Shown here piece after piece: positions 1-64,000 of a stretch of 64,000 bases of DNA. How positions within the stretch are numbered: the first letter of the stretch is position 1; each line of letters begins with the position of its first letter. Origin of the DNA: Nakamurella alba (GTDB lineage Bacteria; Actinomycetota; Actinomycetes; Mycobacteriales; Nakamurellaceae); NCBI RefSeq assembly GCF_009707545.1, contig NZ_WLYK01000008.1, forward strand, positions 62,001 to 126,000, in the 5' to 3' direction. The notes under the pieces were generated by a model. That model worked only from the letters and a program-made list of their open reading frames with translations. It did not search any database and was not told where the DNA came from. The translations under genes and the position numbers were made by a program.

Positions 1-141
1 GCGATGCTCGCGCTGATCGCCTCCGGCAGACTCGACCCCGGCCGACTGGTCCGTCGCACCCTGCCGCTCTCGGAGGCCGAGGGGATCCTGGCCGAGCTCG
101 ACGGCACTCCCGGCCCGGGCATCACCGTGTTGATCCCCTGA
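1..141 (+). CDS. Zinc-type alcohol dehydrogenase, C-terminal tail (partial)
   Basis: Frame 1 is open from the window edge to TGA at 139-141 and gives the last 46 residues of a protein. The ending (LIASGRLDPGRLV, then LPLSEAEGILAELD, then PGITVLIP) is the usual C-terminus of MDR-superfamily zinc alcohol dehydrogenases. There the substrate-side helix is followed by the closing beta strand. The catalytic and nucleotide-binding parts lie outside the window, so the substrate cannot be named. It is convergent with the glycosyltransferase operon to its right. Confidence 0.7.
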   Translation, partial: AMLALIASGRLDPGRLVRRTLPLSEAEGILAELDGTPGPGITVLIP

Positions 142-195
142 TCGGGGAGACTGTCCGTCCCGGGCGCCGACGGCGGCCACTGATCTCGCGGCCCG

Positions 196-569
196 GTCCG
201 GGACCGATTCCCTCGTGTGCCGATGGTTTCGGTCCCGGATCCACCAGATCCGGCCGAAACCTGTTCCAGATTCCGACTCATCGGGCGCCGGCGAACCGCA
301 CCGCCCCGAAAGCCGGACCTCGCCAGGCGCTCTTCGCTCCTGCCCGTCCGGCCGCCGGCCGACTGCTCGGTCCGGGACCGTTTCCGTCGCCCACCGATGC
401 TTTCGGTCCCCGATCCGCACGATCCGGCGCCGGCGAACCGCACCGCCCCGAAAGCCGGACTTCGCCAGGCGCTCTTCGCTCCTGCCCGTCCGGCCGCCGC
501 CCGACTGCTGAGTCCGGGACCGTTTCCCTCGCTCACCGATGCTTTCGGTCCCCGATCCGCACGATCCGG
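196..569. repeat. 142-bp direct repeat, about 2.5 copies, in a convergent intergenic region
   Basis: The 441 bp between the dehydrogenase stop and the glycosyltransferase stop contain no convincing gene. Copy 1 runs 301-442 and copy 2 443-569, nearly identical with a period of exactly 142 bp. Diverged remnants of the same unit (the GTCCGGGACCG block and the GGCGCCGGCGAACCGCA block) lie at 196-300. Reading frames through the repeat are Arg/Pro-rich and look spurious. It lies where two transcription units converge, so a termination role or neutral duplication is possible. Confidence 0.8.
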
Positions 570-582
570 GAGACTCCCCTTC

Positions 583-2649
583 TCAGTGCACCCCGACCGC
601 CACGACCTTCTCGTCCTCCTCGTCGAACTCGTCGAGCCCGTGCGGTGTCTTCTCCCATTGGTGGGGGGAGAAGAGGGTCTGCCAGGCGGCGCGGTAGGAG
701 GCGACGGAGTGGAGGAGCCAGTAGATGGGGCTGAAGATGGCGTACCCGGCGATGCGCCAGCCGTGACGGATGGCGGCGACACCGGCGGAGAGCGCGATCA
801 TCGAGCCGGCGCCGATCAGCATGTTGAGCCCGCCGAACCAGAGCAGCCAGTCCGGCAGGTGGATGGTGACGACCCGGGTCGCGACGTAGGTGGCGATGGT
901 GAAGCCGAGCATGATCGGGTAGAGCAGGAAAGCCAGTGGCGTCCCGGCGATGAGGCCGACCAGCGAGAGCAGGCCGCGGAAACCGGTGGCGCGCACGAAC
1001 TTCACCGGGTGCCGGAAGTTCACCGCCGCGGTGATCATGTAGCCCTTGATCCAGCGGGTGCGCTGCTTGATCCAGGCCGGGGTCTGCGAGCAGGCCTCCT
1101 CCCAGGTGACCGAGGTGCTCACACCCACCCGGTAGCCCATGGCGGAGGCGCGCATCCCGAGGTCCGCGTCCTCGGTGACGTTGTACGGGTCCCAGCCGCC
1201 GAGCCGCCGCAGCATGTCGGTGCGGAAGTGGTTGCTGGTGCCGCCCAACGGGATCGGGATGCCGGTGTTGTCCAGCCCGGGCAGCATCGCGTCGAACCAG
1301 AACGAGTACTCGATCGCGAACATCCGGGTGAGCACGTTCTGCTCGGCGTTGAAGTAGTTCAGGCCGCACTGCACGCAGACCAGCGGCTTGCCGCTCTTCG
1401 GCTCGGTGTTCACCGAGTCCCAGCGGAACTCCGCGACCATGCGCCGCAGCTGGTCCGGCTCCGGCTTGTCCTCGGCGTCGTAGATGACCACGAACTCGCC
1501 GCGGGCGAAGGTGAGGCCGTAGTTGCAGGCGCGCGGCTTCGTCTGCGGGTTGCCCCGCGGCACGATGATCACCCGCATGTAGGACGGCGGGTTCGCGGCG
1601 TAGGCCGCCTCGATCGTCTCGAGGTCCTCCTCCTCGAGCAGGACGAGGACCTCCATCCGGCTCTTCGGGTAGTCCAGGGCGTCCAGGTTCGCGATGATCT
1701 TGTGGATGACGTTCGCCTCGCGGAACGCCGGCACCAGGATCGTGTACATCGGCATGGACTCGTCCTCCTCGAAGGACGGTGCCTTGAGAGGCATCCCGCG
1801 CCGGTGTCGCTCCTTGATCATCAGGTGTTCCCAGGCGGTGCGCCGGGCCTGCCGGATCGGCCAGCGGATGGTGGCCAGCAACCGGAACCCGACGTTGGCG
1901 GCGAAGGCGATGTTCGCCGCGGCCAGCAGGACGATGAAGACCAGTTCGGCCCGTACCACCAGGCCGACGGCGAGCAGGCCGAGGAAGACGAACGGCAGCA
2001 CCTTCTGCCACGGCATCAGGCTCTGCCGGGCGGAGATGTCCGGCTGGTCCTCGGCGAGCCGGGAGGTCACGTCGAACAGCAGGTCGTCACGGAACACGCC
2101 GCCGACGAGCTCGATGAGTTCACCCGGGGTGGCCGTGCGGTACTCGACCTCGTGCTCGCCGAGCAGCTCGTGCACCTTCGCGGTCAGCCTGTCGCCGGGC
2201 GGGGCGGTGGTGGCGACGGTGATCGTGCCGGTCGTCTCGTCCCGCGCGATCGGGATCCAGCCCTGTCCCAGCACCTTCCGGGCGTCCAGGCCCTTCATCA
2301 GCGACAGATCCGGGGCCACGGTGCTGATGTCGATCCGCGGCGCCTGCCAGAGCGCGGCGAGCGCGTCGTAGAGGACGTTGCCGGTGACGGCGCCGTCGGC
2401 GACGAGGTGCTCGCCGAGCAGGCCGCCGTCGGTGCCCTGGCCGGCCACCGCGCGCTCCAGCTGCTCGCGGGTCACCAGGTTGTGCATCAGCAGCCAGGCG
2501 CCGATCTGCCGCGGCTGGGCCGGCGGCAGCTGCTCCGGTGCCTGCCACACGGGGGCCGGTGTGCCGGTGTGGCTGTCGGCCGGAACCGTGACCATCGCGG
2601 CGACCGGTGGGGCGGCCGCGGTCTCGGGAGACGGACTCATCGGGCTCAT
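583..2649 (-). CDS. Membrane GT2 glycosyltransferase with N-terminal MshEN/GSPII_E-N-like domain (XagB-type)
   Basis: This 688-residue polysaccharide synthase is the last gene of a three-gene operon; its ATG overlaps the upstream TGA (ATGA). Residues 47-71 and 77-101 carry two copies of the 24-residue MshEN-type pattern (xxIGxxLxxxxLVTxxQLxxAVxxQ and LGEHLVADGAVTxxxLxxAL), the fold that binds cyclic di-GMP in MshE-type ATPases. A membrane helix pair at about 216-255 precedes the GT-A domain (about 300-540), which has YDAED at 390-394, TED at 492-494 and the processive signature QRTRW at 529-533. Further membrane segments follow to about 660, then an acidic tail. The family makes or exports a beta-linked polysaccharide using a nucleotide sugar; the polymer is unknown. 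No PilZ domain is present, so the MshEN-like domain would be the regulatory input if it still binds a nucleotide. Confidence 0.85.
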   Translation of the reverse strand: MSPMSPSPETAAAPPVAAMVTVPADSHTGTPAPVWQAPEQLPPAQPRQIGAWLLMHNLVTREQLERAVAGQGTDGGLLGEHLVADGAVTGNVLYDALAALWQAPRIDISTVAPDLSLMKGLDARKVLGQGWIPIARDETTGTITVATTAPPGDRLTAKVHELLGEHEVEYRTATPGELIELVGGVFRDDLLFDVTSRLAEDQPDISARQSLMPWQKVLPFVFLGLLAVGLVVRAELVFIVLLAAANIAFAANVGFRLLATIRWPIRQARRTAWEHLMIKERHRRGMPLKAPSFEEDESMPMYTILVPAFREANVIHKIIANLDALDYPKSRMEVLVLLEEEDLETIEAAYAANPPSYMRVIIVPRGNPQTKPRACNYGLTFARGEFVVIYDAEDKPEPDQLRRMVAEFRWDSVNTEPKSGKPLVCVQCGLNYFNAEQNVLTRMFAIEYSFWFDAMLPGLDNTGIPIPLGGTSNHFRTDMLRRLGGWDPYNVTEDADLGMRASAMGYRVGVSTSVTWEEACSQTPAWIKQRTRWIKGYMITAAVNFRHPVKFVRATGFRGLLSLVGLIAGTPLAFLLYPIMLGFTIATYVATRVVTIHLPDWLLWFGGLNMLIGAGSMIALSAGVAAIRHGWRIAGYAIFSPIYWLLHSVASYRAAWQTLFSPHQWEKTPHGLDEFDEEDEKVVAVGVH

Positions 2650-4343
2650 CCTCCGTTGTCGATCCGCTGGTACAGGGCATGGTCGCCGGAGGAGAACACG
2701 ATCCGGTAGCGGGCGGCCAGCGACGGGTTCTCCCGCAGCGCCTTCGCCACCAGGTCGACCGGGCCGGTGTCGATCGGCGCGTCCGGGGTCGGGATGGTGG
2801 CCAGGATCCACTCGTCGTGGGCGGCCGGGTTGCGCAGCGCCTCGTCGAAGGAGTCGCCGGAGGCGCGGATGTCGTAGTTGGCCAGCGGGATGCCGATGCT
2901 GGGGAGAATGGCGTTGCCACGGGCGCTCTCGTCCATCAGGATCCCGCCGCCCTGGTAGTGCTCGGCCAGGTACCGGCCGACCGCGGTCGAGTCCAGGGTG
3001 TCCCGGTGGCTCTGCGCCGCCTCCGCCAGGATGGCCGACCGACCGGTGAGATCCTGTGCCCACCAGACGTTCTGCACCATGATCGCGCTGAGCACCACGG
3101 CCGCGCCGAGGATCCGGGCCCGGTGCGCGACGACATCGACCAGCACCCCGGTGAGCAGGGCCAGCAGCGGGCAGACGGACAGCGCGAACCGGTTGTTCCA
3201 CCAGTTCTCCGGGAACGAGTGGTCGTTGTTCACCGCGGTCTGGCCGAGGTAGAGGCTGAGCAGCGAGAAGGCGTAGGAGACGGCGAGCAGGCCGACCACC
3301 AGCGTGCGCCGGCCCAGCGGTCCCCAGCGCCACAGCGCCGCGAGCAGACCCAGCGCGGCGCAGACGATCAGCACCGCGCCGGCGGTCTCGATGAGCGCCC
3401 AGTTGTACGTCCACAGGGTGACGCCGATGTTGTGCCGGGAGGTGAGCATGCCGTTGTCCAGCAGGTTCTTCTGCTGGGCGAACGCCGAGTACTGGCCGTT
3501 CATGAACTCGAGCGGGTTCGCGTAGACGGCCCAGTTGTAGGCGAGCCACGCGGTGATGCCGATCGCCGGGGCGGTGGCGAAGCACGCGGCCATCTTCAGC
3601 GACCAGGCCCAGCCGCGCTTGCGGCGCAGGCCGACGATCACCACGAACACGCTGCCGGCGGCCAGCAGTGCCCATCCTTCGTACCTGGACAGCACGGCGA
3701 AGGCGGCCGGGAAGCCGGCGAACACCGCGAGCTCGCCGCCGGTCGGTGGCCGCTTCTGCAGCCCCCACCGGGCGAGACCGCTGATGGCCAGCAACATCCC
3801 GGCCATCAACGAGGGCTCGGTGAGACCGGTGGTGAAGGTGTAGAGCAGGCTCGGGTTGGCCAGCAGGGCCAGCACCACGACGATCCGGCCGGCCCGGCGC
3901 AGGCCGACCAACGAGGCGATCCGGTAGAGCGAGGCGGTGGTCGCCGCGAGACAGCCGATGCCGAGGATGCAGGCCGCCCAGCCGGTGTGCCACAGCACGT
4001 CCACCTGGACGAAGGGGAGCAGCAGCACGTGCGGGAACGGCAGCCACACGGTGCCGAGCTGGCCGGGTCCGGGACTCTTCGACTCGATGATCCGCCGCGC
4101 GATCGTCAGGTGCGACTGCGCGTCGGAGTACCAGAGGTTGCTGCCGTTGGACGTCGTGATGATCGCTGCGGTGAGGCCGATCGCCAGGGAGAGCCAGATG
4201 ACCACCCCGGTGCCGGGGATCCGGCGGCCGATCGGGTCGGCGTCGAGGTTCGCCCACTCCTGCCGGATGCGGGCCGTGATGCGCCGGCCGAGCGGTCCGA
4301 CGGGCAGCCGGGTGGCTGCCCGCCGGACCATGGGGGAGGTCAT
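2646..4343 (-). CDS. Polytopic GT-C-like membrane glycosyltransferase (GT39/ArnT-like)
   Basis: The start is the ATG that overlaps the stop of the upstream BcsB-like gene (ATGA), giving 565 residues. After a basic N-terminus and a first membrane helix near residues 46-64 comes WYSDAQSHLTIARRI (71-85), with the acidic residue in the first outside loop expected of GT-C enzymes. Roughly ten more hydrophobic segments and a soluble C-terminal part (about 450-565) follow. GT-C enzymes use polyprenyl-phosphate sugars and act on the outer face of the membrane. Its place between a BcsB-like and a GT2 gene, with stop/start overlaps on both sides, says it modifies or co-assembles the same polymer. Donor and acceptor cannot be read from sequence, and sequence similarity to characterised members looks weak. 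Confidence 0.7.
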   Translation of the reverse strand: MTSPMVRRAATRLPVGPLGRRITARIRQEWANLDADPIGRRIPGTGVVIWLSLAIGLTAAIITTSNGSNLWYSDAQSHLTIARRIIESKSPGPGQLGTVWLPFPHVLLLPFVQVDVLWHTGWAACILGIGCLAATTASLYRIASLVGLRRAGRIVVVLALLANPSLLYTFTTGLTEPSLMAGMLLAISGLARWGLQKRPPTGGELAVFAGFPAAFAVLSRYEGWALLAAGSVFVVIVGLRRKRGWAWSLKMAACFATAPAIGITAWLAYNWAVYANPLEFMNGQYSAFAQQKNLLDNGMLTSRHNIGVTLWTYNWALIETAGAVLIVCAALGLLAALWRWGPLGRRTLVVGLLAVSYAFSLLSLYLGQTAVNNDHSFPENWWNNRFALSVCPLLALLTGVLVDVVAHRARILGAAVVLSAIMVQNVWWAQDLTGRSAILAEAAQSHRDTLDSTAVGRYLAEHYQGGGILMDESARGNAILPSIGIPLANYDIRASGDSFDEALRNPAAHDEWILATIPTPDAPIDTGPVDLVAKALRENPSLAARYRIVFSSGDHALYQRIDNGG

Positions 4344-6568
4344 CCGCCGGCGCCGTCGGACTCGGAGCGGGCGTGGCGGGCCGGGCCCGGGTTGGTCGGG
4401 ATCGGACCGGTCGGGGTCTCGTCCGCCGGGGCCCTGGGCACCAGGACCGCCTCGGCCTCGGCGGCCGCAGCAGCGGTCTCGGCGATGCGGCGTTGCTCCT
4501 CGTCGAGGTAGCGGGCCACCGCGGCGCGGCGGCGGACGGTGATCCGCCAGCGGGCGAAGGCGACCAGCAGGACGCCGCCGACCAGCACCCACACCCACCA
4601 CGGGATACCGCTGTGCTCGACCAGGATCTGCGCCTGCGGAGCCAGGGCGTTGCTGTCGATGGAATCGATCCCGGCCGCGGTGGCGATCAGCAGGTCCGAG
4701 CCCAGGTCGGCCCAGCCGTTCGGCCGGCTCTGGCCCGCCGCGTCGCCGTCGACCGCCTCGGCGCCGGTGACCCCGTCGACCCGGTCGGCCAGCGCCGTGG
4801 ACAGGTTGTCGGTCGGCGTGCCGCTGGGCGCCCAGGCGGCGGTCATCACCAGGTCGCGGGATCCGGACTGGAAGGCCTGCACCGTGGCGACCGGGGTGTT
4901 GGAGCCGACGGTGAGCGGAGCCGTGCCACCGAGCTGGCGGAACTGGCCGACACGCAGCGGGGCACCGGCGGCGTTGACCTGCTCCGGCGTGGCGCCGATC
5001 AGCAGGCCGGAGGCCGAGGAGCGGTCACCGCTGATCAGCGCGTCCGCCGGGACGACCGCGACCTGCAGGGAGACCGGGCTGCCGCCCTGCAGTGCGGACA
5101 CGTAGTGCCCGGCCAGCGGGAGCGAGGTGGCATCGGTGCTGCCGAAGGCCACCGGCAGCGAGCCGGCCAGCGCCTGCGGGAACCGGCCGAAGCCGGCCGG
5201 CAGGGTCTGGCCGCCGGAGGCCTCGACGAAGCTGCCGGCGCCGTCCACGGTGATCTGCACGGGCAGCCCGTTGTCGGTGCAGCCGGCGGCGCTGGGCAAC
5301 GCGTCCAGCTGGAGCACCAGCCCGTTGTCCCGCTGCATCCGGTCGGCCGGCACCTCGAGGTCGAGCCGGATCGGCTCACCCGCCCCGATCATCGACGAGG
5401 ACAGCAGGTAGTCGTTCCAGTAGACCGAGAGCCGGGCCTGGGTGGAGTCGGCGAGCGCGGTGGTGGTGGCCTCCAGGTGGACCTTCGCGGAGGACACCGG
5501 GCCGCCGAACGCTGCCTGCCGCACCCCGACGTAGGAGGTGTGCCGGCCGTAGCCGGAGAGGGTGATGACGCTCTGGCCGGTCAGGTCGTCGAGCGAGGCG
5601 ACGGCCTGCGACGCGGTCATGGTGTCACCGGCCAGGCCGATGGTGGAGTCGCCGTCGGCCAGGACCAGTGCGTCGGTGTCCAGGGCGCGGACGGCGGCGA
5701 GCAGGCCCGCGGCCGGGCCGGTGAAGGTCATGGTCGGGACGCCGGAGGTCTCGCCGACGACGGTGGTGACGTCACCGGTGCCGGCGGTCAGGGCCACCAC
5801 CCGCGGGTTGCTCGCGACCGCCGGGGCGTCGGTGGCGGTCTCGCCGCCCGGGGCGATCCGGGTGCCGGTCTCGATCACCGTGCCGTTGCCGCCGGCCACG
5901 TCCGCGCCGCCGACCGCGAGGTCGACGACCGCGGTGTTGGTACCGATCCGGCCGTAGCGGTGGGAGAGTGCGGCGACCGCCTGCAGGGCGGCGGCGCCCA
6001 GCCCGTCCGCGCCGTCCGGGGCCGTGCCCTCGGGCACGACGACGGTGATGCGGTCGACCGAGTCGTCGAAGAACCCGGCGACGGTGGTCGGCGCCGTGGC
6101 GGTCCCCGTCGTGTCCACGGCGATGCCGTCCAGGGTGGCAAACGAGTTGGGGTCGGCGCAGACCGCCACGCCGGTCTGCGGGGTCACCGCCAGCGACAGC
6201 AGCAGGCCGTCGGTGCCGAGATCACCTGCCACCAGCGGGACGTCGATCGCCTTCGGGGCGGTGCCGGCGACGGTGGCGACGATCCGGTCGCCGACCGAGA
6301 CCACGGTCTGCAGGGCGGTGTCGTAGCCGGGGGTGACCGTCGCGGTCAGCCGCGTGGGGGTGAGCCCGGCGGCCACCGGCACGGCGAGGGAGGTGGTGCC
6401 GCCGCCGAGGTTCGCCGACAGCGAGGTCGGGTACGAGCGGGCGGCGCCGACCGTGCTCTCGGCGGTGGTCTCCCCGGTGGGCGCCGCGGCAGCGGCCGTT
6501 CCCAACGGGGTGAGGGCGGCCGCGGCGGTGAGCAGCAGGGCCAGGGCGAGTCGACTGGAGCGGTGCAT
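4340..6568 (-). CDS. BcsB-like exported, membrane-anchored polysaccharide synthase subunit
   Basis: This is the first gene of the envelope-polysaccharide operon, 742 residues from the ATG at 6568 (a TTG two codons earlier is an alternative). It has an N-terminal signal peptide with Ala-rich cleavage region near residue 30, a long extracytoplasmic domain, and one C-terminal membrane helix (IPWWVWVLVGGVLLVAF, about 676-692) followed by a short basic and then acidic tail. The block with LSVYWNDYLLSSSMIG, then RLDLEVPADRMQRDNGLVLQLD, matches the carbohydrate-binding jelly-roll pattern of BcsB, the partner of cellulose synthase BcsA. By analogy it would guide the nascent chain made by the GT2 enzyme two genes downstream. 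The polymer need not be cellulose. Confidence 0.75.
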   Translation of the reverse strand: MHRSSRLALALLLTAAAALTPLGTAAAAAPTGETTAESTVGAARSYPTSLSANLGGGTTSLAVPVAAGLTPTRLTATVTPGYDTALQTVVSVGDRIVATVAGTAPKAIDVPLVAGDLGTDGLLLSLAVTPQTGVAVCADPNSFATLDGIAVDTTGTATAPTTVAGFFDDSVDRITVVVPEGTAPDGADGLGAAALQAVAALSHRYGRIGTNTAVVDLAVGGADVAGGNGTVIETGTRIAPGGETATDAPAVASNPRVVALTAGTGDVTTVVGETSGVPTMTFTGPAAGLLAAVRALDTDALVLADGDSTIGLAGDTMTASQAVASLDDLTGQSVITLSGYGRHTSYVGVRQAAFGGPVSSAKVHLEATTTALADSTQARLSVYWNDYLLSSSMIGAGEPIRLDLEVPADRMQRDNGLVLQLDALPSAAGCTDNGLPVQITVDGAGSFVEASGGQTLPAGFGRFPQALAGSLPVAFGSTDATSLPLAGHYVSALQGGSPVSLQVAVVPADALISGDRSSASGLLIGATPEQVNAAGAPLRVGQFRQLGGTAPLTVGSNTPVATVQAFQSGSRDLVMTAAWAPSGTPTDNLSTALADRVDGVTGAEAVDGDAAGQSRPNGWADLGSDLLIATAAGIDSIDSNALAPQAQILVEHSGIPWWVWVLVGGVLLVAFARWRITVRRRAAVARYLDEEQRRIAETAAAAAEAEAVLVPRAPADETPTGPIPTNPGPARHARSESDGAGG

Positions 6569-6997
6569 CCCCAACGTGTCCGATCGTCGGCGGGCCCGGT
6601 CCTACAGGTGGTGGTCGCGCCGTGCGATGCACGGTCAGGGGTTCACCGACCCCGGGCGTCTCCGGTCGGTGCGCCACGCTGACGGTGCAAGGATGCGGCT
6701 CGAAAGTGTTACTCCACAAGAGGGACAGTTGCGCCGTCCGAGGGGTCGAAATACCCACGGTGAGGGTGTTACTGGTCTCCAGCGCCACGATCCGGCGACG
6801 GGGTGACGAGAGATCATCTCCGGGATCGGCGCACGGTCACGGCGACCTCACCCTCAGGGGTGACGAACGGGCGACACGCCACCGTCGGGTGACTTTTCAA
6901 CGTTTTCGCGCACGCGAGGCGTGTCCGCCACGACACGCTCATGATCGCGGCGTCAGCGATCGGTGGACCGGGCACTTGCGGCCGCTCGCCGGACGGC
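6569..6997 (-). promoter_or_regulatory. Intergenic region upstream of the BcsB-like operon, with paired GTGTTACT boxes
   Basis: These 429 bp hold no gene I can support. Read toward the operon, AGTAACAC occurs twice 60 bp apart (plus-strand GTGTTACT at 6706-6713 and 6766-6773), each followed by a pyrimidine pair and TC. Such spaced direct repeats suggest activator or repressor sites about 135-205 bp upstream of the first start codon. I could not match them to a named regulator and could not find a cyclic di-GMP riboswitch core. Confidence 0.3.
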
Positions 6998-8401
6998 TCA
7001 GGACCGGTAGAACTCCTGGCCGTTCGCGATCAGTACGGGGAGGGTGAACATGCCCCGACCTGCCACGTAGGTGCGGTGGGCGGAGAACTCGGCGGCACTC
7101 GCCGGTCGGCCCAGCATGCGGCTGTAGAGCGCATCCATCCGGATCCGGGCGAAGGCGGTCGAGTGCACCAGTGCGGCGGTGACGTGCCCGCGGCCGTACC
7201 GCTGGGCCAGCGAGACGTCACGTGCGGTCTCGGCGGCGGTCGGCGCCCGCCCGATGACGCTCCGGTACAGCCGCCCCACCCAGGTGGTGGTGTTGTTGCC
7301 CGCGAGGGCGAAGGCCTCCGCAGATCCGCACAACTGCTCGTAGATGTCGCTCAGGGTGGCGCCCTTGGCCAGCCGGGCCACCAACGTGACCGTGCCCGCG
7401 GACGACGGTGCCCGGCCGAGGCACTGCTCGTGGGCGCCGGTGGTGTAGCGGCCGTACCAGGAGGCCGAGACGGCGACCACCGCGGCCACCCGGTCCCGGC
7501 TGGTGGCGCCGATCATCAGGTTCGAGACCGCCTGGCGCGCCGAGGATCCCGGCGCGGTGGAGTAGTAGGACTGCCCGATCATCCGGTAGTAGACGCGGTT
7601 CACGAAGTCGATCGCCCGGCTCGAGGTCCAGCGCGGGAACGGTGTCCACGGTGTGCCGACCCGGATGTCGATGTACGGGTGCTGGGCCGGGTCCAGCCAC
7701 TGCAGGATGTCGACCAGGGCGCCGGCGTCGATGGCCACGCAACCTGCCGTCGCACTGCCGGTCGAGACGTGCAGGAAGAACGCGGACCCGGCGCCCGGCA
7801 CCTGGTCGAGGTTGTAGCCGATGTTGACCGCGTAGTCGTAGGCACGGCCGGCGGCCAGCAGGTTCTCCGAGGCGCCGCCGGGCGAAGATGCCTGCCGCAC
7901 ATGGGTGTTGTAGGTGGGGGAGGAGGTGTTGGAGTCCCACCAGTCGTAGCTGTCGGTGGTGAACCAGGGCATCTTCGTCCCCGGGTTCGCCTGCCGACCG
8001 AAGGCCTGGTCCAGCACGAACTGTCCGGCCGGGGTACGGGTCGAGCCCTCCGAGGCCGCACCGATCCCTCCGGCGCCGACCCGGGCGACCACCGGCCCCA
8101 CCACCTGGCGCCAGGTGCCGTCGGAGTTGCGCTGCCAGGCGGTGAGGGTGCCGCTGGTGGCGCTCGACGAGGACGTCGCGACGCTGATCACCTGGGAGCT
8201 CGACGCCGGGATCGCGGCGAGGGCCGGCATCGGAGTCGTGGCCTGTGCGGTGTTCGTCGTCGGCAGGGCCGAGGCGCCGGCGCTCGCCGGCAGCAGGACC
8301 GCCAGTGCCACCGCGAGCAGCGGTGCCAGGACCTTCGCGACCCGGCGGTGCCGACGGGCCGTGGATCCTCTCGTCTCGCCGGATCCTGCTGACCTCACCA
8401 T
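6998..8401 (-). CDS. Secreted L,D-transpeptidase-like protein (YkuD fold) with C-terminal DUF4214 region
   Basis: The ATG at 8401 has a strong ribosome site (GGGAGGT, 5 nt spacing) and gives 467 residues. A twin-basic N-terminus and hydrophobic core (about 19-44) form a signal peptide. Residues about 70-250 are the YkuD-type catalytic domain, with H211 in FFLHVSTG and C221 in AGCVAID, the His and Cys of the transpeptidase motif. The remainder (about 262-467) has two copies of a helical unit resembling DUF4214, including DFVNRVYYRMIGQ and WVGRLYRSVIGRAPT. L,D-transpeptidases crosslink peptidoglycan stem peptides (3-3 bonds) or tether proteins. DUF4214 occurs in secreted surface proteins and may bind wall polymer. 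Combining the two in one protein is unusual. It is monocistronic, with the dps terminator upstream. Confidence 0.75.
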   Translation of the reverse strand: MVRSAGSGETRGSTARRHRRVAKVLAPLLAVALAVLLPASAGASALPTTNTAQATTPMPALAAIPASSSQVISVATSSSSATSGTLTAWQRNSDGTWRQVVGPVVARVGAGGIGAASEGSTRTPAGQFVLDQAFGRQANPGTKMPWFTTDSYDWWDSNTSSPTYNTHVRQASSPGGASENLLAAGRAYDYAVNIGYNLDQVPGAGSAFFLHVSTGSATAGCVAIDAGALVDILQWLDPAQHPYIDIRVGTPWTPFPRWTSSRAIDFVNRVYYRMIGQSYYSTAPGSSARQAVSNLMIGATSRDRVAAVVAVSASWYGRYTTGAHEQCLGRAPSSAGTVTLVARLAKGATLSDIYEQLCGSAEAFALAGNNTTTWVGRLYRSVIGRAPTAAETARDVSLAQRYGRGHVTAALVHSTAFARIRMDALYSRMLGRPASAAEFSAHRTYVAGRGMFTLPVLIANGQEFYRS

Positions 8402-8543
8402 CGGGTACCTCCCACCGGCCGCGTACCTCACGGCCCGGCCCACCATGCTCCGCCCCGTTCCTGAGCGGCAAGCCCGGACACGCCGGTCCGGTGCGAACCA
8501 TCCGGAAGCAGGCCGGGGACGAGCGATCGGCCCGGCAGACGCC

Positions 8544-8577
8544 ACGACCCCCACCCGGGGAACCGGGTGGGGGTCGT
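8544..8577 (-). terminator. Hairpin terminator of dps
   Basis: A perfect 15-bp stem (arms 8544-8558 and 8563-8577) closes a 4-base loop. It begins 21 bp after the dps stop. No T-tract follows on the dps strand, which is common for actinobacterial terminators. Confidence 0.7.
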
Positions 8578-8597
8578 CGTCACGGGAACAGCGGCGG

Positions 8598-9179
8598 TCA
8601 GGCGGCGCCCTTCGCAGCGGCCTTGGCGCCATCGGCGGCACCCTCGGTCTCGTGCACGTCGCCCGCGGTGGCCAGGGCCCCGCCGGCGTTCTCCAGGTGC
8701 GCCCGGATGAACCAGTGGAACAGCTCGATCTGGTGCAGGTGCCCGATCAGCATGTCGTTGGTGACCGGGTCGGTCTCCTCGGTGTCGTCGGCGGCCTTGC
8801 GGTGATCGGCGATCACACCCTGGTAGACGACGTCCAGCGCACCGAGGTGCGCGATGGCGTCGGCGCGTCCGATGGAGTAGTCGTCCCAGCTGCGGTCGGC
8901 GACGATCGATCCGGGGGTGCCCTTCACCGAGACGCCGAGAGTGGCGATGCGCTCGGCGATCTCGTCGACGTACTCACGGACGACGTCGACCTGGGGATCG
9001 ATCATCTCGTGCACCGACATGAAGTGCGGGCCGACCACGTTCCAGTGCACGTGCTTGAGCGTCAGGGCCAGGTCGTTGAGGGCGTGCAGCCGCTGCTGCA
9101 GGATCGCCGCGACCTCGGCGCCGGTCGTGGCATCCAGCGACGGGACGGTGAACTTCGGCAGACTGTTCTTGGTGGCCAT
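8598..9179 (-). CDS. dps: Dps-family DNA-binding ferritin-like protein
   Basis: 193 residues from ATG with a good ribosome site (GGAGG about 10 nt upstream). The four-helix ferritin-like core carries the Dps ferroxidase pattern: LKHVHWNVVGPHFMSVHEMID followed by D and E in YVDEIAERIATLG, with the ligands shared across a dimer interface. The C-terminal tail is Ala/Lys-rich, as in Dps proteins whose tail contacts DNA. Dps oxidises and stores iron with hydrogen peroxide and compacts DNA in starvation or oxidative stress. It has its own terminator and an upstream spacer made largely of 21-bp repeats. Confidence 0.93.
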   Translation of the reverse strand: MATKNSLPKFTVPSLDATTGAEVAAILQQRLHALNDLALTLKHVHWNVVGPHFMSVHEMIDPQVDVVREYVDEIAERIATLGVSVKGTPGSIVADRSWDDYSIGRADAIAHLGALDVVYQGVIADHRKAADDTEETDPVTNDMLIGHLHQIELFHWFIRAHLENAGGALATAGDVHETEGAADGAKAAAKGAA

Positions 9180-9267
9180 CAGGAAAGGGCCTCCTTCATC
9201 TCGACATCGTGGTGTGCGCGGTGTGCTCGCGCTCCGTGGGTCCCGTACCCCTGGCCCGCTCCGGCGA

Positions 9268-9362
9268 AACAACAGCCCGGTGCGCCGGAACAACAGCCCG
9301 GTGCGCCGGAACAACAGCCCGGTGCGCCGGAACGACAGCCCGGTGCGCCGCAACAACAGCTC
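9268..9362. repeat. 21-bp tandem repeat, 4.5 copies, upstream of dps
   Basis: Units start at 9268, 9289, 9310, 9331 and 9352 (the last one partial) with the core AACAACAGCCCGGTGCGCCGG. The first three are identical and the fourth has one internal change plus a last-base change. The array fills half of the spacer between dps and the GT87 gene and just touches the GT87 stop codon. It is 89 bp upstream of the dps start, so it could act as a regulator array or simply be a minisatellite. Confidence 0.9.
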
Positions 9363-10698
9363 AGTCGAGGGCGGCGGCACTCCCGGAGAGCGCCGGCGTC
9401 GTGGTGGAGCTCCGGTCGCCGCGGATCGGGAGGAGGGCGATGGTGGCCAGGGCCCACCACATGGGCAGGCTGGCGACCAGGACCGGGAACCATCCCAGGC
9501 CGGTGTAGTCGACATCGGGCAGCCCGAAGAGGATCTTGGTGTCGAACCCGACGATCAGCAGGGCGGGAAGTGCCAGACACACGGCTGCCCAAGGGATCTC
9601 GGGACGAACACCGGTGTGCGACCGCCATTGCTGCACCAGATCCGTGAGCACGCGGGCCAGCACCACGACCGCCGGGATCACCCAGACCATGTGGTGGTAC
9701 CAGCTGGCCGGGCTGATCAGCACCCCGGCCATGCCGACCAGAGTCATCGCCACCAGGTGATCGCCCCCGGCCAGCGCCTTGCGGGTGCGGACGACGGTGA
9801 GGGCGAGCACACCGATCACCAGGACCAGCCACAGGGCACGGGACGGCTCGGTGCCCGGCTCGAGGAACCGGGCCAGCAGACCGTTGAGCGACTGGTTGGC
9901 CGAGCTGCCGAGGTAGCCGACGCGGGAGGAGTCCCAGAGCAGAGTGGTGTAGTACTGCCAGGTCTCGACCGGGGTGATGACGGCGGCCAGCAGGGTGGTG
10001 ACCGCGGCGGTGACGACGGCGGTGGCGGTCGCCCGCCACTGCTTCGACAGCAGCAGGTACAGCAGGAAGATGCCGGGGGTGATCTTCACGGCCATGGCCA
10101 GGCCGATGCCGACGCCGGTCCACCGGCTGCCACGGGGGCGCAGCACGAGCACGTCCAGCATGATCAGTGCGCCGATCATGGTGTTGATCTGACCGAAGCC
10201 CAGGGTCTCCCGGATCGGTTCCATCCAGAAGGCCAGACAGGTGCCGACGGCGACCGCCAGCAGCATCCGCTGCCCCTGGAACCCGAATCGGTCGCGCAAC
10301 GAGAGCCACACGATGACGGCGGTGGTCGTGATGATCGCCGGCAGGGCGATCGCCTTCACGACACCCAACGGGAGGATCGCCATCGGCGACATGAGCACGG
10401 CTGCCAGTGGCGGATAGGTGAATCCCAGCCAATCGTTGACCGGATCGGGCTGCATGTATCGATAGATGTTGTGACCGTCGGTCCAGAAGTTGACCGCGCT
10501 GTAATAGATCCGAAGATCGAATTGGTGATGGTGCGGTCCGACGATCCAGTGGGCCCACAAATAGGTGACCACTGCGAGCAGTGCCACCCCGAGTACCGCC
10601 ACGACGGCCTGCCGCCGGGTGAACCGGGCTCCCGGTGTCGTCGACCGGGGGGTCGGCGGAGCGTCGAGAGGCTGGTCAGGGGCGGTCACACCGGACAT
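9361..10698 (-). CDS. GT87-family polyprenol-phosphomannose-dependent alpha-mannosyltransferase-like protein
   Basis: The ATG at 10698 gives 445 residues; an upstream in-frame ATG at 10761 would add 21 poorly conserved residues. About ten membrane helices alternate with loops bearing the GT87 landmarks FDLRIYYSAV (acidic catalytic loop), FTYPPLAA, GFGQIN, AVKITPG and SPASWYHH. GT87 members such as mycobacterial PimE add alpha-1,2-mannose to phosphatidylinositol mannosides or lipoglycans on the outer face of the membrane. The acceptor here is unknown. The gene stands alone between dps and the MmpL gene. Confidence 0.85.
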   Translation of the reverse strand: MSGVTAPDQPLDAPPTPRSTTPGARFTRRQAVVAVLGVALLAVVTYLWAHWIVGPHHHQFDLRIYYSAVNFWTDGHNIYRYMQPDPVNDWLGFTYPPLAAVLMSPMAILPLGVVKAIALPAIITTTAVIVWLSLRDRFGFQGQRMLLAVAVGTCLAFWMEPIRETLGFGQINTMIGALIMLDVLVLRPRGSRWTGVGIGLAMAVKITPGIFLLYLLLSKQWRATATAVVTAAVTTLLAAVITPVETWQYYTTLLWDSSRVGYLGSSANQSLNGLLARFLEPGTEPSRALWLVLVIGVLALTVVRTRKALAGGDHLVAMTLVGMAGVLISPASWYHHMVWVIPAVVVLARVLTDLVQQWRSHTGVRPEIPWAAVCLALPALLIVGFDTKILFGLPDVDYTGLGWFPVLVASLPMWWALATIALLPIRGDRSSTTTPALSGSAAALD

Positions 10699-10862
10699 TC
10701 TCGCATGCGCACAGCTCTTCCCGGAGAGCTTCTCAGGGAACGTTGGTGCCGATGGTGCCATTGTGAAGATGCAGTGAGGAAATGTGCCTCGCCATTCCTG
10801 GTGGCTCCGGTGGTGGTCGGGTGGGATCCGTGACGACGTACCGATCGTGGCCGGTCGCCTTT

Positions 10863-10892
10863 CCGGATGGTGCCGGTCGGCACGCCCTCCGG
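10863..10892 (-). terminator. Possible terminator of the MmpL gene
   Basis: Interrupted hairpin: CCGGA and TCCGG outer arms (10863-10867, 10888-10892) enclose GTGCC / GGCAC (stem of ten pairs with bulges). It lies 50 bp beyond the MmpL stop on that strand. Confidence 0.3.
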
Positions 10893-10941
10893 ATCATTTG
10901 TGAGGATTGTCACGTTTAATATTCCCGATGTCCGGATCGGA

Positions 10942-13140
10942 TCAATCGCGCAGCGCGAACCTGCCGTGCAGCCGCCGCAGCGGCGCCGGGGCCCAGAAGT
11001 TCGCCGGTCCCAGCAGCCGCATCGCCGCCGGCACCAGCACCCCACGGATCAGGGTGGCGTCGATGATCACCGCGAGGCCGGCACCCAGGCCGAACAGCTG
11101 CAACATCGACACCGACGAGCTGGTGAAGGCGAAGAAGCTCACCGCCAGCAGCAGGGCAGCGCTGGTGACCAGCCGCCCGGTCCGGGCCAGACCCTCGGTG
11201 ACGGCCGTGCGCAGGTCGGCGCCGTGGTCGTGCAGCTCGGTGATCCGGCTGATCAGGAAGACCTCGTAGTCCATCGACAGGCCGAAGGCGATGCAGAACA
11301 GCAGCACCGTCATCGACGCGTCCATCGGTCTCGCGGTGGCACCGAACAGCTCGATCAGGTGTCCGTCGGCGAACACCCAGGTCACGATGCCGAGCGAGGC
11401 GCACAGCGACAGGCTGTTGACGACCAGGGCGCGCAGCGGCTGCAGCACGCTGCCGGTGAACAGGAACAGCAGCACGAAGGTCGTGATCACGATGATCGCC
11501 AGGGCAATCGGCAGCGGTCGGGCGATCCCGGCCAGGGTGTCGGCCAGCGAGGCGTCGGTGCCGCCTACCAGGAACCCGCCGGGCAGGGCCGCGCGGACGT
11601 CGGCGACCAGGTCGGACGCCGCATCGGATCCGCCCGGTGCGCTCGTGTGCACCAGCATTCGTTGGTAGCCGTCGGCGCCGAGCACACCGGCCGCCGGGTC
11701 GACCGCTCCGGTGCCGGTGGCGGTCACCGGGCCGGCCGCGGTGTCGACGGACACCACGCCCGGGACCGCGGCCACCGCCGTCGCTGCCGCCGCCACCGAG
11801 GAGTCGTCCACCGGATCCGCCGAGACCACCGTGAAGGTCGCGTCCGAACGGGACGGGTACTGCTCGTCCAGCGCCACCGACACCTGCCTGCTCTCCGCAT
11901 CCGGCGGAAGTACGGTGTCGTCCGGCAGGGCGAAACCGGTGCCGAACAACGGGATCGACGCGACGACCAGCGCGCCGAGCACGGGCGCGGCGGCCAGGAT
12001 CGGCCGGCGGAAGACGGCTCCGGCCACTTTCTTCCAGAACGGCGACGGCGTGCCGCGGGCGAACCCGGGGAACGGCAGTTTGCCCTTCTCCACCCGGAGG
12101 CCGAGCAGCGCCAGGCAGGCCGGGGTGATCACGAGTGCACCCAGGGCGGCGATGAGCACGACGCCGATGCCGGCGTAGCCGAAGGAGGACAGGAAGTAGA
12201 GCGGGAAGACCAGCAGGGTGGCCAGTGCAGCGATCACCGCCGCCGCCGAGAAGGCAATGGTGCGACCGGCTGTCGCCACCGTGTGGGCCACCGCCTCCGG
12301 GACTTCGCGTCCGCCCGCCAGTTCTTCGCGGAATCTGGCGACGAGCAGCAGCCCGTAGTCGATGCCCAGGCCCAGCCCGAGTGCTGTGGTCAGGTTGATG
12401 GAGAAGATCGAGACGTCGGTGATGCTGCCGAGGATCGCCAGCTCGGCGAAAGTACCGATGATGGCGAAGATCCCGATCAGCAGCGGCAGCAGCGCGGCGA
12501 CCAGCGACCCGAAGACCAGGATGAGCAGGATCAGCGTGACCGGCACGGCGATCGCCTCGGCCAGGGCCAGCGAGGACGACACCTGGTTGTTGATGTCGCC
12601 GAAGACGCCGATCTCGCCGCCCACCTGCACGGTCGCCGGGCCGCGCGGACCGCTGATCTCGGTGGCCAGCTCGCCGCCCCGCTCCACCGCCGTGCCCTGG
12701 TCGCCGTCGATGACGAGCAGGATCAGTGCGGAGGAGTTGTCCTGCGCCACCAGTCCGGGAGCGGGTGTGTCGAACCAGGATGCGGCGACCGAGAGTCCCT
12801 GCGCACCCTTGAGTTCCGCGGTCAGTTCCTGGCCGACCTGGCGGACGGCGGCGTCGTCGACGGTGCCCTGGTCGGCGTGCACCATGACCACCAGATTGGC
12901 CTCCGGCGGGAAGTGGGCGTTGTCGATCCCTGCCGCGAGCGAGGAGTCGGCCGCCGGGTCCTCGAACCCGCCACTCTGCAGCTTGCCGAAGGCGGTGGTG
13001 CCGAGCGCCGCCGCGCCGAGCAGGAACAGCAGGCCGAGGATGCAGACGGCCCGGGCGTGCCGGGCGAGGAACAGCCCGAACCGGTAGAGGACGCCGTGCT
13101 GCTCGGTGTCGGGGGTGCTGCCTGTGGTCTGCACGCTCAT
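10942..13140 (-). CDS. MmpL/RND-family transporter
   Basis: 732 residues, the size of a short MmpL-type (HAE2/YdfJ-like) RND permease. One helix at about 33-53 is followed by an extracytoplasmic porter domain, five helices, and then the same architecture repeated in the second half. The conserved membrane signatures are GLGLGIDYGLLLVARFREEL (first half) and AFGLSMDYEVFLISRI (second half), whose Asp-Tyr pairs serve proton relay. Such pumps export lipids or drugs using the proton gradient. The divergent TetR gene at 13549 is the obvious regulator. Confidence 0.9.
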   Translation of the reverse strand: MSVQTTGSTPDTEQHGVLYRFGLFLARHARAVCILGLLFLLGAAALGTTAFGKLQSGGFEDPAADSSLAAGIDNAHFPPEANLVVMVHADQGTVDDAAVRQVGQELTAELKGAQGLSVAASWFDTPAPGLVAQDNSSALILLVIDGDQGTAVERGGELATEISGPRGPATVQVGGEIGVFGDINNQVSSSLALAEAIAVPVTLILLILVFGSLVAALLPLLIGIFAIIGTFAELAILGSITDVSIFSINLTTALGLGLGIDYGLLLVARFREELAGGREVPEAVAHTVATAGRTIAFSAAAVIAALATLLVFPLYFLSSFGYAGIGVVLIAALGALVITPACLALLGLRVEKGKLPFPGFARGTPSPFWKKVAGAVFRRPILAAAPVLGALVVASIPLFGTGFALPDDTVLPPDAESRQVSVALDEQYPSRSDATFTVVSADPVDDSSVAAAATAVAAVPGVVSVDTAAGPVTATGTGAVDPAAGVLGADGYQRMLVHTSAPGGSDAASDLVADVRAALPGGFLVGGTDASLADTLAGIARPLPIALAIIVITTFVLLFLFTGSVLQPLRALVVNSLSLCASLGIVTWVFADGHLIELFGATARPMDASMTVLLFCIAFGLSMDYEVFLISRITELHDHGADLRTAVTEGLARTGRLVTSAALLLAVSFFAFTSSSVSMLQLFGLGAGLAVIIDATLIRGVLVPAAMRLLGPANFWAPAPLRRLHGRFALRD

Positions 13141-13548
13141 CTCGGCTCCTGGTCAGGGGTCGTGACGGAGAAGTTGACGCCGTTAACATAGGAACGCCCG
13201 GCAGCCCTGGTCAACGGTTGCGCGTCACGAACCACCCGGTCGGACGCAGGATCGTGGCCGATTCCCGTACGGCCACATCCGCAGGTCGGAGTGGGTGACG
13301 GAGATCGGAGGAACCGTGGACCGGCCGGTGGTGGGAGATGTGATCGCCCGCGGGGAGGAGTAGTCGGGGCCGCATGGAGGGGACCTGTTGCCGGCCGCGA
13401 AGCCCTCGGATGGCAACCGGCGCGCGTGGCGTCGGCGGCAGTAGGGCGTGGCTGTGGGATGTGGCTGTCGGGCCGGCCGATGGTGGCGGCCATCGGCAGC
13501 TGGTGAACGTCAGGTGAGATCCGGGCTCCGCTGGGCCACACTGGTGCC
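13141..13548. promoter_or_regulatory. Divergent intergenic region MmpL / TetR with candidate operator at 13173-13187
   Basis: 408 bp without a supportable gene. A 15-bp imperfect palindrome, GTTGACGCCGTTAAC (13173-13187, 12 of 15 positions symmetric), lies 33-47 bp upstream of the MmpL start, and a GTCAAC half-site follows at 13210-13215. This is where a TetR repressor would sit. On the other side CACACT at 13537-13542 is 6 nt from the tetR GTG and may be its -10 element for a leaderless transcript. Confidence 0.45.
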
Positions 13549-14205
13549 GTGTCCGCCGCACCCGACCCCGCCGACGCCGGCGCGCGTCGCTACCACCACG
13601 GCAACCTCGCCGCGGCGCTGGTGGACGCTGGGTTCGAGTTGGCGCGGACCGGTGGTCCGGATGCGGTGGTGCTCCGTGAGGCCGCTCGCAGGGTCGGTGT
13701 GTCCGCCGCGGCCGCCTACCGGCACTTCGCCGGACACGCGGCGTTGCGGCTGGCGGTGAAGGAACGCGCGATGCAGGAGTTGGGCGCCCAGATGGCCGCC
13801 GCTGCGTCCGCCGCGTTGCCGGCCGGCGCCGCCGGCGACCCGGCCGCGGAGATCGGCCGGTTCGCCGCCCTCGGCCGCACCTACCTCGACTTCGCGCTCC
13901 GGGAGAGCGGGCTCTTCGGCTGCATCTGCGCCGGCATCGGCGAGGAGCACGACGAGGGCAGCTGGACCCTCGACTCCGCCACCCCCGCCTTCGGTGTCGC
14001 CTTCGACCTGCTGGGTCAGCTCGTCGACGCCGGGGTCGTGCCCGAGCAGTTCCGCCGTTCCGGTGCCCTCGTGGCCTGGGCCGCCGTGCACGGCCTCGCC
14101 ATGCTCACCCTGGCCGGCCCCCTCGCCGACTTCACGGACGATCAGCGCGAAGCCCTCTACGACGACGCCGTGCACATCCTGCTGCAGGGTCTGATGGCCC
14201 GCTGA
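13549..14205 (+). CDS. TetR/AcrR-family regulator, likely of the divergent MmpL gene
   Basis: 218 residues from a GTG start. The N-terminal helix-turn-helix (RRYHHGNLAAALVDAG, then VVLREAARRVGVSAAAAYRHF) is textbook TetR. The C-terminal domain, with a hydrophobic helix bundle around FAALGRTYLDFALRESGLFGC, resembles the WHG/TetR_C_33 class of ligand pockets. By position it represses the MmpL-family pump and probably itself, releasing on binding a pump substrate. The ligand is unknown. Confidence 0.9.
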   Translation: MSAAPDPADAGARRYHHGNLAAALVDAGFELARTGGPDAVVLREAARRVGVSAAAAYRHFAGHAALRLAVKERAMQELGAQMAAAASAALPAGAAGDPAAEIGRFAALGRTYLDFALRESGLFGCICAGIGEEHDEGSWTLDSATPAFGVAFDLLGQLVDAGVVPEQFRRSGALVAWAAVHGLAMLTLAGPLADFTDDQREALYDDAVHILLQGLMAR

Positions 14206-14222
14206 GGTCCCGAGTGGCGGAA

Positions 14223-15434
14223 CTATCCCTGCGGCTTCATCTGGCCGCCGACATCAAAGGGGCCGGCGAGTGGTGTGAGGATCGCGAACAGGGTGTTGGC
14301 CAACTGACCGGTCCGGGAGCCGTTGGTGACGCCCGAGTCTCCGCAGTGAGCAGATCGGATCACGACCACCACCGGTGGTCCGCTCGGATAGACGGCCGTC
14401 GCCACGATGTTCGCAGGCGTGTCGAGATCGCTGGCACAAACGTCCGGCTGGGGCCAGGCCGGCGTGGACAGGCCGGGGGGCAGATCATTGAGAGCAGCCT
14501 GCAGCTTCGACGCACTGGTGGAGGTCAGTCGCGCGCTCTCGTCCAACCCGCCGGAACGGTACCGGCACAACGTGATGGATTCCGGGGTGCCGGGGATCAT
14601 CTCGGCAGCTGCTCCGGGGCGCGGCTCAGGTAATGCCTCCGGGAAGTCGGGGACGTCAACATACGACACAGCGCAACCGTTCTGGTCGGCATCGGTGATG
14701 GTGATGGATCTTTCGATCGTCTCGATGAGTGCCGGATCCGGGCCGTAGATCTCCACCGTCGCTCCCACATCCGGTACTGCGAGGACGACCCGGTGCTCGC
14801 CACCCTCACCCGATTTCTCCCGCCGGAGTGCCGAGATCTCGCGCGTCCCGGTCAAGTTCGATCTGGTGGCGGTGCTCTCGGTGTCGCCGGACCAGTTGTT
14901 GCGGAACAGCACGGCAGTGAATGTGGACTCCCGTGTCAGCATGTAGCAGTAGTTGACCGCCCGGGGACCGATGATCACCGTGTCACCGACAGGGTCGTAG
15001 CCGCAGTGGATCTCGTTCATCCCGAAGGACGCCGGGACCTGGAGGGTGATGCCGCGGTAGGTGTACTGGGTGAAACCGGTCGGTGGTCCGGAGATCGGGG
15101 TGGTGAGGGCGGGGGCGGGGAAGGCGTTGACCGGCGGGGTGGTGTTCGCGGTCGTCGTCGGGGCAGCGGATGTGGAAGACCCGGCGGAACTCGTCGTGGG
15201 ATCGGGTGCGTTCGCGGTGACGGTGGCGTTCTGCACCAAGGGTCGATAATCCTGCTGCCGCTGGACGAACCCGTAGCCGGTCACCCCGAGGACCACCACG
15301 GCCACCACCGCCGCGGCCAGCAGCGCCGGCAGCGCGGTGCGACGGCGGCGGGCGCCGACATCGGGCAGGCGGATCTCGGGGGCATGGTCGCGGGCGGCGG
15401 CGCCCCAGCGGCGCAGCGGATCGGGGTCGGTCAT
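14223..15434 (-). CDS. One-TM protein coupled to an ECF sigma factor (candidate anti-sigma or sensor)
   Basis: 403 residues; its ATG overlaps the sigma-factor stop (ATGA). The cytoplasmic N-terminus (1-33) is short and basic, with one membrane helix at about 34-57, then a Ser/Thr/Pro-rich stalk and an extracytoplasmic domain of about 290 residues with six or more Cys that could form disulfides. No zinc anti-sigma motif (HxxxCxxC) is present and the cytoplasmic part is very small. It may therefore bind the sigma factor through its first 30 residues or serve another envelope role. I do not recognise the outer domain. Confidence 0.6.
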   Translation of the reverse strand: MTDPDPLRRWGAAARDHAPEIRLPDVGARRRRTALPALLAAAVVAVVVLGVTGYGFVQRQQDYRPLVQNATVTANAPDPTTSSAGSSTSAAPTTTANTTPPVNAFPAPALTTPISGPPTGFTQYTYRGITLQVPASFGMNEIHCGYDPVGDTVIIGPRAVNYCYMLTRESTFTAVLFRNNWSGDTESTATRSNLTGTREISALRREKSGEGGEHRVVLAVPDVGATVEIYGPDPALIETIERSITITDADQNGCAVSYVDVPDFPEALPEPRPGAAAEMIPGTPESITLCRYRSGGLDESARLTSTSASKLQAALNDLPPGLSTPAWPQPDVCASDLDTPANIVATAVYPSGPPVVVVIRSAHCGDSGVTNGSRTGQLANTLFAILTPLAGPFDVGGQMKPQG

Positions 15435-15928
15435 GGCTGTTCCTCCAGCAACGGACGGAGTGCGGCGCGCGCGTCGAACAGGCTCGACTTCACCGACCCG
15501 GGACTGATCCCGAGCAGCCGGGCGACGTCCTGGACGGGCAGGTCGGCGAGGTAGTGCAAGGTGACCACCTGGCGCTGGCGGTCGGGCAGCGCGGCGATCG
15601 CCCGTTCCAGGTCGACGCCGTCGGCATCGACCGGACCGGTGTGCACCAGCGGTTGGTCCGGGTCACGGTGCGCCCTGGTCCTGGCCCGGCGCGCCTTGTC
15701 CAGCAGGATCATCACCAGGAAGGTGCGCTCGGACCCGCGGGTCGCGCGGTAGCTGCTGCGCCGCTGCCAGGCCCGCAGCAGCGTCTCCTGCACGAGGTCC
15801 TCGGCGTCGGCGGGCCCCACCTCGCGCACGGCGAGCCCGGACAGCACGGCCAGGTGCGGGCGCACCCAGGCGGCGAAGGCCGGATCCTCGAACGGGCCGG
15901 TGTCCACCGCCACCCCCTGTGCGCTCAC
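15431..15928 (-). CDS. ECF RNA polymerase sigma factor (SigE-like, sigma-70 group 4)
   Basis: 165 residues from GTG. Region 2 contains DAEDLVQETLLRAWQ (core and -10 recognition), and region 4 contains ALPDRQRQVVTLHYLADLPV, then VARLLGISPGSVKSSLFDARAAL (-35 recognition helix-turn-helix). No extra C-terminal domain. This resembles the streptomycete SigE-like/SigM-like ECFs with a downstream membrane partner. Translational coupling to that partner implies stoichiometric production and partner-controlled activity. The regulon is unknown. Confidence 0.9.
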   Translation of the reverse strand: MSAQGVAVDTGPFEDPAFAAWVRPHLAVLSGLAVREVGPADAEDLVQETLLRAWQRRSSYRATRGSERTFLVMILLDKARRARTRAHRDPDQPLVHTGPVDADGVDLERAIAALPDRQRQVVTLHYLADLPVQDVARLLGISPGSVKSSLFDARAALRPLLEEQP

Positions 15929-16004
15929 CAGGTGGATACGCCAGGGGCGCGCCGTCCGGTTGGGTCGATCCGATCAGAAGGCGGGCAGGGGTGCCAGGGG
16001 AGTG

Positions 16005-16550
16005 TCAGAGCGAGTTCACGTAGTAGGTGGCGTCGATCTGGTCCATACCGGTCCGCTCGCGCACCAGCTTGATGGCGGCTGCGGTGTTCCCCGCACTGCG
16101 CAGGGTGCGCACCTCGAGCTCGACCTCCAGCGGTACCGGCGAGGAGCTGGGGGCCGCGTCGAGGCCACCGTCGGGAGAGGTGCCCTGAGCGGGAACCGGA
16201 CCGGGGACAGGAGGAACGGACGGCACCGGATCGACGGTCTCGACCGGGGTGGGGTCCACCGTGGGTGCGGCCGGCGCAGGGGGCGGAACGGGTCGCGCCC
16301 CGGCGGCCATCCGGTCGACCATGGTCTTCGCGGTGGCCAGCCCCAGCCCGGGCACGCCGTCGCGCAGTTCCTTGATGGCCTGGATCTTCCGGTCGCTGAT
16401 CGCCAGCTCCTTGACCCTGGCCATCAGCGCCGGGTCCAGCAGCAGATCGGTCGGGTCGATCCCGGGCTTGCGCACCATGCGTCGCGCGGTCACCACCAGT
16501 GCGACGAGCACCACCAGCACCGCGACCACGACCCACGCCAGGACATCCAC
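16005..16550 (-). CDS. Membrane-anchored protein with two ribosomal L7/L12 C-terminal-like motifs
   Basis: I start at the second of two adjacent GTG codons (16550) because TAGCAT at 16558-16563 is then 7 nt upstream; the product is 181 residues. Residues 1-21 are a membrane helix. Residues about 53-82 (KIQAIKELRDGVPGLGLATA) match the L7/L12 C-terminal signature KxxxIKxVRxxTGLGLxxAK. After a Pro-rich linker, the last 25 residues (AAIKLVRERTGMDQIDATYY) repeat it in degenerate form. In bL12 this domain recruits GTPase factors to the ribosome. Tethering it to the membrane is a recurrent but uncharacterised actinobacterial design. Function unknown. Confidence 0.65.
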   Translation of the reverse strand: MDVLAWVVVAVLVVLVALVVTARRMVRKPGIDPTDLLLDPALMARVKELAISDRKIQAIKELRDGVPGLGLATAKTMVDRMAAGARPVPPPAPAAPTVDPTPVETVDPVPSVPPVPGPVPAQGTSPDGGLDAAPSSSPVPLEVELEVRTLRSAGNTAAAIKLVRERTGMDQIDATYYVNSL

Positions 16551-16557
16551 CACACGA

Positions 16558-16563
16558 ATGCTA
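16558..16563 (-). promoter_or_regulatory. Candidate -10 (TAGCAT), leaderless start of the L7/L12-like gene
   Basis: TAGCAT lies 7 nt before the GTG at 16550, with no Shine-Dalgarno sequence between them. This is the arrangement of leaderless actinobacterial mRNAs. Confidence 0.45.
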
Positions 16564-16743
16564 GGCGGAAGTCACACCCGGCCGGACGAGCGGGCCGTCG
16601 AAACAGACATTTCCGACAGAAGTCACAGACCCGTTCGGCCCTACTGGCACCCTCGCCGACGTGTGCGGCACCACCCGGCGGACCGGACCCGGTCCCGCGG
16701 CGGCTACGGTCGTCGGGCAGCCGTCATCAAGGAGAGGAACCGC

Positions 16744-17955
16744 ATGTCAGCGTCCCCGGAGACCACCCCGACCACCGGCGGGGGTCCGCTCGCCGACGTG
16801 ATCGTGCTCGATCTCACCCGGGCGTTGGCCGGCCCGCACGCCGCGATGATGCTCGGCGACCTCGGTGCCCGGGTGATCAAGGTGGAGACCCCCGGATCCG
16901 GTGACGACACCCGTGGCTGGGGTCCGCCGTTCGTCGGCGAGAACTCCGACGTCGCGACCTACTTCCTGTCCTGCAACCGGAACAAGGAGTCGATCACCCT
17001 CGACCTCAAGAGCGAGGCGGGCGTCGCCGCGCTGACCGAGCTGGTCCGCCGCAGCGATGTGCTGATGGAGAACTTCCGGCCCGGCGTGCTGGACCGCCTC
17101 GGCTTCCCGATGGAGCGGCTGACCGAGCTCAACCCGCGACTGGTGGTGCTCTCCATCTCCGGGTTCGGCCACGACGGACCGCAGGGCGGCCGGGCCGGCT
17201 ACGACCAGATCGCCCAGGGCGAGGGCGGCCTGATGTCGATGACCGGCCCCGACCCGGAGACGCCCACCAAGTCGGGTGTGCCGATCTCCGACCTGCTGGC
17301 CGGGATGTACGGCGCCTACGGCGTTCTCGCCGCGCTGCACGAGCGGGAGCGGACCGGCAAGGGCGGGCTCGTCCGCACCTCGCTGCTCGCCGCCGTCGTC
17401 GGTGTGCACGCCTACCAGGGCACCCGCTGGACCGTCGCCAAGGAGATCCCCAAGGCCGAGGGCCCGCACCACCCGTCGATCTGCCCGTACGGCCTGTTCC
17501 ACTCCGCCGACGGCATCGTGCAGATCGCCGTCGGTTCGGAGGGGCTGTGGGCCAAGTTCGCCCCGGCCTTCGACCTGCCGGTGGACGGCGAGGGCTTCCG
17601 GACCAACCAGGAGCGGGTGCGGAACTCGACCGCCGTGCGCGCGGCGGTCGAGGAGTCCTTCGCGCGGTACTCGACCGGCGACCTGCTGGCGAAGCTGTCC
17701 GCCGTCGGCGTGCCCTCCGGCGAGGTGAAGAACCTGCAGCAGGTCTACGAGTGGGACCAGACCCGGTCCCAGGGCCTGGTCATCGACGTCGACCACCCGA
17801 CCCTCGGCCCGATCGAGCTGCCCGGACCGCCGCTGCGCTTCTTCGACGGCGAGGGTGGCGAGTGGAAGCGGCAGCACACGTCGCCGCCGCTGCTCGGCCA
17901 GCACACCGACGACGTGCTCGCCTGGCTGGCCACCCCGGAGACCCCGGCGTCCTGA
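16744..17955 (+). CDS. Class III (CaiB/BaiF-type) CoA-transferase
   Basis: 403 residues with a clear ribosome site (AGGAGAGG) before the ATG. Family marks in order: VIVLDLTRALAGPHAAMMLGDLGARVIKVE, the CoA-binding NRNKESITLDL, VLMENFRPGV, and RAGYDQIAQ with D154 as the expected catalytic Asp that forms the acyl-CoA anhydride. The C-terminal part closes the interlocked dimer. These enzymes move CoA between carboxylic acids (formyl/oxalyl, carnitine, succinyl/mesaconyl and others); the acids cannot be assigned. It stands alone, convergent with the VOC gene. Confidence 0.9.
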   Translation: MSASPETTPTTGGGPLADVIVLDLTRALAGPHAAMMLGDLGARVIKVETPGSGDDTRGWGPPFVGENSDVATYFLSCNRNKESITLDLKSEAGVAALTELVRRSDVLMENFRPGVLDRLGFPMERLTELNPRLVVLSISGFGHDGPQGGRAGYDQIAQGEGGLMSMTGPDPETPTKSGVPISDLLAGMYGAYGVLAALHERERTGKGGLVRTSLLAAVVGVHAYQGTRWTVAKEIPKAEGPHHPSICPYGLFHSADGIVQIAVGSEGLWAKFAPAFDLPVDGEGFRTNQERVRNSTAVRAAVEESFARYSTGDLLAKLSAVGVPSGEVKNLQQVYEWDQTRSQGLVIDVDHPTLGPIELPGPPLRFFDGEGGEWKRQHTSPPLLGQHTDDVLAWLATPETPAS

Positions 17956-17960
17956 TCCCG

Positions 17961-17981
17961 GAGCCGTCCCGCACTCGGCTC
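17961..17981. terminator. Short bidirectional hairpin between convergent genes
   Basis: GAGCCG and CGGCTC (17961-17966, 17976-17981) can pair around a 9-base loop in the 24-bp gap; the right arm touches the stop of the VOC gene. Confidence 0.35.
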
Positions 17982-18777
17982 AGCCGTTGAACACCTTGGT
18001 GCCGTCGGACAGGGTCTGGCTGTGCAGCTTGAACGCGGCACCGGTCGGGTCCACCAGATCGACGATCCGACCGAACGGGCTGTCCTCGGCCGGCCGCAGC
18101 ACGGTCGCGCCGAGCCTCACCGCGGTGGCCTGCGCGGCATCGGCGTCCTCGACGGTGAAGTACACCGCCCAGTGCGAGGGCACCTGCTCCGGCAGGAAGC
18201 CGGCCGAGTCCATCATCCCGCCGACCGGATTGCCGTCGACCTCCGCGGTGATGTAGCGGAAGTCGTCGGTGTCGGACATGACCCGGTAGGTCCAGCCGAA
18301 CAGGTCCCCGTAGAAGGCGCGGGAGGTGGCGAAGTCCTTGGAGTGGTACTCGTCCCAGGCCACCGCGCCGGGGACGTCGACCAGCTGGAACCCGGTGTGC
18401 TCGGCGGGCTGCCAGAGCCCGAACGCGCCGCCGATCGGGTCGAACAGCACCGCCATGGTGCCCAGCGGCCCGACCGCCAGCGGTGGGGCCAGCACGGTCG
18501 CGCCGGCCGCGGTCGCAGCGGCCGTGGTGGCCTCCGCGTCGGTGACCGCGATGTAGGTGGACCACACGTCCGGGCCACCTTCGGAGTTCGGCATGATGCC
18601 GGCGACGTTGTGGCCGCCGATCTGCGCCAGGGCGTAGCCACCGAAATCGGGCCGCCCGGGCAGGATCTCCCAGCCCAGCAGCTCGGAGTAGAAGGCCCGG
18701 GACGCGGCCTCGTCACTCGTGAACAGGTCGACCCAGCACGGGGTGCCGGGCGGGAGCGGGGCATCGAGGATCGTCAT
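17980..18777 (-). CDS. Tandem-domain VOC (glyoxalase/bleomycin-resistance fold) protein
   Basis: 265 residues with two vicinal-oxygen-chelate modules, at about 12-120 ([20 protein letters not shown] opening) and 132-255 ([20 protein letters not shown] opening). Each has the FY-x(3)-GW strand and a Gly-rich [12 protein letters not shown] or [11 protein letters not shown] end. Streptomycete relatives are annotated as hydroxylase-like or glyoxalase-like, but no substrate is established. Metal ligands are only partly conserved, so a binding rather than catalytic role is possible. Transcribed away from pxpA. Confidence 0.8.
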
Positions 18778-18783
18778 GCGACC

Positions 18784-18789
18784 AGTACA
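18784..18789 (-). promoter_or_regulatory. Candidate -10 (TGTACT), leaderless start of the VOC gene
   Basis: TGTACT is exactly 6 nt upstream of the ATG at 18777 on the minus strand, with no Shine-Dalgarno sequence. Confidence 0.4.
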
Positions 18790-18845
18790 TACCCGCGGTC
18801 CACGGCCTGCCAGGGGAGACACCGGATGTTCAGCTGCCGCTGTTC

Positions 18846-18851
18846 TAGCCT
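18846..18851 (+). promoter_or_regulatory. Candidate -10 (TAGCCT), leaderless start of pxpA
   Basis: TAGCCT is 7 nt upstream of the pxpA ATG with no ribosome site between. The divergent VOC promoter is only about 60 bp away, so the two overlap in one control region. Confidence 0.5.
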
Positions 18852-18858
18852 GGACGAC

Positions 18859-19623
18859 ATGCTGGCGACCATCGACCTCAACGCCGACCTCGGCGAGGGG
18901 TTCGGGCGGTGGAGCCTGGGCGACGACGACGCGATGCTGCAGCTGGTGTCCAGCGCGAACGTCGCCTGCGGCTTCCACGCCGGCGACCCGCTCACCCTGC
19001 GCCGGACGGTGCGCGCCGCCGCGGCCGCCGGGGTCACCGTCGGCGCCCAGGTCGGCTACCGCGACCTGGCCGGCTTCGGCCGGCGGTTCATCGATGTCGA
19101 CCCGGACGAGCTGACCGCCGAGGTGCTGTACCAGATCGGTGCGCTCGATGCGCTGTGCCGTAGCGTCGGCACCTCGGTGCGGTACGTGAAACCCCATGGC
19201 GCGCTGTACAACACGATCGTGCACCACGAGGGCCAGGCCCGCGCGGTGGTCGACGCGGTGAGCGCCTGGTCGCCGGACTGCCCGCTGCTCGGGCTGCCCG
19301 GGTCGAAGGTGCTGCAGTTCGCCGCCGACGCCGGGCTGCGCGCGGTGCCGGAGGCGTTCGCCGACCGCGCCTACACCCCGGAGGGCACCCTGCTGTCCCG
19401 GTCGCTGCCCGGGGCGGTGCTGTCCGATCCCGAGGTGGTGGCCGCACGGGTCCTGCGGATGGTGGTCGACTCCGAGATCGTCGCGGTGGACGGCAGTGTG
19501 CTGCCGTTGCAGGCCGCATCGGTGTGTGTGCACGGGGACTCGCCCGGCGCGGTGGCCATGGCGACCGCCGTGCGCGAGCGGCTCGCGCAGAACGGCGTCA
19601 CTGTCGGTGGTTTCGTCACATGA
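18859..19623 (+). CDS. pxpA: 5-oxoprolinase subunit PxpA (LamB/YcsF family)
   Basis: 254 residues, full family length. Conserved blocks are [14 protein letters not shown] at the N-terminus, [35 protein letters not shown] and [13 protein letters not shown]. PxpA hydrolyses ATP-activated 5-oxoproline together with PxpB and PxpC to give glutamate, clearing this damage product formed from glutamine and glutathione-type compounds. Its TGA overlaps the ATG of the pxpBC fusion (ATGA), so the complex is made coordinately. Confidence 0.95.
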
Positions 19624-21212
19624 CCGACGGCGCGGCGATCAGGCCGGCCGGTCGGCGGCAGGTGGGGGAGCGGGCCTGGCTGCTCGAGGCGCCGGACCCG
19701 GCCGCCGCGATGCTGCTCCGCGAGCTGATCCGTTCCGATCCGCCCGCCGGCCTGGTCGACCTGGTCAGCGGCGCCCGCACGGTGCTCGCGGTGTTCGACT
19801 CGCCGGTGGCCGCGCAGCGCGCGGAGCTTCCCGATGCCCCGGAGGCGCAGGGCCGGATCGACCCCGGTGACCGGGAGCCGGTGGTCGTCGAGACCGTCTA
19901 CGACGGCGGAGATCTGGACCATGTCGCCGAGGCCGCCGGACTCGGTCGGGACGAGCTGATCCGGCTGCACGCCGACATCGTCTGGGTGGCCGCCTTCGTC
20001 GGCTTCGCCCCGGGCTTCGCCTACCTGCTGCCGTCCGGCGTCCCGCGCCTGCCGACGATCGCCCGCCGCAGCACGCCCCGGACCGAGGTGCCCGCCGGTG
20101 CGGTCGGTCTCGCCGACTTCTTCAGCGGTGTCTACCCGCGCCGTTCACCCGGTGGCTGGCAACTGATCGGTCACACAGCCGCGCCGCTGTGGGACCAGGA
20201 CCGGCAACCACCGGCCCTGCTGACACCGGGCACCCCGGTGCGGTTCGTGGCCGTGCGGGAGCAGATCGCGGTCACTCCACCGCCGCCGGCCGAGCCCCAC
20301 CGTGGTCCCGGACTGGAGATCCTGCGGCCCGGGATCCTCTGCACGGTGCAGGATCTGGGGCGCACCGGCCAGGCGGACATGGGCGTGCCCGGGTCCGGCG
20401 CGGCCGATCGTTCCGCGGCGATCCGGGCCAACCGCAGGCTCGGCAATGCCGACGGCGCGGCGGTGCTGGAGCTGACCCTGGGCGGCTTCCGGGCGCGGGC
20501 CCACGAGGTGGCCCTGCTGCTCGCCGTGGCCGGTGCCCCGGCCCGGGTCACCGTGCACACCGCGGACGATCCCGACGGCACCCCGGTGGGTGACGTGATC
20601 ACCCTGCGGCCCGGTGCGGAGATCCGGATCGCCCGCCCGTCAACGGGTCTGCGCACCTACCTCGCGGTCAAGGGCGGCATCGACGTGCCGCCGGTGCTGG
20701 GCAGCCGCTCCACCGATCAGCTGTCCGGGCTCGGCCCGCCGCCGGTGCAGCGTGGCGACGTGCTGCCGATCGGCGCCGCCGACGACGGTCCCGCGCCGGT
20801 GCCGGCCGGGCACCGGCCACCCGCCGCCGACCTGTCGGCACCCGCGGTGCTCGAGGTGATACCGGGTCCGCACCTCGAGCGGTTCGACGGCGGCGCGCTC
20901 GACCAGCTGATCGGCCAGGAGTACACCGTGACCCCGCGGTCCAACCGGGTGGGCCTGCGCCTCGACGCTCCCGCACCCCTGCAGTGGGCTCGACAGGAAG
21001 AGCTGCCCAGCGAGGGCATGGTGACCGGATCCCTGCAGGTCCCGTGGGACGGGCTGCCGGTGCTGTTCCTGGCCGACCACCCGGTGACCGGCGGCTACCC
21101 GGTCATCGGAGTGCTCACCGACGCGTCGGTGGACCGGGCGGCGCAGTTGGTCCCGGGCGAGACCCTGCGGTTCGCCCTGGCTCCGGACCGGCCGGTCAGA
21201 CCGGGGGCGTAA
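19620..21212 (+). CDS. pxpBC: 5-oxoprolinase PxpB-PxpC fusion (KipI-KipA type)
   Basis: 530 residues. Residues 1 to about 222 are the PxpB/KipI half ([44 protein letters not shown]). Residues about 232-530 are the PxpC/KipA half ([67 protein letters not shown]). In many bacteria these are two genes; fusion is common in actinobacteria and keeps the subunits equimolar. With PxpA it forms the ATP-dependent 5-oxoprolinase. The Bacillus KipI role of kinase inhibition is not implied here. Confidence 0.93.
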
Positions 21213-21215
21213 CGT
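21210..21215 (+). promoter_or_regulatory. Candidate -10 (TAACGT) before the acyl-CoA dehydrogenase gene
   Basis: TAACGT lies 7 nt before the ATG at 21223 and overlaps the TAA stop of pxpBC. It may give an internal leaderless start, but the gene could also simply be read through from pxp. Confidence 0.3.
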
Positions 21216-21222
21216 CGCGGGC

Positions 21223-22413
21223 ATGGCCCTCGACGACGAGATCCCGCTGCTGCCGGGCGACCTGTTCGGCTACGAATCCCTGCTGGACGCCGACGAGTGG
21301 TCGGTGGTGCGACGGACCCGGGCCTTCCTCGACGAGCACGTTGCGCCGATCGCGGCGGACTGCTGGGAGTACGCCCGGTTCCCGCACCAGATCGTGCCGC
21401 CGCTCGCCGAGCTCGGGATCGCCGGTCTCACCATCGATTTCGAGGACCGCCCGGCCTCCCGGCAGCTGCTGACCGGGTTCCTGGCGATGGAGATAGCCCG
21501 GGTCGACCCGTCGATCGCCACCTTCTTCGGTGTGCACTCCGGCCTGGCGATGGGCACCATCGCGCTCTGCGGATCGGACGAGCAGCAGCAGCGCTGGCTG
21601 CCGCCGATGCGGTCGATGGAGCTGATCGGCGCCTTCGGCCTCACCGAGCCAGAGGGCGGCTCCGACGTCGCCGGCGGCATGCGGACCACCGCCGAGCGGA
21701 TCGGCGACACCTGGGTGCTGCAAGGTGCCAAGCGCTGGATCGGCAACGCGACATTCGCCGACCTGACGGTGATCTGGGCCCGCGACGTGGCCGACGACCA
21801 GGTGAAGGGTTTTGTCGTCGAGGCCGGCACGCCCGGCTTCACCGCCGAGCGGATCGAGCGCAAGTACTCGCTGCGCACGGTGCAGAACGCCGACATCACC
21901 CTCACCGACTGCCGGGTCCCGGAGGCGAACCGGCTGCAGCGGGCGGAGTCGTTCAAGGACACCGCCCGGGTGCTGCGGTTCACCCGGGGCGGGGTCGCCT
22001 GGTCGGCGGTGGGCACCCAGCTGGGCGCCTACGACGCCGCGGTGCGCTACGCCGCCGAGCGGCAGCAGTTCGGCCGGCCGATCGGCCACTTCCAGCTGGT
22101 CCAGGAACTGCTGGCGAAGATGCTCGGCAACATCACTGCCTCGCTCGGCATGGCCGTGCGGGTGGCGCAGCTGCAGCAGGACGGGGTGTTCCGCGACGAG
22201 CAGGCGGCGCTGGCGAAGTGGTACAGCACCGCGCGGCTGCGGGAGACCGTCGCCTGGGGCCGGGAAGTGCTGGGCGGCAACGGGATCGTCCTCGACAACG
22301 ACGCCATGCGGTTCTTTGCCGACGCCGAGGCGCTCTACTCCTACGAGGGCACCGCGCAGATGAACGCGCTGATCGTCGGCAGGTCCATCACCGGCAAGAG
22401 CGCCTTCGTCTGA
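21223..22413 (+). CDS. Acyl-CoA dehydrogenase, glutaryl-CoA dehydrogenase-like
   Basis: 396 residues, the length of GcdH. It has the ACAD signatures FGLTEPEGGSDVAGGM (FAD and substrate), KRWIGNATFADLTVIWAR, ERKYSLRTVQNADITL and QFGRPIGHFQLVQ, and the C-terminal YEGTAQMNALIVGRSITG with E375 as catalytic base. The substrate loop and YEGT context favour the glutaryl-CoA branch (oxidation and decarboxylation to crotonyl-CoA in lysine or tryptophan breakdown), but other short acyl-CoAs are possible. It follows pxpBC by 10 bp and may be cotranscribed, though the two functions have no obvious link. Confidence 0.85.
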   Translation: MALDDEIPLLPGDLFGYESLLDADEWSVVRRTRAFLDEHVAPIAADCWEYARFPHQIVPPLAELGIAGLTIDFEDRPASRQLLTGFLAMEIARVDPSIATFFGVHSGLAMGTIALCGSDEQQQRWLPPMRSMELIGAFGLTEPEGGSDVAGGMRTTAERIGDTWVLQGAKRWIGNATFADLTVIWARDVADDQVKGFVVEAGTPGFTAERIERKYSLRTVQNADITLTDCRVPEANRLQRAESFKDTARVLRFTRGGVAWSAVGTQLGAYDAAVRYAAERQQFGRPIGHFQLVQELLAKMLGNITASLGMAVRVAQLQQDGVFRDEQAALAKWYSTARLRETVAWGREVLGGNGIVLDNDAMRFFADAEALYSYEGTAQMNALIVGRSITGKSAFV

Positions 22414-22442
22414 GCAGCGGGCCGGCCGGCCGTATCACCCGC

Positions 22443-23243
22443 TCAGCGCCGGACGAACTCCAGGTCGTTGATCTCCCGGCCGGCGGACAGACCGCGGCGT
22501 TCGAACCGGGTCCGCGGCCGGAACGCCGGGCGCGGCGCCCAGCCCGGGTGGACGTTGCGCAGCGACTTCACCCCGCCCAGCACGGCCAGCATCTGCAGGG
22601 CGTAGGGCTCCCAGTCGGTGGCCATCCGCAGCAGCCCGCCGCGGCGCAGCCGGCTCGCGGCCAGCTCGGCGAACTCGGCGGACACCAGCCGCCGCTTGAT
22701 GTGCCGGGTCTTCGGCCAGGGATCCGGGAAGAACAACCAGATCTCGGCGAGCGACCCCGGCCGGACCAGCTCGGTCAGCACCTGCACCGCATCCGCCCGC
22801 AGCACCCGGACGTTGTCCACCCCGGCCCGGGCCAGGTGGTGGAAGGTCTGCGCGACCCCCGGCCGGTACACCTCAATCGCCAGGATGTTCGCCTCCGGCC
22901 GCGCCTTGGCCATGGCGGCGGTGGATTCGCCCATGCCGGAACCGATCTCGACCACCAGCGGGGCGTCCCGGCCGAACAGCGCGACCGGGTCCAGCGTCGT
23001 CCCGACCCCGTCGACGTCCAGGTACCAGGCCGGAGCGTGCGCCTCCCAGGCCCGCCGTTGCACGTCGTTCAGCCGGCCGCCGCGCGGGGTGAAGCTGACC
23101 ACCCGGCGGAAGTGCGCGGGCACCCCGTCACCGGGGGTACCGGTGCGGATCCGGGTGTGCTGAACGGGGCGTGCCTCCACAGTCGGCACAGTAGGGCCGC
23201 CCCCGGTCCCCGGCCAACCCGGATCCGGATCGACGGAGTCCAT
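22443..23243 (-). CDS. trmB: tRNA (guanine-N7-)-methyltransferase TrmB
   Basis: 266 residues. The SAM-binding motif I is VVEIGSGMGESTAAMA (98-113) and the family hallmark FFPDPWPKTRHIKRRL sits at 171-186. The C-terminal GWAPRPAFRPRTRFERRGL matches the variable-loop contact region. It methylates G46 in the tRNA variable loop. The N-terminal 40 residues are a low-complexity extension typical of actinobacterial TrmB. It is convergent with the dehydrogenase and lies just downstream of the ABC-2 genes, so it may be read through from them. Confidence 0.95.
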   Translation of the reverse strand: MDSVDPDPGWPGTGGGPTVPTVEARPVQHTRIRTGTPGDGVPAHFRRVVSFTPRGGRLNDVQRRAWEAHAPAWYLDVDGVGTTLDPVALFGRDAPLVVEIGSGMGESTAAMAKARPEANILAIEVYRPGVAQTFHHLARAGVDNVRVLRADAVQVLTELVRPGSLAEIWLFFPDPWPKTRHIKRRLVSAEFAELAASRLRRGGLLRMATDWEPYALQMLAVLGGVKSLRNVHPGWAPRPAFRPRTRFERRGLSAGREINDLEFVRR

Positions 23244-23294
23244 CGACGGAGCCCGGAGTCGGCTGCCGCGCGACCGGCCACCGGTGTGTGCGGG

Positions 23295-24056
23295 TCAGGC
23301 ATCCCGGCGGCGCAGCACGATCAGCGCGATCACCCAGATCAGCACGGCGTAGCCGAGGAACGCGAGCAGACCCTGGACGGGGGTCGGGGCGTTCGGGTCG
23401 ACGACGTTGAAGTTGCCGGCCGGTCCGGGCAGCTGCCGGAGGTCGGCGACGAACTGGGCACCGGCGCGGAAAGGCAGCCACGGGCCGATCTTCTCGCCGA
23501 CCGTCGGGATCAGCCCGACCAGCTGCTCGACCAGCAGCGGCCAGAGCAGCAGGATCGCCACCGCCCCCGCGGACTGCCGGAGCAACGATCCCACCGCCAC
23601 CGCGATCACCGCGCAGATCGGGAACAGCACCGCGTGGCCGGCCACCACCCGCCAGAGCTCGCCCTGCAGGTCCAGCGGCAGCGGCGGGCTCTTCGCCAGC
23701 AGCTTGGTGAGGAAGAAGGCGCCGACGGCGCAGATGAAGCCGATGACCGCGCCGAGCACCGCCAGCACCACGGTCTTCGACAGCAGCACCGCGAACCGGT
23801 TCGGGGTGGCCAGGAACGCGGTCCGGATGGTGCCGAACCGGTACTCGGTGGTCACCGCCAGCGCGGCCAGCACCAGGAAGATGTTCTGCCCCAGCCCGAC
23901 CCCGCTGAGCGCGAAGGTCGGGACGGCGTTGCGGCCGTTCTCCAGCAGTCCGGCCAGCAGCGCGAACAGCGCGGACGCGACGAGGATCGCCACCAGGCAC
24001 CAGTAGGGGGAGCGGGTGGAGAAGAGCTTGATCCGTTCGACGTTGACCAGTGACAT
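23295..24056 (-). CDS. ABC-2 type transporter permease
   Basis: 253 residues with six membrane helices and the ABC-2 pattern (LVNVERIKLFSTRSPYW start, TEYRFGTIRTAFLATPNR after helix 2). The start codon lies one base after the stop of the ATPase gene, so the two form a unit. Exporters of this class move peptides, antibiotics or lipids; no substrate can be assigned. Confidence 0.88.
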   Translation of the reverse strand: MSLVNVERIKLFSTRSPYWCLVAILVASALFALLAGLLENGRNAVPTFALSGVGLGQNIFLVLAALAVTTEYRFGTIRTAFLATPNRFAVLLSKTVVLAVLGAVIGFICAVGAFFLTKLLAKSPPLPLDLQGELWRVVAGHAVLFPICAVIAVAVGSLLRQSAGAVAILLLWPLLVEQLVGLIPTVGEKIGPWLPFRAGAQFVADLRQLPGPAGNFNVVDPNAPTPVQGLLAFLGYAVLIWVIALIVLRRRDA

Positions 24057-24057
24057 G

Positions 24058-25074
24058 TCAGCGGTTCCCTTCCGGTCGGAACGGATCGGCGGGCGGCAGG
24101 TCGGCGGCGGTCAGCGCGCTCGCCGCGGCGGCGTGTGCGGCCGGGGAACCGGCGAAACCGTGCGCCCCGTACTCCACCGAGTCCCCGGTCAGCTGCATGA
24201 ACGCCTGCTCCAGTGATCCGGTGACCCCGGTCAGCTCGTGCAGGGTGATCCCCTCCTGACCCGCGATGTCGCCGACCTGCTCGATCGGGACGCCGGAGAT
24301 CGACAGCGCCGGTGGGGTCTTCTCGTCGCCGGCGATCGGCTCGGCCGCGATCCCGCGTGCGGTGAGCGCGGCCCGCAGGTCGTCCAGCCGGGGACTGCGC
24401 ACCCGCACCGAGGTCTCCGTCGCCTGGGCGATGAAGTCCGGGGTGGCCGCGTCGGCGATCAGCCGGCCCCGCCCTATCACCACGAGATGGTCGGCGGTGA
24501 GCGCCATCTCGGACAGCAGGTGGGAGGAGACCAGCACCGTCCGGCCGGCCGCGGCCAGTGACTTCATGAACTGCCGGATCCAGAGGATGCCCTCGGGGTC
24601 GAGTCCGTTCACCGGCTCGTCGAAGAGCAGCACCTCGGGGTCGCCGAGCAGCGCCCCGGCCAGGCCGAGCCGCTGCTTCATGCCGAGGGAGAACTTGCCG
24701 ACGGACTTCCCGGCCACGTCGGACAGCCCGACGACCTCCAGCACCTCGCCCACCCGGCCGGCCGGGATCCCGCTCGCCGCGGCCATCCAGCGCAGGTGCG
24801 CGCGGGCGGTGCGGTTGGGGTGCACCCAGTTGGCGTCGAGCAGCGCCCCGACCTTGGTGAGCGGCTTCTTCAGCGCGGCGTACGGGACGCCGTCGATGAG
24901 GGCCTGCCCGGACGTCGGGTTGTCCAGGCCGAGGATCATCCGCATCGTGGTGGACTTCCCGGCCCCGTTCGGGCCCAGGAAGCCGGTCACCGTCCCCGGT
25001 CTGACCTGGAAGGACAGTTGGTCCACGGCCCTGGTGCGGCCGTAGACCTTGGTCAGGCCCTGCACGTCGATCAT
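24058..25074 (-). CDS. ABC transporter ATP-binding protein (ABC-2 exporter)
   Basis: I choose the ATG at 25074 (338 residues) because AGAGAGG stands 6 nt upstream; an in-frame ATG at 25119 lacks a ribosome site. Walker A GPNGAGKST is at 34-42, the signature FSLGMKQRL near 128-136 and Walker B VLLFDEP at 148-154, followed by a switch-His block VSSHLLSEM. A C-terminal regulatory segment of about 110 residues extends beyond the core, as in bacitracin-type BcrA ATPases. It pairs with the next permease gene. The divergent neighbour is the Hsp70-like gene, 273 bp away. Confidence 0.92.
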   Translation of the reverse strand: MIDVQGLTKVYGRTRAVDQLSFQVRPGTVTGFLGPNGAGKSTTMRMILGLDNPTSGQALIDGVPYAALKKPLTKVGALLDANWVHPNRTARAHLRWMAAASGIPAGRVGEVLEVVGLSDVAGKSVGKFSLGMKQRLGLAGALLGDPEVLLFDEPVNGLDPEGILWIRQFMKSLAAAGRTVLVSSHLLSEMALTADHLVVIGRGRLIADAATPDFIAQATETSVRVRSPRLDDLRAALTARGIAAEPIAGDEKTPPALSISGVPIEQVGDIAGQEGITLHELTGVTGSLEQAFMQLTGDSVEYGAHGFAGSPAAHAAAASALTAADLPPADPFRPEGNR

Positions 25075-25347
25075 GTCGGCCTCTCTGGGATCGGTCGAGC
25101 CGGCGCCGGCCTCGGTCATCGACGGCCTCGGTCAACGCCGCGCCGGCCTTGGTCAGCACTGTGCGCCTCACAGCATGCCGTACCGACTCCTCCGTGCCAC
25201 GGACGGAGGGTGAGGAGTGATCACCGGAGCGTGGTGTTCGCCGGGACCTCGCCGTCCGGGCACGCAGCCGTCGACGGCATGACACGATGGGCCACCGGTG
25301 TGCAGGGTGCGCACCGGAACCTGACGGACCGGGCGGAACACGGAACC

Positions 25348-27351
25348 ATGCGGTTGTTGGCCATCGACTTCGGCACGTCGAACACGGTCGCCGCGCTCGC
25401 CGTCGACGGCCAGGCCCCGCGCACCGTCACCTTCGACACCTCGCCGCTGCTGCCCTCCGCCGTGTACGTCGCACCGGACGGGTCGGTGGCCACCGGGCGG
25501 GAGGCGCTCCGGCAGGCCCGGCTGGATCCCAGCCGCTTCGAGCCGAACCCCAAGCGCCGCATCGACGACGGCGAGGTACTGCTCGGCGACCGGATCGTGC
25601 CGGTGGTGGACCTGCTGGCCGCGGTGCTGCGCACGGTGGCGACCGAGGTCCGCCGCCAGCTGGGTGGCGGGTTGCCCGACGAGGTCCGGCTGACCCATCC
25701 GGCGAACTGGGGCGCGGCCCGACAGAACACGCTGATCACCGCGGCCCGGGCCGCCGGGCTCGGCGCGAACCCGGTGCTGCTGCCGGAACCGGTCGCCGCG
25801 GCCGCCCAGTTCACCCGGCTGCCCGGCCGGACCCTGCCGCCCGGCGGCGCGGTCGCCGTCTACGACCTCGGCGGTGGCACCTTCGACGTCGCCGTGGTCA
25901 CCCGCAACGGTGACGGCCCCGGTCAGGGCGAGTTCCACGTGCTGGCCGAGGCCGGTCTTCCCGACCTCGGCGGTCTGGACTTCGACCAGGCGATCCTCGA
26001 CCACGTCGGACGCGGCGCCTCCGCCGTGGACCCGGGCCGCTGGCAGCAGCTGCTGCGGCCGGCCGACGCCTCCGCGCGACGCACCGCCCGCGCCCTCGCC
26101 GAGGACGTGCGGGCCGCCAAGGAGACGCTGTCCCGGTACGCGCAGACCGAGGTCGCGCTGCCCGACCCGTTCACCGACGCGCACCTGACCCGCACCGAGT
26201 TCGAGGGCCTGATCCGGCCCGACCTGGTGCGGTCCATCGATCTGCTCGGCGACACCCTGCGCACCGCCGGGGTCACCCCGGACCGGCTGACCGGGGTGTT
26301 CCTGGTCGGCGGCTCCTCCCGCGTGCCCCTGGTGGCCGGGCTGATCCAGGAGCGGCTGCGACTCACCCCGGTGGCCCTGGACCAGCCGGAGACCACCGTC
26401 GCCCTCGGCGCGCTGCTGGTGCCGGTCCGCCGCAACGCCCAGCGGACCGTCGCCCTCACCGAGGGCACCCCGGGCCGCCCGCCGCAGCCGCCGACCGGGC
26501 CGCACGCCCGGCCCACCGGCCCGCACACGCCTTCCGGTCCGCACAGCGCCGGCCCGCACGCCTCGGGTCCGCACAGCTCGGGGACGCCCGTTGTCGGCTC
26601 GCGTCCCCCGGGGCAGAACGACCGCGGCACCGCCCGCCGCCGGCGCGGCCTGCTGGTCGGCGGGGTGGGCGCCGTGGTCGCGATCGCCGCGGTGCTGGTG
26701 GTGCTGTTCGCCACCGGGGTCTTCTCCGGCACCGGCGGCACCGCGACCAGCAGCACGTCGGCGCCGAGCACGTCGGGCGGGTCGCCGTCCTCGGGCGCGT
26801 CGTCCGGCGGCACCGATCCGTCGCAGTCCGCCGGGACCTCCGGTGCCGGGCCGAACGGCGTGTTCACCACCGACGAGGTCGACTTCGTCGGGGCGTCGAT
26901 CAGTCGGCTGACCAACTGCACCGTCCTCACCGACGGGTTCAACAGCTCGCTGCCGACCGAGCTGTCGGCGGACCGGGTGATCCGCTGCGACCTGCCGGAA
27001 TCGATCTCCGACGAGGCCGGCATCTTCTACCGGACACTGGTCTACGTGCTGACCGCGCCGGACGCCGATGCGAGTGGCTATCTCGACCGGTTCGCCGAGC
27101 TGCGCGCCGTGCCGGACGACGGCTCGGACCCGCGGGACAGCGACGAGACCTTCGACACCGGGCCCGGCGGAAGGGTTGTCACCGCGGAGGACATGCCGGC
27201 CTTCGGCGAGGCCTACACCGGTCACGGCAACTCGGTGCTCGCCTGGACCCTGGACGGCACACCGTTGGTCGGGCTGATCGCGGTGCAGGGCGCCACGGTC
27301 GCGTCCGAGATGCTCGGGCTCTGGGACAGTCAGTACAAACCACGCGGGTAA
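25348..27351 (+). CDS. Membrane-spanning Hsp70-like ATPase with extracytoplasmic C-terminal domain
   Basis: 667 residues. Residues 1 to about 370 are an actin/Hsp70 ATPase domain: DFGTSNT at 7-13 (phosphate 1), the RLTHPANWG block, DLGGGTFD at 173-180 (phosphate 2) and VGGSSRVP at 320-327 (adenosine). The usual peptide-binding SBD is missing. Instead a linker with five GPH tripeptides (384 to about 412) leads to a membrane helix (about 434-459), a Ser/Gly stalk and an outside domain (about 512-667) with two Cys. It begins an operon-like run with two dynamin-like genes and a GrpE-like gene. I infer that nucleotide state is transmitted across the membrane or to the dynamins; a chaperone role is unproven. 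The start ATG has only a weak upstream purine run. Confidence 0.85.
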   Translation: MRLLAIDFGTSNTVAALAVDGQAPRTVTFDTSPLLPSAVYVAPDGSVATGREALRQARLDPSRFEPNPKRRIDDGEVLLGDRIVPVVDLLAAVLRTVATEVRRQLGGGLPDEVRLTHPANWGAARQNTLITAARAAGLGANPVLLPEPVAAAAQFTRLPGRTLPPGGAVAVYDLGGGTFDVAVVTRNGDGPGQGEFHVLAEAGLPDLGGLDFDQAILDHVGRGASAVDPGRWQQLLRPADASARRTARALAEDVRAAKETLSRYAQTEVALPDPFTDAHLTRTEFEGLIRPDLVRSIDLLGDTLRTAGVTPDRLTGVFLVGGSSRVPLVAGLIQERLRLTPVALDQPETTVALGALLVPVRRNAQRTVALTEGTPGRPPQPPTGPHARPTGPHTPSGPHSAGPHASGPHSSGTPVVGSRPPGQNDRGTARRRRGLLVGGVGAVVAIAAVLVVLFATGVFSGTGGTATSSTSAPSTSGGSPSSGASSGGTDPSQSAGTSGAGPNGVFTTDEVDFVGASISRLTNCTVLTDGFNSSLPTELSADRVIRCDLPESISDEAGIFYRTLVYVLTAPDADASGYLDRFAELRAVPDDGSDPRDSDETFDTGPGGRVVTAEDMPAFGEAYTGHGNSVLAWTLDGTPLVGLIAVQGATVASEMLGLWDSQYKPRG

Positions 27352-27424
27352 CCTGCGGCTCGTACCGGTCCCGTGTCCGCACGGCCCGGTCGCGCACCCG
27401 ATCGGCGGAGGAGGGAGACCGAGC

Positions 27425-29029
27425 GTGCAGGGACCGCTGTCCGCCGCCGTCGGCGGCATGTGCACCGCGCTGCTGCCGCAGGTCTCCGGACCGGTCGCCG
27501 CCGGTGTCCGCGAGGTGCTCGCCCGGCTGGACACCCCGCTGCAGCTGGCCGTCGCCGGCCGCATCAAGTCCGGCAAGTCCACCCTGGTCAACTCGATCAT
27601 CGGCCGCCGCGTGGCGCCCACCGACGTCGGTGAGTGCACCCGGCTGGTGACCCGCTTCCAGTACGGGACCGTCGACCGCATCGAGGTCGTGCTCAAGGAC
27701 GGCAACCGCACCACGATCCCGTTCGCGCCCGACGGCGGGGTGCCCGCCGAGCTGGGCCTGGACATCGACACGGTGTCCCACCTCGAGGCCTACCTGACCT
27801 CGGCCCTGCTGGCCGACATCACGGTCATCGACACCCCCGGGCTGGGATCGCTGGACGCGGCGTCGGTCTCGCGCACCGATGCGCTGCTCGGCACCCCGGG
27901 TGCCGCGCCGGCCGGCGGCGAGTCGGAGGACGGCACCACCGAGATGGACCCGGTCTCCCGGTTCGCCGTGGCCGGCGCCGAGGCGGTCATCTACGTGTTC
28001 ACCCAGTCGGTGCGGGCCGACGACACCGCGGTGCTCACCTCCTTCACCGCGGCCACCGCGTCCCGTGAGGCCGGCCCGGTCAACGCGCTCGCGGTGCTGA
28101 ACAAGGCCGACACGGTGCCGCCGGAATCGGTGGCCGGTGCCGAGGGTTCGGTGGCCCGTGCCGCCCGGTTGCTCGCCGCCGAGCAGGCCGCCGTGCTGCG
28201 GCCGCGGGTGGCCGACGTGCTGCCGCTGATCGGGCTGCTGGCCGAGACCGCCGAGACCGGCGCCTTCACCGCCGGCGACGCCGAGGCGCTGCGCGCGCTG
28301 GCCGGCGTCGACCCGGGCATGTTCTCGGCGATGACGATGGCCGCCGACCTGTTCACCATGATGGACGCGCCGGTGGACCCGGCCACCCGGATCCGGCTGC
28401 TGCAACTGCTCGACCTGTACGGGATCGGGCAGGCCGTGGCGATCATCCGGGAGGACCCGGCGATCTCGGCGGGCGAGCTGCGGCGCCGGCTGCTGGACGC
28501 CTCCGGTCTGGCCGAGCTGCGCCGCCGGCTGGGCGAGGTGTTCCGGTCCCGGGCCGACGGGATCAAGGCCAGCGCGGCCCTGGCGTCGTTGGCCTCGCTG
28601 GCCGCCGCGTCCACCGACTGGGCCGAGCGGCAGCGGATCCATGACGCCATCGAGGTGCTGTTGCAACGCCCGGAGGCACACCAGCTGAGGCTGATGGAGG
28701 CGCTCACCCTGGTGACCAGCCGGTCGGTAGCGATGCCGGACGACCTGGCCACCGAGATCCTCACCCTCGGCGGGTCGACCCGGCCCGACGAGCAGCTGGG
28801 ACTGGCCGGTGCCGACCAGGCGACGCTGCAGCAGGCGGCGCTGGACCGGGCCGGGTGGTGGCGGTCCTACGCCTCGTTCGGTGCGACCCCGGCGCAGAGC
28901 CGGGTGGCGCACGTGGTGCACCGCGCGTACTTCCTGCTCTGGCAGGAACTCAAGGGTGACGTCCCGGCGGCCGCGCCGGGCACCCTCGGCAGGCCGCCCC
29001 GACCGGCCGGTGAGGATTGGCGATCATGA
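27425..29029 (+). CDS. Bacterial dynamin-like GTPase (IniC/IniA-type), first of a pair
   Basis: 534 residues from GTG. The GTPase domain has G1 GRIKSGKST (45-53), the G2 Thr in VGECTRLVTR (near 72), G3 DTPG (136-139) and G4 NKAD (226-229). The rest is a helical bundle (about 300-534) without a clear membrane segment, the size and layout of the shorter mycobacterial partner IniC. Dynamin-like proteins often act as pairs in which one partner carries the membrane paddle; that would be the 1099-residue protein downstream. An acidic loop (about 158-176) interrupts the domain between G3 and G4. Its stop overlaps the GrpE-like start (ATGA), tying the two together. Confidence 0.85.
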   Translation: MQGPLSAAVGGMCTALLPQVSGPVAAGVREVLARLDTPLQLAVAGRIKSGKSTLVNSIIGRRVAPTDVGECTRLVTRFQYGTVDRIEVVLKDGNRTTIPFAPDGGVPAELGLDIDTVSHLEAYLTSALLADITVIDTPGLGSLDAASVSRTDALLGTPGAAPAGGESEDGTTEMDPVSRFAVAGAEAVIYVFTQSVRADDTAVLTSFTAATASREAGPVNALAVLNKADTVPPESVAGAEGSVARAARLLAAEQAAVLRPRVADVLPLIGLLAETAETGAFTAGDAEALRALAGVDPGMFSAMTMAADLFTMMDAPVDPATRIRLLQLLDLYGIGQAVAIIREDPAISAGELRRRLLDASGLAELRRRLGEVFRSRADGIKASAALASLASLAAASTDWAERQRIHDAIEVLLQRPEAHQLRLMEALTLVTSRSVAMPDDLATEILTLGGSTRPDEQLGLAGADQATLQQAALDRAGWWRSYASFGATPAQSRVAHVVHRAYFLLWQELKGDVPAAAPGTLGRPPRPAGEDWRS

Positions 29030-29784
29030 GCTGGCTGTCCGGATTCCGGCGGGGCGAGCACGAACGGGAGCCGGTCGATGACATCCCGCCGCCGGAACCG
29101 ATCGCACCGCCGGAGCCGCTGGCCCCGCGCCGGCACCTGGCCGACGACTTCCGGGACGCCGCGGCCACCGAGTACACCCCGGAGCCGCTGAAACCCCGCC
29201 ACCACCTTGCGGACTCGTTCCGGGAGGGCGCGGCGACCGCCGATCCGGAGCGGAAGACACTGGCCGACCGGTTCCGCGAAGGCGCTGCGTCGGCCGACGA
29301 CCACGAGGCGGGACGGTTGCGTGCGCTCGCCGAGTCCGCCGGTGCCAAGGGCCGGTCCGTGGGCGAGGCCGGCGCCGACCGGCTCAAGGCGCTGGCCGGG
29401 TCGTTCCAGGACGGTTTCGTCGAGGCGGGATCCGACGAGGAGACCGCACCGGGGGACGGAGCGGTGGAGGCCGTCACGGATCCCGCCGCAGCCGAGCGCC
29501 GGGTGCTGATCGACCTGCTCATCTACGCCTGGGACCGGGCGAAGAGCCCCGGCGTGTGGGAGCGCTTGTCCGCGGGGCTGGAGTCCGTCGGGGTGCAGGT
29601 GATCCGGCCGGACGGGGAGAAGTTCGACCCTGCCCACCACGAGGCCGGCGGGATCGAGCGGACCGACGACCCGGCCAGGCACGACGTCGTCGCCGAGACC
29701 GAGCTGGCCGGGTTCGTCGACCGCGGCACCGTCATCCGGGAGCCGGTCGTGGTCGTCTACCGGCTCGCCGACCCGGTGCCCTGA
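29026..29784 (+). CDS. GrpE-like nucleotide-exchange-factor candidate with N-terminal LADxFRxGAA repeats
   Basis: 252 residues, start overlapping the dynamin stop. The C-terminal part (about 155-246) resembles the GrpE head: VLIDLLIYAWDRAKSPGVWE, then VQVIRPDGEKFDPAHHEAGG (compare GrpE G-x-FDPxxHEA), and a final strand VIREPVVVVYR (compare VLRPAxVxV). The N-terminal half lacks the long GrpE coiled coil. Instead it has four copies of a HLADDFRDAA-like decamer at 38-47, 60-69, 79-88 and an outlying LKALAGSFQDG at 120-130. A GrpE-like partner coded with an Hsp70-like ATPase and dynamins strongly suggests it exchanges nucleotide on that ATPase. Similarity is domain-level and by eye. Confidence 0.65.
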   Translation: MSWLSGFRRGEHEREPVDDIPPPEPIAPPEPLAPRRHLADDFRDAAATEYTPEPLKPRHHLADSFREGAATADPERKTLADRFREGAASADDHEAGRLRALAESAGAKGRSVGEAGADRLKALAGSFQDGFVEAGSDEETAPGDGAVEAVTDPAAAERRVLIDLLIYAWDRAKSPGVWERLSAGLESVGVQVIRPDGEKFDPAHHEAGGIERTDDPARHDVVAETELAGFVDRGTVIREPVVVVYRLADPVP

Positions 29785-30320
29785 ACCGCCCCTGACCCGG
29801 AGATCCGGGACCGGTGGCGCTGAACGGCCGCCCGGTTGCCGCAGCCGGGACTGCAGTACCGCTGCCGGCCGTTGCGTGAGACGTCCGCGTACACGCGCGT
29901 GCAGTCGACCGCCGCGCACCGGCCGAGCCTTCCCATGCCCAGCCCGGTCAGGTGCAGGGCGGTGCCCACCGCGACCAGCGCCGCGACCTGGCGGTGCACC
30001 GGCAGGCCGTCCGCCCGGAAGTGCAGGTGCCAGCCGGTTCCCGCGTGGTCGGTGAGCTGCGGCGGGGCCGAATACTCGGTGAGCAGGCCGTTGAGCAGCT
30101 CGGCCCGGGTGATCGGCGCCGCGGCGTCCACCACCGCCGACCATCGGTCGAAGAACGAGGCAAGGGCGGTCAGGTCGGCCGGGGTGACAGCGCACTCCAG
30201 CACCAGACCCGCCCCGGCACAGCGATCGGCGAGTGCGGTGGTGTCGGTCGGCGGGTCATTGGCCAGATCGACGGCCAGCAGCACCGGATCCCGCCCGTAA
30301 GGGTTGAACTGCACAAGCAC
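29757..30320 (-). CDS. CGNR zinc-finger protein (putative transcription regulator)
   Basis: 187 residues from GTG. The N-terminal ABATE-type stress-sensing domain (FNPYGRDPVLLAVDLANDP opening) is followed by the C-terminal zinc ribbon GRCAAVDCTRVYADVSRNGR and YCSPGCGNRAAVQRHR, where CxxxxC and CxxxCGNR supply the ligands. Family members are thought to bind DNA in stress control. Its 3' end overlaps that of the GrpE-like gene by 28 bp, and its start is 19 bp from the divergent mini-gene at 30340. It lies inside the Hsp70-dynamin run on the opposite strand, so it may be a local regulator or a passenger. Confidence 0.85.
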   Translation of the reverse strand: MLVQFNPYGRDPVLLAVDLANDPPTDTTALADRCAGAGLVLECAVTPADLTALASFFDRWSAVVDAAAPITRAELLNGLLTEYSAPPQLTDHAGTGWHLHFRADGLPVHRQVAALVAVGTALHLTGLGMGRLGRCAAVDCTRVYADVSRNGRQRYCSPGCGNRAAVQRHRSRISGSGAVQGTGSASR

Positions 30321-30339
30321 ATGACATCACGCTGGAACC

Positions 30340-30510
30340 ATGCACACCACCCACATCTGGTCCACCCGCTCCAGTCACCTCACCAGCGACGGCCTCGTCC
30401 GCTACCAGCAGTGCGCCTGCGGCCGGCAGCGGGTGCTGCTGGACGCCTTCGACGGCGGCGCTCCGTCGGCCGAACTCGCCCGTCCTGCACGGGTTCCGGT
30501 GGCCCGGTGA
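30340..30510 (+). CDS. Conserved 56-residue mini-protein
   Basis: 56 codons from ATG at 30340. The sequence opens MHTTHIWSTRSSHLTSDGLV, then RYQQCACGRQRVLLDAF. I recall many actinobacterial proteins of this size beginning with TxxxWxTxSxHLTSxGxVRYxxCxCGxxxV, so it looks real despite its length. The Cys-x-Cys and His residues could bind a metal. It diverges from the CGNR gene with only 19 bp between start codons, so both mRNAs must be nearly leaderless. Function unknown. Confidence 0.6.
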   Translation: MHTTHIWSTRSSHLTSDGLVRYQQCACGRQRVLLDAFDGGAPSAELARPARVPVAR

Positions 30511-30584
30511 TCTCCGGGCGGTGACCGGCGCCGATCGCCCGGTGCGGACCTGCCGGACCACTCCCCTGGAAGCGCCCGGACCGG

Positions 30585-30590
30585 TAGTTT
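30585..30590 (+). promoter_or_regulatory. Candidate -10 (TAGTTT), leaderless start of the second dynamin gene
   Basis: TAGTTT is 7 nt upstream of the ATG at 30598; the intervening bases are C-rich with no ribosome site. It implies that the second dynamin has its own promoter. Confidence 0.45.
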
Positions 30591-30597
30591 CACCCCC

Positions 30598-33500
30598 ATG
30601 ACGCCCAGGGACCCGTTCGCCACCGTCCAGGCGCTGGGCATCACCGCCCCGCGCGCCGGTGCGCGTCCGGTGCAGCCACCGTTGCCGCAGGCGGTGAAGC
30701 AATGGCGTGACGCCTCGGTGACCTGGTTGCGGGTGGACGACCCGGAGGCCGCCGGGGTGCTGGCCGCCCGGCAGCCCTCGACCACCGCGCCCCGGATGGT
30801 CGTCGTCGGCGAGACCAACCGCGGCAAGTCGTCGTTGGTCAACGCGCTGCTCGGCACCCCGGGCCTGTCGCCGGTCGACGCCGGCGTCGCCACCTGCAGC
30901 TATCTCACCTTCGTGCACTCCGACCAGCCGTACGCGGTCGCCCGGTTCGGCGGCGGCATGGCCGACATCACCTTCCCCGTCACCGATCTCCGCAACTGGG
31001 CGACGGTGGACGGCGAACCGGACCTGGACGTCCCGCCGCCCCGGATGATCGAGATCGGACTGCCGTCCGAGATGGCCCGCGCGGTCACCGTTGTCGACAC
31101 CCCGGGTGTCGGCGGGTTGGTCGCGGCGCACGCCGAACTCGCCGCCGAGGCGGCGGCCGAGGCGACCGCGCTGCTCTTCGTGGTCGACGCGTCCGCGCCG
31201 TTCACCAGCGGTGAGCTCGGCTTCCTGAACATGGTCGCCGACCGCGTGGACAGCGTGCACTTCGCCGTCACCAAGACCGACGCGTACCGCGGCTGGCGCG
31301 AGATCGTCGATGCCGACCGGCAGTTGCTGGCCCGGCACGCCCCGCGTTTCACCGATGCGCTGTTCCACCCGGTGTCCAGCCGTTTGGCCGATGCCGCCGC
31401 CGGCCAGGCCGACCCGAAGATCGCCGGCATGATCCTGGAGCAGTCCGGCGTGCCGGCGCTGCGCAACGTGCTCACCGGCGAGGTCGCGGCCGCCGCGGCG
31501 ATGCTCTCCGAGGCGAACACCATCCGCAGCAGCATCACGGTGATCGCGGGTGCGGTCACCAAGCTCGACCTGTCCCGCAAGGCGCTGACCGCCGGTGCGG
31601 CACAGGCGGAGTCGCTGAAGTCCAGGCGGGAGGAGCTGCTGGGGCAGCGGAAGTCGGGCGGCCGCAGCTGGCAGGTCAACCTGCGCTCCGAGATCCAGCG
31701 CGCCCGTGTCGATCTCACCCACGAGACCGCCCGCGAGGTGCGTGAGGCCGGGCAGATGTTCCGCGGGTCGATCGACACCGCGGACAACGCCGAGCTGAAG
31801 AACATGCCGTACCACATCGACGCCTACGCGAAGGCGATGACGCATCGGGCGCACGCCCGGCTGATCGACGCGATGGGGCGGATCACCCGGAACGTGCTGG
31901 CCGAGCTGTTCACCCAGGACGAGCTGACGGTGCTCATCTCGCAGTTGGCGACCCGGCCGTACGAGGCGGTGCAGTCCCGCGGGCCGGAGAAGCAGCGCAA
32001 CCTGGACGAGTCGATCATGACGCTGTCCGGTGCGGGCATGGGGTTCTCGCTCTCGCACATCGTGGTCAGCCTGCCGTTCATGGCGCTCCCGGCCGCCTTC
32101 GGCATCGCGCTCGCGCCGATCTCGGTGGTGGTGGGCGGCGCGGCCGCGCTGTTCCTTCTCAAGTCGCGCAAGCGGATGGCCGAGCGCCAGCACCTCAAGC
32201 AGTGGCTGATGGAGGTGCTGGGCGAGTCGAAGGCGCAGATCGACCAGGGCATCGCCGAGCAGTTCGTGGATGCCGACCAGCAGCTGACACTGGCGCTGGA
32301 CGACGCACTCTCGCGCCAGGTCGCGGCGCTGGACGCGGAGATCAAGGAGGTGGACGGAGCGCTGAAGCTGGACGCGAGCGAGCGGGCCGGCCGACTCCGG
32401 TCCATCGACGAACGCAAAGGTGCCGGCACCACGCTGATCTCGGGTGGGGAGGCGCTGCTGCAGCGGATCCGGTCGACGAGATTCGGTGCGGCACCGGTGA
32501 ATCCGGCCGCGCCCGGGATCCCGGCCGGGTTCCGCCCGGCTGCGCTGCCGACCGTTCCCGGTGCCACTGCCGCCCCGCCGGTCGTGCCGGTTCCGCAGGC
32601 TGCACCCGCCGGTCCGCCACGGCCGGGTGCCGGGGCGGCAACCCTGTCCTTCGGTGCACTGCTGCGTAAGAACGGTGCCGCTCCGGGCGGCCCCCCTGCT
32701 GCTCCCGCGCCGGCCGGGCCACCCGCTGCTGCCGCGGCCCCCGTGCCGGCCGGCCCTCCCGCTGCTGCCGCGGCCCCCGTTCCTCCCGTGCCGGCCCCGG
32801 TTCCGGCGGCCGCGGCGCCCGCACATCCTGCAGCGCCCCCGGCCGCGGGTCCTGCGGGCTCGGCGCAGGTGGCCGCCGGCCCGTTCGTCCCGGTACCGGC
32901 GACACCACCTCCTGCCTCCTCACCGATCGCTCCGCCCGGACCGCAGGGACTGCGGCCGATCCGGGTCCCGGCCGGACTGCCGGCGGTGATCGCCGGTGCC
33001 CGCCCGGCACCGGCACCCGGGGTGCCGGTGAGCCCCGGGCCGGCCGCCGCGCCCGGTGGTCCGGACGTGTCGGAGACCCAGGCGGGAGCCGCCGCGCCGG
33101 GAGTTGCCGCGCCCACACCGGCCGTGTTCCGGCCGGTGCTGCCGCAGGGCCTGGTCCGGCTCCGCGAACGGGCCCAGCAGGTTGCCGCGGAGCAGGCGGC
33201 CACGCAGCAGCCCGCTCCGGGCGCGCCCGCCGCCCCCGCTGCGTCGGGGCCGCCGCCGTCCCCGCAACCCGCGTTCATGTCGCCGGCAACGGCACTGTCG
33301 CCGGCATCGGCAGCGCACCCTGCAACGGCACCGGCATCGCCGGCAGCACCGCCGTCGGCAACGGCACCGCAACCCGCAATGGCACCGCAGCTCGCAACGG
33401 CACCGGTCCCGCAATCGGGAGCGGCAGGAGCGCCGGCCCCGCCGCCGGCTCCTCAGCGCCCGGCCGGTGGCGCACCGTTCATCCGGCCGCCGGCGAACCA

Positions 33501-33897
33501 GCCGCCGCGCGGGGTGTCCTTCGCCGGGATCTCGGCGATCGCCCGGGCGGCGGGTGTCCGCCCGGCCGGCGCGTCGGCCACCTCGCCCGTGCCCGATGTC
33601 GGACCGCACCCCCCGAACGCCTCTCCGGCCGCGGTCCCGGCTGCGCCGCCCATTGCGCCCGCTGCGCCCACTCCGCCCGCTGCGCCCACTGGGACCATTG
33701 CCTTGGCTGCCACCGCGCCGGCGATCGCGGCAGCTCCGGCGACCCTCGACGCGGTCACACCCGCTCCGCGGGGACGCCATCACGCGCCGGATCCGGACCA
33801 TGACCCGGCGCCGGGCGGCCAACCGGACGGCACCGGATCATCGCCGGAGGTATCTGCGACCGCGGAAGGGGACTCCTCGGGCCCGCACACGAACTGA
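30598..33897 (+). CDS. Bacterial dynamin-like GTPase (IniA-type) with a 450-residue Pro/Ala-rich tail
   Basis: 1099 residues. The GTPase domain has G1 GETNRGKSS (71-79), a G2 Thr in AGVATCSYL (near 99), G3 DTPG (167-170) and G4 TKTD (225-228). A helical stalk follows, then a hydrophobic hairpin (about 478-521, SLSHIVVSLPFMALPAAFGI and on to ISVVVGGAAALFLL) that serves as the membrane paddle. The folded part ends near residue 640, the length of IniA. From there to the end the chain is low-complexity Pro/Ala with scattered short basic patches, unlike other dynamins I know. It should work with the 534-residue partner upstream to tubulate, fuse or seal membrane. The tail may cross or coat the wall, or recruit partners. 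Confidence 0.85.
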   Translation: MTPRDPFATVQALGITAPRAGARPVQPPLPQAVKQWRDASVTWLRVDDPEAAGVLAARQPSTTAPRMVVVGETNRGKSSLVNALLGTPGLSPVDAGVATCSYLTFVHSDQPYAVARFGGGMADITFPVTDLRNWATVDGEPDLDVPPPRMIEIGLPSEMARAVTVVDTPGVGGLVAAHAELAAEAAAEATALLFVVDASAPFTSGELGFLNMVADRVDSVHFAVTKTDAYRGWREIVDADRQLLARHAPRFTDALFHPVSSRLADAAAGQADPKIAGMILEQSGVPALRNVLTGEVAAAAAMLSEANTIRSSITVIAGAVTKLDLSRKALTAGAAQAESLKSRREELLGQRKSGGRSWQVNLRSEIQRARVDLTHETAREVREAGQMFRGSIDTADNAELKNMPYHIDAYAKAMTHRAHARLIDAMGRITRNVLAELFTQDELTVLISQLATRPYEAVQSRGPEKQRNLDESIMTLSGAGMGFSLSHIVVSLPFMALPAAFGIALAPISVVVGGAAALFLLKSRKRMAERQHLKQWLMEVLGESKAQIDQGIAEQFVDADQQLTLALDDALSRQVAALDAEIKEVDGALKLDASERAGRLRSIDERKGAGTTLISGGEALLQRIRSTRFGAAPVNPAAPGIPAGFRPAALPTVPGATAAPPVVPVPQAAPAGPPRPGAGAATLSFGALLRKNGAAPGGPPAAPAPAGPPAAAAAPVPAGPPAAAAAPVPPVPAPVPAAAAPAHPAAPPAAGPAGSAQVAAGPFVPVPATPPPASSPIAPPGPQGLRPIRVPAGLPAVIAGARPAPAPGVPVSPGPAAAPGGPDVSETQAGAAAPGVAAPTPAVFRPVLPQGLVRLRERAQQVAAEQAATQQPAPGAPAAPAASGPPPSPQPAFMSPATALSPASAAHPATAPASPAAPPSATAPQPAMAPQLATAPVPQSGAAGAPAPPPAPQRPAGGAPFIRPPANQPPRGVSFAGISAIARAAGVRPAGASATSPVPDVGPHPPNASPAAVPAAPPIAPAAPTPPAAPTGTIALAATAPAIAAAPATLDAVTPAPRGRHHAPDPDHDPAPGGQPDGTGSSPEVSATAEGDSSGPHTN

Positions 33898-33987
33898 GCG
33901 GGACAGGGAACCGGATCGCTCCGCCAGGAGTCGGACCGGTACTGACCTCGGCAGCCTGGCTGCCCCGTCCCCGGGAAGGGGGACCAC

Positions 33988-35646
33988 ATGTTCACCGATG
34001 GTGACATCTCGCAGGACGACGCGGACGACCAGGTCCACACCGGTTTCGTCGCCGACGACCCGATCGACGACGGCACCGATCACACCGGTGTCGATCTCTC
34101 CACCGCCGACTCCGAAGGCCTGGGTGGCAGCCCCGACACGTCGAGCCCGGAAGCGGAGGACCCGGCAGGCACCACGGCCGACCCCTCCGATCCCTGGCCG
34201 CACCCCGGCTACAACGAGGAGGGCGAGCTCGAGTCCACCGACCCGGGCACCGAGGACCCGGTCACCCCGGAGGGGGGTGCGGACCCGGCCACCGGCGACG
34301 ACCTGGTGATGGTGGGTGCGGACGGCAGCGAGGTCTCCCTCGGCGAGCCCAACGTCACCTTCGCCGGCGAGTACGACGCGGTGGCGGTCGAGGCCGAGGA
34401 CGGCAGCGTCGAGGTGTACGCGGACGCCGACCACAACGGCACCGTCGACGTCGCCATCAGCATCCAGCCGGACGGTTCCTTCGGCATCTGGGTCTCCGAC
34501 GGTGCGGGCGGCTGGGACCTGCAGGCCACCGGTGTCGTCGACTCCTCGGGCGAGGCGCAGATCGACGACACCGTCGACACCGGGTTCGCGGACACTCCGC
34601 CGTCGGCGATCGCCGGCGACGCTGCCGGCACCACCGATCCGGTCGGCACCACCGATCCGGCCGGGGCCGCCGGCACCGACGAGCCGACCGCGGCACAGGA
34701 GTACCCCGGAGTGGTGCCCGGTGACCTCGCCGTCGCCGACGGCGACGAGTACATCGACGCCGGCCCGCCGACCGAGGACATGGACGGCGACGGGGTCCCG
34801 GAGACCGCCGTGGTGCAGTCCGACGACCGGATCATCCAGATCTCCGACATCGACGGCGACGGCCGCGCCGACGAGATGCTGCAGGTGGACACCACCACCA
34901 ACGAGGCCGTCATCCTCACCGACGACGGCTCCGGCACCTGGACCGTCGCGGCGCAGGGCACCATCGGCGAGGACGGCGACTTCGTCCCGGCCGACGGAAC
35001 CACCGGGACCGTGCAGGAGGCCGGCACCTCCGACCCGGCGGACTCCCCGGAGATCGTCTTCACCGACGCATCCGGCGAGCAGACCGATCTCGGCGTCCCG
35101 GACCAGGATCTTGACGGCGACGGTGTCCCCGAGTCGGTGCTGGCCCAGGCCGAGGACGGCAGCTACCTCATCGTGTCCGACGTGGACGCCGACGGCGGAC
35201 CGGACCAGATCATCCAGATCGACCCGGACTCCGGCGACGCCACCTGGGCCGTCCCGGACGGCGACGGCGGCTGGGAGGTCGTGGCCACCGGACACCTGGA
35301 GAGCGACGGCAACCTGGTGATGGACGCAGAACCGCAGTCGGCCGTCCAGCCGGCGGGCCACACCACCGAGCAGTCCCAGGGCTCGGTGATGGTGTCCTCG
35401 TCCGGCGGCCAGTTCTTCGATGCAGGGGAGGCCACCCTGGATGCGGACGGCGACGGGGTCGCGGACACCGTGCAGGTACCCGGCCCGAACGACTCGACGT
35501 TGTTCTACCAGGACTCGGACGGCGACGGGGTGGCCGACAAGGCCTGGACCACCGACTCCTCCGGCGAGGTCACTGCGACCTATGTCCTGGATGCGCAGGG
35601 CAGCTGGACCCCGGGCAGCGGCATCGGTGCCGGGTCGCAGTCGTGA
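33988..35646 (+). CDS. Acidic repeat protein with seven DxDGDG-type loops
   Basis: 552 residues from ATG after a good ribosome site (AAGGGGG). There is no signal peptide or membrane segment. After a Thr/Asp/Pro-rich N-terminus come a half unit (DADHNGTVD) and three full units. Each unit has two calcium-loop-like motifs about 22 residues apart (such as DMDGDGVPE and DIDGDGRAD, the first near residue 264), followed by a GGWEVVATGHL-like strand. The loops resemble dockerin, thrombospondin-3 or VCBS calcium sites. It is a paralog of the 36166 gene and lies 90 bp after the dynamin, a position reminiscent of iniB beside iniA/iniC, but I see no sequence match to IniB. Function unknown; surface or cytosolic location undecided. 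Confidence 0.7.
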   Translation: MFTDGDISQDDADDQVHTGFVADDPIDDGTDHTGVDLSTADSEGLGGSPDTSSPEAEDPAGTTADPSDPWPHPGYNEEGELESTDPGTEDPVTPEGGADPATGDDLVMVGADGSEVSLGEPNVTFAGEYDAVAVEAEDGSVEVYADADHNGTVDVAISIQPDGSFGIWVSDGAGGWDLQATGVVDSSGEAQIDDTVDTGFADTPPSAIAGDAAGTTDPVGTTDPAGAAGTDEPTAAQEYPGVVPGDLAVADGDEYIDAGPPTEDMDGDGVPETAVVQSDDRIIQISDIDGDGRADEMLQVDTTTNEAVILTDDGSGTWTVAAQGTIGEDGDFVPADGTTGTVQEAGTSDPADSPEIVFTDASGEQTDLGVPDQDLDGDGVPESVLAQAEDGSYLIVSDVDADGGPDQIIQIDPDSGDATWAVPDGDGGWEVVATGHLESDGNLVMDAEPQSAVQPAGHTTEQSQGSVMVSSSGGQFFDAGEATLDADGDGVADTVQVPGPNDSTLFYQDSDGDGVADKAWTTDSSGEVTATYVLDAQGSWTPGSGIGAGSQS

Positions 35647-35858
35647 CCTCCCGACCGACGATGGACCTGGCCCAGGCCCAGGCCGTGGTCGACGCCATCC
35701 GGGCCGCACTGCCCGAGCTCGGCCGGCAGTCCCGACCGAACGGACCTCGGGTCACCCGGCTGGCCGGGAACCGACCGGTGGCCGCCGGTGGTGGGAACGC
35801 AGCGGCGCCCGCGTTGCCGTCGGCGCTGCTCGCCCTCCGGCGAACGTCCCAGGAATGA
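35643..35858 (+). CDS. Possible small protein of 71 residues
   Basis: GTG at 35643 overlaps the preceding TGA (GTGA), as in other operon joins here; an internal ATG at 35661 is an alternative. Third positions are GC-rich and the N-terminus (DLAQAQAVVDAIRAALPELG) would form a helix. No family is recognised. It ends two bases before a palindrome that could terminate the unit. Could be a chance open frame. Confidence 0.4.
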   Translation: MTSRPTMDLAQAQAVVDAIRAALPELGRQSRPNGPRVTRLAGNRPVAAGGGNAAAPALPSALLALRRTSQE

Positions 35859-35863
35859 TGCCG

Positions 35864-35923
35864 GATCCGTTGCAGTGCAGCGGATCCGGCGCCGCCTGAC
35901 GATCCGCGGCAATGCTGCGGATC
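35864..35923. repeat. Two related 23-bp palindromes, 37 bp apart
   Basis: 35864-35886 and 35901-35923 share the pattern GATCCG-n2-GCA-n-TGC-n2-CGGATC. The first is extended to a 15-bp stem with one G-T pair by flanking GCCG and CGGC bases. As RNA they form tandem hairpins and may terminate the 33988 unit. As DNA they could be paired operators about 245-300 bp upstream of the 36166 start. Confidence 0.7.
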
Positions 35924-36044
35924 GCCGGGCGGAACCGACGGAAGTCGGACAAAATAGACGCAGGGAGCAGGGAACCGAACGGCGGGCGACCCCGTCGGAG
36001 CAGTACAGGCCTTCCGGGAACGCGACAACGCGAGCGCCCGGCTC

Positions 36045-36074
36045 AGTACATCGCAGTACATCGCAGGACATCGC
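36045..36074. repeat. 10-bp tandem repeat, three copies
   Basis: AGTACATCGC twice and AGGACATCGC once, plus a decayed fourth copy. The period is about one helical turn, 92-121 bp upstream of the ATG at 36166, in an otherwise empty 307-bp gap. Same-face helical spacing is what cooperative regulator sites show. Confidence 0.7.
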
Positions 36075-36165
36075 AGCACCGCAGCAACGGAACACAGCGA
36101 CACCGCACACGCAGACCGACAGCCACTTCCCGGCCCACCGGCCGGCCCACGAGGAGTTCACCACC

Positions 36166-37446
36166 ATGCATTTCGACGAGTACAACGACGACGTCCAGAC
36201 CGGCGAGGACATCTCGGTCACCACGCAGAGCGGCACGGTCGACCTCGGCCCCGCCACGTACGACTCCGACGGTGACGGCATGGCCGACTCGGTCGTCGTC
36301 GGCGAGGGCGACATCACCTACGTGGTCACCGATCACGACGGCGACGGCCAGGCCGACGAGATGACCGCCTACGACCAGGACGGCAACCAGATCGACCCGC
36401 AGACCGGCGAGCCGGTCGAGACCGGCTCCGGCAGCATCGGCACCGGCAGCACCGGTACCGGCGGCACCACGGAACCGGGTGAGGATCCCATCGAGGACCC
36501 GAACACCGGCTACGGCACCGCTTCCGGCGACGACGAGGGCATCACCGTGCTGGCCGACGACGGCTCGCAGGTGGCGGTCGGCGATCCCACCGCCGACCTC
36601 GACGGCGACGGCCAGGCCGACACCGCGGTCGTGCAGAACGACGACGGTTCGGTCGTCGGCTACACCGATGTGGACGGCGACGGCCAGGCCGACCAGATCA
36701 CCCAGATCGACGCCGAGGGCAACGTGCTCATCGCGGTCACCGACGGCAACGGCGGCTGGGAGGTCGCGGCGTCCGGGCACCTGGACGAGGACGGCAACCT
36801 GGTGCAGGACGAGAACACCGGCGGCACCGAGGCCGGCTACGGCAACGAGAGCGGCACCGGCTACGGGTCCGAGGGCGGCGCGGGCACGGAGAGCGGCTAC
36901 GGCACGGGCACCGAGAGCGGCACCGGCTACGGGTCCGAGGGCGGCGCGGGCACGGAGAGCGGCTACGGCACGGGCACCGAGAGCGGCACCGGCTACGGGT
37001 CCGAGGGCGGCACGGGCACGGAGAGCGGCACGGGTACCGAGAGCGGCTACGGCACCGAGGGTGGCGCCGGCGGCGACATCACCGTCACCAACGACGGCCA
37101 GGAGTACGACCTGGGCGCCCCGACCGCCGACATGACCGGCGACGGCACCCCGGACACCGTGGTCAGCCAGGCCGAGGACGGCACCATCGTCGGCTACACC
37201 GATGTCGACGGTGACGGCGAGGCCGACCAGATCACCGCCATCTCGCCCGACGGATCCGTCGTGATCGGCGTGCCGGACGGCCAGGGCGGCTGGGAGCAGG
37301 CGGCCACCGGCTACCTCGACGAGGACGGCAACTTCGTGGAGAGCCGGCCGACCGGTGCGGGTGCGCCGGCCGGTGCGGGTGCGGCCTCCGGCTCGGGTGC
37401 CTACGGCACCTCCGAGGAGACCGGCACCGGCAGCTACGGCGGCTGA
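36166..37446 (+). CDS. Acidic repeat protein with six DxDGDG-type loops and a Gly/Tyr/Glu linker
   Basis: 426 residues from ATG, with GAGGAG 10 nt upstream. Three paired-loop units carry DSDGDGMAD/DHDGDGQAD, DLDGDGQAD/DVDGDGQAD and DMTGDGTPD/DVDGDGEAD, each second loop followed by QITxI and (units 2 and 3) a GGWE strand. The units are joined by Gly/Thr/Ser linkers. One linker is a tandem 22-residue repeat (SGTGYGSEGGAG + TESGYGTGTE). There is no signal peptide. It is a paralog of the 33988 protein, with the same unit and loop spacing. A strong hairpin terminator follows. The loops predict calcium binding, but in the cytosol they might be structural only. Function unknown. Confidence 0.7.
   Translation: MHFDEYNDDVQTGEDISVTTQSGTVDLGPATYDSDGDGMADSVVVGEGDITYVVTDHDGDGQADEMTAYDQDGNQIDPQTGEPVETGSGSIGTGSTGTGGTTEPGEDPIEDPNTGYGTASGDDEGITVLADDGSQVAVGDPTADLDGDGQADTAVVQNDDGSVVGYTDVDGDGQADQITQIDAEGNVLIAVTDGNGGWEVAASGHLDEDGNLVQDENTGGTEAGYGNESGTGYGSEGGAGTESGYGTGTESGTGYGSEGGAGTESGYGTGTESGTGYGSEGGTGTESGTGTESGYGTEGGAGGDITVTNDGQEYDLGAPTADMTGDGTPDTVVSQAEDGTIVGYTDVDGDGEADQITAISPDGSVVIGVPDGQGGWEQAATGYLDEDGNFVESRPTGAGAPAGAGAASGSGAYGTSEETGTGSYGG
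36850..37030 (+). repeat. In-frame 66-bp coding minisatellite
   Basis: Two identical-phase 66-bp units (36850-36915, 36916-36981) plus a diverged partial third code the 22-residue linker repeat. Since 66 is divisible by three, gain or loss of units changes linker length without a frameshift. Confidence 0.85.
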
Positions 37447-37482
37447 CCCGGCAGGTCGCACGACGACCACCAGCACGATCCG

Positions 37483-37516
37483 GAGCGGGTCGGTACCCAC
37501 GGGTGCCGGCCCGCTC
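37483..37516 (+). terminator. Hairpin terminator after the DxDGDG repeat gene
   Basis: Arms 37483-37498 and 37501-37516 form a 16-bp stem with two G-T pairs around a tight loop, 37 bp after the stop codon. It closes the Hsp70-dynamin cluster. Confidence 0.7.
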
Positions 37517-37582
37517 TCGGCGTCCGGGTGAGATTGTCCGATTCGTCCGGCGACGGCGCCGTCACGCGGCCAGACTGCCCGC

Positions 37583-38644
37583 ATGACTGCCGTGGACGAT
37601 GTCGAGGGCCGGGTGTTCGGGACGTTGCTGGGGGCGCTGGAGGCGTCATCGGTGACCCTCGGGCACCGATTGGGACTGTGGCTCGCCGTCGACGGGGCCG
37701 GCGGTCCGGTCACCGCGGCGGCGCTGGCCTCGGCCGCCGGGATCCATCCCCGTTACGCCCGGGAGTGGCTGGAGGCCATGGGATCCGCGGGCTACCTGGT
37801 GGTGGCCGACGGCAGCGGTGATCCCGCGTTCTCGCTTGCGCCCGGTGTCCGCGAGGTGCTGGTCGACCCGGATTCCGGGCACAACCTGATGCCGATGCTG
37901 CGCCAGTCCGCTGCCGCGGCGGCCGCGCTGCGCCCGCTCGAGGCGGCCTACCGCGCCGGCGGGGGAGTGGGCTGGGCCGAGTTCGACATCGACATGCGTG
38001 ACGCACAGGGCGATGTCAACCAGCTGCCACTGCGCACCGCGCTGGCCGGCTGGATCCGGGAGCATCTCCCGACCACCGCGGAGAAACTGTCCGCCGGGGG
38101 TCGGGCCGCCGACGTCGGGTGTGGATTCGGTTGGGCGACAGTCGGTCTGGCAGAAGGGTTCCCGGAAGCGACGATCACCGCCTTCGATCCCGACGAGTAC
38201 TCGGCGTCCCGCGCGGCGGAGAACATCACGGAGGCCGGTGTGGCCGGCCGGGCGACGGTGGTGACCGGCCCGATCGAGCCCGACGGGCCGCCGTTCGACC
38301 TCGTCGTGATGGCCGAGATGCTGCACGACGTACCGGATCCGGTCGGTGTGCTGGCCGCTGCCGGTGCCCGGCTCGCCCCCGGCGGCGTCGTCCTGGTCGC
38401 CGACATGAAGGTGGCCGACGACTACGCCGCGCCCGGCGACGAGATCGACCGGCTCTGGTACGGGTTCAGCCTGCTGGTGTGCCTGCCCGACTCGATGACC
38501 GCCCGGCCCAGCGCCGCCACCGGCACGGTCTTCCGGGCCCCCCTGCTGCGGGACTACGCCCGCCGGGCCGGTCTGGACGCGGTGACGGTGCCGGTGGCAC
38601 ATGACTTCTGGACCTTCCACGCCCTCACCCCCGCCGGCCGGTGA
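37583..38644 (+). CDS. SAM-dependent methyltransferase with N-terminal winged-helix region
   Basis: 353 residues. The N-terminal part (about 10-90) has a winged-helix dimerisation look (LASAAGIHPRYAREWLEAMG, then GYLVV). The C-terminal Rossmann domain has motif I ADVGCGFGWATVGLAE (near 173-188), acidic FDPDEY after strand 2, and VVMAEMLHDVPDPVGVLAAA. This arrangement resembles a transcription-factor-like or O-methyltransferase group of actinobacteria. The substrate is unknown. A CAGACT hexamer is 6 nt before the ATG (leaderless). The 3' end overlaps the AraC gene by 20 bp. Confidence 0.8.
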   Translation: MTAVDDVEGRVFGTLLGALEASSVTLGHRLGLWLAVDGAGGPVTAAALASAAGIHPRYAREWLEAMGSAGYLVVADGSGDPAFSLAPGVREVLVDPDSGHNLMPMLRQSAAAAAALRPLEAAYRAGGGVGWAEFDIDMRDAQGDVNQLPLRTALAGWIREHLPTTAEKLSAGGRAADVGCGFGWATVGLAEGFPEATITAFDPDEYSASRAAENITEAGVAGRATVVTGPIEPDGPPFDLVVMAEMLHDVPDPVGVLAAAGARLAPGGVVLVADMKVADDYAAPGDEIDRLWYGFSLLVCLPDSMTARPSAATGTVFRAPLLRDYARRAGLDAVTVPVAHDFWTFHALTPAGR

Positions 38645-39440
38645 CCTCCAGGCGGTAGCCGGCCGGCGGTGTGCCGACCACCCGCGAGAACGCCCGCACC
38701 AGGTGCGCCTGGTCCGCGAAGCCGAGCCGCCTGGCCAGATCCGCCCAGTCGACGTCCGAGCCGGCGTGGGCGGCGGCCGCGGCATCCAGGATGCGGAACC
38801 GTTGGATCACCCATTTCGGGCCGACGCCCACGTACTCGCCGAACAGCCGCTCCAGCGACCGCAGACCGAGCCCGGCCCGGCCGGCCAGGTCGGCGGCGCG
38901 GTGCAACCCGGGGTCGTGCTCGGCCGCGCCCATCAGCTCCGCCACCTCCGCCACCCGCGGATCGGGCGCCGGCGCCAGGCGCCGGAGGAAGTCCGCCGTC
39001 GCCTCGACCATGACCTGCGGGTCGTGGGCGTCCAGCACGGCCCGCACCACCGCGGCGTCGTCGACCCCGAACACCTCCGGCACCGGGCGCATCCGATCGG
39101 TGAGAACGGACACCGGACCGGAGAGGAACGGACGGACGCCACCGGCCCGGAACCGGGTGCCCAGGGTGTGCCCGCGCCCCGACTGCACCCGGACGAACGG
39201 CCGCCGGCGCACGCCGTGCACCCACAGCCCGCCTGCTTCCACCGCCAGGTCCACACAGGGCTGCGGCACCACCTGCTGCCGGTGCGGGGACTCCAGATCC
39301 CAGCCGACGTACCAGAAGTAGTCGACCAGCCCGGCCAGATCCGCGGGCGGCGGCAGCCGACGGATGTCCAGGACCCGGGTGGCGACGTCCGGCCGCAGCA
39401 GCGCATGCGGCCGCCCGGTCGGAGCCGGACGCGTCGTCAT
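38625..39440 (-). CDS. AraC-family transcription regulator
   Basis: 271 residues. The C-terminal double helix-turn-helix (RSLERLFGEYVGVGPKWVIQ, then DLARRLGFADQAHLVRAFSR with VVGTPPAGYR) is AraC/XylS. The N-terminal half starts with a YFWYVGWDLE strand and resembles the DUF6597-type sensory domain. TAGGGT at 39448-39453 stands 7 nt before the ATG, suggesting a leaderless mRNA. Targets are unknown; the overlapping methyltransferase gene is one candidate. Confidence 0.88.
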   Translation of the reverse strand: MTTRPAPTGRPHALLRPDVATRVLDIRRLPPPADLAGLVDYFWYVGWDLESPHRQQVVPQPCVDLAVEAGGLWVHGVRRRPFVRVQSGRGHTLGTRFRAGGVRPFLSGPVSVLTDRMRPVPEVFGVDDAAVVRAVLDAHDPQVMVEATADFLRRLAPAPDPRVAEVAELMGAAEHDPGLHRAADLAGRAGLGLRSLERLFGEYVGVGPKWVIQRFRILDAAAAAHAGSDVDWADLARRLGFADQAHLVRAFSRVVGTPPAGYRLEVTGRRG

Positions 39441-40044
39441 GGCCAGAACCCTAGGAGCCGCGCCCGACAAGAGCAGTGGAGTGCCGGGCGTCCCTGTCAC
39501 CGTCTGCCACTCGACCGCGGTGGACGGTGCGGGATCGGTGCTGTCGAGGACTCCTGGACGATGACCCCTGGGTCCGTTCCGCATCGGGTGCGCTGCGCCA
39601 CGTCGGACGTGGCTGTCGGCACCGGATCCGCGCTGGTGAGGGGCGCCTCGAAGGGCGACTCCCACTCCACCACCTCGAAAAGGCAGATCAGCGTCGATCG
39701 GCGCGCGGATCTCGGTTCCGGCACGGCACCTACCCGACCGGGCAGGTCGGTGCCCTCTGCCCGGCCAGGTCACCCGATCCGCACAGCGCACCGCCGATGA
39801 TCATTTGTCCTGACAGCAGCCAAGCCCGGCCATTGCCGAACACATATCAACATTCGTGTGTGCCATCACGTTTTCTGAATCGATCACTTTCACGATTCTG
39901 TGGCGTGGCCGACACTCCTACCCGCCAGTTCTCCGGTGCCACATGGCTAGTGTCGTCCGAATCCACGCATCTGGACACCCCAGGCCGACGACGTTCCGGT
40001 ACGTGTTCCGATGGAATTCAACGAAAACGAACAGGTGGTCCGGG
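39441..40044 (+). promoter_or_regulatory. 604-bp upstream region of pckG
   Basis: No gene is supported here. The last 250 bp (about 39790-40030) are markedly AT-richer than the window, with runs such as ACACATATCAACATTC and CACGTTTTCTGAATCG. This fits a promoter and regulator-binding zone for pckG, which in actinobacteria is controlled by carbon source. I could not assign a specific operator. Confidence 0.45.
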
Positions 40045-41913
40045 ATGACACTGGTCGACACGCCGCTCGAGGAATCCATCGGCCGACAGGGGGCACCGAC
40101 CTCCGACCCCGCCCTGCTGGCCTGGGTGGCCGAGGTCGCGGCGCTGACCCGCCCCGATCGCATCGTCTGGGCGAACGGCTCCGACGCCGAGTGGAAGGCG
40201 CTGACCGACCAGCTCGTCGACGCCGGCACCATCACCCGGCTGCAGGCCAAGCCGGACTCGTTCCTCGCGCTGTCCGACCCGATCGACGTCGCCCGGGTCG
40301 AGGACCGCACCTTCATCTGCTCGGTCGACGAGGCCGATGCCGGGGCCACCAACAACTGGATGGACCCGGCCCTGATGAAGCAGATCATGACCGGTCTGTA
40401 CGACGGCTGCATGCGTGGCCGCACGATGTACGTGGTGCCGTTCTGCATGGGCCCGTTCGACGCCCCGGTACCGAAGCTCGGCGTCGAGATCACCGACTCC
40501 GAGTACGTCGTCATCTCCATGAAGATCATGACCCGGCTCGGGCACAAGGCCATCGAGCTGATCGAGGCCGGCCAGCCGTGGGTCAAGGCCCTGCACTCGT
40601 TGGGCGCCCCGCTGCGTCCCGGTCAGGCCGATGTCGCGTGGCCGTGCAACGAGACCAAGTACATCGTCCAGTTCCCCGAGGAGCGGGCGATCTGGTCGTT
40701 CGGCTCCGGCTACGGCGGCAACGCGCTTCTCGGCAAGAAGTGCTACTCGCTGCGTATCGCGTCCGCCATGGCCCGTGACGAGGGCTGGCTCGCCGAGCAC
40801 ATGCTGATCATGAAGCTCACGTCGCCCGAGCAGCAGGTGCACTACGTCGCGGCGGCCTTCCCGAGCGCCTGCGGCAAGACCAACCTGGCGATGATGGAGC
40901 CGACCATCCCGGGCTGGAAGGTCGAGACGCTGGGCGACGACATCGCCTGGATGACCTTCGGCAAGGACGGCCGGCTGTACGCCGTCAACCCGGAGTACGG
41001 ACTGTTCGGCGTCGCCCCCGGCACCGGCTGGGCGACCAACCCGAACGCCATGCGCACCATCGAGCAGGGCCACTCGCTGTTCACCAACGTGGCGCTGACC
41101 GACGACGGCGACGTGTGGTGGGAGGGCATGACCGACGAGCCGCCGGCCCACCTCATCGACTGGCGCGGCCGGGACTGGACGCCGTCCGGCCTGGATGCCG
41201 ACGGCAACACCCTCGCCTCCGCCGGATCGCCTGCGGCGCACCCGAACTCGCGGTTCTGCACGCCGATCACCCAGTGCCCGATCCTGGCCGACGAGTACGC
41301 CGACAGCGTCGGGGTGCCGATCTCGGCGATCCTGTTCGGTGGCCGCCGCAAGACCACGGTGCCGCTGGTGACCCAGTCCCGTGACTGGCAGCAGGGCGTC
41401 TTCATGGGCGCCACGCTGTCCAGCGAGACCACCGCCGCCGCCACCGGCGCGGTCGGTGTGGTGCGCCGCGACCCGATGGCCATGCTGCCGTTCATCGGCT
41501 ACGACGCCGGCGACTACTTCGCCCACTGGATCGACGTCGGCAAGGGCGCGGACGCCGACAAGCTGCCGAAGATCTTCTACGTCAACTGGTTCCGCCGGGA
41601 CGCCGACGGCGGCTTCCTGTGGCCGGGCTTCGGCGAGAACTCCCGCGTGCTGAAGTGGATCGTCGAGCGGCTGGACGGGTCCGCCGCCGCAGTCGAGACG
41701 CCGATCGGGCACGTCCCGGCGCCCGGTGCGCTGGACGTCGACGGGCTGGGCCTGACCGTTGAGCAGATCGAGGCCGCGCTGGCCGTCTCGCCCGAGGAGT
41801 GGGCGGCCGAGATCCCGCTGATCGAGGAGTGGTTCGAGCACATCGGCGACACCGTGCCGTCGACCCTGCGCGACGAGCTGCAGTCGCTGAAGCTGCGGTT
41901 GGGCCAGGGCTGA
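40045..41913 (+). CDS. pckG: Phosphoenolpyruvate carboxykinase (GTP)
   Basis: 622 residues, normal for the GTP-dependent form. Marks: [25 protein letters not shown], the kinase-1a P-loop FPSACGKTN with the reactive Cys (C276) and K278, the kinase-2 block GDDIAWM, and the late [25 protein letters not shown] guanine-binding region. It converts oxaloacetate and GTP to PEP, CO2 and GDP in gluconeogenesis, with Mn/Mg. Monocistronic, with a strong bidirectional terminator downstream. The ATG at 40045 gives the usual N-terminus; further GTG codons upstream are not needed. Confidence 0.97.
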
Positions 41914-41940
41914 TCATCCGCACCGCGACATCCCCACGAT

Positions 41941-41980
41941 GACAACGGGCCGGAGCGCTGCTGCGCTCCGGCCCGCTGTC
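41941..41980. terminator. Strong bidirectional terminator between pckG and the CoxG-like gene
   Basis: A 13-bp perfect stem (41946-41958 with 41963-41975, TGCT loop) is extended by GACA/TGTC after one mismatch. It lies between convergent genes. Confidence 0.8.
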
Positions 41981-42009
41981 GTTCGTCCGTGGTGCTGTGG
42001 CCCGGAGCG

Positions 42010-42732
42010 CTATTCGGAATCGGCGGAGCGGCGGCGGGTGAGCTTGCGCAGCACGACCAGCGCGACGATCCCGAGGATCACCGGCAGCACCCGCTTGAGC
42101 ACCGGGGCGCCGGCCGACTGCAGCAGGTCGATCGGCTGGGAGCTCGGCGCGGAGACGCGCAGCGGCGCCGACCGCGGGGGCACGGTGGCCGAGGTACCGA
42201 GGGAGGTCGCCGGGGTCTCGCCGACCTCCTCCGCCGCGACCTCGTCCGGGTTCACCACGTCGAGCAGCTCGGCCCCGCCCGCCGGGCGGCCGACCAGCTT
42301 CTGCGACACGGCATCCGCGAACTGGCCGATCAGCTTGTTGCCGACCTCGACCATGACCCCGCGGCCGAACTGCGCCGGCCGACCGGTGATGGACAGGGTG
42401 GTCACCAGGTCCACCGCGGTGCGGTTCGGGTTGATCGGGGTCGCGGTCGCGGTCACCAGCATGGCGGCGGTGGAGGCGGACCGGGCGGCATTGCCGGTGG
42501 CCTCGATCTTGGCGCGGTGTGCGACCGGATCCTTCTCGACGATCCGGGCCTTGCCCTTGTACGTCATCTGCACCGGCCCGAGCTTGATCCGGACCGATCC
42601 GGTGAACTCGTCACCGTTGACCGTCTCCAGCGTCGCTCCCGGGAAGCAGGGGCCGACCTTCTCCATGTCCAGCAGGGTCTCCCACGCGGTCTCGACCCCG
42701 ACCGGTACCTCGAACCGGTGCTCCAGTTCCAC
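42010..42732 (-). CDS. CoxG-like SRPBCC protein with C-terminal membrane anchor
   Basis: The GTG at 42732 is preceded by GGGAGG at 8 nt and is preferred over a TTG 24 bp upstream; the product is 240 residues. Residues 1-145 are a START/SRPBCC domain of the CoxG (CO dehydrogenase subunit G) type: ELEHRFEVPVGVETAWETLL, KVGPCFPGATLE, VKIK-like strand GSVRIKLGPVQMTYKGKA, and TLSITGRPAQFGRG. A Pro/Ala linker leads to a C-terminal helix (VLPVILGIVALVVL). CoxG recruits CO dehydrogenase to the membrane in carboxydotrophs, but no cox genes are here, so it probably carries a lipid-like ligand or anchors another oxidoreductase. Confidence 0.8.
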   Translation of the reverse strand: MELEHRFEVPVGVETAWETLLDMEKVGPCFPGATLETVNGDEFTGSVRIKLGPVQMTYKGKARIVEKDPVAHRAKIEATGNAARSASTAAMLVTATATPINPNRTAVDLVTTLSITGRPAQFGRGVMVEVGNKLIGQFADAVSQKLVGRPAGGAELLDVVNPDEVAAEEVGETPATSLGTSATVPPRSAPLRVSAPSSQPIDLLQSAGAPVLKRVLPVILGIVALVVLRKLTRRRSADSE

Positions 42733-42948
42733 GGCGACAAACCTCCCAGACGACAACTACGGCGGATCACCTGATCGTAGGGCCACCGCGCCCCGCCCAC
42801 CCGGGAGCCCCGACTGTCGAGGCTCCGACGATCGGACGTGGCCCCGGTCACGTCCCGGCCGGTTCCGTGCCAGGATCGGGAGCTGACCGGTCTTCCGGCC
42901 GGGTTCGCGGACGCAGGCCCGGACGGGCCGCCGACGAGGAGGAGAACC

Positions 42949-44187
42949 GTGGCACCGAGCGACCCCACAGGCGCGGCGGGCATCGGTGCGGGCGGGACCC
43001 CGGCGGCGCCGCCACCGCACCGGGTGGTGGCCGGCCTGAAGGCGACGACCGACCACACCGTGCAGCTGCTCAGCCCCGAGGGGGAGCTGACGCCCACCGC
43101 GCTGTCCGGCGAGTACCCGCTGGAGGTCACCGAGGACCTGCTGCGCGGGTTGTACCGCGACATGGTGCTGGTCCGCCGGTTCGACCGTGAGGGCAACGCC
43201 CTGCAACGGCAGGGCCAGCTCGGGATCTGGGTGCCGCTGCTGGGCCAGGAGGCCGCGCAGATCGGCTCCGGCCGCGCGCTGCAGCCGCAGGACATGGCGT
43301 TCCCCTCGTACCGCGAGCACGGTGTCGCCTGGACCCGCGGCATCGACCCGACCGACCTGATCGGGGTGTTCCGCGGCGCCGACCACTCGACCTGGAACCC
43401 GGCCGAGACCCGTTTCCACACCTACACGATCGTGATCGGCAACCAAGTGCTCAACGCCACCGGGTACGCCATGGGGCAGCGGCTGGACGGCCGCGTCGGC
43501 AGCGGCACCGACGGCGGGGCGCCGGACGAGGCCACCATCACCTACTTCGGCGACGGCGCCACCAGCGAGGGGGACGTGCACGAGGGCATGGTGTTCGCCG
43601 CCGCCTTCGACGCCCCGGTCGTCTTCTTCTGCCAGAACAACCAGTGGGCCATCTCGCACCCGGTCGACCAGGTGAGCCGGGTGCCGCTGTACCGGCGGGC
43701 CGACGGCTACGGGTTCCCCGGGGTCCGGGTGGACGGCAACGACGTCCTGGCCTGCCTGGCCGTGACCCGGTGGGCGCTGGACGAGTGCCGGTCCGGCAAC
43801 GGCCCGGTGATGATCGAGGCCTTCACCTACCGGATGGACGCCCACACCACCTCCGACGACCCGACCCGGTACCGCACCTCAGACGAGTCAGAGGCATGGA
43901 AGCTGCTCGACCCGATCGAGCGGGTCCGGGTGCACCTGGTCCGGCACAGCACCGACAGTGCCGCCACCGCAGAGTTCTTCGCGGGGGTCCAGGCGGAGGC
44001 CGACGAGCTGGCCGCCCGGTTCCGCACCTTCTGCCTGGAGATGCCGACACCGCCACCGGACCGGATGTTCTCCGAGGTCTACGCGACGCCGCACCACCAG
44101 TTGGACCGGCAGCGGGCCGAGTTCCTCGACTACCTGGCAGGTTTCGCCGACGACGGTGGCGCCGCGACACACGGGGGTGCCCGATGA
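42949..44187 (+). CDS. bkdA: 2-Oxoacid dehydrogenase E1 alpha (branched-chain type)
   Basis: 412 residues from GTG behind GAGGAGGAG. The thiamine-diphosphate motif GDGATSEGDVHEGMVFAAAF ending in NN (FFCQNNQW) is intact, and the catalytic-loop residues TYRMDAHTTSDDPTRYR match branched-chain E1 alpha proteins. With E1 beta it decarboxylates 2-oxoacids from Val, Leu and Ile and passes the acyl group to E2, feeding fatty-acid starter units and catabolism. Pyruvate use cannot be excluded. First of three genes; E3 (lipoamide dehydrogenase) must be encoded elsewhere. Confidence 0.9.
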   Translation: MAPSDPTGAAGIGAGGTPAAPPPHRVVAGLKATTDHTVQLLSPEGELTPTALSGEYPLEVTEDLLRGLYRDMVLVRRFDREGNALQRQGQLGIWVPLLGQEAAQIGSGRALQPQDMAFPSYREHGVAWTRGIDPTDLIGVFRGADHSTWNPAETRFHTYTIVIGNQVLNATGYAMGQRLDGRVGSGTDGGAPDEATITYFGDGATSEGDVHEGMVFAAAFDAPVVFFCQNNQWAISHPVDQVSRVPLYRRADGYGFPGVRVDGNDVLACLAVTRWALDECRSGNGPVMIEAFTYRMDAHTTSDDPTRYRTSDESEAWKLLDPIERVRVHLVRHSTDSAATAEFFAGVQAEADELAARFRTFCLEMPTPPPDRMFSEVYATPHHQLDRQRAEFLDYLAGFADDGGAATHGGAR

Positions 44188-45164
44188 AAGAGCAGGTCAC
44201 CCTGGCGAAGGCGCTCAACCTGGGTCTGCGGTCGGCGATGGAGGCCGACCCGAAGGTGCTGGTGATGGGCGAGGACGTCGCCACCCTCGGCGGCGTCTTC
44301 CGGATCACCGACGGGCTGAAGAAGGACTTCGGCGAGCACCGGGTGTTCGACACCCCGCTCGCCGAGTCCGGGATCATCGGCACCGCAGTGGGTCTCGCGA
44401 TGCGCGGCTACCGTCCGGTGGCGGAGATCCAGTTCGACGGCTTCGTCTTCCCCGGCTTCGACCAGATTGTGTCGCAGGTCGCGAAGCTCGGGTTCCGCAC
44501 CCAGGGTGCGTTCCGGGCGTCGATGGTCATCCGGATCCCGTTCGGCGGCGGCATCGGCGCGGTCGAACACCATTCGGAGTCGCCCGAGTCGTTCTTCTGT
44601 CACATCGCCGGGCTCCGGGTGGTCGCCTGCTCGAACGCCCAGGACGCCTACGACATGCTGCAGGAGGCGATCGCCTCCGACGACCCGGTGGTGTTCTTCG
44701 AGCCGAAGCGCCGCTACTGGGAGAAGTCCGCGCTCGACGTCACGAGAACCCCTACAGAATCGACGTTCTCGTCGGTGGTGCGGCGCTCCGGGAACGATGT
44801 GACGGTGGTCGGGTACGGGCCGACGATGGCGGTCGTCGAGGCCGCCGCGACCGCGGCGCAGGCGGAGGGCCGGTCGCTGGAGGTCATCGACCTGCGCTCG
44901 CTGTCCCCACTCGACCTGGACCCGGTGCTGGACTCCGTCCGCCGCACCGGCCGGCTGGTGGTGGTGTCGGAGGCGCCGCGGGAGGCGTCGCTGTCCGGTG
45001 ACATCGCCGCCAGGGTCACCGAAGAGGCCTTCTACTCGCTGGCGGCACCGGTGATCCGGGTCGCCGGCGCCGACGTGCCCTACCCGCCGACCCGGATGGA
45101 GAGCCTGTACCTGCCGGACCTGGACAAGGTGCTGGACGCGGTCGACCGCGTCCTGTCCTTCTGA
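44184..45164 (+). CDS. bkdB: 2-Oxoacid dehydrogenase E1 beta (branched-chain type)
   Basis: 326 residues; the ATG overlaps the E1 alpha stop (ATGA). Transketolase-like blocks VLVMGEDVATLGGVFRITDG, FDTPLAESGIIGTAVGLAMRG and EIQFDGFVFPGFDQIVSQVA contain the conserved Glu that activates thiamine diphosphate (EIQF). The C-terminal VVGYGPTMAVVEAAA and EVIDLRSLSPLD complete the fold. Works as alpha2beta2 with the preceding product. Confidence 0.94.
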   Translation: MKEQVTLAKALNLGLRSAMEADPKVLVMGEDVATLGGVFRITDGLKKDFGEHRVFDTPLAESGIIGTAVGLAMRGYRPVAEIQFDGFVFPGFDQIVSQVAKLGFRTQGAFRASMVIRIPFGGGIGAVEHHSESPESFFCHIAGLRVVACSNAQDAYDMLQEAIASDDPVVFFEPKRRYWEKSALDVTRTPTESTFSSVVRRSGNDVTVVGYGPTMAVVEAAATAAQAEGRSLEVIDLRSLSPLDLDPVLDSVRRTGRLVVVSEAPREASLSGDIAARVTEEAFYSLAAPVIRVAGADVPYPPTRMESLYLPDLDKVLDAVDRVLSF

Positions 45165-45176
45165 GAGGTGTTGACG

Positions 45177-45308
45177 ATGCCGGGTGTGCGCTGGATGTCG
45201 GAGCCACGACCGATCGGGCAGTGCGTGGCGCGACCGCCGGGTGGTGCCGCGCGCCGGCCGGGCAGATCTGTGAGTGTCGAGAACCTGTCGTGCGAGAGGA
45301 CAGCATGA
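45177..45308 (+). CDS. Possible 43-residue coupling ORF before E2
   Basis: ATG at 45177 follows GAGAGG by 10 nt, and its TGA overlaps the E2 ATG (ATGA). The product (MPGVRWMSEPRPIGQCVARP and a basic remainder) has no recognised family. The 140-bp gap between E1 beta and E2 is otherwise unexplained, so translation of this ORF could couple E2 synthesis to E1. Coding potential is weak and it may be chance. Confidence 0.3.
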   Translation: MPGVRWMSEPRPIGQCVARPPGGAARRPGRSVSVENLSCERTA

Positions 45309-46939
45309 GCATCCGGACCTTCGCCCTGCCGGACGTGGGGGAGGGCCTCACCGAGGCCGAGATCCTGTCGTGGCGGGTCGCGGCGGGTGACACCGTCGAG
45401 GTCAACCAGATCCTGGTCGAGATCGAGACCGCCAAGGCGGCGGTCGAGCTGCCGTCGCCGTTCGCCGGCCGCGTCGACCGACTGCTCGTCGAGCCGGGCG
45501 TCACCGTCGCCGTCGGGACGCCGATCATCGCGGTCGAGACCGGCACCTCCGGTGACCCGGCGGCCGCCGCTCCGGCCACGTCCGGGGACGGTGGGACGCG
45601 GATCGGGGAGACCGGCGCCGACGGCCGGATCGCCACCCTGGTCGGATTCGTCGATCCGCACGCCGGGGTGACCCGGAGGCCGCGGCGGTCCCGCCCCTTG
45701 GACTCCGACGAGCTCGATCTGGACCGCGAGGACATCCCGCGGGCCCCGCGTCGGGAACCCGTGGCGCCGGTCCCGACCGACACCGCCCCCGATCCAGCCG
45801 CGGCCGCTCCTGCCGCGGCCGCTCCTGCCGCGGCCGCTCCTGCCGCGGCCGCTCCTGCTGCCGCCGCGATCCCTGCCGCCGTCGATCCGACGCCTGGGGT
45901 TCCTGCTCCGGCTGCTCCCGTGGGCGGTGTTCCGGCTGCCGACGCGTCGGCCCCGGCCGCGGTGACCGGAGACGCGGCAGCCGCGCCGGCCGGCCTTGTC
46001 GCCGACCCTTCGCCGGCCGGAAGCCTGGCGCCGAAGGCGGCGCCACCGGTGCGCAAGCTGGCCAAGGAGCTCGGCGTCGATCTGCGCACCATCGCCCCTG
46101 CGCGGGCCGACGGGATCATCAGCCGCGCCGAGGTCGAGGCTGCTGCCGCTCCGTCGGCTGCCCCGACTGCTGCCGCTGCTCCGCCGGCTCCTGCCGGTGC
46201 CGTTCTGGCAGCGGCCGGCGGGTCCGGGTTCGACCCGGTGACCAGGGAGCGGCGTATCCCGATCAAGGGCGTGCGCAAGGCGACCGCGCAGGCCATGGTG
46301 GCCAGTGCGTTCGGCGCCCCGCACGTCACCGAGTTCCTCACCGTCGACGTGACGCCGATGATCGAGCTGCGCGACCGGCTGCGCCGGACGCCGGGGTTCG
46401 CCGATCTGAAGATCGGTCCGCTGACCTTCGCCGCCCGGGCCGTCTGCCTGGCGCTGCGCCGGACCCCGGAGCTGAACGCCACCTGGGACGCGGACGCCGG
46501 GGTGATCGTCGAGAAGCAATACGTCCACCTCGGCATCGCCGCCGCCACCCCGCGGGGCCTGGTGGTGCCGAACATCCGGGACGCCGACGCCCTCGATCTC
46601 GCCGGGTTGGCCGGAGCGCTGGCCGACCTCACCGCCACCGCCCGGGCGGGCCGCACCACTCCCGCCGCGATGTCCGGCGGCACCTTCACCATCACCAACA
46701 TCGGGGTGCTCGGGGTCGACACCGGCACCCCGATCCTCAACCCCGGCGAGTCCGGGATCCTCGCGCTGGGCTCGGTCAAGGATGCACCCTGGGTGGTCGA
46801 CGGTCAGCTCGCCGTCCGCAAGGTCTGCCAGCTCGCCCTCTCCTTCGACCACCGTGTGGTCGACGGCGCCCAGGGGTCCCGGTTCCTCGCCGACGTCGGC
46901 GCGCTGCTGGCCGATCCGGCGCTGGCCATCACCTTCTGA
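45305..46939 (+). CDS. bkdC: 2-Oxoacid dehydrogenase E2, dihydrolipoamide acyltransferase
   Basis: 544 residues from ATG with AGAGG 7 nt upstream. One lipoyl domain at 1-80 has the lipoylated Lys44 in ETAKAAVEL. A long Ala/Pro linker (about 160-240) contains four tandem 15-bp units coding PAAAA. The peripheral-subunit-binding domain near 249-280 is VRKLAKELGVDLRTIAPA, then GIISRAEVEAA. The catalytic domain ends with SFDHRVVDGAQGSRFL (H516 and D520). It moves the acyl group from E1 to CoA and forms the complex core. The linker repeat is prone to length change. Confidence 0.94.
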   Translation: MSIRTFALPDVGEGLTEAEILSWRVAAGDTVEVNQILVEIETAKAAVELPSPFAGRVDRLLVEPGVTVAVGTPIIAVETGTSGDPAAAAPATSGDGGTRIGETGADGRIATLVGFVDPHAGVTRRPRRSRPLDSDELDLDREDIPRAPRREPVAPVPTDTAPDPAAAAPAAAAPAAAAPAAAAPAAAAIPAAVDPTPGVPAPAAPVGGVPAADASAPAAVTGDAAAAPAGLVADPSPAGSLAPKAAPPVRKLAKELGVDLRTIAPARADGIISRAEVEAAAAPSAAPTAAAAPPAPAGAVLAAAGGSGFDPVTRERRIPIKGVRKATAQAMVASAFGAPHVTEFLTVDVTPMIELRDRLRRTPGFADLKIGPLTFAARAVCLALRRTPELNATWDADAGVIVEKQYVHLGIAAATPRGLVVPNIRDADALDLAGLAGALADLTATARAGRTTPAAMSGGTFTITNIGVLGVDTGTPILNPGESGILALGSVKDAPWVVDGQLAVRKVCQLALSFDHRVVDGAQGSRFLADVGALLADPALAITF

Positions 46940-47876
46940 GGTCGGGGGCCGTTCGGGCCGGCCGGCTCGCGAGGTGCTCGGGTTTCCGAGGTGGGCGGCG
47001 GCGCGGTGAGGGCCGGGCCGGGAGAACTGCGCCCGGGCGTGAGGTCGGGAGTGGGGCGGCCTGCGTCGGGCGGCTTCGTGGGTGTGGTGGAGGGGTCGGG
47101 GACGGATCTGACCAACGGATGTGTCCGTCAGTGGCCGTTGGGCTTCACGGGTGGTAGCTCCGAGGCCGGCCACGAACGGGTCGTGCGTCGGGTGGGTGGT
47201 CGGGCGAGGAGAACTGCGCCCGGACATGAGGTCGTCAAGTGCGGCGGCCTGGGTCGGGCGGCTTCCTGGGTGTGCGGATTTGGCCCCGGAAGGGTCCGAT
47301 CCACGGGATCTGTCGTTCCGGGGCCGTCCACCTTCACGGGCTGTAGCCGGGAGGCCCCCGACGGCTCGACCTGCAGATCTGTGCCCCGACCGGATCGTTG
47401 ACCACGCCCATGCCCCTGGATTCGTTGGCCCGTCCGCCGTCCGGCACACGGATCTTTGTCCAACGAAGGCACGCCACCGCGCCTGTCGGAGCCCAAGGGG
47501 TGGACGCTGCCGGCCCCGGAACTTTTGACTTCCGGCCGCATCGTTCCTGGGCCTCGCATGGTCGTGAACGGGGCGAACAGGGTCCGGAAACCGGGACTCA
47601 ACGGATCCGACCGGCCGCCGATGCGGGTATCACCGCCCGCCCCGCCTGCTCCTCGGATCCGCGCCCCGCACCTGTGGGAGAAGCGCGGGAAGGCGATCGG
47701 CAGCGCCGGCGTTCAGTACGATGGCACCGGACAGATCGAGGCGATGTCCGATCTCAACCGGACGATCGTCGGAGTGTGAGGCAGTTCACCGGCGATTGTG
47801 GTATCACTTTCGGCCTCTCGCGCGTCTATACATGCGTAACCACCACCCGAGTACACAGATTGAAGGACTGATCAGA
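46940..47876. repeat. 937-bp non-coding stretch with a degenerate 187-bp tandem duplication
   Basis: No gene is supported between E2 and the mini-genes. GGAGAACTGCGCCCG begins copies at 47021 and 47208; both continue with GAGGTCG, GGCGGCCTG, GTCGGGCGGCTTC and later TTCACGGG plus GTAGC at matching offsets. The copies are about 65-70 percent alike by eye. Frames through it are broken or Arg/Gly-rich. The last 120 bp form the promoter region of the mini-gene pair. Confidence 0.6.
47827..47833 (+). promoter_or_regulatory. Candidate -10 (TATACAT) of the mini-gene pair
   Basis: TATACAT is the best sigma-A -10 match in this AT-richer 70-bp segment. It leaves a leader of about 38 nt before the ATG at 47877. 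No clear -35 hexamer is seen at 16-18 bp, so the promoter may be activator-dependent. Confidence 0.4.
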
Positions 47877-48017
47877 ATGACCACCCTCGCGAAGGCGATC
47901 CGTAGCCGCCGTGAGTCCGCCCGTACCCGTCGCGCCGTCAACCGCGCGATCGACGCCGCCAGCACCCCGGCGATGCGTGACGAGCTGATCCTCATGGCTC
48001 AGCGTTCGGGCCGCTGA
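47877..48017 (+). CDS. Basic 46-residue mini-protein, first of a tandem pair
   Basis: MTTLAKAIRSRRESARTRRA, then VNRAIDAASTPAMRDELILMAQ. It is strongly Arg-rich at the N-terminus and would form two helices. The gene four bases downstream encodes a clear paralog, and conservation between the two (RRExARTRRAVxxAI, TPxMRDELIxMxQ) is the best evidence that both are real. I recall similar unannotated proteins in other actinomycetes. Function unknown; DNA- or RNA-binding is a guess from the charge. Confidence 0.65.
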   Translation: MTTLAKAIRSRRESARTRRAVNRAIDAASTPAMRDELILMAQRSGR

Positions 48018-48021
48018 TCAC

Positions 48022-48171
48022 ATGAGCACGATGCTGAAGTCCCTGCGGAACCGCCGCGAGCTCGCCCGCACCCGCCGCGCCGTCGATCACGCGATCTCCA
48101 CGGCCGTGACCCCGGGCATGCGCGACGAGCTGATCGTGATGTCCCAGGTGCGCCACGCGGGCCTGCGCTGA
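48022..48171 (+). CDS. Basic 49-residue mini-protein, second of a tandem pair
   Basis: Starts 4 bp after the stop of its paralog: MSTMLKSLRNRRELARTRRA, then VDHAISTAVTPGMRDELIVM. About 22 of 46 aligned positions are identical to the first copy. The two are surely cotranscribed and probably arose by local duplication. No Cys, membrane segment or known motif. Confidence 0.65.
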   Translation: MSTMLKSLRNRRELARTRRAVDHAISTAVTPGMRDELIVMSQVRHAGLR

Positions 48172-48667
48172 GCAAGCCCCCACCGGTCCCGCCGATCCCG
48201 GGTGGGACCCACGCACCCGGCCCGACCAGGCCGGATGCCCCGCTCCCGGAAGCGTGACAACTTCTTCGAAAGAATTTTGCGGAAGCGTGTAACGCCTTCA
48301 CGGTGAGCGGCGAAAGACCCTGTGACCCCGGTTGCTGCCGGACCCCCGACCTGGCAGCCACCGGGGTCACTGCGTGTCCGGACCACGGTGACGCCGATCC
48401 GGCCGCGGCCGCGGGGTGTGGCCGGGGCAGTCACAGCGCCGAGGTCGCCGCCAACACATGCCGGACCCGCCCGATCCCGGCGCTCGCCGCTGGTCGCCTG
48501 CCGAGACTGTCCGGCCCCTCTGCTTGCCGCAGGTCGTCTGCCGGACCGCCCGGCCCTGCCCGATCCCGGCGCTCGCCGCAGGTCGCCTGCCGAGACCGTC
48601 CGGCCCCGCCCCGATCCCGCGAAGCCTCCCGCGCGCCACCGTCCACCGCCCGTCGTACCGTGGCGGC
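48172..48667. repeat. 496-bp gap with a three-copy repeat of about 45 bp
   Basis: A GGTCCC / GGGACC hairpin (48185-48209) may end the mini-gene transcript. Then units at 48471-48517, 48518-48559 and 48560-48606 repeat GCTCGCCGC, GGTCGCCTGCCGAGAC and GTCCGGCCC; the first and third are nearly identical at 89 bp spacing. No gene is supported. Confidence 0.65.
48656..48661 (+). promoter_or_regulatory. Candidate -10 (TACCGT), leaderless start of the Tam-like gene
   Basis: TACCGT is 6 nt before the ATG at 48668, with no ribosome site. Confidence 0.4.
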
Positions 48668-49441
48668 ATGGCCTTCAGGTGGGACCCCGCGCAGTACCGC
48701 CGGCACGCCGGCGACCGAGGCCGCCCGTTCTTCGACCTTGTCGCCCGGATCGGGGCCGACGCGCCGGAGCGGGTGGTCGACCTGGGCTGCGGGCCCGGCA
48801 ATCTGACCGTCTCGTTGACCGGTCGCTGGCCGCAGGCGGCCGTCGAGGGCATCGACTCCTCCGCCGAGATGATCGAGGAGGCGACCGGGCTCGGCAGCCC
48901 GGTCGACTTCCGCCGGCAGGACATCGCCGACTGGACACCGCCGGCCCGGCCCACGGTCGTGGTCTCCAATGCCGCGCTGCAGTGGGTGCCCGGCCACCCC
49001 GACCTGCTCCGCGGCTGGCTCGCCGCTCTCGCCAACGGCTCGTGGTTCGCGCTGCAGATCCCCGGCAACTTCACCGCCCCGTCGCACGTCATCATGCGGG
49101 AGCTGGCCGAGTCGCCCCGCTGGGCGCCACAGCTCGCCGGGGTGCTCCGCCACCAGGACACCGTGCTCCCCGCCGTCGACTACGCCGGGACCTTCCTCGA
49201 CGCCGGCTGGCAGGTCGATGCCTGGGAGACCACCTACATCCATCGGTTGACCGGGGCGGACCCGGTCGTCGACTGGGTGCGCGGCACCGGACTGCGCCCG
49301 GTGCTGGAGGTGCTGCAGGGTGCCGACCGGGACGAGTTCGTCGACGAGTACACCCGGCGGATCCGGCAGGCCTACCCGCCGGGACCGCACGGCACCCTCT
49401 TCCCGTTCCGCCGGATCTTCGCCGTCGGCAGCCGGCCGTGA
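48668..49441 (+). CDS. tam: Trans-aconitate 2-methyltransferase-like enzyme
   Basis: 257 residues, the Tam length. FRWDPAQYRRHAGDRGRPFF at the start, SAM motif VVDLGCGPGNLTVSL, VEGIDSSAEMIEEA, ADWTPPARPTVVVSNAALQW, and HGTLFPFRRIFAVGSR at the end follow Escherichia coli Tam closely in layout. Tam methylates trans-aconitate, a spontaneous inhibitor derived from cis-aconitate, to protect aconitase. Another small acid could be the substrate. The stop overlaps the next GTG start (GTGA). Confidence 0.82.
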   Translation: MAFRWDPAQYRRHAGDRGRPFFDLVARIGADAPERVVDLGCGPGNLTVSLTGRWPQAAVEGIDSSAEMIEEATGLGSPVDFRRQDIADWTPPARPTVVVSNAALQWVPGHPDLLRGWLAALANGSWFALQIPGNFTAPSHVIMRELAESPRWAPQLAGVLRHQDTVLPAVDYAGTFLDAGWQVDAWETTYIHRLTGADPVVDWVRGTGLRPVLEVLQGADRDEFVDEYTRRIRQAYPPGPHGTLFPFRRIFAVGSRP

Positions 49442-49878
49442 GCGCGATCTCCCGCGGGCTGGCGCTGGCACTCCGGCACGCCGGTCTGCCGTGGAACCCG
49501 GCCTCCGGGGACAGGTTCAGCCTGCTCGACGAGAACTTCGCCGGCGACGTGTTCACCCTCGCCGACATGACGATCGAACCGCAGGGCCCGGCCGGCCGAC
49601 AGGTCCTCGGCTTCAACGGCACCACCGAGTGGGCCCTGGACTCCGTGGAGTTCGTCGACGCACTGTGGCTCCCGCGCGAGGACCAGCTCAGGGAGCTGCT
49701 CGGCGCCTACTTCCGCGGGCTCGAGCTCACCGACCAGGGCTACGAAGTCACCGTGCACCTGCCGGGTGAGGACCCGCGGACCATTCCTGCCGAGACCGCC
49801 CCGGATGCCTACGCCCTGGCGGTGCTGGCCCGGCTGGGTGCGGCAGAGGAAGCCGCCGGCCGGGCCGCGCCGGACTGA
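49438..49878 (+). CDS. Conserved actinobacterial protein of unknown function, 146 residues
   Basis: GTG overlapping the upstream TGA. The sequence has ISRGLALALRHAGLPWNPAS, DRFSL, GDVFTLADMTIE and LGFNGTTEWALDSV, then ALWLPREDQLRELLG. I recall the same blocks in many actinobacterial hypotheticals, some labelled pilus assembly CpaE without evidence. No catalytic motif is apparent. Cotranscription with the Tam-like gene is likely; function unknown. Confidence 0.75.
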   Translation: MSAISRGLALALRHAGLPWNPASGDRFSLLDENFAGDVFTLADMTIEPQGPAGRQVLGFNGTTEWALDSVEFVDALWLPREDQLRELLGAYFRGLELTDQGYEVTVHLPGEDPRTIPAETAPDAYALAVLARLGAAEEAAGRAAPD

Positions 49879-49944
49879 CCGCAGTCGTCCCCGGTGTGCC
49901 GGGCGGGACCGACGCGGGCGGCGTCCGGCCGAGCCGGCGGCACG

Positions 49945-49950
49945 TAGTCT
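49945..49950 (+). promoter_or_regulatory. Candidate -10 (TAGTCT), leaderless start of the GroES-like gene
   Basis: TAGTCT is 6 nt before the GTG at 49957, with no ribosome site. Confidence 0.5.
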
Positions 49951-49956
49951 CGACCG

Positions 49957-50277
49957 GTGGTCGACCATCCGCTGTCCATCCAGATGCTGCACGACCGGAT
50001 CCTCATCCGGACCGCGAGCGGACCGGGCGAACGCACCTCCCGTGGCGGGATCCTGATCCCGGCGACGGCGGAGGTGGCCAAGCGACTGGTCTGGGGCGAG
50101 GTGCAGGGCGCCGGCCAGCACGTCCGTTCGGTCAAGGTCGGCGACCGGGTGCTCTACTCGCCCGAGGACCAGTACGAGGTGGAGATCGGCGGCGAGACCT
50201 ACCTCGTCCTGCGCGAGCGCGACCTGCAGGCCGTGGCCAACGAGTCCAGCAGCGGCGGCACCGGCCTGTACCTCTGA
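49957..50277 (+). CDS. GroES-like (chaperonin-10 fold) protein, not linked to groEL
   Basis: 106 residues. MLHDRILIRTASGPGERTSR, then GGILIPATAEVAKRLVWGEV and VKVGDRVLYSPEDQYEVEIG follow the Cpn10 fold including a mobile-loop-like stretch. However, the key IVL tripeptide of the GroES mobile loop is replaced by GGILIP. No groEL gene is nearby. It may be a second co-chaperonin or a divergent relative with another role. Its 3' end runs into a 14-bp repeat. Confidence 0.75.
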   Translation: MVDHPLSIQMLHDRILIRTASGPGERTSRGGILIPATAEVAKRLVWGEVQGAGQHVRSVKVGDRVLYSPEDQYEVEIGGETYLVLRERDLQAVANESSSGGTGLYL

Positions 50278-50324
50278 GCCCGTACCGCTGAGCCCGTACC
50301 GCTGAGCCTGTACCGCTGGGCCTG
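50275..50324. repeat. 14-bp tandem repeat, 3.5 copies, after the GroES-like gene
   Basis: TGAGCCCGTACCGC units at 50275, 50289 and 50303 (one change), then a partial one. The array starts at the TGA stop itself. Confidence 0.85.
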
Positions 50325-50519
50325 TCTCTCCAGGCCGCGCCCGGGCCTCCGCGAGCCGGCCCGTCGGGATCCGGTCACCTGTTGATCGCCGGGGGCTCAC
50401 CACGGAGTGGGGTCGTGGGGGAGGATGGGCCCGCGGTCGCGCGGTGCCGGCATCCCGACGGGGAGTGCCGGCACGGCACCACGATCGGAGCGAGCCCCAC
50501 CACCGACAGGAGCCCGACC

Positions 50520-51971
50520 ATGGCGGACCACTACGACCTCGTTGTGATCGGATCCGGCCCGGCCGGTCAGAAGGCGGCCATCGCCGCCGCCAAGCTGGGC
50601 CGCCGCGCCGTGGTCATCGAGCGCAAGAACATGGTGGGCGGCGTCTGCATCAACACCGGCACCATCCCGTCGAAGACGCTGCGCGAGGCGGTGCTCTACC
50701 TGACCGGGCTGAACCAGCGCGAGCTCTACGGCCAGGCCTACCGGGTCAAGGACGACATCACCGTCGGCGACCTGTCGGCCCGGACCCATCACGTGATCAG
50801 CCGCGAGATCGACGTCATCCGCAACCAGCTCTCCCGCAACCGGGTCGGCCTGATCCCCGGCACCGCGCGTTTCCTCGACCCGCACACCGTCGAGGTGGAG
50901 AACGAGGTCGGCATCCGGCAGACCATCACCGGCGACAAGTTCGTCGTCGCCGTCGGCACCCGCCCGGCCCGCCCGAGCTCCGTCGACTTCGACGGCCAGA
51001 CGATCGTCGACTCCGACCAGATCCTGAACATGGAGAAGGTGCCGACCTCGATGGTCGTGGTCGGCGCCGGAGTCATCGGCATCGAGTACGCCTCGATGTT
51101 CGCGGCCCTGGGCACCAAGGTCACCGTGGTGGAGAAGCGGCCGCGGATGCTCGACTTCTGCGACGAGGAGATCGTCGAGGCGCTCAAGTACCAGCTGCGC
51201 GACCTGGCGGTCACCTTCCGGTTCGGCGAGTCGGTGAAGACGGTCGAGAAGCACCCGGGCGGCACGCTGACGATCCTGGAGTCCGGCAAGAAGTTCCCGG
51301 CCGAGACGGTGCTCTACTCGGCCGGCCGGCAGGGTGTCACCGACGAACTCAACGTCACCGCAGCAGGTATCGAGACGGCCGACCGCGGGCGCATCGAGGT
51401 GAACGAGTACTTCCAGACCTCCGTGGACCACATCTACGCGGTCGGTGACGTGATCGGCTTCCCGGCGCTGGCCGCCACCTCCATGGAGCAAGGCCGCCGG
51501 GCGTCGTACCACGCGTTCGGCGAGCCGGTCGGCGGGAAACTCGGTGACCTGCAACCGATCGGCATCTACACGATCCCGGAGATCTCCTACGTCGGCCGCA
51601 CCGAGGACGACCTGACGAGCGAGAACGTGCCGTTCGAGGTGGGGGTCTCGCGCTACCGCGAGCTGGCCCGCGGGGCGATCCTGGGAGACTCCTACGGGAT
51701 GCTGAAGCTGTTGGTGCACGCGGAGTCCCGGCAGCTGCTCGGCGTGCACGTGTTCGGCAGCAACGCCACCGAGCTGGTGCACATCGGCCAGACCGTCATG
51801 GGCTGCGGCGGCACCGTCGACTACCTGGTCGACGCGGTCTTCAACTACCCGACGCTGGCCGAGTCCTACAAGGTCGCGGCACTGGATGCCGTCAACAAGA
51901 TGCGGGCCATCGCCCGGGTCACCTCGGGGCACGAGGACCCCGGCCGCGAGCGCGTCGAACTCCCCGTCTGA
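50520..51971 (+). CDS. sthA: Soluble pyridine nucleotide transhydrogenase (Si-specific)
   Basis: 483 residues; ATG preceded by AGGAGCC at 6 nt. The flavoprotein disulfide-reductase fold has FAD motif [13 protein letters not shown] (8-20), the region [13 protein letters not shown] (41-53), the second Rossmann motif [13 protein letters not shown], and C-terminal [15 protein letters not shown]43 is kept but the second redox Cys is Thr48, the known distinction of SthA from lipoamide dehydrogenase. It equilibrates NADPH and NAD+. Monocistronic with a perfect terminator downstream. Confidence 0.95.
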
Positions 51972-51980
51972 GCAGTCCAT

Positions 51981-52008
51981 GACCGGCGCCGTGCGAGCGG
52001 CGCCGGTC
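51981..52008 (+). terminator. Hairpin terminator of sthA
   Basis: Perfect 11-bp stem (51981-51991 with 51998-52008) and 6-base loop, 9 bp after the stop. Confidence 0.8.
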
Positions 52009-52032
52009 TCCGGGCGACCACCCGGCCTGATA

Positions 52033-52085
52033 GTTGACTTCAGCAACAGATAAGCCTACTGTTGCTAACAGTTGCTGAAGTCAAC
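52033..52085 (+). promoter_or_regulatory. MarR operator pair overlapping the efflux-operon promoter
   Basis: GTTGACTTCAGCAAC (52033-52047) and its exact reverse complement (52071-52085) flank 23 bp. The flanked segment has another palindrome, CTGTTGCTAACAG (52059-52071). TTGACT (52034-52039) and TACTGT (52057-52062) at 17 bp spacing form a sigma-A promoter lying under the first operator. This is a textbook autorepressed marR promoter: one site blocks the -35 and the other blocks the start region. Confidence 0.8.
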
Positions 52086-52103
52086 GAACGCCAGGAGGAT
52101 GGG

Positions 52104-52559
52104 ATGACAACGACGTCGGCCCCGGCCGCCGCTCTCACCGACGCGACCCGGTCGCTGCGCGGTGTGGTCGGCGAGATGAAGCTGCTCACCAAGGAACTCG
52201 GCCGGGACCTGACCACCAGTGCCCCGGTCGGGGCGTTGATGGTGCTCGCCCATGTGGCCACCACCGGGCCGCAGCGGGCCTGCCGGATCGCCGGCTCGAT
52301 GGACCTCGATCCTTCCGTGGTCAGCCGGCACATCCGCACGCTCGAGGATCGCGGTTTCCTGGTCCGACGGACCGACGCGGACGACCGGCGCGCCCAGGAG
52401 ATCGACCTGACACCCCACGGACTCACCGTGATGAGGGAGATCTCGGCGCAGGTCGACGACCGCGTCCGGACCGTGCTCGACAGCTGGTCCGACGACGAGA
52501 TCGACCAACTGGGAACACTTCTCCGTCGGCTCCATCACGGACTGGTCTCCGCCCGCTGA
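52104..52559 (+). CDS. MarR-family repressor of the MFS efflux operon
   Basis: 151 residues; AGGAGG is 6 nt upstream of ATG. The winged helix RACRIAGSMDLDPSVVSRHI, then RTLEDRGFLVRRTDADDRR, with the salt-bridge Asp and Arg of the wing, is MarR. By operator placement it represses itself and the MFS pump 82 bp downstream. Small aromatic compounds are typical inducers, unproven here. Confidence 0.93.
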   Translation: MTTTSAPAAALTDATRSLRGVVGEMKLLTKELGRDLTTSAPVGALMVLAHVATTGPQRACRIAGSMDLDPSVVSRHIRTLEDRGFLVRRTDADDRRAQEIDLTPHGLTVMREISAQVDDRVRTVLDSWSDDEIDQLGTLLRRLHHGLVSAR

Positions 52560-52641
52560 CCGCACCACCCGCCACACCGCATCGCACCGCCCGCCGCACC
52601 GCCGCAGCGGCACCTGACGCCTGGAACCGAGGAGAACAACC

Positions 52642-54303
52642 ATGTCCGCAACAGCCACGGAAGTGGCCGCACCGCCGAAGATGTCGCACCGCGCCGTGAT
52701 CCAGGCGCTGTCCGGGCTGCTGCTCGGGATGCTCGTCGCGATCCTCAGCTCGACGGTCGTGTCGACGTCGCTGCCGCGGATCATCGGTGACCTCGGCGGG
52801 TCGCAGGCCTCCTACACCTGGGTGGTGACCGCGACGCTGCTCGCCACCACGGTGAGCACGCCGATCTGGGGGAAGTTCGCCGACCTGTTCAACCGCAAAC
52901 TGCTCGTGCAGCTCTCGCTGGCGATCTTCGTCATCGGTTCGGCGCTGGCCGGGCTGAGCCAGAACTCCGGTGAGCTCATCGGTTTCCGGGTGCTGCAGGG
53001 GCTGGGCGCCGGCGGCCTGACCGCGCTGGCCACGGTGATCATCGCCGACATCATCTCGCCGCGGGAACGCGGCCGGTACATGGGTCTGCTCGGCGCCGTG
53101 ATGGCCGTCGGCACGGTCGGCGGCCCGTTGCTCGGCGGGGTCATCACCGATTCCATCGGCTGGCGCTGGAACTTCTACGTCGGTGTGCCGCTGGCTGCCG
53201 TTGCGATCGTGCTGCTGCAGAAGACACTGCACCTGCCGACCCGCCGCCGGGACGGCGTGCGCATCGACGTGCTGGGTGTCGCCCTGATCACCGGAGCCGT
53301 GTCCCTGCTGCTGATCTGGGTCACTCTCGGCGGCCACCAGTTCGCCTGGGGGTCCGCCACCAGCATCGTGATGGTGATCGGCGCCGTGCTGCTGGCCGTG
53401 CTGTTCGTGGTGGTGGAGCTGCGGGTCGCCGAGCCGATCCTGCCGCTGGACCTGTTCCGCAACCGCACCTTCGTGCTCGCTGTCGTGGCCAGCCTCGCCG
53501 TCGGTGTGGCGATGTTCGGCACTTCGGTGTTCCTCAGCCAGTACATGCAGCTGGCCCGGGGCAAGACCCCGACCATGTCCGGCATCCTCACCATCCCGAT
53601 GATCGCCGGCGTGCTGCTGGCCTCGACGATCGCCGGCCAATTGATCAGCCGGACCGGCTTCTGGAAGCGTTACGTCGTCACCGGTTCCGCGGTGCTGGTC
53701 GTGGGACTGTTGCTGATGGGCACGATCCGGTACGACACCGGCTGGGTCCCGTTGTCGGTCTACATGTTCCTGGTCGGCGTCGGCGTCGGCATGGTGATGC
53801 AGAACCTGGTCCTCGTCGTGCAGAACACCCTGCCGCAGGACCGGATGGGCTCCGGCACCGCAGCGGTTGCGTTCTTCCGCAGCCTGGGTGGCGCGATCGG
53901 TGTGTCGGTCATGGGCGCGGTGCTGAGCAGCCGGGTCGGCACGCTGACCGCGGCCGGCATGGCGGAGCTGGGCCTGCCGACCTCCGGCGGAAGTGGGACG
54001 ATCCCCGACCTGGCGACGCTGCCCGCCCCGGTCCGCACCGTGGTCGAGTCCGCCTACGGCGAGGCGGTCGGCGACATCTTCCTGCTCGCGGTCCCGCTGG
54101 CGATCATCACCCTGGTCGCTGTGGTCTTCCTGCCGAACGCGGTGCTGGGCACCCGCTCCGGTGTCCAGCAGCAGACCGGCTCCGACGAGGCCGGGGCGGC
54201 TCCGGTCCTGGCCGACCAGCTGGTCGACGAGGCGGAGGCCGCCACCGCGCTGGTCCCCGCGACGCACGCCGCCCAGGACCGGCGACGCGACGCCCTAGAC
54301 TGA
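52642..54303 (+). CDS. DHA2-family MFS drug exporter, 14 TMS (EmrB/QacA type)
   Basis: 553 residues, consistent with 14 helices. Motif C-like GAVMAVGTVGGPLLGGVITD and motif A-like GKFADLFNRKLL mark a proton-coupled drug antiporter, and helix-1 ALSGLLLGMLVAILSSTVVS fits QacA/EmrB. A Gln/Ala-rich tail follows. The context between two MarR genes indicates inducible efflux of an unknown toxic compound. Confidence 0.93.
   Translation: MSATATEVAAPPKMSHRAVIQALSGLLLGMLVAILSSTVVSTSLPRIIGDLGGSQASYTWVVTATLLATTVSTPIWGKFADLFNRKLLVQLSLAIFVIGSALAGLSQNSGELIGFRVLQGLGAGGLTALATVIIADIISPRERGRYMGLLGAVMAVGTVGGPLLGGVITDSIGWRWNFYVGVPLAAVAIVLLQKTLHLPTRRRDGVRIDVLGVALITGAVSLLLIWVTLGGHQFAWGSATSIVMVIGAVLLAVLFVVVELRVAEPILPLDLFRNRTFVLAVVASLAVGVAMFGTSVFLSQYMQLARGKTPTMSGILTIPMIAGVLLASTIAGQLISRTGFWKRYVVTGSAVLVVGLLLMGTIRYDTGWVPLSVYMFLVGVGVGMVMQNLVLVVQNTLPQDRMGSGTAAVAFFRSLGGAIGVSVMGAVLSSRVGTLTAAGMAELGLPTSGGSGTIPDLATLPAPVRTVVESAYGEAVGDIFLLAVPLAIITLVAVVFLPNAVLGTRSGVQQQTGSDEAGAAPVLADQLVDEAEAATALVPATHAAQDRRRDALD
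54296..54301 (+). promoter_or_regulatory. Candidate -10 (TAGACT) for the second MarR gene
   Basis: TAGACT lies inside the end of the MFS gene and is 6 nt upstream of the GTG at 54308. It could give a separate leaderless transcript for this regulator. Confidence 0.4.
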
Positions 54304-54307
54304 CGGG

Positions 54308-54760
54308 GTGAGCGACCCGGTCGAGGAGATCGATCTGCGCCGGATCGAGGAGCAGATCGCCCTGCTGTTCCGCCGGGCGCGTACCTACAGCCGGAGTGCC
54401 GCCGCCGAGGTCCATCCGGACCTCGCGCCGGCGGCGTTCTCCATGCTGGTGCGGATCGTGGACGCCGGTGCGCTGCGCACCGCCGAGCTCATCGAGATCT
54501 TCGGGATCGACAAGGCCGCCATCAGCCGGCAGGTCAACCAGCTGGTCGCGCTCGGGCTCGCCGACCGGTCGGCGGACCCGACGGACCGCCGGGCGCAGAT
54601 CATCGAGCCCACCGCGGACGGGACGGCCCGCTGCCGGGCGGCGACCGCCCGCAGCCGGGGCGCGTTGCGGAGTCAGCTGCAGGAGTGGACGCCGGGGGAG
54701 GTCCGCGATCTCGGCCGGCTGCTCGCGCGCTTCAACACCCTGACCATGGGGCCGGAGTGA
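54308..54760 (+). CDS. Second MarR-family regulator
   Basis: 150 residues from GTG, 4 bp after the MFS stop. The winged helix AELIEIFGIDKAAISRQVNQ, then LVALGLADRSADPTDRRAQI is standard. It is not a close paralog of the first MarR. Two MarR proteins flanking one pump may respond to different inducers, or this one may control the following DUF1802 and kinase-like genes, whose start overlaps its stop (TGATG). Confidence 0.9.
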   Translation: MSDPVEEIDLRRIEEQIALLFRRARTYSRSAAAEVHPDLAPAAFSMLVRIVDAGALRTAELIEIFGIDKAAISRQVNQLVALGLADRSADPTDRRAQIIEPTADGTARCRAATARSRGALRSQLQEWTPGEVRDLGRLLARFNTLTMGPE

Positions 54761-55341
54761 TGACGCCGGCGCTCAAGGAGTGGTCGGCCGCCGTGCACGC
54801 GTTGCTCGCGGGACGGCAGTCGGTGCTGCTGCGCAAGGGTGGCATCCACGAGAAGCGTTTCACGGTGCCCGATGTGGTCACCGCTGGGTCCGACGGTGCC
54901 GGGGCCCTGCCGTTCCTGCTGTTCCCCACGGTGTCCCATGCGCACGCGGAACGGGTGCGGCCGGAACACCAGGACCTGCTGGCCCTGTCGGCGCCCGACG
55001 CCGGCGAGGACGCCGTGGTGCTGCGGGCGCTCGCCTCCGTGGTCGCCGCGGTCGAGGTGCACCGCCCCGAGCAGCTGGACTCCCTGCTCCCGCTGCACAT
55101 CTGGACCGCGGAGTCGGTCAGGGCGGACCGGCTCGACTTCCGCCCGCGGCATCGGTTGTCGGTGCTCGTGGTCGAGGTGCGGCCTGTCGAGCCGGTCGTC
55201 GTGCCCCGGCTGCCGGAGTTCGCCGGGTGCCGCAGCTGGCTGGACCTGCCCGACACGGCGGCCGCAGCCATCGGTGATCCGGTGCTGGACCGCCCGGCGC
55301 TCGACCTCCTGGCGCAGGAGGTCCGCGACCGGGTCGGGTGA
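54760..55341 (+). CDS. DUF1802 family protein
   Basis: 193 residues. LKEWSAAVHALLAGRQSVLL, then RKGGIHEKRF and FLLFPTVSHAHAERV match DUF1802, a family of unknown function in which the conserved RKGG and FPTxxHQ blocks are the signature; here His-Ala replaces His-Gln. No catalytic assignment is possible. Coupled to the MarR gene upstream and overlapping the kinase-like gene downstream. Confidence 0.8.
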   Translation: MTPALKEWSAAVHALLAGRQSVLLRKGGIHEKRFTVPDVVTAGSDGAGALPFLLFPTVSHAHAERVRPEHQDLLALSAPDAGEDAVVLRALASVVAAVEVHRPEQLDSLLPLHIWTAESVRADRLDFRPRHRLSVLVVEVRPVEPVVVPRLPEFAGCRSWLDLPDTAAAAIGDPVLDRPALDLLAQEVRDRVG

Positions 55342-56443
55342 GCCGGGCGGGTTCGACGACCTGCTCGCCGCGGCCGAACGCGCCTGGACCGGCCACCGGC
55401 TGACCCTGATCGACGTGGCCGGTGTCGGCAGCGACCGCTCCGTCGTGCTGCGGGTGACGGTCGACGGTGGTCCCGCTACAGCGGTGGTGAAGGGCTGGAC
55501 CACGTCCGCCGGATCGGACGCACCGGCCAGGGAGACGGCTGCACTGGACATGGCGACCGCCCGCTCGCTGCCTGCCCCGGCGCTCCTGGCCTCGGCCGGG
55601 GATCCACCCCTGGTCGTGATGAGCGATCTCGGTGCGCACGGCTCGCTCGCCGACGCCCTGCTGGGCACGGCAGCTCCTGCGGCCGACGGTGCGCTGCTGG
55701 CATGGGCCCGGGCAGTCGGCCGGTTCCATGCGGGAACGGCCTGCAGCGCAGACGATTTCGCTGCCACGCTGGAGCGGCACGGCGGCGCAGGTCTGGCCGT
55801 CGACCTGATGCCGCGGCTGTTCCGGGAGGCCGCGGACGAACTGCCGGAATTGCTGGAGCTGATCGACATCCGGGCAGAGACCGCCGTGATCGACACCGTC
55901 GCCGCGTTCGGCGACGTCCTGCAGACCGATCTCCCCGCATTGTCCCCGGCCGACACCTGCCCGGACAACAACCTCGGCCGGGACGGCGAACTGCTCCTGA
56001 TCGACTTCGAGGGCGCGATGGTGCGTCACATCGTCTGGGACGCCGCGTATCTGACCGTGCCCTTCCCCTCCTGCTGGTGCAGCTTCTCCCTTCCCGGCGA
56101 GGCGGTCACCTCGGCGCTGGATGCCTGGCGGGCGGAGGTGCGGCCCGCCTTTCCGGAGGTCGACGGTCCCGAGTTCGCCGTGGACCTCGAGGCGGCGACC
56201 GTGGGATGGGCCGTCGTCGGACTGCGCTGGTTCCTGCGCCGCGCGCTGGAGGACGACTCGCCCCTGCACCCGCACCGGTCGGCACCGACCCGCCGGATGT
56301 TCCTCGGCGAGCGGCTGCGGCGGGCCGCGACGACCACGCACCCGGTGCTGGGCGCCGTGCAGGAGTTGGCCGGGCAGGTACTGGATCGGCTGGATTCGAC
56401 GATCGGTGCGCCCCGGTTGCCGCCTGCCCCGGCCTACCGCTGA
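55274..56443 (+). CDS. Aminoglycoside-phosphotransferase-like (APH/kinase fold) protein, start uncertain
   Basis: The conserved frame is open through 55340-56443. The only in-frame start before the domain is GTG at 55274 inside DUF1802, giving 389 residues; GTG at 55415 would cut the first strand. Nucleotide-binding Lys in AVVKGW, Glu in ARETAALDMA, and a catalytic region PADTCPDNNLG with LLLIDFEGAMVRH follow the APH pattern, although the usual HGD is PAD and DFG/DFD is DFE. A GTG at 55338 fits the GTGA junction common in this window but is out of frame by one base, so a sequencing or real frameshift near 55340-55350 is possible. Substrate unknown. Confidence 0.65.
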   Translation: MIRCWTARRSTSWRRRSATGSGEPGGFDDLLAAAERAWTGHRLTLIDVAGVGSDRSVVLRVTVDGGPATAVVKGWTTSAGSDAPARETAALDMATARSLPAPALLASAGDPPLVVMSDLGAHGSLADALLGTAAPAADGALLAWARAVGRFHAGTACSADDFAATLERHGGAGLAVDLMPRLFREAADELPELLELIDIRAETAVIDTVAAFGDVLQTDLPALSPADTCPDNNLGRDGELLLIDFEGAMVRHIVWDAAYLTVPFPSCWCSFSLPGEAVTSALDAWRAEVRPAFPEVDGPEFAVDLEAATVGWAVVGLRWFLRRALEDDSPLHPHRSAPTRRMFLGERLRRAATTTHPVLGAVQELAGQVLDRLDSTIGAPRLPPAPAYR

Positions 56444-56499
56444 CGGCACTCCGGGCTGATTCCGGGCCGGAGAGCGGCCCGCTCTGGCAGGGTGGGGCC

Positions 56500-57483
56500 A
56501 TGACCGAGCTGAGCCGCGGCGCCAATGCCCCCGTGTCCGGTCCCACCCTCGAACTCTCCGTCGCCGGGGCGCGGCAGGGATCCGTCGACCTGATGGTCTT
56601 CCAGCTCGGCGCCGACCGGAAGGTGCGCAGCGACGCCGACTTCGTGTTCTTCAACCAGCCCACCTCGCCGGAGGGAGCGGTGCGGCTGACCGGTGCGGAC
56701 CGGGTGCAGGTGGACCTGGGTGCGGTACCGCCGGCGGTGGAGACGCTGGCGGTCGCGGTCAGCCTGGACGACGCGGTTGCCGGCGGTCTGCGCGACATCG
56801 GTGGGCTCGGGGTGACCGTCGGCGGCCCGGCGGACGCGCATTCCGCGCCGGCCTCCGGCCTCACCTCGGAGCGGGCCGCGGTGCTGGTCGAGATCTACCG
56901 GCGGCAGGGGTCGTGGAAGGTGCGCAACGTCTCCGCCGGCTGGACGGCCGGGCTGCCGGCCCTCGCCCGCGAGCACGGGGTGTCGGTCGACGACGCGCCC
57001 GCACCGGCGTCCCCGCCGGTCGCCGCTGCACCATCGGCAGGGCAGTACCCACCGCCGCAGCCGGCACCGTCGGCACAGCCGGCGCCGTCGAACCAGCCGT
57101 CCCAGGCGCCGTGGCGACAGAACACCGGCGCGCAGCCGTATCCGCCGCAGCAGCAGCCGCAACAGCCTTACCCGGCGGGGCAGCAGTACCCGCCGCAGCA
57201 GCAGTACCCGGCCGCGCAGCACTCGCCGAACCCGCAGCTGCCGCCGCCGGTGCTCCCGCAGAACGGCGCCCCGCACGGTGTCCAACCGCCGCAGGGGCCA
57301 CCACCCGGCTACGCTGCACCCGGCGGATTCCCGTTGCCCGGCGGCGGCATGCCGTCGACCGGGTCGCCGCCGCCCGCGTCCGGTCCGGGTGGGTGGCCGC
57401 CACCGGGTGGCGACCTGCAGCCGGTCCCGCTGCCGCCGCCCCCGGGGATGGTCGCCGGCTACCCGCCGCCCGGCGGCCGCTGA
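56500..57483 (+). CDS. TerD-family stress protein with Pro/Gln-rich tail
   Basis: 327 residues. Residues 1-165 form a TerD calcium-binding beta-sandwich: LSRGANAPV, SVDLMVFQLGADRKVRSDAD, FVFFNQPTSPEGAV, VEIYRRQGSWKVRNVSAGW. From about 175 on it is low-complexity Pro/Gln/Tyr, likely disordered. Ter proteins act in tellurite, phage and stress resistance through unclear membrane-linked complexes. A 17-bp block before the ATG is identical to that before the next gene, showing that the two are duplicates. Confidence 0.9.
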   Translation: MTELSRGANAPVSGPTLELSVAGARQGSVDLMVFQLGADRKVRSDADFVFFNQPTSPEGAVRLTGADRVQVDLGAVPPAVETLAVAVSLDDAVAGGLRDIGGLGVTVGGPADAHSAPASGLTSERAAVLVEIYRRQGSWKVRNVSAGWTAGLPALAREHGVSVDDAPAPASPPVAAAPSAGQYPPPQPAPSAQPAPSNQPSQAPWRQNTGAQPYPPQQQPQQPYPAGQQYPPQQQYPAAQHSPNPQLPPPVLPQNGAPHGVQPPQGPPPGYAAPGGFPLPGGGMPSTGSPPPASGPGGWPPPGGDLQPVPLPPPPGMVAGYPPPGGR

Positions 57484-57579
57484 TCGATCACCTGCCGGGC
57501 CACCGACCGGCGGGTGTCGATCGTGGGGCAAACCGGTGAAACCCACGTCGCCCACGGACGGCTCTGGCAGGGTGGGGAC

Positions 57580-58950
57580 ATGCCTGATCTCTCCCGTGGT
57601 GCCAACGCGCCGGTCACCGGCCCCGCCCTGGACGTCGCCGTCTCCGGCGCGCAGCAGGGCACCGTCGACCTGATGATCTTCCAGTTGACCGCGGCCGGGA
57701 AGGTCCGCAGCGACGCCGATTTCATCTTCTTCAACCAACCCGCCTCTGCTGAGGGCGCGGTCCGTCTGACCTCGGCCGACCGGATCGCCGTCGACCTCTC
57801 GAGGGTGCCGGCCGACGTGGAGAACCTGGCCGTCGCGGTGGCCCTGGACGACTCGGTCAGCGGGTCGCTGGCGTCGATCGGCGGGCTCGGGGTCACCGTG
57901 TCCGGCGCCGCCGACCAGCAGTCCGCCCCGGCCGCCGGCCTCACCTCGGAGCGGGCCGCGGTGCTGGTGGAGATCTACCGCCGTCAGGGCGCGTGGAAGA
58001 TCCGCAACGTGTCGGCCGGTTGGTCCGGTGGCTTCGCCGACCTCGTCCGCAACCACGGGGTCAGCGTCGACGACGATCCGGCCCCGGCCGCCGCCCCGAT
58101 GCCGACCGTGGCAGCGCAGGCGCCGCCCGCACCGATGCCGACGGTCGCCCCGCAGGCGCCGCCCGCGCCGATGCCGCAGGCCGCGCCTCCCGCTCCGGCG
58201 GCACCGCCGGTCCAGGACGGCCCGCGTTCGGTGCCCGGTGAGGAGAAGCTGTCCCTGCAGAAGCGGCAGGCGCTGGACATGCGCAAGAAGGAGGTGCACA
58301 AGGTCCTGCTCACCAAGGGTGCGCAGAACGAACGCGCCCGGGTGATCATGGTGATGGACAAGACCGGCTCGATGTACGACGAGTACCAGGCCGGCATCGT
58401 GCACCGCGTGGTGGAGAAGATGGTGCCGGTCGCCATCCAGCTCGACGACGACGGCGCGCTCGAGAGTTACCTCTACGCAGTGACCTTCGCCCAGCTGCCG
58501 GACCTGCGCGTGGAGTACCTGGAGCAGTGGATCGCCGACTTCGTGCACATCAACGGGGTGCGGCAGGGGATCGACTACAACGCCATCGGCGGATACAACG
58601 ACGAGATCCCGATCATGTCGCACATCATCAACTCGCTGCAGCGCGGCGGGAAGCCGGTGCTGGTGCTGTTCTTCACCGACGGCGGGTTCTCCAAGAAGAA
58701 GGAGATCACCAAGTTGATGCAGAAGGCGGCGAACCTGCCGGCCTTCTGGCAGTTCGTCGGGATCGGCAACAACAACTTCGGCGTGCTCACCAAGCTCGAC
58801 GAGATGGCCGGTCGGGTGGTCGACAACGTCGGCTTCTTCGCGGTCAGCGACATCGACCGGATCGACGACGCCGAGCTCTACCGCCGGTTGCTCAGCGAGT
58901 TCCCGGACTGGCTGCGGGCCGCCCGTGGGATGGGCATCGTCGGGGCCTGA
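57580..58950 (+). CDS. TerD-domain plus von Willebrand A-domain protein (TerF-like)
   Basis: 456 residues. The N-terminal TerD domain (1-165) is a close duplicate of the previous protein's. A Pro/Ala/Met linker follows, then a vWA/TerF-type domain (about 240-456): VIMVMDKTGSMYDEYQAG (MIDAS-like DxTGS), LFFTDGGFSKKKEITKLM, and FWQFVGIGNNNFGVL. In ter systems such proteins join TerD sandwiches to vWA metal-binding scaffolds. A terminator follows. Confidence 0.92.
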   Translation: MPDLSRGANAPVTGPALDVAVSGAQQGTVDLMIFQLTAAGKVRSDADFIFFNQPASAEGAVRLTSADRIAVDLSRVPADVENLAVAVALDDSVSGSLASIGGLGVTVSGAADQQSAPAAGLTSERAAVLVEIYRRQGAWKIRNVSAGWSGGFADLVRNHGVSVDDDPAPAAAPMPTVAAQAPPAPMPTVAPQAPPAPMPQAAPPAPAAPPVQDGPRSVPGEEKLSLQKRQALDMRKKEVHKVLLTKGAQNERARVIMVMDKTGSMYDEYQAGIVHRVVEKMVPVAIQLDDDGALESYLYAVTFAQLPDLRVEYLEQWIADFVHINGVRQGIDYNAIGGYNDEIPIMSHIINSLQRGGKPVLVLFFTDGGFSKKKEITKLMQKAANLPAFWQFVGIGNNNFGVLTKLDEMAGRVVDNVGFFAVSDIDRIDDAELYRRLLSEFPDWLRAARGMGIVGA

Positions 58951-58960
58951 GCCGCAGGCG

Positions 58961-58982
58961 GGCCGGGAACTGTTTCCCGGCC
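58961..58982. terminator. Bidirectional terminator between the TerD-vWA gene and galK
   Basis: GGCCGGGAA (58961-58969) pairs with TTCCCGGCC (58974-58982) across a CTGT loop, 10 bp after the stop of the vWA gene. Confidence 0.65.
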
Positions 58983-59062
58983 AGGGCTGTCGCTGCTCGG
59001 TGAGGTGTTCCGCTCGTGGTCGGCGCGGGGCCGGCGTCACGCGGCGTCGGCGCGGTGCGGTG

Positions 59063-60205
59063 TCAGAGCAGTCCCGCCGAGGGCTGCACCGCCCGGATCG
59101 CGGGCGCAGCCAGCCCCGCGTCGGCGAAGGCGGACCGGACCCGGTCGACCAGGACCGACGCCCGGTCGGTCGGGATGAGCGCGATCGCCGACCCGCCGAA
59201 CCCGCCGCCGGTCATCCGGGCGCCGAGTGCGCCGGAGCCGAGAGCGGTGTCGACCGCGAGATCCAGTTCCCGGCAGGACACCTCGAAGTCGTCGCGGAGC
59301 GAGACGTGCGAGGCGGTGAGCAGCGGGCCGATCGGCGCCACCGGGCCGGCGGCGAGCATCCGCACCACCTCCCGGGTGCGTGCGGATTCGGTGAACACGT
59401 GCCGGGCCCGCCGGCGGAGCACGTCGTCGTCGAGGCGGTCGAGCGCGCCGGCCGGGTCGCTCACCTCGTTCAGCAGGCCGACACCCAGCAGTGCTGCGGC
59501 CTTCTCGCACGACCGGCGACGCTCGGCGTACTCCCCGTCGGCCAGGGCGTGGTGCGCCCGGGTGTCGATCACCAGCACCTCGAGACCTTCCGCGGCCGGG
59601 TCGAACGGCAGGTGTCGGATGGTGCCCGGTCCGGTCTCGAAGTACAGCACCGACCCTTCGCGGCAGGCGGTCACGGCCATCTGGTCCATGAGACCGCACG
59701 GCATGCCGACGAAGTCGTTCTCCGCGCGCTGCGCGAGGCGGGCCAGGGTATCGGCGTCCAGCTCTACCCCGGCGACCATGGCCGACGCGGCGAGGGTCGC
59801 GCACTCCAGTGCCGCCGAGGACGACAGCCCGGCGCCGATCGGCACCGTCGAGTGCACCGCCACCTCGAGTCCCGGTACTGCCGCCCCGGTGCCGGCCAGC
59901 GCCCAGACCGCACCGGCGACATACGCCGCCCACCCGGACACCAGGCCGGGCTGCAGGTCTGCGGCATCCACCGTCACCACCTCGCCGGGCGCCCTGGACG
60001 ACACCACCGACAGCCCGGGGGTGCTGCAGATGCGCGCGGCCACATGGGTCCGGTCGTCGATGGCGAACGGGAGCACCGGCCCGCCGTTGTAGTCGGTGTG
60101 CTCGCCGATCAGGTTGACCCGGCCCGGCGCCGACCGGACGACCTGCGGTGCACCGCCGAAGGTGTCGGCGAACAGCGTCGTCGCGGCCGCATCGCCGGTG
60201 CTCAC
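59063..60205 (-). CDS. galK: Galactokinase
   Basis: 380 residues from GTG overlapping the galT stop (GTGA). GHMP kinase marks: GRVNLIGEHTDYNGG (28-42, galactokinase signature), PIGAGLSSSAALE (122-134, phosphate loop) and GARMTGGGFGGSAIAL. It phosphorylates alpha-D-galactose to galactose 1-phosphate for GalT. Second gene of the galT-galK operon. Confidence 0.96.
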   Translation of the reverse strand: MSTGDAAATTLFADTFGGAPQVVRSAPGRVNLIGEHTDYNGGPVLPFAIDDRTHVAARICSTPGLSVVSSRAPGEVVTVDAADLQPGLVSGWAAYVAGAVWALAGTGAAVPGLEVAVHSTVPIGAGLSSSAALECATLAASAMVAGVELDADTLARLAQRAENDFVGMPCGLMDQMAVTACREGSVLYFETGPGTIRHLPFDPAAEGLEVLVIDTRAHHALADGEYAERRRSCEKAAALLGVGLLNEVSDPAGALDRLDDDVLRRRARHVFTESARTREVVRMLAAGPVAPIGPLLTASHVSLRDDFEVSCRELDLAVDTALGSGALGARMTGGGFGGSAIALIPTDRASVLVDRVRSAFADAGLAAPAIRAVQPSAGLL

Positions 60206-61341
60206 GACGGGTCCGCGGCGCGCAGCAGCTCCGCGGCGGTCTCCGGCGGGATGTCGTTGACGAACGCGCCCATCGCGGACTCGGACCCGGCCAGGTACTT
60301 CAGCCGGCCGACGGCGCGTCGGATGGTGAACAGCTCGAGGTGCAGCCGCAGTTCGTCCCGGCCCTGGTGCACCGGTGCCTGGTGCCAGCCGGCGATGGCC
60401 GGCAGGGTGTCGTCGAAGACCCGTTCCATCCGGCGCAGCAGCTGTGGGTACAGCTCGGCCAGCTCCGCCCGCTCGTCCTCGTCCAGCTCGCTCAGATCCG
60501 CCCGGTGCCGGCGCGGGTAGAGGTGCACCTCCAACGGCCAACGCGCGGCGAACGGCACGAAGGCGAGCCAGTGTGCGGTCGCCGCGACGATCCTGCTGCC
60601 GTCGGCGATCTCGCGCTCCAGGACATCGGCGAACAGGTTCCGGCCGGTGCGCTCGCGGTGTGCCCGGGCGGTCCGGAGCATGGTCGCGGTCCGCGGGGTC
60701 ACGAAGGGATAGCCGTAGATCTGTCCGTGCGGGTGGGCGAGCGTGACCCCGATCTCGGCGCCGCGGTTCTCGAAGCAGAAGACCTGCTCGACGCCGGGCA
60801 GGGCGGACAACGCGGCGGTGCGATCCGCCCAGGCCTCGATCACCGTGCGCACCCGCTCCGGCGGCAGCCGGGAGAACGTGCCGTCGTGGTCGGAGGTGAA
60901 GCAGACGACCTCGCAACGCCCCGCGCCGGCGGCGGCGACGAAACGGGAGGTGTCCGGTGCTGCCGGACCGTCCGGCGTCCCGGCGAAGGACGGGAAGCGG
61001 TTCTCGAAGACCACGACATCATAGTCTGCGGAGGGGATCTCACTGCTGAAGACGGGTGTCGACGGGCAGAGCGGGCAGGTCTGCGCCGGCGGGTGGTAAG
61101 TGCGGGTCTGCCGGTGACCGGCGATGCCGACCCACTCGTCGAGCACCGCGTCGTAGCGGATCTGCGAGAGGTGCTCGACCGCCGGCAGGTCGCGCAGGTC
61201 GCGCACACCGCGGTCCCGGCCGGGTCGCTCGTCGAACCAGAGGATCTCCCGGCCGTCGGCGAGCCGGCCGCTGGTGCGATGCACGGCCGGGCGGACGGTC
61301 GGGACCGGCGCGGGAGAGGAGGGAGTAGGGGTCACCGGCAC
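60202..61341 (-). CDS. galT: Galactose-1-phosphate uridylyltransferase
   Basis: 379 residues from GTG. The HIT-type active site HPHGQ is at 203-207 (the second His is nucleophile), CPLC at 89-92 supplies a structural zinc site, and the C-terminal HLELFTIRRAVGRLKYLAGS contains the conserved late His block. It exchanges UMP between UDP-glucose and galactose 1-phosphate in the Leloir pathway. galE and galM are not in the window. Confidence 0.96.
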   Translation of the reverse strand: MPVTPTPSSPAPVPTVRPAVHRTSGRLADGREILWFDERPGRDRGVRDLRDLPAVEHLSQIRYDAVLDEWVGIAGHRQTRTYHPPAQTCPLCPSTPVFSSEIPSADYDVVVFENRFPSFAGTPDGPAAPDTSRFVAAAGAGRCEVVCFTSDHDGTFSRLPPERVRTVIEAWADRTAALSALPGVEQVFCFENRGAEIGVTLAHPHGQIYGYPFVTPRTATMLRTARAHRERTGRNLFADVLEREIADGSRIVAATAHWLAFVPFAARWPLEVHLYPRRHRADLSELDEDERAELAELYPQLLRRMERVFDDTLPAIAGWHQAPVHQGRDELRLHLELFTIRRAVGRLKYLAGSESAMGAFVNDIPPETAAELLRAADPS

Positions 61342-61491
61342 GAGTCCATTCCACCGGGTGATCGATCAGAAGTCAACACGTTCAATCAGGTCTGGGTGTT
61401 CGATTGTGATCGGTGGTCGTGAGCACTGCTAGGTGTACCGTATCCAGGAAGTGAGAATCGTTTCCCATATATTGGGACGGAGTGTGGAACG
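61342..61491. promoter_or_regulatory. Divergent control region galT / MFS with candidate operators
   Basis: In 150 bp: TGATCGATCA palindrome (61359-61368); GTTCAATCA (61380-61388) and GTTCGATTG (61398-61406) at 18 bp spacing, resembling DeoR-type repressor half-sites; and TCCCATATATTGGGA (61463-61477, 13 of 15 symmetric), which ends 14 bp before the MFS GTG. The first set suits galTK control and the last the MFS gene. No regulator gene lies adjacent. Confidence 0.45.
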
Positions 61492-62694
61492 GTGGGCGAC
61501 GGGATCGTGGTCTGGCAACGCGACGACATCGGCACGGCGCGGCGGTGGTCGATGCTCGGGCTCGGCTTCGGTGCCCAGGCCGTGTGCGGACTCGTGGTCA
61601 ACGGCGCGCCGTTCCTCATCCCCACCCTGCAGCAGCGCTGGGGACTCGACCTCGCCGGCGCCGGGCTGCTGGTGGCGCTGCCCACCTTCGGTGTCATGGC
61701 CACGCTGATCCTCTGGGGCGCGCTGGCCGACGCGATCGGCGAGCGGGTGGTGCTCGGGGTCGGCGTGCTCGGCGCTGCCGGTGCGGTGGTCTGGGCGGCC
61801 ACCGCCGACGACGAGTGGTGGTTCGGTGCCGCGATGCTGGTCGCCGGCATGTTCGCGGCCAGTGCGAATGCCGCCAGCGGCCGGGTGGTCGTCGGTTGGT
61901 TCCCGCCGGAGCGTCGCGGTCTGGTGATGGGCATCCGGCAGGGTGCCCAGCCGTTCGGTGTCGCGGTCGCTGCGCTCACGCTGCCGATCATCGGCGAGAA
62001 GCACGGTGCGCCGGCTGCTCTCACCGTCTCGGCGATCATCGCCGGGGTGATCGGGCTGGCCTGCGCCCTGCTGGTCCGGGATCCTCCGCGACCGCCGCGC
62101 AAGGACGCCGAGCCGCACCTGACGGCGAACCCCTATCGGGGCAGCAGCATGCTGTGGCGGATCCACGGCGTCTCGGTGCTGCTGGTCATGCCGCAGTTCG
62201 TCGCCTGGTCCTTCGCGCTGGTCTGGCTCACCACGGAGCGGGGCTGGTCGACCGCCGCGGCGGGGGTGCTCGTCACCGTGACCCAGGTGCTCGGGGCGAT
62301 CGGCCGGCTGGTGGTCGGGGCGTGGTCGGACCGGGTGCGCAGCCGGATGCGGCCGCTGCGGTGGGTGGCGCTCGGCGTCTCGGCCTCGATGCTGCTGCTC
62401 GCGGTCACCGACGTCATCGGGACGCCGGTCGCGGTGGTGGTGCTGGTGATCGCCTCGGTGGTCAGCGCCGCACCCAACGGCCTCGCGTTCACCTCGGTTG
62501 CCGAGATCGGCGGGCCCTTCTGGGCCGGCCGCGCGCTCGGTGTGCAGAACACCGCCCAGTTCCTGGCCGGCGCCGCGATCGTGCCGGTGGCCGGCGCCCT
62601 GATCACCGGGATCGGGTACCCGTGGACCTTCGCGATCGTCGGTCTGGCCGCGCTGCTGGCCGCCCCGCTGGTGCCGAGGCGCGACACCCCCTGA
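61492..62694 (+). CDS. MFS transporter, 12 TMS
   Basis: 400 residues from GTG (an ATG at 61552 would remove a polar N-terminus). MFS loop motif LILWGALADAIGERVVLGVG after helix 2 and GRLVVGAWSDRVRSRM in the second half indicate 12 helices. It diverges from galT but has no sugar-porter signature (no PESPR or R-X-G-R-R), so galactose transport is unlikely on motif grounds. Substrate unknown. Confidence 0.88.
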   Translation: MGDGIVVWQRDDIGTARRWSMLGLGFGAQAVCGLVVNGAPFLIPTLQQRWGLDLAGAGLLVALPTFGVMATLILWGALADAIGERVVLGVGVLGAAGAVVWAATADDEWWFGAAMLVAGMFAASANAASGRVVVGWFPPERRGLVMGIRQGAQPFGVAVAALTLPIIGEKHGAPAALTVSAIIAGVIGLACALLVRDPPRPPRKDAEPHLTANPYRGSSMLWRIHGVSVLLVMPQFVAWSFALVWLTTERGWSTAAAGVLVTVTQVLGAIGRLVVGAWSDRVRSRMRPLRWVALGVSASMLLLAVTDVIGTPVAVVVLVIASVVSAAPNGLAFTSVAEIGGPFWAGRALGVQNTAQFLAGAAIVPVAGALITGIGYPWTFAIVGLAALLAAPLVPRRDTP

Positions 62695-62729
62695 GCCGCA
62701 GGCGGTTCACCGCTGAGCCATCGGCGGCG

Positions 62730-63614
62730 TCACCGCAGTGGCGGCGGCGCGGTGCCCCAGTCGATGACCGAGTCGATGAGCAGCCGCCCGCCGGCGGCCT
62801 CCAGCGAGCAGGTTTCCAGGTAGACGAGGTATCCGGCGTCGCCCCCGGTGCTGTTGCCGGCGCCCTGGAGCTGGTAGCCGACGGCCACCCGGAGACTCCC
62901 GGCGTAGGTCGGGTCGCCGCTGCCCGCGACGGCGGCCGCCCGCCCGGCACAGGAGGTCAACGCCTCGGCAGAGGGCGCGACCGGCGCCGGCCGGTCGCCG
63001 GCCACCCGCACCATCCTGGCCGAGAGGAACTCTCCCGCATGGGGTTCCGTGCACCCGGTGACACCGGACGGTGCGCCGGAGAAGCGGTAGCACCAGCGCA
63101 GCACAGCGGGCCGCCGCTCGGTGCGGCCCAGCGACAGCATCGATCCCTGGTACTCGCCGATCGGCCGGTGGCCGATCAGCGGCCGCACCAGGCAGGCGGT
63201 CCAGGACCAGCCCGGGATCATCTCGCCCGCCGGGCCGGACACCAGCGTGCTCGTCCAGGACAGCGGCGGGGGAGTCCATCCACTGGTGCCCCGGTCGACG
63301 GCCTCGCTGATCTGTCGCTGCACCCCGACGAACTCGGCGGCGGCCGCCTGGCAGACGGAGTAGGGGTCGCCCTCCGGGGTGGTGCCGGTGGCAGCGGACC
63401 AGGCCAGCACGACGTCCGCCGAGTGCGGCTCCGAGCAGGCGACGAGGACGACCCGGCCGGGATGCTGCTGCACGCAGGCACCGGGTGGTGGTGGCGGCGG
63501 CACCGGCCCGCGGACCGCGTCGCCGCCCCGCCCCGGACCGAGGTAGAGGGCGCTGACCAGCATGCCGACCACGGTCAGGCCGACCAGCCACCATCCCGCA
63601 ACCCTGCGGTCCAT
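62730..63614 (-). CDS. Septum-formation-domain-like membrane-anchored protein
   Basis: 294 residues. An N-terminal membrane helix (about 7-26) and a Pro-rich stretch lead to two outside modules, each with Cys and the CSEPHSADVV or CTEPHAGEFL motif typical of septum-formation (Septum_form) domains. At least six Cys probably form disulfides. Members are actinobacterial surface proteins linked by name to cell division with little evidence. TAGGAT (63621-63626) sits 6 nt before the ATG. Confidence 0.6.
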   Translation of the reverse strand: MDRRVAGWWLVGLTVVGMLVSALYLGPGRGGDAVRGPVPPPPPPGACVQQHPGRVVLVACSEPHSADVVLAWSAATGTTPEGDPYSVCQAAAAEFVGVQRQISEAVDRGTSGWTPPPLSWTSTLVSGPAGEMIPGWSWTACLVRPLIGHRPIGEYQGSMLSLGRTERRPAVLRWCYRFSGAPSGVTGCTEPHAGEFLSARMVRVAGDRPAPVAPSAEALTSCAGRAAAVAGSGDPTYAGSLRVAVGYQLQGAGNSTGGDAGYLVYLETCSLEAAGGRLLIDSVIDWGTAPPPLR

Positions 63615-63620
63615 CGCCCG

Positions 63621-63626
63621 ATCCTA
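63621..63626 (-). promoter_or_regulatory. Candidate -10 (TAGGAT), leaderless start of the septum-formation-like gene
   Basis: TAGGAT on the minus strand is 6 nt upstream of the ATG at 63614, with no ribosome site. Confidence 0.45.
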
Positions 63627-63660
63627 GAACTGCGAGGACCGCCGCGACAGTGCCGGAACG

Positions 63661-64000
63661 CTACCGGAGCAGCGCGCGGACCTGCGTGAACACCTCGTCG
63701 AGCATGGCCGGGGTGAGCCGTCCGGTGAAGGTGTTCTGCTGGCTGACGTGGTAGCTGCCGACCAGGTGCACCGGGCTGCCGGTCGGGGAGCGCAGCTCGG
63801 TGACGGCGCCGTGGCCGAAGACCGGGCGTGGGCGGGGCACCTGCCAACCGAGCGACTGCAGGGTGGTCGCCGTGGTGGTCCAACCGAAGGCGCCGAGGGT
63901 GACGATCACCTGCAGTCGCGGGCCGAGGACCCGGAGCTCCTCGACCAGGTACGGGCGGCAGTGGTCGCGCTCCGACGGCAACGGCCTGTTGTCCGGTGGT
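63661..64000 (-). CDS. Uracil-DNA glycosylase, UdgB-like (C-terminal part)
   Basis: Runs off the right edge; the last 113 residues are visible. PPDNRPLPSERDHCRPYL, VIVTLGAFGW and LVGSYHVSQQNTFTGRLT are the second half of a family 4/5 uracil glycosylase, whose HPSxxN/T block here reads SYHVSQQNT, as in type 5 UdgB. It excises uracil and some other deaminated bases. The iron-sulfur Cys of the N-terminal half are outside the window. Confidence 0.85.
   Translation of the reverse strand, partial: PPDNRPLPSERDHCRPYLVEELRVLGPRLQVIVTLGAFGWTTTATTLQSLGWQVPRPRPVFGHGAVTELRSPTGSPVHLVGSYHVSQQNTFTGRLTPAMLDEVFTQVRALLR

Follow-up and report, generated by a model that had tools for sequence, protein, structure and literature searches.

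The window, a 64,000-nucleotide stretch of a Nakamurella alba contig, carries a run of genes in which a small GrpE-related gene, here called GrpEh, lies between two genes for dynamin-family GTPases, with an Hsp70-like ATPase gene upstream and two DUF6802 repeat proteins downstream (Table 1). The GrpEh start codon shares an ATGA with the stop of the dynamin A gene. A promoter scan of positions 25100-34100 returned no promoter-like sites and one terminator-like site, against a shuffle mean of 1.0. The genome also keeps a canonical GrpE, and a canonical dnaK-grpE-dnaJ cluster occurs on the same contig.

Table 1. Genes and sequence features around GrpEh, in window coordinates
Feature	Position	Strand	Details and basis
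Hsp70-like ATPase, nucleotide-binding domain (NBD) only	25348..27351	+	Pfam, PDB search; linker and transmembrane (TM) segment by eye
Dynamin-family GTPase A	27425..29029	+	Pfam Dynamin_N 3.5e-12
GrpE-head protein GrpEh	29026..29784	+	252 aa; ORF and translation; Pfam GrpE
23-residue repeat, two copies (residues 29-51, 52-74), LADxFR 1 and 2	29110..29247	+	Shuffle test, DNA repeat finder
Third LADxFR copy, LADRFREGAA	29260..29288	+	Pattern search, DNA repeat finder
Fourth LADxFR copy, degenerate LAGSFQDG	29392..29414	+	Pattern search, DNA repeat finder
GrpE head, residues 153-247	29482..29766	+	Two short helices and beta domain; AlphaFold, VIA-align
Dynamin-family GTPase B, long Pro/Ala-rich tail	30598..33897	+	Pfam Dynamin_N 2.8e-13; PDB IniA 6j72 1.5e-14
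DUF6802 repeat protein	33988..35646	+	Pfam
Second DUF6802 repeat protein	36166..37446	+	Pfam

In the Hsp70-like ATPase an NBD is followed by a linker rich in proline, a single TM segment and a C-terminal domain. Like DnaK and other Hsp70s, it has an NBD (Pfam HSP70, 2.1e-29, profile 112-369 of 599) with nucleotide-binding blocks DFGTSNT, DLGGGTFD and VGGSSRVP that are intact by eye. Unlike them, it has the TM segment and the extra C-terminal domain, and no substrate-binding domain was found: there was no Pfam match past profile position 369, and among the PDB matches listed (60 of 120) all lie within residues 2-377. The hairpin that bears Tyr257 in DnaK is also missing; the alignment has a gap at this place in the window's protein and in 15 further sequences. 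The best PDB match of dynamin A is 5owv (2.7e-7), with IniA also matched at 1e-4, and IniA is the best match of dynamin B. Two neighbouring dynamin-family GTPase genes recall known bacterial dynamin-like pairs (IniA, PMC6715688; paired DLPs, PMC6104087). In contrast to those pairs as reported, the present one has a GrpE head between its members and often an Hsp70-like NBD gene beside it.

The initial annotation had read GrpEh as a GrpE head that lacks the GrpE coiled coil, and both halves of that reading hold, the second at the level of sequence. Pfam PF01025 matches the protein significantly (E=1.4e-7, 31.7 bits, cut-off 25.8) over residues 179-244, which cover only profile positions 99-163 of 165, and all 13 heads of alignment A1 match Pfam GrpE at E<=0.01. 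A PDB search with the A1 head profile gave 13 sequences at E<=1; the seven at 7.8e-5 or better are all GrpEs (GRPEL1 1e-7, M. tuberculosis 8gb3 1e-6, E. coli 1dkg 5e-5) and the other six are ribosomal S19 at 0.65 and worse. The head profile thus found GrpE in the PDB, where phmmer with the whole of GrpEh did not. AlphaFold models residues 151-250 with a pLDDT of 90-97 per block of ten. VIA-align superposes the head on GRPEL1 (9bls_B) with Z 10.5 and 2.3 A over 93 residues, and the head alone on four GrpE chains with Z 9.7-11.6; risS and PASTA domains were also returned, at Z 2.6-4.9. All 11 Foldseek matches of the GrpEh model at E<=0.001 are GrpE chains, although whole-model TM-scores are low (0.22-0.30, query length), as the uncertain N-terminal part fails to superpose. 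GrpEh therefore ends in a genuine GrpE head.

The N-terminal part is of a different kind. GrpEh carries LADDFRDA (residue 38), LADSFREG (61) and LADRFREG (79), and a degenerate fourth copy at residue 123. Copies 1 and 2 lie in a tandem duplication of 23 residues (PEPLxPRxHLADxFRxxAAT). When the N-terminal 145 residues were shuffled 2000 times, no shuffle reached its score; this test covers the best repeat pair, which has 48/69 DNA identity, rather than the four copies jointly. A DNA repeat finder located copies at 29137, 29206, 29260 and, via the second copy, 29392. The four decamers originally described are thus present, the last in degenerate form, and it had been suggested that each docks on one dynamin or membrane unit. 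Their leucine and phenylalanine spacing could form short amphipathic helices, and AlphaFold places low-confidence helices within residues 74-128 (74-108, 112-128), but the proposed check of homologs, in which a general lack of the repeats had been named beforehand as a refutation, went against such docking. The pattern occurs in 0 of 44 aligned rows other than GrpEh (42 homologs and two canonical GrpEs), and in 0 of 135 stop-to-stop frames (132 heads and three of canonical type), which were used so that the choice of start codon, set by rule in the homologs, could not hide a copy. A looser pattern found a single LASLFR at the extreme N-terminus in four of the 135 frames. The 42 genome-sample heads include six from the window's own genus, and these have no LADxFR repeats either. 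The repeats are real yet private to the window's protein, and conserved docking units can be set aside as a candidate. A docking array is an improbable account of a family that keeps its head and its dynamins without the repeats, which are best explained as a local elaboration of a linker, outside the shared mechanism. Heads of several lineages have TM-bearing or tryptophan-plus-basic N-termini in their sequences. Homologs conserve the head, of about 95 residues, while the N-terminus varies; the LADxFR repeats, whose number the initial annotation proposed to compare, have no counterpart outside GrpEh.

GrpE is usually regarded as a chaperone cofactor, with its long helix part of that function. 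In GrpEh no sequence of this helix was found, the first 98 positions of the Pfam profile being unmatched, and in an alignment with canonical GrpEs, three from the genus and one of these the genome's own, the block QRVSAEYANYRKRVDRDRE had no counterpart. Owing to the low-confidence helices noted above, this means the absence of GrpE long-helix sequence and not that the region is helix-free. The head shares the fold of GrpE and GRPEL1 (PF01025) and the core residues FDPxxHEA, G[FY], R and V.V. It differs in lacking the conserved long helix, in a shorter helix-bundle loop, in the altered R169 position, in conserved residues of its own and in forming a separate clade. The loop, in which D110 of M. 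tuberculosis GrpE is provisionally placed, is shortened by eight residues in all 13 aligned heads. The R169 position (M. tuberculosis numbering) is R or K in just six of 131 rows, a count that leaves out L207 and L223. Neither the D110 nor the R169 DnaK-contact feature is conserved in the heads. Subfamily-specific positions, which differ from canonical GrpE, are conserved at 85-100% in 128 rows (D232 and P240 without exception, E226 at 97%), where the rows include the window's and omit L073, L074, L207, L222, L223, L224 and L226, so that "100%" excludes divergent heads; by eye, L074, L207 and L226 lack some of these residues. In the tree the heads form a clade apart from 17 canonical GrpEs (support 99/98), with L183, L207 and L222 on long branches. 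In M. tuberculosis, GrpE depends on its long helix both to bind DnaK and to act in exchange (PMC10803776), and DnaK-binding features of this kind are mostly absent here.

These comparisons bear on two other accounts. GrpEh could serve the housekeeping DnaK as an additional exchange factor, as its fold and the dnaK-grpE-dnaJ cluster on the same contig would allow, but a canonical GrpE is already present, determinants that M. tuberculosis GrpE needs to bind DnaK (PMC10803776) are missing, and the gene adjoins dynamins rather than dnaK; we consider this improbable. Least likely of all is that GrpEh is a relic, a duplicated GrpE that is decaying within the operon. A poorly conserved N-terminus and the lack of a head in G059 and G006 despite their dynamins are compatible with this, but the window's head is 40-73% identical to 12 heads from other families and species, 17 columns are invariant across these 13 sequences, and together with the subfamily positions this favours selection on the heads.

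The association with dynamins, already proposed for the window, extends through the family. Both dynamins lie on the head's strand with the head between them in 41 of 42 genome-sample loci, and both surround it in 79 of 80 named loci, the 80th being cut by a contig end. In a 150-genome sample of the order, 42 of the 44 genomes with a dynamin A of at least 200 bits have the head. The genome-sample and named sets overlap (L082/L035 and L096/L039, for example, are the same genes), so some genes are counted twice. Head counts leave out L075 and L076, which are canonical GrpEs, and L223, which groups with canonical GrpE. L224/G600 probably comes from a contig that is a contamination, no dynamin lies near L063, and in L073 the dynamin frames are in pieces and the head protein was read partly (60 aa). 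The suggested link to a non-chaperone Hsp70 holds for part of the family: an Hsp70-like NBD gene is near the head in 17 of 42 genome-sample loci (fetched flanks of about 7 kb) and in one of 80 named loci. Across several families such a gene accompanies the cassette, with the order of the genes rearranged, for example DynB-GrpEh-Hsp70-DynA in G032 (head at 29 bits) and Hsp70-GrpEh-DynA in G242, outside the class. Within the genus, the head (8/17 genomes, G032 counted) occurs only where there is an Hsp70-like relative of at least 140 bits (9/17), with a one-sided Fisher value of 3.7e-4 that ignores kinship. The head's constant neighbours are dynamins, not Hsp70.

This constancy supports a close rival to our preferred reading, in which the head no longer binds Hsp70 and has become a protein-protein module that tethers the two dynamins at the membrane or nucleates them there, with Hsp70 a separate and optional neighbour. 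The absence of most DnaK-binding features makes this pure dynamin adaptor a serious contender, and we hold it to be possible, if doubtful. New conserved acidic positions in the head agree with it, as does the proximity to dynamin A (a 4-nt overlap in 32 of 79 named loci, though more than 600 nt in 16). Pseudonocardiaceae-type (f14) genomes keep the head with a two-component system in the place of Hsp70: such a system is near the head in 19 of 19 f14 loci, and 18 of 19 have no Hsp70 nearby (two-component and ABC counts used phmmer at E<=1e-25, each with one query from a large family; L154 and L089 are the two loci in which gene order was read). An adaptor accounts less well for the co-occurrence of head and Hsp70-like relatives in the genus and for Hsp70 neighbourhoods that recur in distant families. 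Moreover, all nine f14 and three f15 genomes searched still have Hsp70-like relatives at other places, on which the head could act in trans. Some link between the head and Hsp70 is favoured by gene order and by co-occurrence.

The reading that we prefer, with a probability of roughly 0.4, is that the GrpE head, re-specified and tethered to the membrane, is a binding partner of the Hsp70-like ATPase and connects it with the dynamin pair. The module would comprise dynamin A, the GrpE head and dynamin B, plus the ATPase in part of the lineages, and would serve actinobacterial membrane remodelling. The fast-evolving N-terminus would hold GrpEh at the membrane, and the re-specified conserved face of the head would bind the NBD of the module's Hsp70-like ATPase and set its nucleotide state by exchange or locking; through that state the ATPase would be linked to the way in which the two dynamins assemble. 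That the head exchanges nucleotide on this ATPase is an inference. A more specific version, in which a tethered, helix-less GrpE-type factor drives the nucleotide cycle of a membrane-anchored ATPase without a substrate-binding domain, the two acting as a timer or switch for the dynamins and not as a chaperone, is possible, though less likely than not. Several observations count against coupling to the ATPase: the missing helix that M. tuberculosis GrpE needs (PMC10803776), the changes at D110, R169 and the Tyr257 hairpin, the low Hsp70 counts and the two-component systems of f14 loci, and the subfamily residues missing from the divergent heads. Sets may also be incomplete or mixed: dynamins and Hsp70 occur without the head in G059 and G006, the dynamin A relative of G042 is accompanied neither by a head nor by an Hsp70-like relative above 140 bits, the head of G010 has no dynamin close to it, and in G062, G104 and G046, which have a head, the best Hsp70 belongs to a different subclade.

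Searches for a mobile or phage origin gave no tblastn match in a plasmid collection and no PHROGs match for the head or dynamins at E<=0.001. Among PADLOC models only the dynamins match (LeoA/LeoBC; dynamin B at 3.3e-20 and 7e-16, respectively), while neither the head nor the first DUF6802 protein gave a hit, and the likeness to LeoABC dynamins lies in these dynamin B matches. Leo is not known to have a GrpE or Hsp70 partner, and nothing found in these comparisons points to a defence role for the cassette. Open-licence papers gave no match for a GrpE-dynamin gene cassette in actinobacteria, for the exchange factor GrpE together with a dynamin-family protein, for GrpE with dynamin in Amycolatopsis or for dynamin in Nakamurella, and no GrpE-head/dynamin cassette was among the listed matches of broader open-licence searches.

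A helix-less GrpE head travels with a membrane-shaping dynamin pair in many actinobacteria, and it probably ties a membrane-bound Hsp70-like ATPase to that pair. The regulation of actinobacterial dynamins is little understood, and the head, the Hsp70 without a substrate-binding domain and the two dynamins provide a concrete partner set for them. If the head couples the ATPase to the dynamins, part of a chaperone system would be at work in an unfamiliar role. A head-only clade that travels with dynamins may mean that the Hsp70-GrpE nucleotide switch, or parts of it, has been recruited to control membrane remodelling.

The GrpE head of the window's protein (residues 153-247) is real. Pfam GrpE matches the protein at 1.4e-7 (31.7 bits, cut-off 25.8), at profile positions 99-163 of 165 only. 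Profile A1, built from 13 diverse heads, recovers seven GrpE sequences from the PDB with E-values no worse than 7.8e-5 (GRPEL1 constructs and proteins of M. tuberculosis, Geobacillus, E. coli and Thermus); its remaining PDB matches are six ribosomal S19 sequences, none better than 0.65. Taken one by one, all 13 heads match Pfam GrpE as well (E<=0.01). In the AlphaFold2 model, made with 44 sequences, pLDDT by ten-residue block is 90-97 across residues 151-250, and the model is less confident upstream. All 11 Foldseek matches at E<=0.001 are GrpE, with low whole-model TM-scores (0.22-0.30), and VIA-align superposes the head on GRPEL1 with a Z of 10.5 and 2.3 A over 93 residues, the best non-GrpE row reaching 4.9. 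The long helix of canonical GrpE, the ordinary chaperone cofactor, is missing in sequence: the conserved block QRVSAEYANYRKRVDRDRE of the genome's own canonical GrpE has no counterpart in the aligned window's protein, and all 13 aligned heads are eight residues shorter between the two short helices. Canonical dnaK, grpE and dnaJ are found ~57 kb from the head gene, with what looks by eye like an HspR-type regulator after them, so the head protein is an additional protein of this 6.05 Mb genome (G000, contig C8).

The head gene stands between two dynamin-family genes, which we call DynA and DynB for convenience, claiming no orthology to the same-named Streptomyces proteins. The GTPase part of DynB resembles IniA and LeoA/LeoBC, and its C-terminal tail is Pro/Ala-rich over several hundred residues. 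The CGNR zinc-finger regulator is an insertion between the head gene and DynB in the window; as a query it had no match among those listed, neither in 44 genome-sample loci nor in the named loci. An ABC transporter ATPase and permease lie upstream of the module, and both DUF6802 proteins carry DxDGDG-type repeats (by eye). Among the best 80 of 221 named loci, a similar ATPase occurs near the cassette (DynA, head and DynB) in 61, a DUF6802 relative in 66 and a two-component system in 66.

Features of the head gene neighbourhood, in window coordinates
Feature	Position	Strand	Remarks
ABC transporter ATPase and permease	23295-25119	-	
Hsp70-like gene	25348-27351	+	head gene's strand
DynA, dynamin-family gene	27425-29029	+	
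Head gene	29026-29784	+	252 residues; ATG overlaps upstream gene's stop (ATGA)
CGNR zinc-finger gene	29757-30320	-	between head gene and DynB, overlapping head gene's 3' end
DynB, second dynamin gene	30598-33897	+	
Two DUF6802 genes	33988-35646 and 36166-37446	+	

The dynamin context is nearly constant. Matches to the window's protein (E<=0.001) occur in 44 of 150 genomes of the order, or 43 after removal of G051, whose sole match is a canonical GrpE. When 42 genome-sample loci (the window's excluded) were read with ~7 kb per side where contigs allow, both dynamins lay on the head's strand in 41, the exception being locus L063. A named collection, partly containing the same genes, holds 221 candidate stretches encoding relatives; in the best 80 of these 221, DynA and DynB surround the head at 79 loci, and the 80th is cut by a contig end. 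DynA at 200 bits or more is found in 44/150 genomes of the order, 42 of them with a head; G006 and G059 have such a DynA without a head, and G010 a head without such a DynA. Distant dynamin relatives, for example in genomes of family f7 (~80-130 bits), have no accompanying head match. In G010, the head protein encoded at L063 (G010:C41) has two hydrophobic segments, with no dynamin gene in the 15.5 kb examined, and a separate 7.8-kb contig carries DynA, DynB and Hsp70 relatives and no head. L214 (G022:C5:64000-80000) has only an 84-residue DynA piece (71% identity) with no head found, possibly a decayed cassette. The gap between DynA and the head exceeds 600 nt in 16/79 named loci; in the Amycolatopsis locus L154 it contains two additional frames (6528-7747), one of them resembling TetR by eye.

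Of 394 genomes sampled in the class, 16 have a strong head match (E<=1e-14), and 13 of these 16 lie outside the order. In the 10 of the 13 that were examined, dynamins lie near the head in 8 and an Hsp70-like gene in 5, in shuffled order. L223 (G676) was left out of these counts, as it groups with canonical GrpE and adjoins a DnaK-like Hsp70. In the phylum sample of 396 genomes, the top score is 51.2 bits once the window's own genome is set aside. A weak match in G242 (42.4 bits) is a divergent head with Hsp70 and DynA next to it; divergent members can therefore hide among canonical scores. The cassette of G600 (L224, G600:C114) is probably a contaminant: it sits on an 11-kb contig and groups with the heads of family f14, although the genome itself belongs to another family and has 5% contamination.

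The N-terminal part is variable and often membrane-directed. By eye, head proteins of families f4, f10, f12 and f15 have two hydrophobic segments. That of f103 has a hydrophobic stretch followed by a lipobox-like L(A/T)GC (by eye), then a TM segment. An N-terminal tryptophan with basic residues occurs in 54/131 rows (start codons uncertain), and the window's protein begins with a looser version, MSWLSGFRRG. Such proteins would be tethered to the membrane with the head in the cytosol. The initial annotation had read four LADxFR repeats here as possible dynamin or membrane docking sites. The repeats do exist: the highest-scoring internal pair is a duplication of 23 residues (48/69 bases identical) that outscores all of 2000 shuffles, and a DNA repeat finder reports three copies plus a fourth matching the second. 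They are private to the window's protein, and the expectation that homologs share them fails. The pattern is absent from all 44 other rows (42 homologs, 2 canonical GrpEs) and from 135 whole stop-to-stop frames (132 heads, 3 canonical-type), in four of which a looser pattern picks up one LASLFR right at the N-terminal end. Same-genus heads without repeats comprise five close cassettes (100-289 residues) and a divergent sixth, G115 (213).

The Hsp70-like neighbour matches HSP70 through its nucleotide-binding domain (NBD; 2.1e-29, profile 112-369/599). No substrate domain was matched in Pfam or among the PDB matches listed; downstream of the NBD, a TM segment and another domain can be made out by eye. 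At 17/42 genome-sample loci, the ~7-kb flanks include an Hsp70 gene whose NBD is similar, upstream in f1 and f3 and after DynB on the opposite strand in f4, f10 and f12. It lies near the cassette in 1 of the best 80 of 221 named loci, and in 1/19 loci of f14 ("Pseudonocardiaceae-type"), where a two-component kinase and regulator occur in 19/19, directly upstream of DynA in both loci whose gene order was read. Hsp70-like relatives occur elsewhere in the genome in 9/9 f14 and 3/3 f15 genomes searched. In a quick tree without bootstrap, the f15 relatives cluster with the cassette-linked Hsp70s of f4/f10/f12, and the best matches of G062, G104 and G046 fall in a more distant subclade. Among 17 genomes of the genus, an Hsp70-like relative at 140 bits or more occurs in 9, DynA in 10 and a head in 8 (including the divergent G032); on this scale canonical DnaK scores ~80, and G066 has one further match at 75. 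All 8 head-bearing genomes have such an Hsp70 (one-sided Fisher 3.7e-4, with post hoc thresholds and uncorrected for phylogeny).

PMC10803776 describes the M. tuberculosis DnaK-GrpE interface as three regions; patch mutations in the long helix leave almost no exchange and strongly lower binding, and those in the short helices or head leave binding similar, one of them reducing exchange. Unlike that GrpE, the window's protein lacks the long helix and the loop holding D110, and the place of R169 is R/K in only 6/131 head rows. Unlike M. tuberculosis DnaK, the Hsp70-like partner lacks the hairpin holding Tyr257, which meets D110; in an alignment with the DnaK of this genome, taken to share the M. 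tuberculosis numbering, the hairpin falls in a gap in the window's Hsp70-like protein and in 15 others, and two of nine DnaK contact positions have another residue. One known contact is thus missing on both sides, which fits either a re-worked, co-adapted interface or a lost interaction. Both co-occurrence across genomes and shuffled gene order link the head with Hsp70 as well as with dynamins; for this reason we rate first, with a probability of roughly 0.4, a head-NBD interaction that would be re-specified and coupled with the two dynamins. A pure dynamin adaptor comes a close second. Under the re-specified interaction, we infer nucleotide exchange activity for the head.

The heads form a clade separate from canonical GrpE: in a 53-row tree, 35 heads stand apart from 17 canonical GrpEs and L223 (support 99/98). 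Core positions common to 128 head rows and 27 canonical GrpEs are G189, G197, F200, D201, H205, G229, R238, V242 and V244. Specific to the subfamily in this comparison are D232 and P240 (all rows), E226 (97%), Y245 (96%), T213 (95%) and G209 (93%); the divergent heads L074, L207 and L226, outside the 128-row set, lack some of them (by eye). The places of E226 and D232 are hydrophobic in most canonical rows, and E226 adjoins the position of R169, a DnaK contact in M. tuberculosis. Public annotation may already name such proteins GrpE, since the window's protein exceeds the Pfam cut-off. Literature searches on GrpE together with dynamin gave no description of a GrpE-dynamin cassette among the results listed. 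What seems to be new is the recognition of a GrpE clade that lacks the long helix and lives in a nearly fixed dynamin context.
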